Below are positions 1 through 32,934 of a DNA stretch of 32,934 nucleotides, in pieces. The position numbers were made by a program, and so were the translations under genes. Under the pieces are notes generated by a model that saw nothing but the letters and a program-made list of their open reading frames with translations, made no database searches and was not told the origin of the DNA. The stretch is from the NCBI GenBank assembly GCA_017965475.1, contig JAGCPV010000064.1:1-32934 (forward strand), given 5' to 3'. Within the stretch, counting starts at the first letter, position 1; each line of letters begins with the position of its first letter. The stretch comes from Prevotella sp. (GTDB lineage Bacteria > Bacteroidota > Bacteroidia > Bacteroidales > Bacteroidaceae).

Positions 1-219
1 ATGCTCGCTACGCCATTCCGTAAGGAGATGCTGTCGAATCCGGACTATCAGGCCCGTGTCTTGGCTCGTGAGGAAAAAAAGATAGTCAAGCGCAAGGCTG
101 AGATAGAGGCACGCGACGCCGCGAAAAAAGCCTTGCGAGCGGAAAAGAAAGCTAAGTGGAAAGAGATCACCCGTGCCCGCGAAGCCCAGCGACGCAAGAA
201 TAAGAAGAGGCAGGAGTAA
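1..219 (+). CDS. C-terminal part of an unrecognised Lys/Arg-rich protein (probably truncated by the window edge)
   Basis: The frame is open from the first base to a TAA at 217-219, and the ATG at position 1 may only be an internal methionine. The 72 visible residues are dominated by Lys, Arg, Glu and Ala with almost no hydrophobic clusters. This predicts a long charged helix or a nucleic-acid-binding tail, not a folded enzyme core. There is no signal peptide or membrane segment in the visible part. I do not recognise the family. It converges on the Amt gene on the other strand and the two stop codons abut inside a palindrome. That it is a real coding end is supported by the lysine-rich but non-repetitive composition and the precise stop at a terminator. 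Confidence 0.5.
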   Translation: MLATPFRKEMLSNPDYQARVLAREEKKIVKRKAEIEARDAAKKALRAEKKAKWKEITRAREAQRRKNKKRQE

Positions 220-235
220 TTACTCCTGCCTTTTC
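204..235. terminator. Bidirectional terminator-like palindrome holding both stop codons
   Basis: Positions 208-231 are a perfect 24-bp palindrome, extended by G-U/A-U/A-U/G-C pairs to 204-235. The centre lies exactly between the plus-strand TAA (217-219) and the minus-strand TAA (220-222). The stem would form in both transcripts. It is followed by only a short T run (231-234) on the plus strand, so function as an intrinsic terminator is inferred. Confidence 0.55.
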
Positions 236-1617
236 ATCGACTTTTCCTTGATGTGCTCCTCGTACTCGGCGAGTTCGCGCTCGCCGATATGGGCGAGGCC
301 GTAGTGCTCATCGTGCTGTGAAAAGTCGAGACCGACCTTCTCGCTGAAAGCAGAGACACGCATGGGGATCAGTTTGTCGATCAGCTTATAGCCCAGCCAG
401 CTCATAGCAAAGGTGTAGGCAAACACAATGACGATGGCCAGCAGGTGGTAGAGGAAAATCACGAAACCCTCCCATGTGCCGGCGATGAGACCCTCCTGGA
501 TGAAGATACCCGTCAGCACCGTACCGAAGATACCACCCGTGCCATGCGTCGGGAACACGTCGAGGGCGTCGTCGATCTGGGAGTGCGAACGCCAATAAAC
601 GGCGACGTTACAAATCAGCGTGATGACGAAGGCAATGAAGATGCTCTGGCCCACAGTGACATAACCAGCCGACGGTGTGATGGCCACCAGACCGACCACA
701 CAACCCACAGCGGCACCCATGGCAGAGGGTTTGCGACCACGCAGACAGTCGAAGAATATCCACGTCATCATGGCCGTAGCCGAGGCGGTGTTCGTATTCA
801 AGAACGCCTTGATGGCCTGTCCGTCGGCATGCAGCGACGAACCGGCGTTGAAACCGAACCAGCCGAGCCACAGCATGGCGGCACCCAGCAACACGAAGGG
901 GATGTTGGCAGGTTCGCTCTTACGCGTCTCCGCCTTGCGACGACCCAGGAAGATGGCTCCCGCCAGGGCTGCGATACCCGATGAGGCATGTACCACGATA
1001 CCACCGGCGAAGTCGATGACACCCCATTTCATGAACAGTCCTTCGGGATGCCAGGTCATGTGTGCCAACGGACAGTAGATCACGAAGAAGAAGAACATCA
1101 TGAAGAACATATAGGCCGAGAAGCGGACACGCTCGGCGAACGAGCCTGTGATCAACGACGGCGTGATGATGGCGAACTTCATCTGGAACAGGGCGAACAG
1201 TGCCAATGGGATCGTCGCGCCACCCAAGACGTTGCCTGCGGGTGTCGTATAGACCTCACCACCCACACCCTGGAACATCAGGAAGGTCAGCGGATTACCG
1301 ATCACACCGCCGATATCGTCACCAAAGCACAACGAGAAGCCGATCACCACCCAGAGCACTGAGATCAGTCCCATGGCGATGAACGACTGGAGCATCGTCG
1401 AAATGACATTCTTTGCTCCCACCATACCGCCGTAGAAGAACGACAGTCCTGGCGTCATCATCAACACGAAAATCGTGGCCGTGATCAACCACGCCACATC
1501 GGCGGCCGAGATCACCGACCAGTCACACTCAAACGACGGTTCTCCCACCGCCAAACCTGCAACAGCGATCAAAGTCATCGCCGTCATCAGGATGATCCAA
1601 CGTTTCTTAATCTTCAT
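220..1617 (-). CDS. amt: Ammonium transporter, AmtB type with signal peptide
   Basis: Inner-membrane Amt/MEP/Rh channel that moves ammonium into the cell. The 465-residue product starts with a cleavable-type signal sequence (about residues 1-26), as in E. coli AmtB. The conserved MTPGLSFFYGGMV segment follows at about 54-66, then about eleven hydrophobic helices. The pore histidine pair is visible as His210 (DFAGGIVVH) and His358 (FPTHGTGGIFG). The C-terminal cytosolic tail, after about 420, is long and charged. I chose the ATG at 1617 because the longer frame begins with a GTG overlapping the previous gene's stop and would put 17 polar residues before the signal peptide. It is the last gene of the P-II/Amt/porin/Amt group. 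An intrinsic terminator lies between it and the porin, so it may be expressed at a lower level or separately. Confidence 0.93.
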   Translation of the reverse strand: MKIKKRWIILMTAMTLIAVAGLAVGEPSFECDWSVISAADVAWLITATIFVLMMTPGLSFFYGGMVGAKNVISTMLQSFIAMGLISVLWVVIGFSLCFGDDIGGVIGNPLTFLMFQGVGGEVYTTPAGNVLGGATIPLALFALFQMKFAIITPSLITGSFAERVRFSAYMFFMMFFFFVIYCPLAHMTWHPEGLFMKWGVIDFAGGIVVHASSGIAALAGAIFLGRRKAETRKSEPANIPFVLLGAAMLWLGWFGFNAGSSLHADGQAIKAFLNTNTASATAMMTWIFFDCLRGRKPSAMGAAVGCVVGLVAITPSAGYVTVGQSIFIAFVITLICNVAVYWRSHSQIDDALDVFPTHGTGGIFGTVLTGIFIQEGLIAGTWEGFVIFLYHLLAIVIVFAYTFAMSWLGYKLIDKLIPMRVSAFSEKVGLDFSQHDEHYGLAHIGERELAEYEEHIKEKSMKRQE

Positions 1618-1646
1618 ATCTTTAGTTATTTGATGGTTTGCGAATG

Positions 1647-1666
1647 AAAAAAGAGTCCTTGGACTC
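1647..1666 (-). terminator. Intrinsic terminator at the end of the porin gene
   Basis: On the minus strand the sequence reads GAGTCC-AA-GGACTC followed by six T. This is a short perfect stem whose first bases overlap the porin stop codon. It sits inside the 47-bp gap before the downstream amt gene, so it could attenuate read-through into that gene. Confidence 0.6.
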
Positions 1667-2369
1667 ACGGCTGTAGCGTGAATCCAAAGACTAAGTATGC
1701 CTTCTGTGAACAGGGGTTACCCACCACCTGTCCGAAGACGGGGATCGAGAACGAGTCGGTCACCTTGATCTCCTTCGTCGCCCTCAGTGCGAGGTTGGTG
1801 ACGGCGAAGCCCGTCGTTCCGTAGAAGTCTGTGGCGAATGGGACGGCACCGGCCGTAGCAGTCCAGTCAACAGAAGCAAGTTTGAATGGGACATTAGCCT
1901 CAACATAACTGCTGTAAGCCCGCTTGCCGTCCTTGTTCAGCCCGTCGTTGCCGGCAATGTTCGTGTACCACTGCAACGAGACCAGTCCGAAGTCGTAGCC
2001 GGCCGTTGCCTCAAACACGTGGTTCGTGCCATGGGCATCATACTTGAAATAGCGGTTCTCAGGGTCTTGGCCTGCATTGAACCAATAGTCAGTGATGCCG
2101 ATATTAAAACCGCCTATCGAATAGGCAAGTGTCAGGTCAAACTCCTTCGTATCGGCGGGATCCACGATGCCGTAACTACCCCAGGCTGTCAGTGACAGGC
2201 CATTATACCCGATACCCAGCGTCGGCTGGATGGCAGCACTACCCAAGTCCTGACCACGCCAGATATAACTACTTACCACGTCCGCCGCAACGGTTGTCTC
2301 TATCTCCTGTGCATGGGTGGTCGCTCCCGCAACCAGACCCATGACTAATAATATCATCTTTTTCATCAT
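1665..2369 (-). CDS. TorF-like outer-membrane beta-barrel porin
   Basis: A 234-residue protein with a signal peptide ending at about ATTHAQ, followed by alternating aromatic/polar beta strands and a C-terminal aromatic strand (VFGFTLQP), as expected for an outer-membrane barrel. The early VVSSYIWRGQDLG stretch resembles the TorF/gcw_chp putative porin family; this is recalled similarity, not a search result. It lies 36 bp after one amt gene and 47 bp before another, so a role in passing ammonium or small nitrogen compounds across the outer membrane is a reasonable inference. Adjacent ATGs at 2369 and 2366 are equally possible starts; the TTG further upstream was rejected. A terminator overlaps its stop codon. 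Confidence 0.78.
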   Translation of the reverse strand: MMKKMILLVMGLVAGATTHAQEIETTVAADVVSSYIWRGQDLGSAAIQPTLGIGYNGLSLTAWGSYGIVDPADTKEFDLTLAYSIGGFNIGITDYWFNAGQDPENRYFKYDAHGTNHVFEATAGYDFGLVSLQWYTNIAGNDGLNKDGKRAYSSYVEANVPFKLASVDWTATAGAVPFATDFYGTTGFAVTNLALRATKEIKVTDSFSIPVFGQVVGNPCSQKAYLVFGFTLQP

Positions 2370-2405
2370 TTTCAATCTTTTAATGTTCAATACTCCATGT
2401 TCAAT

Positions 2406-3665
2406 TTAGTTATAACACATCTCTCCGTGCTCATAGACATCCAGACCTTCTTCCTCGATGCGCTTATCGACACGCAGGCCATGGAACTTCTTAATGCCAT
2501 AGAAGAGGGCGAAACCACAGGCAGCTGCCCAGAGGTCGATGATGAGGACACCGAAGCACTCAGCACCGAAGAATCCCCAGCCAAAGCCATAGAACGCACC
2601 GTTAGTGGTAGAGAGCAGACCCGTCATCAGGGTACCGAGGATACCACAGACACCGTGTACAGAGCTGGCACCCACAGGGTCGTCGATGTGCAACTTATGA
2701 TCGATAAACTCGATGGCATAGACAAGGACGAGACCACAGACGAGACCAATGATCACGGCTCCCACGGGAGAGACAAGGTCACAACCTGCCGTGATACCTA
2801 CCAATCCGGCCAGCACACCGTTGAGTGTCAAAGAGAGCGAGGGCTTGCCGTACTTGATCCATGTGAGGAACATCGTAGCACAACCACCGGCGGCAGCAGC
2901 GAGGTTGGTCGTCAGGAACACATGAGAGATGGCGATACGGTTCACTTCACCAGAAGCAGCGAGCTGAGAGCCCGGGTTGAAACCAAACCATCCCAGCCAG
3001 AGGATGAACACGCCCAGAGAAGCCATAGCCAGGTTGTGACCAGGAATAGCGTTACTCTTCTTATCAGCATTGTACTTGCCAATACGCGGACCCAGTGCCA
3101 AGGCACCGATCAGTGCTAGTACGCCACCTACACTATGCACGATGGCCGAGCCTGCGAAGTCGTGGAACACATCACCGAAGGTGCTCATCATGAAACTGTC
3201 GGCAGCATCGTTGCAGAGCCAACCACCACCCCATGTCCAGTGTCCTTCGATGGGATAGATGAACAGGGAGATGACCGCACTGTAAATCAGGTACATCGAG
3301 AACTTCGTGCGCTCAGCCATCGCACCAGAGACGATCGTGGCGGAGGTGGCACAGAAGACGGTCTCGAAGATCAGGAAACCCTCTACGGGCAGGTCACCCT
3401 TATAGAAAGAGAGGTCGCCCCAGTTGGGCATACCAATGAAACCAGCGCCTTCGCTTCCGAACATGAAGCCGAAGCCGACGAAGAAGAACAGCAAAGAGCC
3501 GAACATAAAATCGACGAAGTTCTTCATCAGGATGTTGGCCGTGTTCTTACTACGTGTAAAACCAGCTTCACACAGCGCGAATCCCGGCTGCATCCAGAAA
3601 ACCAACATGGCTGCCAATAGCATCCATACGGTATCGAGTGATAATCCAATTTCGTTCATAATCAT
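2406..3665 (-). CDS. amt: Ammonium transporter (Amt), partner of the P-II protein
   Basis: Inner-membrane ammonium channel of 419 residues without a separate signal peptide; the protein starts directly in the first transmembrane helix. Family landmarks are FWMQPGFALCEAGFTRSKN at 23-41, the pore histidines His177 (DFAGSAIVHSVGG) and His337 (SSVHGVCGILG), and the WLGWFGFNPGS segment at about 223-233. It belongs to a different Amt subtype from the second copy: the helix-1 motif is EAGF here and YGG there. It follows the P-II gene by 42 bp, the classical glnK-amtB arrangement in which P-II plugs the channel when nitrogen is plentiful. The start could be ATG 3665 or ATG 3659. Confidence 0.95.
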   Translation of the reverse strand: MIMNEIGLSLDTVWMLLAAMLVFWMQPGFALCEAGFTRSKNTANILMKNFVDFMFGSLLFFFVGFGFMFGSEGAGFIGMPNWGDLSFYKGDLPVEGFLIFETVFCATSATIVSGAMAERTKFSMYLIYSAVISLFIYPIEGHWTWGGGWLCNDAADSFMMSTFGDVFHDFAGSAIVHSVGGVLALIGALALGPRIGKYNADKKSNAIPGHNLAMASLGVFILWLGWFGFNPGSQLAASGEVNRIAISHVFLTTNLAAAAGGCATMFLTWIKYGKPSLSLTLNGVLAGLVGITAGCDLVSPVGAVIIGLVCGLVLVYAIEFIDHKLHIDDPVGASSVHGVCGILGTLMTGLLSTTNGAFYGFGWGFFGAECFGVLIIDLWAAACGFALFYGIKKFHGLRVDKRIEEEGLDVYEHGEMCYN

Positions 3666-3707
3666 TTTGTGTTTGTGTTGTTATCCTATTTAACTTCTTC
3701 TCTATTT

Positions 3708-4055
3708 CTACTTCTTATCGCGGAGCACCGTATCGCCGTTCTCGCCCGTTCGTATAGACCATGTATCTATCACGTCGCTCACGAAGATACGGCCATCACC
3801 GACCTCGCCCGTATGGGCCACCTTCAGCAGTACCTTGATGGTAGGATCAACGATGATGTCGCGACAGACAATGGAGATGGCTACGCGCTCAATCACATCG
3901 GTACTATACTGCACACCACGATAGATTCTTTCCTGACGGCTCTGTCCGATGCCGTGGACGTCGTGGTACTCAAACCAGTCGATGTCTGATGAAAGCAATG
4001 CGGCCTTCACCTCCTCGAACTTGGTCTTGCGGATAATTGCTTCAATCTTTTTCAT
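3708..4055 (-). CDS. glnK: P-II nitrogen regulatory protein (GlnB/GlnK family)
   Basis: A 115-residue cytosolic signal protein, near the usual 112. P-II trimers bind ATP/ADP and 2-oxoglutarate and control Amt channels and nitrogen enzymes. The N-terminus MKKIEAIIRKTKFEEVK, the T-loop ending in IYRGVQY, the B-loop AHTGEVGDGRIFV and the C-terminal IRTGENGD are typical. Tyr50 aligns with the uridylylated Tyr51 of E. coli GlnB. The T-loop appears one residue shorter, and several ligand contacts differ: the Gln39/Lys40 region reads QSRQ, Lys58 is Arg, and Lys90 is Arg. Sensing may therefore differ from the enteric model. It is the first gene of the ammonium group and has its own strong promoter. 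The name glnK rests on its position beside amt. Confidence 0.93.
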   Translation of the reverse strand: MKKIEAIIRKTKFEEVKAALLSSDIDWFEYHDVHGIGQSRQERIYRGVQYSTDVIERVAISIVCRDIIVDPTIKVLLKVAHTGEVGDGRIFVSDVIDTWSIRTGENGDTVLRDKK

Positions 4056-4120
4056 ACCTTTTTAATTTTTAATTGTTACCTTTTTCTTTTTACCTTGTCT
4101 CTCTCTGAACTTTAATGTGA

Positions 4121-4172
4121 CACTTTGTTCGTTTCTCGGTGCAAAGGTACGACATTATGAAAGCAAAACAAA
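4121..4172 (-). promoter_or_regulatory. glnK-amt promoter
   Basis: On the minus strand a TTTG (4172-4169) is separated by 19 bp from TACCTTTG (4149-4142), matching the Bacteroidetes -33/-7 consensus. The spacer end AATGTCG and the -7 box are shared with glnN (28 of 31 bases over this stretch) and largely with gltB. A CAAAGTG (4127-4121) lies 22 bp after the start of the -7 box, exactly as CAAARTG does in gltB and glnN. The leader to the ATG would be about 80 nt. Confidence 0.8.
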
Positions 4173-4242
4173 GGAAAAAGTTGTCATTTTGGAGATAAAT
4201 ATCATATTCTGTTACCCTTTTGATTTCTTTCACATATTTTTG

Positions 4243-4257
4243 CTTACGATTTGAAAG
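4243..4257. promoter_or_regulatory. Shared upstream box 1 between glnK and dapF
   Basis: CTTACGATTTGAAAG is an imperfect dyad (CTTAC-N5-GAAAG). Its centre (4250) is 101 bp from the start of the glnK -7 element and 100 bp from that of dapF, so one box is equidistant from both divergent promoters. Near-identical boxes lie at 101 bp before gltB and glnN. Confidence 0.65.
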
Positions 4258-4274
4258 AAACATAGGGTGTTTTG

Positions 4275-4289
4275 CTTACGATTTGTTAC
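4275..4289 (+). promoter_or_regulatory. Upstream box 2 of dapF
   Basis: CTTACGATTTGTTAC is a direct repeat of box 1, sharing CTTACGATTTG. Centre-to-centre spacing from box 1 is 32 bp, and the centre is 68 bp before the dapF -7 element. The same 32-bp spacing occurs before gltB and glnN. It ends in GTTAC, as do the proximal boxes there. Confidence 0.65.
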
Positions 4290-4325
4290 CATTAGCCGAA
4301 ACGAAGATGTTTTTATGAAAGATTC

Positions 4326-4357
4326 TTTGCATTTTTATCCATATCGCCGTACTTTTG
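4326..4357 (+). promoter_or_regulatory. dapF promoter
   Basis: TTTG at 4326-4329, a 20-bp spacer and TACTTTTG at 4350-4357 fit the Bacteroidetes consensus. Transcription would start near 4364, about 15 nt before the ATG at 4378. This also excludes the longer N-terminal extension that the open frame would allow. Confidence 0.7.
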
Positions 4358-4377
4358 CCGTCGTAAACAAGAACAAT

Positions 4378-5190
4378 ATGAAAAAGAAAGTACCATTCAC
4401 CAAGATGCACGGAACTGGCAACGACTACATCTACGTCAACACCATCACAACCCCCGTGCCAGACCCCGAGAAGGCGGCCATCGTCTGGAGCGACCGTCAC
4501 AAGGGTATCGGCAGCGACGGGCTGGTGCTGATTGGAGAGTCGCCTGTTCCGGAGGCAGACTTCTCGATGCGTATCTTCAACGCCGACGGCAGCGAAGCCA
4601 TGATGTGCGGCAATGCTTCACGCTGCATCGGGAAATACCTGTATGAGAGAGCCCTGACAACACAAACACAAATCCGACTGCTCACACTCTCCGGCATCAA
4701 GACACTGGATCTCCATGTCACACCAGATGGTATCGTGGAGAGTGTTACCGTTGACATGCTTGAACCCGTACTTGAAAATGAAGAGCAATTCATTCCATCA
4801 CGAAGCATCGGCAAAGGTACCTTCGTCTCGATGGGCAACCCCCACTATGTCATCTTTACAGACGACATCGATCAGGTGGGTGAGACAGGACGTATCCTGG
4901 AGCTCCACCCAGCCTTCCCCCAGCGCTGTAACATCGAGTTCGCACGCATCGAGGCCGACGGTAGCATCCGTACCCGCGTCTGGGAACGGGGCAGTGGTAT
5001 CACGATGGCCTGTGGCACAGGTGCCTGTGCCACGGCCGTGGCTGCCTGTCTCACGAAGAGGGCTGGTAGGAAAAGTCGCATCGTAATGGATGGCGGTACC
5101 CTCGACATCGAATGGCGCGAGAGTGACAACCATGTCTATATGACCGGTCCTGCCGCCTTTGTCTTCGATGGCGAAATAGAACTTCCTTAA
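4378..5190 (+). CDS. dapF: Diaminopimelate epimerase
   Basis: Cytosolic PLP-independent epimerase converting LL- to meso-diaminopimelate for lysine and peptidoglycan. At 270 residues it has the normal length. Both catalytic cysteines are present: Cys77 in MMCGNASRC and Cys212 in [25 protein letters not shown] at 7-20 is the family N-terminus. The open frame continues 37 codons upstream, but that segment overlaps the promoter, and homologous proteins start at MxxxxFTKMHG, so ATG 4378 was chosen. It is divergent from the P-II/Amt genes and shares their upstream operator, placing it in the nitrogen regulon. The LL-diaminopimelate aminotransferase gene that often accompanies dapF in Bacteroidales is absent here; gltB follows instead. 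Confidence 0.95.
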
Positions 5191-5198
5191 CCTTTATG

Positions 5199-5213
5199 CT
5201 TTCAATTTGTAAG
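5199..5213 (-). promoter_or_regulatory. gltB upstream box 1
   Basis: Read on the minus strand this is CTTACAAATTGAAAG, matching box 1 of dapF/glnK in 13 of 15 positions. Its centre (5206) is 101 bp before the gltB -7 element. It begins only nine bases after the dapF stop codon. Confidence 0.65.
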
Positions 5214-5230
5214 CAAACGGGCGCGATATG

Positions 5231-5245
5231 ATTACAAATTGTTAC
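5231..5245 (+). promoter_or_regulatory. gltB upstream box 2
   Basis: ATTACAAATTGTTAC is centred at 5238, 69 bp before the -7 element and 32 bp from box 1. It shares TTAC-N2-ATTGTTAC with the glnN box 2 at the identical distance. Confidence 0.65.
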
Positions 5246-5295
5246 TTCAGGCGAAAATTAAGATTAAAATGTACGGAAAGGGACGGTAGAAGTTT

Positions 5296-5339
5296 ACAAA
5301 ATGTCATACCTTTGCCGTCGATTTCTAGCAAAATGAAAG
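5296..5339 (+). promoter_or_regulatory. gltB promoter core and downstream element
   Basis: The -7 box TACCTTTG is at 5307-5314, preceded by AAAATGTCA. No TTTG is found 19-21 bp upstream, so the promoter probably needs an activator. GCAAAATGAAAG at 5328-5339 occupies the same offset from the -7 box as GCAAAGTGTAAG in glnN. The leader also carries AAGGATA just before the ATG at 5357. Confidence 0.7.
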
Positions 5340-5356
5340 ATTAAAACAAGGATAAT

Positions 5357-8300
5357 ATGACAAAAAGTAAGCAAACTCAAACCGAAAAAGGACTTTACCA
5401 AAGTACGTACGAGCATGACGCGTGTGGTGTGGGTATGATCGTCAATATCCACGGTAACAAGAGCCACGAGCTGGTAGATAACGCCCTGCGGGTGCTGGAA
5501 AACATGCGCCATCGTGGTGCTGAGGTAGGAAAAGATGGTGACGGTGCGGGTATCATGATCCAGATACCCCACGAGTTCATCCTGTTGCAGGGCATCCCCG
5601 TGCCGGAAAAAGGAAAATACGGCACGGGTCTGGTGTTCCTGCCCAAGGAAGAGAAGGCACAGCAGGAGATTCTGAGTATCATGATCGAGGAGATCGAGCG
5701 TGAGGGACTGCAGCTGATGCACCTGAGGACAGTGCCCACGAACCCCGATTGTCTGGGTGAGGCTGCCTTGGGTACAGAACCCGACATCAAGCAGGTGTTT
5801 GTGACGGGTGTCAGCGACGATCAGGTGGAAGCCTTCCCACGTACCTTATATATTATCAGGAAGAAGATTGAGAAGCGCGTCAACCATAAGGACTTCTACA
5901 TCTGTTCGCTGAGCAACACAAACATGATATACAAGGGCATGCTGTCGTCGATGCAGGTAAGACAGTATTTCCCTGACCTGACCAACCCCTACCTGACGAG
6001 TGGACTGGCGCTGGTACACTCACGATTCAGCACAAACACATTCCCAACGTGGTCGTTGGCCCAGCCTTTCCGTCTGTTGTGTCACAATGGTGAGATCAAC
6101 ACGATCCGTGGTAACCGCGGATGGATGCAGGCCCGTGAGAGCGTGCTGTCGAGTGAGGCCCTGGGCGAGGCGAAGGCGATATCGCCTATTGTACAGCCAG
6201 GTATGAGCGACAGTGCCAGCCTCGACAACGTATTGGAGTTTTTCGTGATGAGCGGTCTCTCACTGCCCCACGCCATGAGCGTACTCGTGCCGGAGAGTTT
6301 TAATGACAAGAACCCCATCTCGGAAGATCTGAAGGCGTTTTATGAGTACCACTCGATCCTGATGGAACCATGGGACGGTCCTGCCGCCCTGTTGTTCAGT
6401 GACGGTCGTTTTGCAGGTGGTATGCTCGACAGAAACGGTCTGCGCCCGGCCCGCTACACCATCACCAAGAACGACACGATGATCGTGGCCTCGGAGGTGG
6501 GTGTGATGGACTTCGACCCCACTGAGATCGCCGAGAAGGGTCGTCTGCAGCCTGGTAAGATCCTGCTTATCGATACGAAAGAAGGAAAAATCTACTACGA
6601 CGGTGAGATCAAACAGCAACTGGCCAATGAACATCCATATCGTCAGTGGCTGAGTACGAACCGTATCCAGCTGGAGAAACTGAAGAGTGGTCGTCATGTG
6701 GAGAACGGTGTCAGTGACCTGTTGAAGAAAGAGGTGATGTTCGGCTACGGTGCCGAGGATATCGACGCCACCATTGTACCAATGGCCGTGAACGGTCAGG
6801 AGCCAACTGCCTCCATGGGTAACGACACACCGTTGGCCGTACTCTCTGACAAGCCACAGACATTCTTCAACTACTTCCGTCAACAGTTCGCACAGGTGAC
6901 GAACCCTGCCATCGACTCCATCCGTGAGGAACTGGTAATGTCGTTGACGGAGTATATCGGTCGTGTGGGTACGGGCATCCTGAACCCTGACGAGACGAAC
7001 TGTAAGATGGTACGTCTGCCGCACCCGATCCTGAATAACACGCAACTCGATATCCTCTGTAATATCAGATATAAGGGATTCAACACGATCAAGTTACCGA
7101 CACTTTTCGACGGTGCGAAAGGTGGAGACGGACTGCGTGAGGCCCTCGATGCCCTGTGCCATCAGGCCGAGAAGAGCGTGGATGAGGGTTATAACTATAT
7201 CATCCTGAGTGACCGTGATGTGGATGCCGAACATGTGGCTATCCCATCGCTGTTGGCTGTCTCTGCCGTTCACCATTACCTGATCTCTGTCGGCAAACGT
7301 GTACAGACGGCCCTGATCGTGGAAAGCGGTGAGATCCGCGAGACGATGCATGCGGCCCTGTTGCTGGGCTACGGTGCTTCTGCCCTCTGCCCCTACATGA
7401 CGTTCGCCATCCTCGACAACCTCGTGAAACAGCACAAGATACAGGAGGACTACGCCACTGCCGAGGCCAACTATATCAAGGCCGTGAAGAAGGGTCTGTT
7501 CAAGATCATGGCAAAGATGGGTATCTCGACCATCCGCTCATATCGCGGTGCGAAGATCTTCGAGAGCATCGGCCTGAGCGAGAACCTGCTGAAGACATAC
7601 TTCGGCACGGAGGTAAGTACCATCGGCGGTATCGGACTGGATAAGATCGCCAGCGACGCCATCGCCATGCACCAGGCCGCTTTCGCCCATAACAACACAG
7701 ACACAACCTTCCTGCCCAATCTGGGTCAGTTCCACTGGCGCAAAGACGGTATCAAGCATGCCTGGAATCCTGAGACGATCGCTACCCTACAACTGGCCAC
7801 CAGGACGGGTAACTATGAGAAGTTCAAACAGTTCTCAAAACTCGTCGATGCCAAGGAGAAGCCTATCTTCATCCGCGACTTCATGGGTTGGAAGAAGAAC
7901 CCCATCAGCATCGACGAGGTGGAGCCGGTGGAGAACATCGTGAAGCACTTCGTGGCAGGAGCCATGTCGTTCGGGGCCCTCTCGAAGGAGGCTCACGAAG
8001 CGATCTGTCTGGCAATGAACAAACTCGGCGCCCGCTCAAACACAGGTGAGGGCGGTGAGGACAGTGAACGTTTCCATTCAACGTTCGACGGCATCAGCCT
8101 CAGCTCCAAGACGAAGCAGGTGGCCAGTGGCCGTTTCGGTGTGACTGTCGAATACCTGGTGAATGCCGAAGAGATACAGATCAAGGTGGCCCAAGGTGCC
8201 AAGCCAGGAGAGGGCGGACAGTTGCCCGGCTTCAAGGTGAATGAGGTGATCGCCAAGACACGTCACTCGATTCCGGGCATCTCACTCATCTCACCCCCAC

Positions 8301-9841
8301 CCCATCATGACATCTACAGTATCGAGGACCTGGCCCAGCTGATCTTCGACCTGAAGAACGTGAACCCGAAAGCGGCCGTCAGTGTGAAACTCGTCGCCGA
8401 GAGTGGTGTGGGAACGATTGCCGCAGGCGTCGCCAAGGCCAAGGCAGACCTCATCATCATCAGCGGTGCTGAGGGTGGTACGGGCGCCTCGCCCGCCAGC
8501 AGTATGCGTTTCGCAGGTATCTCACCAGAGATCGGACTATCAGAGACACAGCAGACACTCGTCCGCAACGGTCTTCGCAGCAATGTTCGTCTGCAGGTCG
8601 ATGGACAGATCAAGACAGGTCGAGACATCGTACTGATGGCACTGCTCGGCGCTGAGGAGTTTGGTTTCGGTACAGCAGCACTCATCGTACTCGGCTGTGT
8701 GATGATGCGTAAATGCAACCTGAACACCTGTCCGATGGGTGTAGCTACGCAGAACGCAGAACTAAGAAAGCACTTCGTAGGAAGATACGAATATCTCGTC
8801 AACTACTTCACATTCCTCGCCCAAGAGGTGCGCGAGTATCTGGCTGAGATGGGATTCAAGAGCCTCAACGACATCGTGGGTCGTACGGACCTCATCGAGA
8901 CGGGTGCATCCGTACTCGACTTCGACAGACTGCTGAATAAGGAAGATGGTACGCTCCACTTCACAGGCGACATGACGAAACCCGCCGTGCCACTGGGTAT
9001 GCAGGGCACTATCCTCGACCAACAGATGATCGAGGCCGCAGGGAAAGCCATCGACCAACAGAAAGAAGTATCGCTCGACTATGCCATCAAGAATACAGAC
9101 CGTGCCGTAGGAACGATGCTGTCCGGTACGGTGGCAGCGAAATACGGTCTGGCAGGTCTGCCCGACGACACCATCAACGTGAAGTTCAAAGGTTCGGCTG
9201 GTCAGTCGTTCGGTGCTTTCCTCGCCCATGGCATCAACTTCAAACTCGAAGGTGAGACCAACGACTACTTCGCCAAGGGCCTCAGTGGTGGACGTATCGC
9301 TATCCTGCCACCCACGCGTTCGAACTTCAAGGCCGAGGACAATATCATCGCCGGAAACACGGGCCTCTACGGTGCCACCAGTGGTGAACTCTATATCAAC
9401 GGTAAGGTAGGTGAGCGCTTCGGTGTACGTAACTCGGGTGCCATCGCCGTCATCGAGGGTGCCGGTGATCACTGTTGTGAATATATGACAGGCGGTCGTG
9501 TCGTGGTGCTCGGCAAGACGGGGCGTAACTTCGCAGCCGGTATGAGTGGTGGTGTGGCCTATGTCTATGACAAAGACCATACGTTCGACTACTTCTGTAA
9601 CATGGACATGGTGGAACTGGGACTTGTCGAGGACAGTGTCTCGCGTAAGGAACTGCTCGAACTCATCCGTCAGCACTACCTCCACACGGGTTCGGCCCTC
9701 GCAGGACGTATGCTCGATGACTGGCAGCGCTACGTGGAAGACTTCATCCAAGTCGTGCCTATCGAATACAAGCGTGTCTTACAGGAGGAGCAGATGAAAA
9801 AGCTCCGCGAGAAGATCGCCGATATGCAAAGAGAGTATTAA
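5357..9841 (+). CDS. gltB: Glutamate synthase (GOGAT), large subunit
   Basis: A 1494-residue alpha subunit that hydrolyses glutamine and transfers the ammonia to 2-oxoglutarate, giving two glutamates. Domains in order: class II glutamine amidotransferase with the nucleophile Cys23 (HDACGVG) exposed after removal of a 22-residue propeptide; a central linker domain (about 480-770); the FMN-binding synthase barrel (about 830-1230); and the C-terminal GxGxG beta-helix (about 1270-1460). The [3Fe-4S] ligands are Cys1114, Cys1120 and Cys1125 in CVMMRKCNLNTC. It is followed after 21 bp by gltD. Its promoter carries the two upstream boxes and core elements shared with glnN, consistent with joint control of the GS-GOGAT cycle. 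ATG 5357 is preceded by AAGGATA. Confidence 0.98.
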   Translation: MTKSKQTQTEKGLYQSTYEHDACGVGMIVNIHGNKSHELVDNALRVLENMRHRGAEVGKDGDGAGIMIQIPHEFILLQGIPVPEKGKYGTGLVFLPKEEKAQQEILSIMIEEIEREGLQLMHLRTVPTNPDCLGEAALGTEPDIKQVFVTGVSDDQVEAFPRTLYIIRKKIEKRVNHKDFYICSLSNTNMIYKGMLSSMQVRQYFPDLTNPYLTSGLALVHSRFSTNTFPTWSLAQPFRLLCHNGEINTIRGNRGWMQARESVLSSEALGEAKAISPIVQPGMSDSASLDNVLEFFVMSGLSLPHAMSVLVPESFNDKNPISEDLKAFYEYHSILMEPWDGPAALLFSDGRFAGGMLDRNGLRPARYTITKNDTMIVASEVGVMDFDPTEIAEKGRLQPGKILLIDTKEGKIYYDGEIKQQLANEHPYRQWLSTNRIQLEKLKSGRHVENGVSDLLKKEVMFGYGAEDIDATIVPMAVNGQEPTASMGNDTPLAVLSDKPQTFFNYFRQQFAQVTNPAIDSIREELVMSLTEYIGRVGTGILNPDETNCKMVRLPHPILNNTQLDILCNIRYKGFNTIKLPTLFDGAKGGDGLREALDALCHQAEKSVDEGYNYIILSDRDVDAEHVAIPSLLAVSAVHHYLISVGKRVQTALIVESGEIRETMHAALLLGYGASALCPYMTFAILDNLVKQHKIQEDYATAEANYIKAVKKGLFKIMAKMGISTIRSYRGAKIFESIGLSENLLKTYFGTEVSTIGGIGLDKIASDAIAMHQAAFAHNNTDTTFLPNLGQFHWRKDGIKHAWNPETIATLQLATRTGNYEKFKQFSKLVDAKEKPIFIRDFMGWKKNPISIDEVEPVENIVKHFVAGAMSFGALSKEAHEAICLAMNKLGARSNTGEGGEDSERFHSTFDGISLSSKTKQVASGRFGVTVEYLVNAEEIQIKVAQGAKPGEGGQLPGFKVNEVIAKTRHSIPGISLISPPPHHDIYSIEDLAQLIFDLKNVNPKAAVSVKLVAESGVGTIAAGVAKAKADLIIISGAEGGTGASPASSMRFAGISPEIGLSETQQTLVRNGLRSNVRLQVDGQIKTGRDIVLMALLGAEEFGFGTAALIVLGCVMMRKCNLNTCPMGVATQNAELRKHFVGRYEYLVNYFTFLAQEVREYLAEMGFKSLNDIVGRTDLIETGASVLDFDRLLNKEDGTLHFTGDMTKPAVPLGMQGTILDQQMIEAAGKAIDQQKEVSLDYAIKNTDRAVGTMLSGTVAAKYGLAGLPDDTINVKFKGSAGQSFGAFLAHGINFKLEGETNDYFAKGLSGGRIAILPPTRSNFKAEDNIIAGNTGLYGATSGELYINGKVGERFGVRNSGAIAVIEGAGDHCCEYMTGGRVVVLGKTGRNFAAGMSGGVAYVYDKDHTFDYFCNMDMVELGLVEDSVSRKELLELIRQHYLHTGSALAGRMLDDWQRYVEDFIQVVPIEYKRVLQEEQMKKLREKIADMQREY

Positions 9842-9862
9842 AACTTCAAACAGCAAAAGATT

Positions 9863-11227
9863 ATGGGAAATCCGAAAGCATTTTTAGAGATACACCGCCA
9901 AGAGGCGGGATACCGTCCGATTCACGATAGAATCCACGATTTCGGCGAGGTGGAGCAGACGCTCAGCACCCGCGAACGTAAGCTGCAGGCAAGTCGCTGC
10001 ATGGACTGTGGCGTTCCTTTCTGTCACTGGGCTTGTCCGCTGGGCAACAAAGCACCAGAGTGGAACGATGCGCTATTCAAAGGCGACTGGGAGTTAGCCT
10101 ATCAGCTGCTCACCAGCACGAACCCCTTCCCCGAGTTCACGGGTCGTATCTGTCCTGCCCTCTGCGAGAAGGCCTGTGTGCTGAACCGCTATAACCATGA
10201 GCCCACCACAAACCGCGAGGATGAGGCCTCCATCATCGAAGCCGCCTTCCGCGAGGGTTACATCCAACCGCACATCCCCGAGCGCAACGGCAAGAAGGTG
10301 GCAGTGATTGGTGCCGGTCCTGCCGGACTGGCAGCAGCCAACGACCTGAACCAGATGGGCTATACGGTCACGGTCTTTGAGAAGAACGAGGCTGCAGGTG
10401 GTCTGCTCCGCTACGGCATCCCCAACTTCAAACTGAACAAGACCATCATCGACCGTCGTCTGAGACTGATGGAGGAAGAGGGTATCACATTCAAGTACGG
10501 CGAGGCCGTCGATCTGGATCACCTAGCAGAACCAGATAAGTTAGCGGGACAAGGATTTGACGCTTACGTCATCTCCACCGGCACCCCAACCGCCAGAGAC
10601 TTGAAAGCTCCTGGTCGCGAATTGAAGGGTGTTCACTTTGCCCTCGAACTGCTGAGTCAGCAGAACCGCGTTCTCGCTGGCATTGAATTCTCTAAGGACG
10701 AGCGTATCACTGCCAAGGGCAAGGACGTGCTGGTCATCGGTGGTGGCGACACAGGTAGTGACTGCATCGGTACGGCCCACCGTCAGGGTTGCAAGAGCGT
10801 CACTCAGATAGAGATCATGCCCAAGCCTGTCGAGGGGCCTGAAGATCCGCAGAACCCCTGGCCGAACTGGCCCCGCACGCTTAAGACCACCTCGTCGCAC
10901 GAGGAGGGCTGTACCCGCCGCTGGAACATCAACACGCTGGAGTTCCTGGGTGAAAATGGTAAACTGACAGGTGTCAAGGTACAGGAGATCGACTGGAAAC
11001 CCAACCCTGAAGGTGGTCGTCCGATCATGGTCGAGAAGGGTAAGCCAGAGATCATCAAGGCTGAACTCGTACTCCTCGCCATGGGATTCCTCAAGCCAGA
11101 GCATCCAGAGTATCCCAAGAACGTCTTCGTATGCGGTGATGCCGCCAACGGCGCATCCCTCGTGGTACGTGCCATGGCCTCTGGCAAACAGGCAGCCCAG
11201 AACGTGAACACCTTCCTTTCGAAGTAA
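9863..11227 (+). CDS. gltD: Glutamate synthase, small (NADPH-oxidising) subunit
   Basis: The 454-residue beta subunit supplies electrons from NAD(P)H to GltB. The N-terminal iron-sulfur cysteines are Cys46, 49, 54 and 58 (CMDCGVPFCHWAC) and Cys97, 101 and 105 (CPALCEKAC). The FAD-binding GAGPAG motif is at 150-155, and the nucleotide-binding GGGDTG is at 293-298. The C-terminal VFVCGDAANGASLVVRAMASG is the second FAD contact. Length and layout are normal. It lies 21 bp after gltB, clearly the same operon, and is followed by a terminator. Confidence 0.98.
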   Translation: MGNPKAFLEIHRQEAGYRPIHDRIHDFGEVEQTLSTRERKLQASRCMDCGVPFCHWACPLGNKAPEWNDALFKGDWELAYQLLTSTNPFPEFTGRICPALCEKACVLNRYNHEPTTNREDEASIIEAAFREGYIQPHIPERNGKKVAVIGAGPAGLAAANDLNQMGYTVTVFEKNEAAGGLLRYGIPNFKLNKTIIDRRLRLMEEEGITFKYGEAVDLDHLAEPDKLAGQGFDAYVISTGTPTARDLKAPGRELKGVHFALELLSQQNRVLAGIEFSKDERITAKGKDVLVIGGGDTGSDCIGTAHRQGCKSVTQIEIMPKPVEGPEDPQNPWPNWPRTLKTTSSHEEGCTRRWNINTLEFLGENGKLTGVKVQEIDWKPNPEGGRPIMVEKGKPEIIKAELVLLAMGFLKPEHPEYPKNVFVCGDAANGASLVVRAMASGKQAAQNVNTFLSK

Positions 11228-11250
11228 GTACCGTTTTTCCAAAATAATGC

Positions 11251-11291
11251 AAAATCTTTCTCGCAGATGGTCTCCGTCTGCGAGATTTTTT
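11251..11291 (+). terminator. Intrinsic terminator after gltD
   Basis: The stem CTCGCAGA (11260-11267)/TCTGCGAG (11277-11284) has a nine-base loop and is followed by ATTTTTT. Flanking AAAATCT and AGATTTT add pairing. It ends the gltB-gltD transcript 24 bp after the gltD stop. Confidence 0.85.
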
Positions 11292-11292
11292 G

Positions 11293-11300
11293 TACTTTTG
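11293..11300 (+). promoter_or_regulatory. Possible -7 element for the radical-SAM/DUF4130 pair
   Basis: TACTTTTG begins right after the terminator T run and 31 bp before the ATG at 11324. No TTTG is seen at the usual -33 distance, which instead falls inside the terminator stem. Confidence 0.45.
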
Positions 11301-11323
11301 CGGAAAGAACCAAGATTACCCTG

Positions 11324-12613
11324 ATGCTGACGGAAAAGACAATGGAACGGCTGCGGATACTCACCGAATCGGCGAAGTACGATGTATCGTGTTCGTCGAG
11401 CGGCACCGTGCGTTCCGGTAAGAAAGGGATGGTAGGCAACACCGTTGGCGGCATGGGCATCTGCCACTCGTTTGCCGACGACGGACGTTGTATCTCACTG
11501 CTGAAGGTGATGCTGACGAACTACTGTAAGTACGACTGTGCCTATTGTATCAACCGCCGCTCGAACGATATCCCTCGCGCCACATTGGCTGTCTCGGAAC
11601 TGGAGGAGATCGTGATGGAGTTCTATCGTCGTAACTACATCGAGGGTCTGTTCCTGTCGAGCGGTGTGGTGAGGAATCCCGACTATACCATGGAACGGCT
11701 GACTGCCATTGTACGTGACTTACGGACAGTGCACCGCTTCAATGGCTATATTCACCTGAAGACCATTCCTGGGGCCTCACAGGAACTGCTTCAGGAGGCT
11801 GGGCGATATGCCGACCGTATGAGTGTGAACATCGAAATCCCCAAGGAGGAGTCGTTGAAAGCTCTGGCACCAGAAAAGGATCACAAGAGCGTGTTCCTGC
11901 CGATGTCACAGATCCAACAGGGAGTCTTGGAGAACAAGGAGGACAGGAAGAAGTTCCGACATGCTCCGCGTTTTGTGCCAGCAGGACAATCGACACAGAT
12001 GATCGTAGGTGCAACGAAGGAAAGCGACCTCGACATTCTGAAGATGTCGTCAGCGATGTATCAGCAACCCACCATGCGACGCGTCTATTACTCTGGCTAT
12101 GTCAGCGTGAACACCTACGACCCCCGTCTGCCCGTATTGAAACAGCCACCACTGGTGCGCGAAAACCGTCTGTATCAGGCCGACTGGCTGATGCGTTTCT
12201 ACCAATTCAGTGTCGATGAGATCGTGGATGATGCCCACGCGCATCTCGATCTGGATGTGGATCCCAAACTCGGCTGGGCCCTGCGGCATCCAGAGTTCTT
12301 CCCCGTGGATATCAACAGTGCCCCCTACGAGCATATCCTCCGTGTGCCAGGCATCGGCGTGAAGTCCGCCATCCTCATCGTGAACTCACGCCGTTTCAAC
12401 CGGATCACCTCCTACCACCTGAAGAAAATGGGGGTGGTGATGAAGAAGGCCAAATACTTCATCACCTGCGGTGAACTCACCTCGGCGTTCTCACAACCCA
12501 TCATCGGCATCAACGAACTGCGCCCAGAGCGTCTTCGTCCTCTGCTTCTCTCGAAGACCCAGCAGAAACGGGCGGCTGAGGAACAACAACTGACACTCGA
12601 TTTCAAGGAATGA
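11324..12613 (+). CDS. Radical SAM protein, putative DNA modification/repair (TIGR03916-like)
   Basis: A 429-residue radical S-adenosylmethionine protein. The [4Fe-4S] cluster motif is Cys68-X3-Cys72-X2-Cys75 (CKYDCAYC). The early YDVSCSSSGTVRSGKKG and MGICHSFADDGRCISLLK segments are typical of the family of putative DNA modification/repair radical SAM proteins. A helix-hairpin-helix DNA-binding motif (RVPGIGVKSAILIVNSRR) starts at about residue 340. It overlaps the next gene by four bases (ATGA), the usual arrangement for this pair. The frame could begin upstream at 11267, but that lies inside the gltD terminator, so ATG 11324 was chosen; ATG 11342 is an alternative. The reaction is not known for the family. 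It is probably unrelated to the flanking nitrogen genes. Confidence 0.88.
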   Translation: MLTEKTMERLRILTESAKYDVSCSSSGTVRSGKKGMVGNTVGGMGICHSFADDGRCISLLKVMLTNYCKYDCAYCINRRSNDIPRATLAVSELEEIVMEFYRRNYIEGLFLSSGVVRNPDYTMERLTAIVRDLRTVHRFNGYIHLKTIPGASQELLQEAGRYADRMSVNIEIPKEESLKALAPEKDHKSVFLPMSQIQQGVLENKEDRKKFRHAPRFVPAGQSTQMIVGATKESDLDILKMSSAMYQQPTMRRVYYSGYVSVNTYDPRLPVLKQPPLVRENRLYQADWLMRFYQFSVDEIVDDAHAHLDLDVDPKLGWALRHPEFFPVDINSAPYEHILRVPGIGVKSAILIVNSRRFNRITSYHLKKMGVVMKKAKYFITCGELTSAFSQPIIGINELRPERLRPLLLSKTQQKRAAEEQQLTLDFKE

Positions 12614-13419
12614 CTGTCTATACCTTCGACAACACCCTCGACGGACTGTTAACGGCCGTGTTCGACAGTTTTGCACTACATCAGCAGGATGTGACATTAC
12701 TGGCGGAAGGGGAGCAATTGCCCCTGTTTGCCGACGAGCCACATCTCGTGGTGACCGACGGTGAAAAGGCAGCACGTGTCTGGAAAGGACTGGAAAAGCA
12801 TCTATCAGTAAGCGGACTCAGAGTGATCACCGTTAGTTGGCTTTCGGAAGAACGTACGCTCCATCAACCGCTCTTCAATTATATATGTAAGGTGTTCCGA
12901 CAGCCGACAGGAGCCCCCAGCATCGAAAGCAACGCCTCTGATGAGGATGTGCTGGCCGTACGCAACACCTGTCGCCGCGTGCTCCACGAACAATTGCGTA
13001 TGAAACAGTTCATTCGTTTCCAGAAAGCGAAGGACGGCACTTACCTCGGCGTCGTCTCACCAGACCATAATGTGCTACCGCTGGTCATCGACCACTTTCA
13101 GGACCGTTTTGGCGACCAGCCCTGGCTGATATATGATGCCAAGAGGCACTACGGGTATTATTACACCCCAACCCCTCCCCATACAGGGGCGGGGAGTAGT
13201 CCCATCCGCATCACCTTCGAGGACGAGGCAGCCATCCCTTTCAATCTGGAGAACGGCAAACTCGATGCCAACCTGTTGAGCAGTGATGACCAGTTGCTAC
13301 AGGATCTCTGGCGCACCTATTTCAAGGCCATCTGTATCAAGGAACGGATGAATCCCCGTAAACAACTCAGCGACATGCCCCGTCGCTACTGGAGGTACAT
13401 GACGGAAAAGAACAAATAA
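12610..13419 (+). CDS. DUF4130 / TIGR03915-type DNA metabolism protein with an in-frame hairpin insertion
   Basis: The 269-residue partner of the preceding radical SAM gene starts at the ATGA overlap, so translation is probably coupled. Family features seen are VYTFDNTLDGLLTAVFDSF at the N-terminus, WLIYDAKRHYGYYY at about 174-187, and ERMNPRKQLSDMPRRYWRYMTE at the C-terminus (DUF4130). The family is linked to DNA repair only by association with uracil-DNA glycosylase-like and radical SAM partners. One oddity stands out: after YGYYY the protein carries a Pro/Gly/Thr-rich stretch (TPTPPHTGAGSS), encoded by a C-rich/G-rich inverted repeat. I would expect only a short turn in homologues. The frame is kept, so the protein is probably still functional. 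Confidence 0.85.
   Translation: MTVYTFDNTLDGLLTAVFDSFALHQQDVTLLAEGEQLPLFADEPHLVVTDGEKAARVWKGLEKHLSVSGLRVITVSWLSEERTLHQPLFNYICKVFRQPTGAPSIESNASDEDVLAVRNTCRRVLHEQLRMKQFIRFQKAKDGTYLGVVSPDHNVLPLVIDHFQDRFGDQPWLIYDAKRHYGYYYTPTPPHTGAGSSPIRITFEDEAAIPFNLENGKLDANLLSSDDQLLQDLWRTYFKAICIKERMNPRKQLSDMPRRYWRYMTEKNK
13163..13204. repeat. REP-like GC-rich inverted repeat inside a coding sequence
   Basis: CCCCTCCCC (13172-13180), ATACA loop, GGGGCGGGG (13186-13194): nine paired positions with one mismatch, flanked by CACCCCAA and AGTAGTCCC. It resembles the short palindromic intergenic elements common in Bacteroidetes genomes. Here it sits in frame within the DUF4130-family gene. The limits are approximate. 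Confidence 0.6.
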
Positions 13420-13448
13420 TCAAAACACATGGAGATAGCCCCGATTTA

Positions 13449-13463
13449 CTTTTAAATCGTAAG
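13449..13463 (-). promoter_or_regulatory. glnN upstream box 1
   Basis: Read on the minus strand this is CTTACGATTTAAAAG, differing from the dapF/glnK box at one of 15 positions. Its centre (13456) is 101 bp before the glnN -7 element. Confidence 0.65.
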
Positions 13464-13480
13464 TAAACCACCATGCATCA

Positions 13481-13495
13481 CTTACAGATTGTTAC
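13481..13495 (+). promoter_or_regulatory. glnN upstream box 2
   Basis: CTTACAGATTGTTAC is centred at 13488, 69 bp before the -7 element and 32 bp from box 1. Both distances are the same as in gltB. Confidence 0.65.
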
Positions 13496-13537
13496 TTTTC
13501 AAGAAAAAGAAGGTAAATAATGTCGGAAACAGTCTTC

Positions 13538-13589
13538 TTTTGCTTCCAAAATGTCGTACCTTTGCATCAAATTCTAAGCAAAGTGTAAG
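13538..13589 (+). promoter_or_regulatory. glnN promoter core and downstream element
   Basis: The -7 box TACCTTTG is at 13557-13564 with AAAATGTCG directly before it and TTTTGCTTC further upstream, as in glnK. The TTTTG is 14 bp from the -7 box, shorter than the usual 19-21, and no TTTG occurs at the usual place. GCAAAGTGTAAG at 13578-13589 matches the gltB leader element in position and sequence. Confidence 0.7.
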
Positions 13590-13624
13590 TAAACAGGTAT
13601 AACAAACACAAAAAAGGATTGATT

Positions 13625-15841
13625 ATGGAAGCATTAAGATTTCAGGTTGTCGGTGAGGCTTTCAAGAAGAAGCCGCTCGACGTGAAAGCACCAAGTGAGA
13701 GACCTTACGAGTATTTTGGTAAGAAGGTCTTCAACCGTGAGAAAATGTACAAGTACCTGCCGAAGCAGGTCTATGAGAAGATGATCGACGTGATGGACAA
13801 TGGCGCACGTCTCGATCGTGACATCGCTGACGCTGTAGCCGCTGGTATGAAGCAGTGGGCTGTAGAGAACGGTGTCACCCACTATACACACTGGTTCCAG
13901 CCGTTGACGGAGGGCACCGCCGAGAAGCACGACTCCTTCATCGAGCACGACGGTAAGGGCGGTATGGTAGAAGAGTTCACTGGTAAGTTGCTCGTACAAC
14001 AGGAGCCTGATGCCTCTTCATTCCCCTCTGGCGGTATCCGTTCAACTTTCGAGGCACGTGGTTACTCAGCTTGGGATCCCACATCACCTGTGTTCATCAT
14101 TGACGATACGTTGTGTATTCCCACCGTCTTCATCTCTTATAGCGGTGAGGCACTCGACTATAAGGCTCCGTTGCTGCGCGCTCTGCATGCTGTGAACGTG
14201 GCTGCCGTTGATGTATGCCATTATTTCGATCCCGCCGTGAAGAAGGTGACTTCCAACCTCGGCTGGGAACAGGAGTATTTCCTCGTCGATGAGGGTCTTT
14301 ATGCCGCCCGTCCTGACCTGCTGTTGACAGGCCGTACGCTGATGGGTCACGACTCCGCCAAGAACCAGCAGATGGACGACCACTACTTTGGAAGTATTCC
14401 TGAGCGTGTCGCAGCTTTCATGCGTGACCTTGAGATCCAGGCTCTGGAACTCGGCGTTCCCTGTAAGACGCGTCATAACGAGGTGGCTCCCAACCAGTTT
14501 GAGCTCGCTCCTATCTTCGAGGAGACCAACCTGGCCGTTGACCATAACATGATGCTGATGTCACTGATGAAGAAGGTAGCCCGTAAACACGGTTTCCGCG
14601 TGCTGCTCCATGAGAAGCCCTTCGCAGGTATCAACGGTTCTGGTAAACACAACAACTGGAGTCTGAGTACCGATAATGGTATCCTGCTCCACGCCCCTGG
14701 CAAGACCCCGGAACAGAACCTCCGCTTCGCTACTTTCATTGTGGAGACGTTGATGGGTGTGTATAAACACAATGGTCTGTTGAAGGCCTCAATCATGAGT
14801 GCCACCAACGCCCACCGTCTGGGTGCCAACGAGGCACCTCCCGCCATCGTTTCATCGTTCCTGGGCAAACAGGTCAGTGAGTTACTCGACCATATCGAGA
14901 AGGCAGACAAGGACGACATCCTCGCCATCGCTGGCAAGCAGGGTCTGAAGATGGATATCCCTGAGATTCCTGAACTGCTGATTGATAATACCGACCGTAA
15001 CCGTACATCACCCTTCGCCTTCACTGGTAACCGTTTCGAGTTCCGTGCCGTCGGTTCTGAGGCCAACTGCGCCAGCGCTATGATTGCCCTGAACAGTGCC
15101 GTCGCCGAAGCACTGGTTGACTTTAAGAAGCGTGTGGATGCCCGTATCCCCGAGTTCGAGAAGAAACTGAAAGGAACAGGTCACTCTGCTACCTTCCATG
15201 CCATCATCGATGTGCTGCGTGAGGATATCAAGACCTGTAAGCCTATCCGCTTCGATGGCAACGGTTACAGTGACGAATGGGTTGTCGAGGCTGAGAAGCG
15301 TGGTCTGGATGTCGAGAAGTCTTGTCCGAAGATCTTCGAGCGTTACCTCGACAAGGAGAGCATCGAGATGTTCGAGAGTCTGGGCGTGATGACGAAGAAA
15401 GAGCTAGAGGCCCGCAACGAGGTGAAATGGGAGACCTACACGAAGAAGATTCAGATTGAGGCCCGCGTGCTGGGTGACCTGTCAATGAACCATATCATCC
15501 CCGTGGCTACCAGCTATCAGAGTCAGTTGCTGAAGAATGTGGAGAATATGTCTGCTATCTTCCCCGTCGATAAGGCTGAGAAACTCTCCGCCCGTAATAT
15601 CAAGATCATCGAGGAGATTGCTGAGCGCACCTCCGCTATTGAGAAGGGTGTAGAAGAACTCGTCAACGCCCGTAAACTCGCCAATAAGATCGAGGACGAG
15701 CACGAGAAGGCCATCGCCTATCACGACAAGGTGGAGCCCAAACTCGATGACATCCGTTATGAGATCGACAAGCTGGAGCTCATCGTCGATGATGCCCTCT
15801 GGCCACTGCCGAAGTATCGTGAACTACTGTTCATCCGATAA
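13625..15841 (+). CDS. glnN: Glutamine synthetase type III
   Basis: ATP-dependent amidation of glutamate by the large (738-residue) GSIII enzyme typical of Bacteroidetes; it forms a cytosolic oligomer. The metal/substrate motif NQFELAPIFEE begins at Asn290. The ATP-site segment KPFAGINGSGKHNNWS begins at Lys331. NRTSPFAFTGNRFEFRAVGS (about 460-479) is the conserved GS C-terminal motif. A long helical C-terminus (about 640-738), characteristic of GSIII, is present. The frame could open at a TTG six bases upstream, but ATG 13625 follows AAGGATTG. The promoter carries the same boxes as gltB. Two hairpins with T runs follow the gene. Confidence 0.97.
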   Translation: MEALRFQVVGEAFKKKPLDVKAPSERPYEYFGKKVFNREKMYKYLPKQVYEKMIDVMDNGARLDRDIADAVAAGMKQWAVENGVTHYTHWFQPLTEGTAEKHDSFIEHDGKGGMVEEFTGKLLVQQEPDASSFPSGGIRSTFEARGYSAWDPTSPVFIIDDTLCIPTVFISYSGEALDYKAPLLRALHAVNVAAVDVCHYFDPAVKKVTSNLGWEQEYFLVDEGLYAARPDLLLTGRTLMGHDSAKNQQMDDHYFGSIPERVAAFMRDLEIQALELGVPCKTRHNEVAPNQFELAPIFEETNLAVDHNMMLMSLMKKVARKHGFRVLLHEKPFAGINGSGKHNNWSLSTDNGILLHAPGKTPEQNLRFATFIVETLMGVYKHNGLLKASIMSATNAHRLGANEAPPAIVSSFLGKQVSELLDHIEKADKDDILAIAGKQGLKMDIPEIPELLIDNTDRNRTSPFAFTGNRFEFRAVGSEANCASAMIALNSAVAEALVDFKKRVDARIPEFEKKLKGTGHSATFHAIIDVLREDIKTCKPIRFDGNGYSDEWVVEAEKRGLDVEKSCPKIFERYLDKESIEMFESLGVMTKKELEARNEVKWETYTKKIQIEARVLGDLSMNHIIPVATSYQSQLLKNVENMSAIFPVDKAEKLSARNIKIIEEIAERTSAIEKGVEELVNARKLANKIEDEHEKAIAYHDKVEPKLDDIRYEIDKLELIVDDALWPLPKYRELLFIR

Positions 15842-15880
15842 TTCAAACGATTGTTTATCCGATAATTCAGACAATTCTTT
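15833..15880 (+). repeat. 24-bp tandem duplication across the glnN stop
   Basis: ATCCGATAATTCAAACGATT plus GTTT at 15833-15856 is repeated as ATCCGATAATTCAGACAATT plus CTTT at 15857-15880. The first copy contains the glnN stop codon, so the duplication makes part of the trailer hairpin. Confidence 0.7.
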
Positions 15881-15884
15881 TTTT
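15849..15884 (+). terminator. First glnN terminator
   Basis: GATTGT (15849-15854) pairs with ACAATT (15871-15876). An inner TTAT/ATAA stem lies between them, followed by seven T (15878-15884). Confidence 0.6.
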
Positions 15885-15903
15885 GGTTGTTTGAAGTTTG
15901 CGT

Positions 15904-15941
15904 GGGGATTTGACGCTGTGAAGCGTCAGGTCCCTCTTTTT
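15904..15941 (+). terminator. Second glnN terminator
   Basis: GGGGATTTGACGC (15904-15916) pairs with GCGTCAGGTCCCT (15923-15935) around a six-base loop, with G-U pairs. CTTTTT follows. The T run overlaps the stop codon of the convergent pnuC gene. Confidence 0.8.
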
Positions 15942-16521
15942 ATTGCGCAGACTTCATCATCTGTCGCCACTTGAACCAGCCGACGATGGCTATCACGACA
16001 TAAAGACCGTAGAGACTGGCTTTGAAGGGGATATCCTTGTAGAAATATAGTCCACAGGTGACGACATCGACGGCAATCCAGATGAACCACTGTTCGAGGT
16101 ACTTGTGTGCCAAGGCCCAGATACCCACGATACTCAAGGCGGTAGTGAAACTATCAGCCAGGGGCACATTGGAATTAGTGAACGTGACCAATAGCCAGTA
16201 GATCACACCCCACACGGCTGCGATGATGGCGAGCCAGGGCAGCATGAGGCGCTTCGGAAAATGGCGGATGGGTAACGGCTCCTTAGAAACGGAGCCGTGA
16301 ACCCACTTCCAGTAGCCATAGACCGTCATCGACAGATAATAGAACTCCATGCCGCAGTCGGCATAGAGTCCTTTCTGATAATAGAGTACAATACCAAGAG
16401 CCTGCATCAGGAAACCCACGACCCACATCCACACGCTGGCCCTATATTCCAGAAGTATATACGCCAGCCCCAAGACCGTCGTCACGATATCCAGCCAATG
16501 CTCCGCCAAGAAGGTAATCAT
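15940..16521 (-). CDS. pnuC: PnuC-family vitamin transporter, probably for thiamin (PnuT)
   Basis: An inner-membrane protein of 193 residues with about seven hydrophobic helices. VWMWVVGFLMQALGIVLYYQKGLYADCGMEF and YGYWKWVHG (the W-x-x-W-x-x-G type core, split here for description) are PnuC-family landmarks. PnuC proteins carry nicotinamide riboside, riboflavin or thiamin by facilitated diffusion. This copy follows a TonB receptor behind a TPP riboswitch, which points to thiamin. The open frame starts at a TTG, so ATG 16521 was chosen. It lies 16 bp after the receptor stop. The thiamin pyrophosphokinase gene often found third in such operons is not present. Confidence 0.88.
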   Translation of the reverse strand: MITFLAEHWLDIVTTVLGLAYILLEYRASVWMWVVGFLMQALGIVLYYQKGLYADCGMEFYYLSMTVYGYWKWVHGSVSKEPLPIRHFPKRLMLPWLAIIAAVWGVIYWLLVTFTNSNVPLADSFTTALSIVGIWALAHKYLEQWFIWIAVDVVTCGLYFYKDIPFKASLYGLYVVIAIVGWFKWRQMMKSAQ

Positions 16522-16537
16522 AACTATCAACTATTAA

Positions 16538-18931
16538 CTAGAATCTCAGCGTCAAATTCCCCATCATGGTAAATCCCGCCATGGGGATAAAGCCAATCTG
16601 ATAGTAGCGGTTGTCGTTGCCGTGTCCACCACTCTCGTAGATGGCGGAATACACCCAGCCGTTGGCAGCATAGCGACGGTTGAACACATTGTTGAAGTTC
16701 AGTCCGAAGATCGCCTCCTTCAGCACCTTCTTAGGCTTCAGCGTATAGTTCAGGGTGATGTTTGACACACTATAGCTGGGCAGTGATCGATCAGCATTCT
16801 CTGTATTGTCAAGATACTGACGGCTGATGAAATTCGTGTGCCATACAGCCTGCCAGCCCTTGTAGTGCAGGGTGACGAAACCATTGAGGATCGTCGAGGG
16901 CGAGAAGGCCAGCGTCGAATTGTCGTAGTGGATGATCTTCGTACCGTTGTCCCAGTCTTCCACGACCTCGTCAAAGTCCTTGATCTTGTTCTTGCTCAGT
17001 GCGGCATTACCCTCGATGGTGAGCCACGAGGTAGGTGCCACGCCCGCTTGGAGCTCTACACCCATACGGTAAGAATCGTCAATGTTCGTCGTCAGTTTCT
17101 CACCGATATCACTCACCTCACCCGTCTGCACAAACTGATCTTTGTAACTCATATAATAGAAGTTGGCGCCCACATGCCAGATATCGCCTGTGTAAGTATA
17201 GCCCAGTTCCGTATCCAACAGACTCTCTGCCTTGGGGAAGGGATATTCTTTTCTATCTGTTCCGTTATCGGTGAAATTGTTACGCTCTGGCTCCCGATGG
17301 CTAAGGGCAAGAGAGCCATAGACACGATGATCGCCAACTGTCCACGAGAAGCCAGCCTTCGGGTTCAGGAAGTTGTACTTCTCGTCGATGTCAAGATAAT
17401 GCTTCTTTATTTGACCATCATCTGGATCTATATAATATTTGTCATTGTAACCGTCAGACTTGTAGCCCACATGACGGTACTGAAGATCGGCGAACACCTC
17501 CCACTGCTCGGAGATATGATAGGCCGCCTTCAGGAAGACGTTACCATCGAATTTATGGGCATCAGAGTCGTAGTACGTATATTCGCCATTAGCAAGGATC
17601 TGCTGACGCACATACTCATGTTTAGCATAGGTAACACGGCCGAAATGGTTACCGTCGAAGTTCTGCAGCGACAGACCACCGATGATATCCCACGACTCAT
17701 CCTTGTAGTTCAGGTTCCATATCAGTCCGTAGGTGTGCTGCGTCAGTCCCTTCTTACGGACGAAGTCGGTCTTCTTGATCTTGTCGCCTTCTGGTGTCGT
17801 GATGGAGAGTCCGAACTTCGAGAGTTTATTGTCGGGACGGAACTCCTCATAATAACCATAGCCATAGGTGTAGTGCAGTGAGGCCGTCGTTGTCCAATGG
17901 TCGCTGATGTTCCAGGCGGCAGAGAGGATATTGTGGTTCTGCCAGAAATTGTCGGTGGTCTTGTCCCAGTAGGTACCGTCGGCTAACTGGTAACGCCGGG
18001 TCACGTAGTTACCATTGGCATCTTTCTCAAAGGCGTTCCAATCCGACTGCACCATCGTCTCATAAAGCGTGTTATACTTGCCCAGACCTGCGTTCCACAT
18101 ATCCTGATAGGTCTTGATGCCCGTATTTGTACCGTATGTGCCATCCATCAGCGAGAGATCGTTGTTTCCCGCCGTCACACCATTCCATGCCTGACCCGTC
18201 TTCTCGAAGTTGCCGATGTTCTTATAACGGATCTGGAAGCTATTGTCCAACCAGGTGAGACCACCATAGTAGGAGCCACTGCGCCCTGAGGTGCCGTGGA
18301 TAAAGCCGTCAGTATGCGTCTCATGGTAGGCACCGTCGAAGATCAGATGCTTCCACAGCAGACCAGTCGAAAACTTGCCACCTATATTATAGGTATTGAA
18401 TGAACCATAGGAGCCTGAGATCTCGATGCTGGGTGTAATCAGGGGCGTAGCTGACGAAAGAGCCACAGAACCCCCGAAGGCACCGTCACCATTGGTAGAG
18501 GATCCCACACCACGCTGGATCTGCACACTACCAAGCAGTGAACCGTAGGAGTTCATATTGGCCCAGAACACGCACTGATCCTCTGGCGAGTTCAGAGGCA
18601 CGCCGTCGAGCGTCACGTTGATACGGGAGTCGCCCGCACCACGGATACGCATATAGGTCGTACCTGTACCCAGACCGTTCTCACTCCAAGCCACCACACC
18701 TGGGGTCTGTGAGAACAGGAAGGGCAGTTCCTTTCCTGTCTTGGAGAACTCATCGAGTTGCACTTTCCTGATGTTGGCCACAGCATACGGCGCATTCTTC
18801 TGCGCCCGCACTCCCTTCACGACCACCTCCTGTAACTGCTCCACCTGTGTCGAGTCATAGAGCACCTCGTGTTTCTGGGCATTCACACTGGCGCACACCA
18901 GCGCCGTCATCACTAAAACAAATCTTTTCAT
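16538..18931 (-). CDS. TonB-dependent outer-membrane receptor, probably for thiamin compounds
   Basis: A 797-residue receptor with a signal peptide ending at about ASVNAQ and a TonB-box-like LQEVVVKG at about 33-40. The plug domain (about 45-165) includes FLFSQTPGVVAWSENGLGTG, MRIRGAGDSRINVTLDGVPLN and GSVQIQRGVGSSTNGDGAFGGSV-type motifs, each a standard plug signature. A 22-strand-type barrel follows and ends in GNLTLRF with the terminal Phe. It has no N-terminal CarboxypepD-like SusC domain. The TPP riboswitch in its leader and the PnuC transporter downstream indicate uptake of thiamin or a phosphate derivative. That substrate is inferred from context, not from the barrel. Confidence 0.9.
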   Translation of the reverse strand: MKRFVLVMTALVCASVNAQKHEVLYDSTQVEQLQEVVVKGVRAQKNAPYAVANIRKVQLDEFSKTGKELPFLFSQTPGVVAWSENGLGTGTTYMRIRGAGDSRINVTLDGVPLNSPEDQCVFWANMNSYGSLLGSVQIQRGVGSSTNGDGAFGGSVALSSATPLITPSIEISGSYGSFNTYNIGGKFSTGLLWKHLIFDGAYHETHTDGFIHGTSGRSGSYYGGLTWLDNSFQIRYKNIGNFEKTGQAWNGVTAGNNDLSLMDGTYGTNTGIKTYQDMWNAGLGKYNTLYETMVQSDWNAFEKDANGNYVTRRYQLADGTYWDKTTDNFWQNHNILSAAWNISDHWTTTASLHYTYGYGYYEEFRPDNKLSKFGLSITTPEGDKIKKTDFVRKKGLTQHTYGLIWNLNYKDESWDIIGGLSLQNFDGNHFGRVTYAKHEYVRQQILANGEYTYYDSDAHKFDGNVFLKAAYHISEQWEVFADLQYRHVGYKSDGYNDKYYIDPDDGQIKKHYLDIDEKYNFLNPKAGFSWTVGDHRVYGSLALSHREPERNNFTDNGTDRKEYPFPKAESLLDTELGYTYTGDIWHVGANFYYMSYKDQFVQTGEVSDIGEKLTTNIDDSYRMGVELQAGVAPTSWLTIEGNAALSKNKIKDFDEVVEDWDNGTKIIHYDNSTLAFSPSTILNGFVTLHYKGWQAVWHTNFISRQYLDNTENADRSLPSYSVSNITLNYTLKPKKVLKEAIFGLNFNNVFNRRYAANGWVYSAIYESGGHGNDNRYYQIGFIPMAGFTMMGNLTLRF

Positions 18932-18989
18932 ACCTAATAGTACCTTTAATTAATAAATAATGTAAAGGGGGAACATTGTGTTGATTAAG

Positions 18990-19078
18990 CCTACTATCCA
19001 TCCCTACGCCGGCATTGTCCGGATCAGGTTAGAGGGTATCATCTCAGCCCACACCCGTGGGCACCCCTTGATAATCGG
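18990..19078 (-). ncRNA. TPP (THI-box) riboswitch
   Basis: The minus strand contains GGGGTGCCC, GGCTGAGATGATACCC, AACCTGATCCGG and AATGCCGGCGTAGGGA in order, the conserved core of the thiamin pyrophosphate aptamer. ATTATC and GATAGT can close P1. About 60 nt separate it from the receptor ATG, leaving room for an expression platform. High TPP should switch the transport operon off. Confidence 0.97.
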
Positions 19079-19081
19079 CTG

Positions 19082-19112
19082 CAAAGGTAATACAATTCGT
19101 CCAAAATACAAA
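19082..19112 (-). promoter_or_regulatory. Promoter of the thiamin transport operon
   Basis: On the minus strand TTTG (19112-19109) is followed after 19 bp by TACCTTTG (19089-19082), a full match to the Bacteroidetes promoter. It lies just upstream of the riboswitch. Confidence 0.8.
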
Positions 19113-19193
19113 ACAAATCGTCATTTTTCAGCAGAAAAAAAACAAAGAGATAGAGAAGATATATGGATTTTGTTATATTGTAATCTTTGGGAT

Positions 19194-21650
19194 TTATATC
19201 TTTATCGTCTTATCACCCACCTTCAGGATATGGAACTGGCTGGTGGAAAGAGGGATTGAAATCTCCGTGCCATCAGAGACGACAGTATGGATAAGCATTC
19301 CACGAAGATCGTAGAGCTGCACCTTCATGCCGACAGGAACAGACACCAGCAGCAGACGCTTCCCGTCGCGGAACCATTTCCAGTTTGGCGACGATAAGGT
19401 ATTGATGCCACTGACATCAGTTAACTCCGCATTGATCGTCAGGGATTTACACTTGGGCATGGCAAACGAGCAGGTTGTACCTTCCACAAAGTTCTCCTTG
19501 GTGCCAGTCTCTGACTCTGTGATGATATGCCAGCCAGCAATTTCCCAACCTTCCGGAGCCTCTCCCTCAAGTGTCACATTACGCTCCCGATAGAACTGAC
19601 CGTCGAAAGTGCCCCTCGACAGTTTTACGCCATTAAACCTGACAGTCATCCCTGAAGCCTGTTCCACAGACTGGTTGATGGTCATCGGGATGGGCGTACC
19701 TAACTTGTAGGAAGCAGCCAGATGCTTATAGAAATAGGCAGTGCGCTCCGACATCCACAAACGGGCATCTGCCAACTCTGCATCGTAGGACTTGATCTGA
19801 TCTGCCTCTGGCATCAGCTGTCTGTAATAGGGGATCTCAGACTTGATGGTCTCGTACATGGGATCCCAGATCTCACGTACACCTCTCTCATTCAGGAAGT
19901 CACCCATGTAGATGCTGCAACGATCGACGAACTCACGGTTCAGATCCGGATTCTCCATCATATAGCGGAACAACATCGTGTATTCCGGTCTTTTGACCCA
20001 ATAGTCACCCACGCCATAATTATAGAACCACTCAATGGAATTGACATTGACAGGGCATCTGCTGATGGTGGGATAGCCCCACTGTTCATGTCCAATTCCC
20101 CAGTCAGTATCCTTGGCCACAAAACGCCACCGACCACCTTCCGCGCGCGGACGCCACAGTATGGTGTTATTGCCAGGGAAATCCATATTGCCAAAATAGA
20201 GGTTCATCGCCATCAGATTGATATACTCCACACAATCCATCCATTCCTCATACTCCTCCCGTGTGTGACCACGATGACTATAGAAATCACTGAACTCATC
20301 GAAGTTCATCATGTCGCCCTCTTTCACATAGGTCCAGTTCTCTATCAGGTCGATATCCTCTAACCCATCGTAGTTGGCCCAGATAAAATCTCCAGTACTT
20401 CGTTCGCGTATATTGATAATGCCTTTGTAACTACCGTTGATGAAGATGATGGCAGGACGCCAAGGTTCCCAGTCGATGTCGGTATAGGTTCCCATGACCC
20501 GTTGGATCAGGGCATCACGCATATAGAGATACAGATGGTCGCCTCCGGCATTGCGCAGAAGGATGGACTTCTGCTCAATAAGACCCGGCTTCTGATCTGG
20601 GAAGAACTCATACTTGAAATGCTTCGTGCCGAAACGCTTATGAGCATAGAAGATCAGCGACTTCGGATTGTATTTCCGCGATGACTCGCCCATGACACGA
20701 GCCTCACCAAGTTGGTTGATGACACTTGTCTTACCAGGGCTTTCAAAGAACTCAATATTCATCGGGCGCCGCCAGTTGAACTCGTAGTTATTAGTGCCAG
20801 GCTGGTAATTACCTTCCACGAAGATACCGATCTTGGCACTCGACAGGTATTTGTCATCCGTCGTAATACTAATCACTGGCAGTGTCACTTCCCGTGAGAA
20901 ATAGATATAGCTCTGGGCAACAGAACGACGTGAGAGCCAACCGTCGCAGAAGAGTTTGGCACGGACAACCGTCGTATTGGTGATGGAGATGGGATCCTTA
21001 TACTTCGCACTATTCTCCGTAGGCTCAGACCCGTCTAACGTATAGAGGATCCTCGTACCCTCAGGGGAGCCGTCAGGCAAGGAGAGCGTCAAGGTCAGTG
21101 AGGAGCCATTGACGACAACCTTTCCCATCTCACTGAAAACGGGATCACCTAAGATGTTGTCCGTCGTCTGACCGCTGTTTGCCTTGCCTGGCGTCGGAAC
21201 CAACTGGTACCCCCATTCATCGCCACCGTCATACTTTCGTCCATAGGCAATATTGGGAGCCGGCTGTTTCGGCAGGTCCGTAACCTTGTCGATAACCTCC
21301 GAACCATAAAAGAGATACACGTTACAGCCCTTCCCTGACTCCAGGCGGAAGGAGGTATGCATCAACTTTGCAGCCTTATCGCAATAGACAAGGGCGTATT
21401 GTCTGGGGGCAATACTCACATCAGGCAGACGCCATATCTCATCACTCTGGTCACTGATGCCCAGCCGATATCCATTAAGACTGACGGCCACATCACCTGC
21501 ATTATACAGTTCCACCCATGAATCGGGGAAATCGTTCAGATCATCCATGATGCAATCCACATTCGACTGCATCAGTTCATTGATAACAATTTGGGCCTTA
21601 GCCATCTGGCTAAACAGGCCGAATATCATCAAAAAAGCAATTTTCTTCAT
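19194..21650 (-). CDS. Secreted CotH-kinase-like protein with lamin-tail domain and C-terminal sorting tail
   Basis: An 818-residue secreted protein. The signal peptide ends at about QMAKAQ. Next come a lamin-tail domain (INELMQSN...WVELYNAGD...LNGYRLG, about 20-150), a chitobiase-like beta-sandwich segment (ILYTLDGSEPTENSAKY, about 200-260), a CotH-like region (about 265-640: GEARVMGESSRKYNPKSL, LLRNAGGDHLYLYMRDALI, INGSYKGIINIRER, VAKDTDWGIGHE) and a tail ending VQLYDLRGML...FHILKVGDKTIKI, which looks like a type IX secretion signal. CotH proteins are atypical kinases in spore coats and elsewhere; the DTDWG aspartates could be the metal ligands. The gene lies 32 bp after the Na/Pi cotransporter, so co-transcription is likely. 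The biological substrate is unknown. Confidence 0.82.
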   Translation of the reverse strand: MKKIAFLMIFGLFSQMAKAQIVINELMQSNVDCIMDDLNDFPDSWVELYNAGDVAVSLNGYRLGISDQSDEIWRLPDVSIAPRQYALVYCDKAAKLMHTSFRLESGKGCNVYLFYGSEVIDKVTDLPKQPAPNIAYGRKYDGGDEWGYQLVPTPGKANSGQTTDNILGDPVFSEMGKVVVNGSSLTLTLSLPDGSPEGTRILYTLDGSEPTENSAKYKDPISITNTTVVRAKLFCDGWLSRRSVAQSYIYFSREVTLPVISITTDDKYLSSAKIGIFVEGNYQPGTNNYEFNWRRPMNIEFFESPGKTSVINQLGEARVMGESSRKYNPKSLIFYAHKRFGTKHFKYEFFPDQKPGLIEQKSILLRNAGGDHLYLYMRDALIQRVMGTYTDIDWEPWRPAIIFINGSYKGIINIRERSTGDFIWANYDGLEDIDLIENWTYVKEGDMMNFDEFSDFYSHRGHTREEYEEWMDCVEYINLMAMNLYFGNMDFPGNNTILWRPRAEGGRWRFVAKDTDWGIGHEQWGYPTISRCPVNVNSIEWFYNYGVGDYWVKRPEYTMLFRYMMENPDLNREFVDRCSIYMGDFLNERGVREIWDPMYETIKSEIPYYRQLMPEADQIKSYDAELADARLWMSERTAYFYKHLAASYKLGTPIPMTINQSVEQASGMTVRFNGVKLSRGTFDGQFYRERNVTLEGEAPEGWEIAGWHIITESETGTKENFVEGTTCSFAMPKCKSLTINAELTDVSGINTLSSPNWKWFRDGKRLLLVSVPVGMKVQLYDLRGMLIHTVVSDGTEISIPLSTSQFHILKVGDKTIKI

Positions 21651-21682
21651 CTTTCAAGCCAACCAACAAAAATCATATCATA

Positions 21683-23413
21683 TTAACGGAGACCCATACG
21701 AGCCTCAACAACGTTTACTACATAGTCACCTAATTTCTCGCACTCGTTGATCAGGTCCATATAGATAGTACCGACTGCATAAGTGTATTCATGGTTATTG
21801 ATATCCACTATATTCTGCTGCTTCAGTTGGTTGCGGTAATTGTTGATCTCGTGCTCAATGTTGAACGAGCGGTTTACATCGAACGACTCCTTGCGGCCTC
21901 CCATCAGACGATTCATCTGCGAAAGCGATTGATTGGTCAGTTCCATCATCTGGTGGAGATGGTCGTACTGCTTGTCAACGAAGTGATCTTCCTTGGCATT
22001 GTACTTACGCGATATCGTACGAGCCATGTTGTAACAGGCATCACCGATACTCTCCAACTCTGAGATCTCACGAAGCATGGCACGGATCTTGGCCTTCGTC
22101 TCATCGCTGAGATGAGCATCACTAACAGAGTCCAGATATTTGGCAATTTCCAGTTCCATGTTATCACTGATACCCTCATACTTCTCAATACGCGTATAAA
22201 GCTTATTGAAATCGCCTGCCTTATTGTCTTTCTTGTTAGAGGCACTGCTTGAGAGGGTCAACAACTCGCGCACCATCTCGAACATACGCTGCATACGGCC
22301 AGAAAACGCCTGTATCTCCTTCTGGGCCTCCAACACAGAAAGTTCTGGGGTCTTCATGAAGCCAGCCGTGATAAAGTGCAGACGGAAGTCCTCCTCCTCA
22401 TCGATCTTCTTAGGCTTGATGACCCAGCATACGAACCTCTCAATCTGTGGAATAAACCAGATGAGAATGAAGGTATTAGCAACATTGAAAGAGGTATGGA
22501 AGGCCGCCAGCACAAAACTCAGTTTAGCGGCATTGGCCAGGAACACGCTCGTCTCGACGGAGTCTTTAGCCATCGTCACGTCGTAACCAACCCAACCACA
22601 CACCATATCGATGAACGGACGGAACACGAACAGAATCCACACCACACCAAACACGTTGAAGAACATATGCGCCAGTGCTGCCCGACGAGCCTGGGTATTG
22701 GCCGAGAGAGCCGCCAGGTTCGAGGTAATGGTAGTACCGATGTTCTCACCCATCACCAAGGCGATTCCCTGATAAATAGGTAAAGCACCACTGGAGCAGA
22801 GGATCATCGTGATAGCCATGACAGCTGCAGACGACTGCACACAGAATGTCAGGATGCCGCCAAGGATCAGAAAGATCAGCGTGGTCAGGAATGAGTCTGG
22901 ATCAAAGGAGGCGAAGAAATCAAGCACGGCCTGATTCTCACCGAGGTGCATCTCCGTACCCGTCATGCGCAGGGTACCAAGTCCCAGAAGCAAGAATGAC
23001 AAACCGAACAGGAAATCACCTATATATCTGTATTTCTTCAGATAGATCAGGATAATACCCAGGAAGAATGCTGGATAGATGGCGCTGGTGATATCAAATG
23101 ACATACCTGCCGACATGATCCACGCCGTGAGCGTCGTTCCGATATTGGCACCCATGATGACCGAGATAGCCTGTGCCAGCGTGAGTAGGCCGGCATTGAC
23201 AAAAGAAACGGTCATCACCGTCGTAGCGGTCGATGACTGGACGGAGGCCGTCACCAACATACCCGTCAGCATACCCGTGAAACGGTTGGTAGTCATGGCG
23301 CCCAGAACATGTCGCAACTGCGGACCTGCCATCTTCTGCAGAGCCTCACTCATCGACTTCATACCGAACATAAGAAGTGCGAGGGAGCCGAGTAGTTTGA
23401 ATAGAACTAACAT
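21683..23413 (-). CDS. Na+/phosphate cotransporter (NptA/PNaS family) with PhoU-like domain
   Basis: A 576-residue membrane protein. Two inverted halves carry the family signatures: VQSSTATTVM (Gln59-Ser60-Ser61) with GANIGTT, then VQSSAAVMAI with GENIGTT. The second part (about 365-576) is a cytosolic helical PhoU-like domain. It imports phosphate with sodium across the inner membrane. The open frame extends 32 codons further, but those residues overlap the promoter and are polar, so ATG 23413 (MLVLFKLLGSLALLMFGMKS) was chosen. A -7 box TATCTTTG (minus, 23451-23444) lies about 31 bp upstream. It is divergent from the nucleoside kinase gene and is followed by the CotH-like gene. Confidence 0.93.
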   Translation of the reverse strand: MLVLFKLLGSLALLMFGMKSMSEALQKMAGPQLRHVLGAMTTNRFTGMLTGMLVTASVQSSTATTVMTVSFVNAGLLTLAQAISVIMGANIGTTLTAWIMSAGMSFDITSAIYPAFFLGIILIYLKKYRYIGDFLFGLSFLLLGLGTLRMTGTEMHLGENQAVLDFFASFDPDSFLTTLIFLILGGILTFCVQSSAAVMAITMILCSSGALPIYQGIALVMGENIGTTITSNLAALSANTQARRAALAHMFFNVFGVVWILFVFRPFIDMVCGWVGYDVTMAKDSVETSVFLANAAKLSFVLAAFHTSFNVANTFILIWFIPQIERFVCWVIKPKKIDEEEDFRLHFITAGFMKTPELSVLEAQKEIQAFSGRMQRMFEMVRELLTLSSSASNKKDNKAGDFNKLYTRIEKYEGISDNMELEIAKYLDSVSDAHLSDETKAKIRAMLREISELESIGDACYNMARTISRKYNAKEDHFVDKQYDHLHQMMELTNQSLSQMNRLMGGRKESFDVNRSFNIEHEINNYRNQLKQQNIVDINNHEYTYAVGTIYMDLINECEKLGDYVVNVVEARMGLR

Positions 23414-23443
23414 AAAGATTCGTTTTTGTATGAAATTCGGGCA

Positions 23444-23503
23444 CAAAGATACAAAATAATTGCGGAAAAAGAGCCATGATTTGTGAATTATTTCGTATCT
23501 TTG
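23444..23503. promoter_or_regulatory. Divergent -7 elements for the Na/Pi transporter and the nucleoside kinase
   Basis: TATCTTTG occurs on the minus strand at 23451-23444 and on the plus strand at 23496-23503. Neither has a clear TTTG at 19-21 bp, so only the -7 parts are supported. Leaders would be about 25-30 nt on both sides. Confidence 0.55.
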
Positions 23504-23532
23504 CAACAAAATTCACCTAAAACATATAAAAT

Positions 23533-25197
23533 ATGAAGGAACAGACCATCCAAGTTTACTGTAAGAATAACGGGAGAAAGCTCGAAGTACCCCTTGGCTG
23601 CACCCTTGAGGATGTGTATCAGCAGACAGGTCTCGAAATGAAGTACGGACCAATCTCCGCACACGTTAATAACAAGGTGGAAGGCATGCACTTCCGTATC
23701 TATAAGCAAAAGGAAGTGGAGTTCCTCGACATTACTTCATCCAGTGGCTCACGTGCTTATACGCGCAGTCTGTTCTTCGTGCTCTGTAAGGCTGCACATG
23801 ACCTCTACGACCCTTGCAAGGTAGCCATCGACATTCCCGTCAGCAATGGTTACTATGTAAACCTCAACATCGGACGTCCCGTGACACTTGACGATGCGGG
23901 AGCCATCCGTCGTCGTATGCAGGAAATCATCGATGCCGCCCTACCCATCCATCGTCATGAAACCACCACTGAGGAAGCTATCGCCATGTTTGACAGCCTG
24001 CACAACCGTTCAAAGGTTAAACTGCTGAAGAGCACGGGTAGTCTATACACAACCTATTACGACATCGACGGTTATGTTGATTACTATTATGGTTCCCTTT
24101 TGACGAATACCTCACAACTCTACCTCTTCGGACTGGAGAAGTATTACGATGGTTTGCTCCTGCGCCTGCCATCACGGGAACACCCTAATGAACTCGGTGA
24201 GATGACACATCAGGACAAGATGTTCAGCATCTTCAAAGAGCACCACCAGTGGCAGGACATCCTCGGACTGCGTACCATTGGTGACCTGAATGATGCGATC
24301 ACCAAAGGCTACGCCTCACAACTCATCATGGTCAGCGAGGCCTTGCAGGAGAAGAAAATCGCAAAGATTGCCGACGAGATCGCCCAACGTAAGGGCACCC
24401 GGATGGTTCTCATCGCCGGCCCGTCATCCAGCGGAAAGACCACAACCTGCAAGCGTCTCAGCGTACAGCTCGCCGTGAACGGCATCAAACCCGTCGGCAT
24501 CTCGCTTGACGATTACTTCTTAGATCGCGACAAGACACCTCTCGACGAGAAGGGCGACTATGACTTCGAGAACTTACACGCCTTGAACCTCCCCTTGTTC
24601 AACGAACAACTCACAGCCCTTTTCCGAGGCGAGGAGATAGAACTGCCACGCTATGATTTCCCCACGGGCACCAGTCAGAAGAGTGGTAAGAAGCTCCGTC
24701 TCGGCGAAAACGAGATCCTCGTCGTAGAGGGTATCCATGCCCTGAATCCCGAACTGACCTCACAGATTCCCAATGAGCAGATCTTCCGTGTCTATGCCTC
24801 TGCGTTGACCACCATCCTGCTCGATAACCACAACTACATTCCCACCACTGACAACCGACTGCTACGTCGCATCATCCGCGACCACAAATACCGTGCTGTC
24901 ACGGCTCAGGAGACCATCCGTCGTTGGCCGTCTGTCCGGGCTGGAGAAAACAAGTGGATCTTCCCCTTCCAGGAGAATGCCGATGCGATGTTCAATACAG
25001 CCATGATTTTCGAACTCGCCGTTATCAAAAGTCAGGCAGAGCCACTTCTGGAGGCAGTGCCCGAAAATTGTCCCGAACATGCGGAGGCCTACCGCTTGCT
25101 GAAATTCCTGCGTTATATCAAACCCATCCCTGAGACGCAGATTCCACCGACCTCACTACTCCGTGAGTTCCTTGGTGGAAGTTCCTTCCAATATTAG
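23533..25197 (+). CDS. Nucleoside (uridine) kinase fused to a ThrRS-like N-terminal region
   Basis: A 554-residue cytosolic protein. Residues 1-60 look like a TGS/ubiquitin-like fold. Residues 60-240 resemble the second additional domain of threonyl-tRNA synthetase. Residues 285-500 form a uridine kinase/phosphoribulokinase-type P-loop domain with Walker A GPSSSGKT at 296-303. VGISLDDYFLDRDKTPLDE follows, with the acidic DDYF motif typical of uridine kinases, and then EGIHALNP. This architecture is known for uridine kinase-like proteins such as that of Thermotoga. The reaction, NTP-dependent phosphorylation of a nucleoside, is inferred from the family. It lacks any aminoacylation core. Confidence 0.88.
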   Translation: MKEQTIQVYCKNNGRKLEVPLGCTLEDVYQQTGLEMKYGPISAHVNNKVEGMHFRIYKQKEVEFLDITSSSGSRAYTRSLFFVLCKAAHDLYDPCKVAIDIPVSNGYYVNLNIGRPVTLDDAGAIRRRMQEIIDAALPIHRHETTTEEAIAMFDSLHNRSKVKLLKSTGSLYTTYYDIDGYVDYYYGSLLTNTSQLYLFGLEKYYDGLLLRLPSREHPNELGEMTHQDKMFSIFKEHHQWQDILGLRTIGDLNDAITKGYASQLIMVSEALQEKKIAKIADEIAQRKGTRMVLIAGPSSSGKTTTCKRLSVQLAVNGIKPVGISLDDYFLDRDKTPLDEKGDYDFENLHALNLPLFNEQLTALFRGEEIELPRYDFPTGTSQKSGKKLRLGENEILVVEGIHALNPELTSQIPNEQIFRVYASALTTILLDNHNYIPTTDNRLLRRIIRDHKYRAVTAQETIRRWPSVRAGENKWIFPFQENADAMFNTAMIFELAVIKSQAEPLLEAVPENCPEHAEAYRLLKFLRYIKPIPETQIPPTSLLREFLGGSSFQY

Positions 25198-25248
25198 ATA
25201 AGACCGCTTGTTTTGTTGCAAAAAAGGGGTACTATAGGAAAAACAGAA

Positions 25249-25335
25249 GGCTCCGTAGGAAAATTTGGAGGCTCCAAATTTTCCTACGGAGCCTCTAAAT
25301 TTCTCAACGGAGCCTCTAAATTCTTCTGCGGAGCC
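25249..25335. repeat. 20-bp perfect inverted repeat plus three 21-bp tandem repeats
   Basis: 25249-25268 and 25274-25293 are perfect reverse complements around AGGCT, and the symmetry continues through the centre. From 25273 three tandem 21-bp units follow (25273-25293, 25294-25314, 25315-25335), all ending in CGGAGCC with the form TCYAAATT-N6-GCGGAGCC or a close variant. The left arm is thus an inverted fourth copy. No spacers are present, so this is not a CRISPR array. Confidence 0.9.
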
Positions 25336-25374
25336 ACGAATCGGATGAATTCTCTCGAGAATTGGAACCTATTT

Positions 25375-25386
25375 CACGCGCGCGCA
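25375..25386. repeat. Alternating CG/CA tract (left)
   Basis: CACGCGCGCGCA is twelve bases of strict pyrimidine-purine alternation, a potential Z-DNA former. A similar tract lies about 120 bp to the right at 25501-25514, on the other side of a long hairpin. Confidence 0.6.
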
Positions 25387-25408
25387 GGCGAATAATTGTC
25401 CTTTTTAA

Positions 25409-25484
25409 CCCACACTTCCCGCACTTCTTACACCCACCGTTTCTGGTTTAGGTGTGGGAAGTGTAAGAAGTGTGGGGTGTTTTT
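25409..25484 (+). terminator. Long imperfect hairpin with T run
   Basis: CCCACACTTC (25409-25418) pairs with GAAGTGTGGG (25467-25476), and CACTTC (25422-25427) with GAAGTG further inside. Both arms are built from CACTTCCC/CACTTCTTACAC-type subrepeats. GTGTTTTT follows on the plus strand. It may end the nucleoside kinase transcript, but it is 210 bp from that stop and equally looks like a repetitive element. Confidence 0.5.
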
Positions 25485-25500
25485 GGCATAAGACGACTAC

Positions 25501-25514
25501 CGCGCGCACACGCG
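25501..25514. repeat. Alternating CG/CA tract (right)
   Basis: CGCGCGCACACGCG is fourteen bases of pyrimidine-purine alternation. Together with the left tract it brackets the hairpin at 25409-25484. Between 25515 and 25552 nothing further is recognised. Confidence 0.6.
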
Positions 25515-25552
25515 AGAGCACGCCCTGGCCCATTACAAGGAATCGTTATTAA

Positions 25553-26788
25553 TCAACGTACAATCCGCTTCTTGCCGTTTTGGATGACAATGCCCTTATA
25601 AGAGGCATCAACCTTTTGACCAGCGAGGTTATAGATGATACCGTCGGCATCGGCAGCCTTTACGGAATCTATCGCTGTCGTGCCACCACGGGCATTTGAT
25701 CCTAACACCTCATATACCTCCACTTTCTTGACAACAGTCGTACCTACGATCCATCCGGTACAAAGATTGACGTGGGCATCACCTTCAATGGGCTTAAACT
25801 CCCGATCTGTTATATCGCCCCAGAAATCTGAGAATGGAACATCAATCACCTGGAAATCGTCGCTGGCACTGACAGGCACCTCTAAGGAATAATTGGTAAA
25901 CCAGTTGCCCAAATTTACCATATACTTACCATCAGACGGAACCTTCATGGTCAGGCGCACGATGTAATCATGGTTCTTCTCAAGGCTAAAGCCACCCGTA
26001 CCAATGTATATCGTATTCGATCCGTCTCCAGCAAACTCCTGCATTTTTGGATTGACAATGGCAAGGCCTTCGTCCGTTTTCTTTGGGTCGTCTGGATCAT
26101 AACAACCTGCAGGATATTCCACACCTTCCCAATTCATTGAATAGATCAGATTCTCGTCCTCATTTGTATCCGTCATCACACTGACCAGATGATTGCAGTA
26201 AGACCTATTAATCATTAAATGCTGTGGTGCAAAATAATGCAAGCCATCGAATCCCTGGTTGTAAACATCCAGACAAAGATCCAGCCATGCCTCTGAAGTC
26301 TTCAAGTTGCTTATAAGCCGGAAATCGACACTTCCAGATTCGTCTGACACACTTATCATGTCAACCGTCACTCGATCTCCAAGGTATTCTAAGATATCTT
26401 CAATCCGTCCACAATCATTCAAGAAGGATTGGACCTGAGGAAGAATGACTATCAACTCGTTTTCATGTGAATTGTTAGGAAAACTACCCTCATAAAATGC
26501 TGATTCAAAATAATTGCCCTCAGGCAGAGGGAAGTCCTTTTCCACATACCATGCGCCCTTGCTGATCTCGGTACACTTGAGGATGGATTTGTCTCCAGTC
26601 TTCTTCATACTGGCATACAAGTCGTTGATGGCCTGCTGGCTTTCGTTGTCCATTGCCATGACAAACTTATATACAAACGACTCGTCTGGGGTTAGTTCGA
26701 CAAATCCTGAGTTACCCCAGTACCCCAACTGTGCACGGGAACCCACACAGTTGAAAATAAACACTAATGCAAACAGAATCTTTTTCAT
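25553..26788 (-). CDS. Secreted protein of unknown function with Prevotella-type C-terminal tail
   Basis: A 411-residue protein with a clear signal peptide (MKKILFALVFIFNCVGSRAQ). I recognise no catalytic motif. The middle (about 270-370: LEKNHDYIVRLTMKVPSDGKYMVNLG, split by strands, then FQVIDVPFSDFWG and CTGWIVGTTVVKKVEVYEV) reads like a jelly-roll carbohydrate-binding-type beta sandwich; this is a weak inference. The end IIYNLAGQKVDASYKGIVIQNGKKRIVR is the short tail seen on many exported Prevotella proteins and may be a secretion or sorting signal. It follows the M4 protease gene by 41 bp and is probably co-transcribed. Confidence 0.75.
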   Translation of the reverse strand: MKKILFALVFIFNCVGSRAQLGYWGNSGFVELTPDESFVYKFVMAMDNESQQAINDLYASMKKTGDKSILKCTEISKGAWYVEKDFPLPEGNYFESAFYEGSFPNNSHENELIVILPQVQSFLNDCGRIEDILEYLGDRVTVDMISVSDESGSVDFRLISNLKTSEAWLDLCLDVYNQGFDGLHYFAPQHLMINRSYCNHLVSVMTDTNEDENLIYSMNWEGVEYPAGCYDPDDPKKTDEGLAIVNPKMQEFAGDGSNTIYIGTGGFSLEKNHDYIVRLTMKVPSDGKYMVNLGNWFTNYSLEVPVSASDDFQVIDVPFSDFWGDITDREFKPIEGDAHVNLCTGWIVGTTVVKKVEVYEVLGSNARGGTTAIDSVKAADADGIIYNLAGQKVDASYKGIVIQNGKKRIVR

Positions 26789-26829
26789 AACTCTTTTTTT
26801 TAATTGTTAATAATACGTCATTCTATATT

Positions 26830-28956
26830 TTACTTTACTGCAAGTTTTGTTGTATAAGTCTTATCCCCGATCTTCATTTCAACTATATATAAGCCACGCT
26901 TCCAGAAGGATGTGTCAAGCACAAAGTTCTCGTTTATTTGGCTTTCTGTGACTTTCATCTGAAGGCTTGAAGCGTCATATACCCTAACGGAAGCGCTCTC
27001 GTATCCGCTACCAACGGATATCTGATAATGCGACCCGTCTAACGGGACAACTTGCAAAACATCGTCACCAGAAGAAGAAAGACTTGCTGAACCTGTAATA
27101 TACCGTGAGTAAGACACAGAGCATCCCCCGTAATATACTGTAGCATTAAGATACCCACTGAAAGAAGACGATGTGCTTACCGTACAGGAATAATTGCTAC
27201 TGTTGAAGGTCAAAGTAGGCGTAGAGCCATATATACTTGTATAACTCCAAGTCACCGAGCAACCAGATTTTCCATGCACATAATATGTAGCCGAACCAGG
27301 AGCATAGGATTGAGTATATATATGTTGAGGTTCAGAAACCAAACCTACAGCGTAAAATGCATTTTGGATTTGTTCTACAGTAAAAGCATTATAATTATTA
27401 TCTTCTGCTGCATCAATAAATGCATCTGCCACATGCTGAAATGTTGTACAATCTTCCAAATAAGCCGTTGTAAACGTCGTCTTTCTGACCAAATCTTCTA
27501 CAAGATTAAAACCTAAAGGAAGTATTTGATAACTGTTATTAAGTCCATTCGTACCAGAGCCGCCATTTACCAACAGATAGAACCAATAAGGCAGAAGGCC
27601 TCCTTTTATATGGGCGTCTGTGGAATTAAACGCTCCACAGCCATAAGTGCTGGAAATCTGTGTATATGCCGTAGCGTCATTTGGACTCTGGAAATTACGT
27701 ATACAGGATTTTCCGATGTTCATGATTTGCTCGCCAAATTTCCAATAATTGGCACTTGGAGTAATACGCTTCTCAAAGATAATTGCCCAAATATCAGCCA
27801 GACCTTCATGTATGGCTGCTTTTGTACTCCCACTGTCATTAAAGTTTGAAGACTTAAACAATATCGCATGGCCATATTCATGCCCTATGATATCTACAGA
27901 GCCGAAGGGTTTATAAACAGTACTTCCAGAGGCAATTCCGAATGTAAAGAAATTTCCTGAAGAATAAAATTTTCCTCTTGATTCGGTGTTTATAACAGAC
28001 AATATGGCATGGTTGTTATTATCATAACTACTTCGACTGAATGTACCATACATCAGATCATTTATCTTCTCCATTGTCCAGTGGACATCCAACGCAATAC
28101 CGTATGCCCCCATTTCTGTTTGTGTCCAACTATTATCGTTATCGGTAAACGAAACCGTATTTCCGTTTTGATTATCTTTAATTGTCCTGATTCCATTCAC
28201 TCGATAATTATCTTCTAATGTATAGATATTATTGGTATATTCTGTTATTCCACTTTTAGGATTAGAACTACTATTGTAATATGTATAGAACTGACCTCCT
28301 GCAGAAGAACTTACAGCAGCATTCTCTTTATGCAGCAACTTACCAGAACGGGCATCTATATATCCTACATATTCATTTGATGCGTTTGTAGCGTAAAGGA
28401 ACACCTTATAAACGAGGACGGCTACCGACTCCCCACTGTCTGCGTTAGGAATCTCCTTAATCATAAGATCCACATAAGACCTGATGATGTTGTCTTTGTT
28501 TATACTGAAATAGGACGCGTAAAGATCGACAGCCTCCTTTTCCGTAATTGATGGAACAATATTGATGCCAGCGACATTCACATAATGACCTTTTACCACT
28601 TTCATCCTGCCATTTTTGAAGCGGAAATTGTAATGACCATCATCTACGCGAACTCCCCGATAGTATTGCTGATAGCGCTCAAAATACATGCCATAATCAG
28701 TATCATCAGATCTGTCCATAATAAAATCATCCGTATTACGCTTCTTCAAGATGGAACTAAAGAATTCATTTGCAGAGGCGGGAACATCATTATCTGTTGC
28801 TGCATACCGAACTGATTTAATAGTGCCGTCACTATTTCTCTCAACGACAGTAACGTCTGACCGAGACAGGTCTAGTAGAGCATTATCGGCTTTTTGTTGT
28901 GCGTTTGCAGAGAGAACAATTGCGCATAGACTGATTGCAGATAATATCCTTTTCAT
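26830..28956 (-). CDS. Secreted M4 (thermolysin-like) metalloprotease with propeptide and sorting tail
   Basis: A 708-residue zinc endopeptidase precursor. The signal peptide ends at about LSANAQ. A fungalysin/thermolysin-type propeptide covers about 45-215. The catalytic domain carries His359-Glu-x-x-His363 (GHEYGHAILF) and the third zinc ligand Glu384 with Asp388 (HEGLADIW). The DAHIKGGLLPYWFYLL segment corresponds to the thermolysin VHINSG helix with its transition-state histidine. After about 545 there are Ser/Tyr-rich beta repeats, then a tail ending GLYIVEMKIGDKTYTTKLAVK, typical of type IX secretion cargo. All key residues are intact. It lies 67 bp after the DUF3244-like gene with no separate -7 element seen. 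The region is more AT-rich than the nitrogen genes. Confidence 0.93.
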   Translation of the reverse strand: MKRILSAISLCAIVLSANAQQKADNALLDLSRSDVTVVERNSDGTIKSVRYAATDNDVPASANEFFSSILKKRNTDDFIMDRSDDTDYGMYFERYQQYYRGVRVDDGHYNFRFKNGRMKVVKGHYVNVAGINIVPSITEKEAVDLYASYFSINKDNIIRSYVDLMIKEIPNADSGESVAVLVYKVFLYATNASNEYVGYIDARSGKLLHKENAAVSSSAGGQFYTYYNSSSNPKSGITEYTNNIYTLEDNYRVNGIRTIKDNQNGNTVSFTDNDNSWTQTEMGAYGIALDVHWTMEKINDLMYGTFSRSSYDNNNHAILSVINTESRGKFYSSGNFFTFGIASGSTVYKPFGSVDIIGHEYGHAILFKSSNFNDSGSTKAAIHEGLADIWAIIFEKRITPSANYWKFGEQIMNIGKSCIRNFQSPNDATAYTQISSTYGCGAFNSTDAHIKGGLLPYWFYLLVNGGSGTNGLNNSYQILPLGFNLVEDLVRKTTFTTAYLEDCTTFQHVADAFIDAAEDNNYNAFTVEQIQNAFYAVGLVSEPQHIYTQSYAPGSATYYVHGKSGCSVTWSYTSIYGSTPTLTFNSSNYSCTVSTSSSFSGYLNATVYYGGCSVSYSRYITGSASLSSSGDDVLQVVPLDGSHYQISVGSGYESASVRVYDASSLQMKVTESQINENFVLDTSFWKRGLYIVEMKIGDKTYTTKLAVK

Positions 28957-28971
28957 AACTTAGAAGTTTTT

Positions 28972-29005
28972 ATGGGAATGGGAACCTTTTGGATTCCCAT
29001 TCCAT
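28972..29005. repeat. Inverted repeat in the leader of the M4 protease gene
   Basis: ATGGGAATGGGAA (28972-28984) pairs with TTCCCATTCCAT (28994-29005) with one bulged base. No T run follows on the minus strand, so it is more likely an mRNA structure or processing site between the DUF3244-like and protease genes than a terminator. Confidence 0.5.
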
Positions 29006-29023
29006 GGTTAGACAATAATTGTT

Positions 29024-29386
29024 TTATAGATCAATATATCCGTAGAAATAGATATTACCTTGTACAATCTGGATTTCGTATTCACCAGAAAGATAAGAGG
29101 GAAGCACAAGGCTGGTGGTGCCAGTCAAAATGACTGTGGAATATACTACCACATCATTCTCATCGACCAGACGGAGCACAGAACCGTCACAGGGTGTGTA
29201 GAAGGTCAAGGTGTAACCATTGATGTCAACCTCTGGTACGAGGATGGGAGACTTTTGTTGACCGTCATTACCCTCTTTGGGATCATCATACCCTATTCCA
29301 AATTCAACTGTGTAAGCATGGCAATCCATGCAGTTAAATGATAACATAACCGTCAATAAAGTGACAATAAAACTTTTCTTTGTCAT
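29024..29386 (-). CDS. Small exported DUF3244-like protein
   Basis: A 120-residue protein with a signal peptide (about 1-24). The mature part contains SPILVPEVDINGYTLTFYTP and, at the end, SGEYEIQIVQGNIYFYGYIDL. This pattern of short beta strands matches DUF3244, a family of small exported Bacteroidales proteins of unknown function. It has no cysteine pair or lipobox. A -7-like TAATTTTG lies on the minus strand at 29418-29411, with TTG 20 bp further upstream. It is the first gene before the M4 protease and lies downstream of a membrane-bound regulator gene. An inhibitor or chaperone role for the protease is possible, but nothing in the sequence shows it. Confidence 0.78.
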   Translation of the reverse strand: MTKKSFIVTLLTVMLSFNCMDCHAYTVEFGIGYDDPKEGNDGQQKSPILVPEVDINGYTLTFYTPCDGSVLRLVDENDVVVYSTVILTGTTSLVLPSYLSGEYEIQIVQGNIYFYGYIDL

Positions 29387-29505
29387 CTTGCATTTTAGAG
29401 TTAATTACTGCAAAATTACACCAAATAAGAATTATTTGCAAGCAAACAAAAGCCTAATAGTTCATCAGAGTACACATCGCTTTGTTATCATTTGTTAATT
29501 AGTAC

Positions 29506-29536
29506 AGATAAACTGCGATTCCATCGCAGTTTATCT
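29506..29536. terminator. Perfect 14-bp hairpin downstream of the TPR/HTH regulator gene
   Basis: The arms 29506-29519 and 29523-29536 are exact reverse complements with a TCC loop. It sits 31 bp beyond the regulator stop codon on the minus strand. No proper T run follows, so it may be a non-canonical terminator or mRNA stabiliser. Confidence 0.6.
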
Positions 29537-29566
29537 ATATTACATAAAATAGTACATCAAAGTTAA

Positions 29567-31450
29567 TTATTCAGGCAAGCCATCTCTTTCAAAGCCATAT
29601 ACGTTGTATTGTGCGACTAAGTTCCGACGCAATGTGCGTGAAGATGCCTCATTAAAAAGGGTCTTGTTAAGGGTTGATTTTATATTGGAAATCCTCTGCT
29701 TGGTGGTTTTCAACATATTGGCCTGCTCATCGCCACCAATACCTAAGGCTGTTAGAATGCAGACTCGTATATTCTGCGGAGTGTTGCAATACACAGACAG
29801 GTCACGGTATAAAGTGGGGTAACAGTTGCTAAATGCTAATACTAATTCGTTCCATTCTCCTTCAGTTATAGAGGCCAAAGGTTTGTTGGACACTTCACGA
29901 ATCCTCTTAACGATAACTTTATCGGTAAATGATGCAGAGGTGATCAGATGCTTGGAGATGATCTCTTCTTGCTGGAGCTCGTTTATTCGTTTCCGTAAAA
30001 CATCATTTTCTGACAACAATCTTGACTTCTCGCTTTCGTAGTCCTGGTTTATTTGAGAAATAGTCTGTTGGGCCTTAGTGTATTTCTCTCTAAAATTGCT
30101 ACTCTTATCTTGAACTTCTTCCAATTCATGTTGAATGGATGAAATAACTGCCTTATGAGTGCGTTCCAGTAATCGTAATTCTCTTATATTATCTTCATAT
30201 TTATCGGTGGCATCCGCAAATTCAGCCTTTAAACGTTCTATCTTTCTCCTAGAAGATTTCCACAAGAGGATTCCTGTGATGGAGAGAATACACAGAAGCA
30301 ATCCTGTTATAATCAGTCCTATCATAATCCTGTATGCTTTTACCTCGGTATCATGAGCTTCTTTCTGCAGGCGATTGTAATTATAACTGGCAGTCATCTG
30401 TGCTACAATATTTTGATCTTTAAGTGCAATGGAAGAGTCATTAGCCATACAATACAACCGAGCATACTTGGCTATTGAATCTGCCTGATGACGTTTACTG
30501 AACACACTAAGAAGTCCTCTATACATAGGATCCTGAGAAGTATAGGACATTTGGGGGCGATATATCTTGCGATAATAGAACTCTGCTGAGTCAAGTTTGT
30601 TAATTCCTTCATAATATTTACCTTTGTATTCATAGTATTTTTGTTGCGTGGGAGGAAGTTCATGCTGCTCATCGAACAATTCTGATTCGGCTTCAAACTG
30701 ATCCATCAAAACCTTTGCCTCTGTTAAGCGTTGGGGACTGTCTGTATATAGATGTATCAGAGTTCTGGAAGAACGCAAAGCCTGTTGAGTAAATCCGTAT
30801 TTTCGGTATTGCTCAAGTACAGATTTCAAAATGATTTCAGCACTGTCTTTCTTGTTCATTAATATATAGGTTCCGGCGATCATGTCTATATTGTAGATTC
30901 CCCACATAGGTTTATTAGCACGGAATGCATAATAACTGGCTTTCTTTCGGGCTTCTATTTCATTAGTCAACAATAGTTGACGATAAAAAACAGTTGCCAT
31001 CTGTGAATAGACACAACTCAAAGTGTAAAAGTCAAAATCTGCAGTTGTTGTATCGGCAGCATCAATGGCTCCCTGATAACTACTGATAGCTCTCGGCGCT
31101 TCGCCCATATCACTATATGCACGTCCCAGGAGATAGTAGGCTTGCATCCGCTCATTTGTAGTTCCGCGACTATCAAAAAAATCAACCAATACCTTAGCGA
31201 CAGAATCAGAAGTAAATGTCACATCAGCCTTGTTCTGTGCCTTCAGCGTGAGCAGGCTGTAGCGCATGCGCTGACTCTTGGACCAAGCGGCAACTTCGGT
31301 GCTTAGGCTGTCGAGCATGCAGAGGGCGGAGTCGGGCTTCTCGTTGATAACGGAATCGATGGCACGAAGCGCCGGGGTGTAGCCGTCGCCGCTACAGCCC
31401 GTCAGGAGCAAGAACACTCCCACTGTCAAAAAGCCTATCATTCTCTTCAT
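29567..31450 (-). CDS. Membrane-tethered TPR regulator with coiled coil and C-terminal HTH
   Basis: A 627-residue one-component regulator candidate. A lipoprotein-type signal ends at LLLTGCS (Cys19). TPR-like helical repeats fill about 25-350 (for example YYLLGRAYSDMGEAPRAISSYQGAI). A transmembrane helix lies at 376-397, followed by a coiled coil (about 400-500). The C-terminal domain (about 515-627) holds RVCILTALGIGGDEQANMLKTTKQRISNIK, which reads as a helix-turn-helix of the type found in Bacteroidales TPR regulators (written here as one continuous helical segment from about 573). The sensor would face the periplasm and the HTH the cytosol. ATG 31450 was chosen; the longer frame starts at a TTG. 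The target is unknown, but the adjacent exported protease genes are candidates. Confidence 0.82.
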   Translation of the reverse strand: MKRMIGFLTVGVFLLLTGCSGDGYTPALRAIDSVINEKPDSALCMLDSLSTEVAAWSKSQRMRYSLLTLKAQNKADVTFTSDSVAKVLVDFFDSRGTTNERMQAYYLLGRAYSDMGEAPRAISSYQGAIDAADTTTADFDFYTLSCVYSQMATVFYRQLLLTNEIEARKKASYYAFRANKPMWGIYNIDMIAGTYILMNKKDSAEIILKSVLEQYRKYGFTQQALRSSRTLIHLYTDSPQRLTEAKVLMDQFEAESELFDEQHELPPTQQKYYEYKGKYYEGINKLDSAEFYYRKIYRPQMSYTSQDPMYRGLLSVFSKRHQADSIAKYARLYCMANDSSIALKDQNIVAQMTASYNYNRLQKEAHDTEVKAYRIMIGLIITGLLLCILSITGILLWKSSRRKIERLKAEFADATDKYEDNIRELRLLERTHKAVISSIQHELEEVQDKSSNFREKYTKAQQTISQINQDYESEKSRLLSENDVLRKRINELQQEEIISKHLITSASFTDKVIVKRIREVSNKPLASITEGEWNELVLAFSNCYPTLYRDLSVYCNTPQNIRVCILTALGIGGDEQANMLKTTKQRISNIKSTLNKTLFNEASSRTLRRNLVAQYNVYGFERDGLPE

Positions 31451-31456
31451 CGCCTG

Positions 31457-31486
31457 CAAAGATAATAATAATCCGTGAGACAGCAA
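31457..31486 (-). promoter_or_regulatory. Promoter of the TPR/HTH regulator, possibly leaderless
   Basis: On the minus strand TTG (31486-31484) and TATCTTTG (31464-31457) are 19 bp apart. The -7 box ends only six bases before the ATG (31450-31448), so the transcript would start at or within a few bases of the start codon. Confidence 0.55.
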
Positions 31487-31609
31487 TAACTTTCGCGAAA
31501 ATGTTTAGTATTTCCTTTTGATTGTTAACTGGAAAACTGCATGTTTATTGCAAAAGAAATGCATATTCGCAAGGAAATAAGGGCAAATATGCACTTTTCT
31601 GAATATTTC

Positions 31610-31641
31610 TTTGGCTTTCTGAATAAAAATGTATAATTTTG
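31610..31641 (+). promoter_or_regulatory. korA promoter
   Basis: TTTG (31610-31613), a 20-bp spacer and TAATTTTG (31634-31641) match the Bacteroidetes consensus. The ATG is 41 bp after the -7 box. Confidence 0.75.
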
Positions 31642-31681
31642 CAGCCGTTTTAAGAGAAAGTTAGTAATAAACAAACATATT

Positions 31682-32934
31682 ATGGCAGAAAAATTGGAAG
31701 TGAAGGAGCTCGACCAGGTGGTCGTACGCTTCTCTGGTGACTCCGGCGACGGTATGCAGTTGGCTGGAAACATCTTCTCTACGGTCAGTGCCACCGTTGG
31801 TAACGGCATATCCACATTCCCAGACTATCCCGCAGACATCCGTGCCCCGCAAGGATCACTGACGGGCGTATCTGGTTTCCAGGTACACATCGGAGCTGGT
31901 AAGGTCTATACCCCTGGCGACAAGTGCGACGTACTCGTGGCTATGAATGCTGCCGCCCTGAAGACACAGTATCGCTACGCCAAACCAGGTGCAACGATCA
32001 TCATAGATACCGACTCGTTTGGTCCAAAGGATCTGGAGAAGGCACAGTTCAAGACAGAGGATTACCTCGGTGAGATGGGCATCGACCCCGACCGCGTGAT
32101 CCAGTGCCCGCTGACCACGATGGTGAAGGACTGTCTGAAGGACTCTGGCATGGACAACAAGGCGATGTTGAAATGTCGTAACATGTTCGCCCTCGGACTG
32201 GTATGCTGGCTTTTCGACCGTGATCTCTCGCTCGTGGCCAACTTCCTGAAGGATAAGTTTGCCAAGAAGCCCGCCATTGCCGAAAACAACATCAAGGTCG
32301 TACAGGCTGGTTATGACTACGGTCACAACACCCACTCCTCGGCCGTTAATGTCTATCGTATCGAGACCAAGGAGAAGGTGCCCGGACGCTACATGGATAT
32401 CACTGGTAACAAGGCTACTGCCTACGGTTTCATTGCCGCTGCAGAGAAGGCCGGACTCCGCCTATACCTCGGTTCTTATCCTATTACCCCTGCTACCGAC
32501 GTGCTCCATGAGTTGTCCAAGCACAAGTCCTGTGGGGTCATCACTGTCCAGTGCGAGGACGAGATCAGCGGTTGTGCCTCAGCCCTCGGAGCTTCGTTCG
32601 CAGGAGCCCTGGGTGTTACCTCGACCTCTGGTCCTGGTATCTGTCTGAAGAGTGAGGCTATGAACCTGGCCGTGATCATGGAATTGCCACTGGTGGTACT
32701 TGACGTGCAGCGCGGTGGTCCCGCCACGGGTCTGCCCACAAAGTCTGAACAGACCGACCTGTTACAAGTGCTCTTTGGCCGTAACGGTGAGAGTCCTATG
32801 CCTGTGATGGCAGCACTAAGTCCCGCAGACTGCTTCGATGCTGCTTACCAGGCCAGTAAGATCGCCCTGGAGCACATGACACCTGTCGTGTTGCTTACCG
32901 ATGCCTATATCGCCAACGGCTCTGGTGCTTTCAA
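31682..32934 (+). CDS. korA: 2-oxoglutarate:ferredoxin oxidoreductase, fused gamma/alpha subunit (KorA), 3' truncated by window
   Basis: The first 417 or so codons of an enzyme subunit that oxidatively decarboxylates 2-oxoglutarate to succinyl-CoA with ferredoxin, or runs in reverse. The N-terminal gamma domain starts VVVRFSGDSGDGMQLAGN and covers about 1-190. The alpha domain begins after a linker at about 235 and contains LGSYPITPATDVLHEL and SGPGICLKSEAMNLAVIMELP (family landmarks). The fused gamma-alpha form is common in Bacteroidetes. The frame is open to the last base; korB, which binds thiamin diphosphate, is expected just outside. The enzyme makes or uses 2-oxoglutarate, the carbon skeleton for GOGAT, so it links to the nitrogen genes metabolically, though not by shared promoter boxes. 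Confidence 0.94.
   Translation, partial: MAEKLEVKELDQVVVRFSGDSGDGMQLAGNIFSTVSATVGNGISTFPDYPADIRAPQGSLTGVSGFQVHIGAGKVYTPGDKCDVLVAMNAAALKTQYRYAKPGATIIIDTDSFGPKDLEKAQFKTEDYLGEMGIDPDRVIQCPLTTMVKDCLKDSGMDNKAMLKCRNMFALGLVCWLFDRDLSLVANFLKDKFAKKPAIAENNIKVVQAGYDYGHNTHSSAVNVYRIETKEKVPGRYMDITGNKATAYGFIAAAEKAGLRLYLGSYPITPATDVLHELSKHKSCGVITVQCEDEISGCASALGASFAGALGVTSTSGPGICLKSEAMNLAVIMELPLVVLDVQRGGPATGLPTKSEQTDLLQVLFGRNGESPMPVMAALSPADCFDAAYQASKIALEHMTPVVLLTDAYIANGSGAF

Follow-up and report, generated by a model that had tools for sequence, protein, structure and literature searches.

NtrC, GlnR and TnrA have the same metabolic targets as the system described here, but they belong to unrelated protein families and bind unrelated types of sites. 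Characterised proteins of the Lrp/AsnC family assemble into octamers, and the family member AsnC from E. coli is a local regulator, which controls asnA and its own gene. In E. coli, Lrp sites are located at positions -152, -215 and -246 of gltBDF, that is, 63 and 31 bp apart, and a 5-bp insertion lowers gltBDF expression, while a 10-bp insertion does not (PMC1784095). The glutamine-responsive Sa-Lrp protein from Sulfolobus bends and wraps DNA and binds to the control regions of gltB and gdhA, to three glnA control regions and to its own; deletion of Sa-Lrp left gltB expression unchanged under the three conditions tested (PMC3584215). The sites of Sa- and St-BarR are 15-bp semipalindromes with spacers of 15-17 bp, and DNA has been seen wrapped round an octamer of Acidianus BarR (PMC10201364).

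Here, we analysed a window of 32,934 nt from a Prevotella sp. genome (contig JAGCPV010000064.1) and propose that 15-bp boxes upstream of its ammonium assimilation genes are the operators of an Lrp/AsnC-family regulator. This regulator is most likely Lrp1, which would bind as a phased oligomer, control GS-GOGAT, PII/Amt and lysine genes and repress its own gene; we consider this reading probable. As for E. coli gltBDF, the candidate is a member of the Lrp family, gltB is a target and several sites are located upstream, with separations of 31 and 63 bp in E. coli (PMC1784095). Whereas the E. coli sites extend from -152 to -246 and IHF is needed, the Prevotella pairs are closer, approximately 69 and 101 bp before a -7 element of the type TAnnTTTG. 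The Prevotella targets glnN, glnK-amt, dapF/dapL and pyrG go beyond the E. coli comparison, and Sa-Lrp and BarR differ from the Prevotella case in that they act on archaeal promoters and are distant in sequence.

The six boxes that an initial annotation had placed upstream of dapF, gltB and glnN were all found at the positions it had given, and its distances between box centres and -7 elements, including those to the divergent glnK, are correct as well (Table 1). The window promoters of dapF, gltB, glnN and glnK all carry TAnnTTTG -7 elements, that of glnN starting at 13557. The box sequence, CTTACAAWTTGTAAG, forms a 15-bp palindrome of odd symmetry. Single boxes are not rare when three mismatches are allowed (16 in the window versus 11.4 expected), and the unusual feature is the box pair and its position rather than the single box. 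The product of glnN is presumably GSIII, a name which follows the P. ruminicola 23 paper.

Table 1. Operator boxes, -7 elements and genes in the window. Distances run from the box centre to the first base of the -7 element; negative values lie downstream.
Feature	Position	Strand	Distance (bp)	Score (bits)	Remarks
Second ammonium transporter gene	220..1668	-			TIGR00836 over cut-off
Ammonium transporter gene	2406..3665	-			TIGR00836 over cut-off
glnK (P-II protein)	3708..4055	-			First gene of divergent ammonium-transport cluster; P-II models, below cut-offs
glnK -7 element	4142..4149	-			TACCTTTG on minus strand, starting at 4149
Box 1, dapF/glnK bidirectional operator	4243..4257	+	100 (dapF), 101 (glnK)	17.8	Centre 4250
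Box 2, dapF/glnK operator	4275..4289	+	68 (dapF), 133 (glnK)	14.9	Centre 4282
dapF -7 element	4350..4357	+			TACTTTTG
dapF (diaminopimelate epimerase)	4378..5190	+			TIGR00652 over cut-off; ATG 4378 taken as start
Box 1, gltB operator	5199..5213	-	101	21.3	
Box 2, gltB operator	5231..5245	+	69	16.0	
Weaker in-register site over gltB core promoter	5293..5307	+	7	9.9	Position recurs in relatives
gltB -7 element	5307..5314	+			TACCTTTG
In-register site downstream of gltB -7	5325..5339	+	-25	13.3	Recurs in relatives
Weak in-register match over gltB start codon	5357..5371	+	-57	7.6	-56/-57 in relatives
gltB (glutamate synthase large subunit)	5357..9841	+			NF008730 over cut-off
gltD (glutamate synthase small subunit)	9863..11227	+			TIGR01317 over cut-off
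Box 1, glnN operator	13449..13463	-	101	12.7	
Box 2, glnN operator	13481..13495	+	69	16.4	
glnN -7 element	13557..13564	+			TACCTTTG
glnN (type III glutamine synthetase)	13625..15841	+			Glutamine-synthetase models below cut-off; high-identity relatives

Scanning the whole genome for the two-box pattern with up to three mismatches returned 15 places compared to 8 for a reversed-pattern control; only dapF, gltB and dapL matched with 0-1 mismatch, and glnN needed three. The dapL pair is a new fourth pair, located on another contig 69 and 101 bp before this gene. The divergent acyl-CoA synthetase-like gene beside dapL was rejected as a target: read by hand, the boxes are in another register, 89 and 121 bp from its -7 element. 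With a two-box profile, gltB, dapL, dapF/glnK and glnN were recovered at E <= 1e-4 and the next match at 0.1, values which are optimistic for the four pairs because all of them are among the 50 training rows of the profile. Six other places with a single box in this genome were read; four fall within long ORFs, and the two intergenic ones lack a -7 element in register.

A box profile was built from 122 boxes with their reverse complements added (15 bp, central A/T, 14.9 bits). In 129 promoters of relatives it found 263 sites with a score of at least 7, compared to a mean of 15.1 and a maximum of 22 in 30 dinucleotide-shuffled sets, and at a score of at least 8 the target promoters of relatives held 2.52 sites each versus 0.14 in control promoters (n=116, other genes of the same loci). 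These counts do not represent independent events because the relatives share ancestry; near-identical pairs were noted once among 80 gltB loci and once among 58 lrp1 loci. Kept for this analysis were starts with sufficient upstream DNA and a TAnnTTTG no more than 200 bp away, namely 72 of 80 for gltB, 17 of 51 for dapF, 10 of 45 for glnN and 30 of 31 for glnK. The positions of 325 sites in the 129 promoters follow a period of 10.45 bp (R 0.88, versus no more than 0.18 in a jittered control) and one of 31.3 bp, and a spacing of 32 bp occurs 56 times, one of 31 bp 38 times and one of 42 bp six times. In relatives, the resulting ladder of 31-32-bp rungs often runs on through the promoter. While peaks at the six expected distances were favoured because the profile was trained on boxes there, those at -57, -25, 7, 16, 38 and 143 are outside the trained distances. 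A profile trained without gltB still found 163 sites in 72 gltB promoters, 134 of which fall into two registers (9 of 32 residues). In untrained loci of a 28-genus panel, which includes the own genus, 11 of 17 assessable gltB loci carry sites, three of them as pairs, and all 16 gltB sites in untrained loci are within 2 bp of the two registers. As for the conservation in relatives on which the initial annotation had made its reading depend, gltB sites stay in register in other genera as well, but glnN pairs do not extend to other genera, where none of 27 assessable loci has one.

A two-box model, R1, was trained on 50 of 55 pairs, among them the four pairs of the own genome, the glnN site of genome G067 and gltB, glnN, glnK or dapF sites of G168, G169 and G172 (L298-L300, L302, L308, L309). 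When the best 150 first-look candidates per genome were scored, 9 of 30 genomes had a match at E <= 0.02. Matches outside the training rows precede amt, lrp1, asnA (twice), serC, ilvC and asnB/dapF, and in Xylanibacter ruminicola Ga6B6 the model matched at dapL/glnK, pyrG, a glutamate dehydrogenase gene, amt and lrp1. Of 20 model sites read in other genomes, 8 are located before fitting genes (E 1e-4 to 0.7), and in G168 three of 11 model places precede SusC-like genes. We regard amt, asnA, asnB, pyrG, gdhA, ilvC and serC as candidate further targets in relatives, some of the sites being weak.

Lrp1 is a 154-aa AsnC/Lrp-family protein encoded on another contig of the same genome (C107:5366-5827). 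It contains an AsnC-type winged HTH (PF13404, 48.7 bits) and an Lrp/AsnC ligand domain (PF01037, 71.2 bits), both over cut-off. Its best match among solved structures is PDB 2cg4 (residues 4-148, E 6e-27), which we take to be E. coli AsnC, and in line with this likeness two of the model matches precede asnA; unlike the local E. coli AsnC, Lrp1 would govern central ammonium assimilation. Using a plain, untrained consensus, we found a box with at least 10 of 15 positions at one and the same distance in 36 of 58 lrp1 promoters, compared to at most five promoters at any other distance between -40 and 129. This box starts 8 nt past the first T of the -7 element, that is, directly after it; it is absent at this count from the remaining 22 of 58 promoters. 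In other families, the lrp1 position is occupied in none of the 12 closer relatives of Lrp1 (64-76%) and in 3 of 16 more distant ones, 3 of 28 overall. The AsnC paralogues of the own genome on contigs C146 and C90 have no box of at least 7.5 bits within their 3.2-kb loci. While the initial annotation had named no regulator, the evidence now points to an AsnC/Lrp-family protein as the candidate.

One alternative, which we judge unlikely, accepts the boxes as true Lrp/AsnC-type sites but assigns gltB and glnN mainly to Lrp2, a paralogue with 49% identity to Lrp1, or to mixed Lrp1/Lrp2 oligomers, leaving Lrp1 with self-repression only. The recognition segments of the two proteins are nearly alike (SRAAIHQRVQHL and SGAAIHQRIQKL), and Lrp2 is present in 30 of 30 genomes searched, including G030, although these genomes had been picked among those already showing such a match. 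Lrp1 was not found in G030 (91% complete) and in the L030 genome (2.0 Mb), two incomplete assemblies that have strong gltB pairs and only Lrp2-like proteins. For G030, the gene might be located in missing sequence, as G053, which belongs to the same genus, has Lrp1; a specificity shared by Lrp1 and Lrp2 would be another possible account of the ladders in these two genomes. On the other hand, the autoregulatory position carries a box in 0 of 29 assessable Lrp2 loci versus the 36 lrp1 promoters, Lrp1 is present in 28 of 30 searched genomes with a gltB locus (from a total of 80 loci), and L017, one of the two among these 30 without Lrp1, has no clear gltB pair.

It is less likely still, and in our view improbable, that the boxes are bound by a regulator from outside the Lrp/AsnC family, such as a Crp/Fnr- or NtcA-like protein or a two-component system, and that the lrp1 site is just one more of its targets. 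NtcA, a member of the Crp family, recognises the even palindrome GTA-N8-TAC. The box reads GTA-N9-TAC, and an NtcA/Crp-like site was rejected because this palindrome is odd, in contrast to the even spacing of Crp and NtcA half-sites. The assignment of Lrp1 itself is based on sequence, and the papers listed in our literature search included no account of how nitrogen use is controlled in Bacteroidales, which leaves some room for such a protein. However, a scan of 20 window ORFs gave no match to any DNA-binding regulator family, four of the ORFs matching nothing, and for Lrp/AsnC proteins, phased arrays of 15-bp sites, DNA wrapping and occupation of their own control region have been reported (PMC10201364, PMC3584215). 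Chance or AT-rich promoter composition combined with selection by the reader has a negligible probability: single boxes at three mismatches are indeed common, but shuffled and control promoters, the phase statistics and the recurrence in untrained loci refute it, and the earlier view that the arrangement is unlikely by chance holds.

For Lrp1 as the preferred regulator, we propose that one winged-helix dimer binds each 15-bp palindrome. With rungs 31-32 bp apart, successive dimers would be placed on one face of the DNA, and therefore a higher oligomer, presumably an octamer, could occupy at least two sites at once, with bending or wrapping of the control region. Located approximately 69 and 101 bp upstream of the -7 element, the sites would act on gltBD, glnN, dapF and dapL, and the common dapF/glnK sites would also serve the glnK-amt cluster at 101 and 133 bp. 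The complex could cover the promoter by means of the weaker rungs that overlie the core promoter and the start codon, while the single site right behind the lrp1 -7 element would lead to repression of lrp1. The effector would be an amino acid, with glutamine, asparagine and lysine as candidates. The initial annotation had suggested that ammonium assimilation is controlled by an activator bound upstream or by a looping regulator. This is supported, as the boxes recur in related species with their spacing and their register relative to the promoter and are seldom found in control promoters, whereas we only infer the sense of activation. One might speculate further that in Prevotella-like Bacteroidales an AsnC-type protein takes the place of NtrC or GlnR as the main regulator of nitrogen assimilation, and that it acts through a nucleosome-like ladder, in which an effector-dependent change in the extent of wrapping would switch one and the same promoter between activation and occlusion. 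The rungs of such a ladder would follow one another every three helix turns, starting approximately 130 bp upstream, crossing the core promoter and reaching the start codon, and at its own gene the operator would begin directly after the TTTG of the lrp1 -7 element. We put forward this wider reading tentatively and hold it to be rather doubtful.

No description of a regulon of this kind was among the papers listed in our literature search, which covered mostly openly accessible work. In P. ruminicola 23, amtB, glnK, asnB, glnN and gltBD change together 26- to 69-fold with ammonium, and dapF, pyrG and gdhA are also among the 18 nitrogen genes of that study (PMC5552732), the main text of which contains no occurrence of AsnC, Lrp or promoter. 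Of these 18 genes, 9 are preceded by a site or belong to an operon with one, in P. ruminicola 23 or related species, and several site-bearing genes are ammonium-responsive in the published P. ruminicola 23 arrays. For this strain, 65 ammonium-responsive genes have been listed. Our results offer one candidate protein and an exact site for the ammonium-responsive gene set. Prevotella is abundant in the rumen, and its use of ammonium is important for the nitrogen of the host; if true, the proposed mechanism would supply the control switch for nitrogen use that has been missing for these gut and rumen bacteria.

All six 15-bp boxes that the initial annotation had placed in pairs before dapF, gltB and glnN were confirmed in the sequence, and the TAnnTTTG (-7) elements were located by script (Table). 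From these starts, the box centres lie 100/68, 101/69 and 101/69 bp upstream for dapF, gltB and glnN, respectively, as had been claimed, and 101/133 bp upstream for glnK, to which the initial annotation had also assigned box 1. A single register of 37 + 32n accommodates all these distances to within 1 bp. Two amt genes, dapF, gltB and gltD scored above the NCBIfam cut-off, and glnK and glnN matched the P-II and glutamine-synthetase models below it; the type III label of glnN is taken from the literature. The interval separating gltD from glnN (11267-13419, +) encodes a putative DNA-repair protein (TIGR03915) and a radical-SAM protein (TIGR03916); we know of no link of either to nitrogen. The two amt genes flank a 241-aa ORF (1665-2390, -) that matches no NCBIfam model and may correspond to PRU_1977 of P. 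ruminicola 23, a gene with a strong response to ammonium.

Genome-wide, the two-box pattern search ranked dapF and gltB highest, along with an additional pair on contig C94. This additional pair is located 69 and 101 bp upstream of the -7 of an aminotransferase gene, which we take to be dapL (LL-diaminopimelate aminotransferase). The two-box profile model gave E <= 1e-4 for four loci, gltB, dapL, dapF/glnK and glnN, all of which belong to its training set. As a palindrome, the box reads CTTACAAWTTGTAAG (15 bp, odd symmetry), and the profile of 122 boxes from relatives holds 14.9 bits. In the alignment of 50 box pairs, mean identity is 76% in the box columns versus 49% in the 17 linker columns; the spacing is therefore conserved while the linker sequence varies, with part of this gap due to selection, as the pairs were picked by their boxes. 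AAA and TTT are favoured at the two ends of the linker.

Scanning the contigs of related genomes yielded 80 gltB loci (protein identity 79-93% over the best segment). Starts were located for 80 gltB, 31 glnK, 51 dapF and 45 glnN genes, and 129 promoters with TAnnTTTG (72, 30, 17 and 10, respectively) formed the register set. These contain 263 sites at a score of at least 7 between 8 and 152 bp upstream, compared with a mean of 15.1 in 30 shuffled sets, and at score 8, from -100 to 225 bp, 2.52 sites per promoter versus 0.14 in 116 other-gene promoters. One of these 116 carried an in-register pair, before pyrG, a gene matched again by the model in another genome. Sites cluster at -57, -25, 7, 38, 69, 101 and 133 (negative, downstream); a second set, displaced by one helix turn, lies at -15, 16, 79, 111 and 143. 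The periodicity of 325 sites is 10.45 bp (R 0.88) and 31.3 bp, with jittered sites reaching at most 0.18. With a gltB-free profile, 134 of 163 sites on the 72 gltB promoters fell within the two registers. Long ladders, i.e. series of boxes 31-32 bp apart, were seen at an amt promoter (L193, 1373-1556; rungs -25, 7, 69, 101, 143) and in a dapL/glnK intergenic region (L303, 1354-1546; six matches).

Outside the training loci, we used a panel of 30 genomes from 28 genera, including the own genus. Eighteen contained gltB (19 loci, 17 assessable; the closest match to a training locus at the DNA level was 93% identical). The expected conservation of boxes and spacing upstream of orthologous genes held for gltB, with sites in 11 of the 17 loci and pairs in three, but not for glnN, where none of 27 assessable loci had a pair and five had a scattered site. 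None of the 16 gltB sites (68, 69, 99, 101; -16, -15, 16, 16, 17, 78, 79, 79, 80, 110, 141, 143) deviates from the two registers by more than 2 bp. Two-box matches at E <= 0.02 occurred in 9/30 panel genomes, which, like the missing glnN pairs, counts against the proposal. Two glnN-like genes are present in a one-contig genome of the same genus (G005, C1:1558324 and C1:2970426), as likewise reported for P. ruminicola 23.

In a genus search, 24 loci were read. Apart from two sites of the own genome, they comprised 20 distinct sites, of which eight lie upstream of fitting genes and 12 upstream of unrelated or unidentified genes. Eleven places were matched in Xylanibacter ruminicola Ga6B6 (G168). 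The families of asnA, ilvC, serC and asnB were set by Pfam; the exact names are our presumption. At the SusC-like receptor genes of G168 (L315, L320, L322), a box lies ~98-162 bp upstream of a -7; the site may have another function there, or the box may only resemble it. Another match (L179) precedes a gene reading like purL, a glutamine-dependent purine enzyme. Genome G061 had 50 rows at E <= 1 for the two-box model, far above the other eleven genomes of the same search, possibly a repeat or composition effect, and this too counts against the proposal.

Table. Promoter elements in the window and two-box model matches in other genomes
Feature	Genome	Start	Strand	E	Remark
dapF -7	window	4350	+		script
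gltB -7	window	5307	+		script
glnN -7	window	13557	+		script
glnK -7	window	4149	-		script
glnN	G067			1e-4	training row
amt	G068			0.005	five rungs
lrp1	G067			0.005	
serC	G070			0.003	
asnA	G067			0.008	
asnA	G066			0.03	
ilvC	G069			0.03	
asnB	G062			0.7	divergent from dapF; yet in register at 101/132 and 98/67
gltB, glnN	G168				training rows
dapL/glnK	G168			5e-6	divergent
pyrG	G168			0.001	
glutamate dehydrogenase	G168			0.03	
lrp1	G168			0.1	
amt	G168			0.4	
three SusC-like genes	G168				by reading
one other place	G168				
dapF	G169 and G172 additions				training row
ilvC, glnN	G169 and G172 additions				
glutamine-amidotransferase-like gene	G169 and G172 additions				by reading

According to excerpts of PMC5552732, ammonium shifts the amtB, glnK, asnB, glnN and gltBD transcripts of P. 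ruminicola 23 26- to 69-fold, and dapF, pyrG and gdhA (2.2-fold) are within its list of 18 nitrogen genes. We found sites before, or in the operon of, at least nine of these 18 genes (amtB, glnK, asnB, gdhA, glnN, dapF, gltB, gltD, pyrG), in genomes other than strain 23 and, for asnB and dapF, in other species only. The excerpts contradict each other on direction, one sentence describing induction under limitation and the discussion under non-limiting ammonium; transcripts were higher in ammonium-grown than in peptide-grown cells (PMC5552732). Should amino acids released from peptides depress these transcripts, a regulator of the AsnC/Lrp family that responds to an amino acid would be a natural reader of that signal. 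Titles and abstract openings of papers on Lrp/AsnC and nitrogen genes in Bacteroidetes, Bacteroides or Prevotella gave no published description of this regulon.

A lone 17.4-bit box lies on contig C107 immediately upstream of an AsnC/Lrp gene, lrp1, whose product has an AsnC HTH and a ligand domain and AsnC as its closest solved relative. CTTAC directly follows the -7 in 18/30 lrp1 genes of the family, often as CTTACnnnnTGATAA. A profile trained free of any lrp promoter detects the box there at 8 bits in 16/30 lrp1 promoters (15/28 in genomes yielding gltB loci), and by plain consensus count at least 10/15 positions agree at that one distance in 36/58 promoters, the next-best distance reaching 5 promoters. 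For the paralogue Lrp2 (49% identical), 0/29 assessable promoters have a box at this position and 7/29 have one anywhere within 400 bp. In other families of the order, it was absent from this position in all 12 closer relatives (64-76% identical). Unlike these, three of 16 more distant Bacteroidales relatives (L214, L215, L219) carry a good box, of at least 12 bits, equally far past the -7. As a result against Lrp1, this protein was not found in the incomplete, ladder-bearing assemblies of G030 and the L030 genome; G053, of the same genus as G030, has it, and L017 lacks both Lrp1 and a clear gltB pair.

We propose that an oligomer would bind the two sites at 69/101 with its dimers on the same helix face and, with the weaker rungs over the promoter, could form a complex wrapping the control region, since two-site same-face binding and weaker promoter rungs fit such a complex. 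Wrapping, proposed here from the sites, has been seen for Sa-Lrp and BarR (excerpts of PMC3584215, PMC10201364). For E. coli gltBDF, with sites 63 and 31 bp apart, excerpts of PMC1784095 propose bending or looping and report that a half-turn insertion lowers expression. The site on lrp1 suggests repression of this gene, because it begins directly after the -7. Taken together, the operator system is real and conserved, its assignment to an Lrp/AsnC family regulator is well supported, and Lrp1 is the probable individual regulator. The system is a novel addition within the Lrp/AsnC kind, not a kind of its own.
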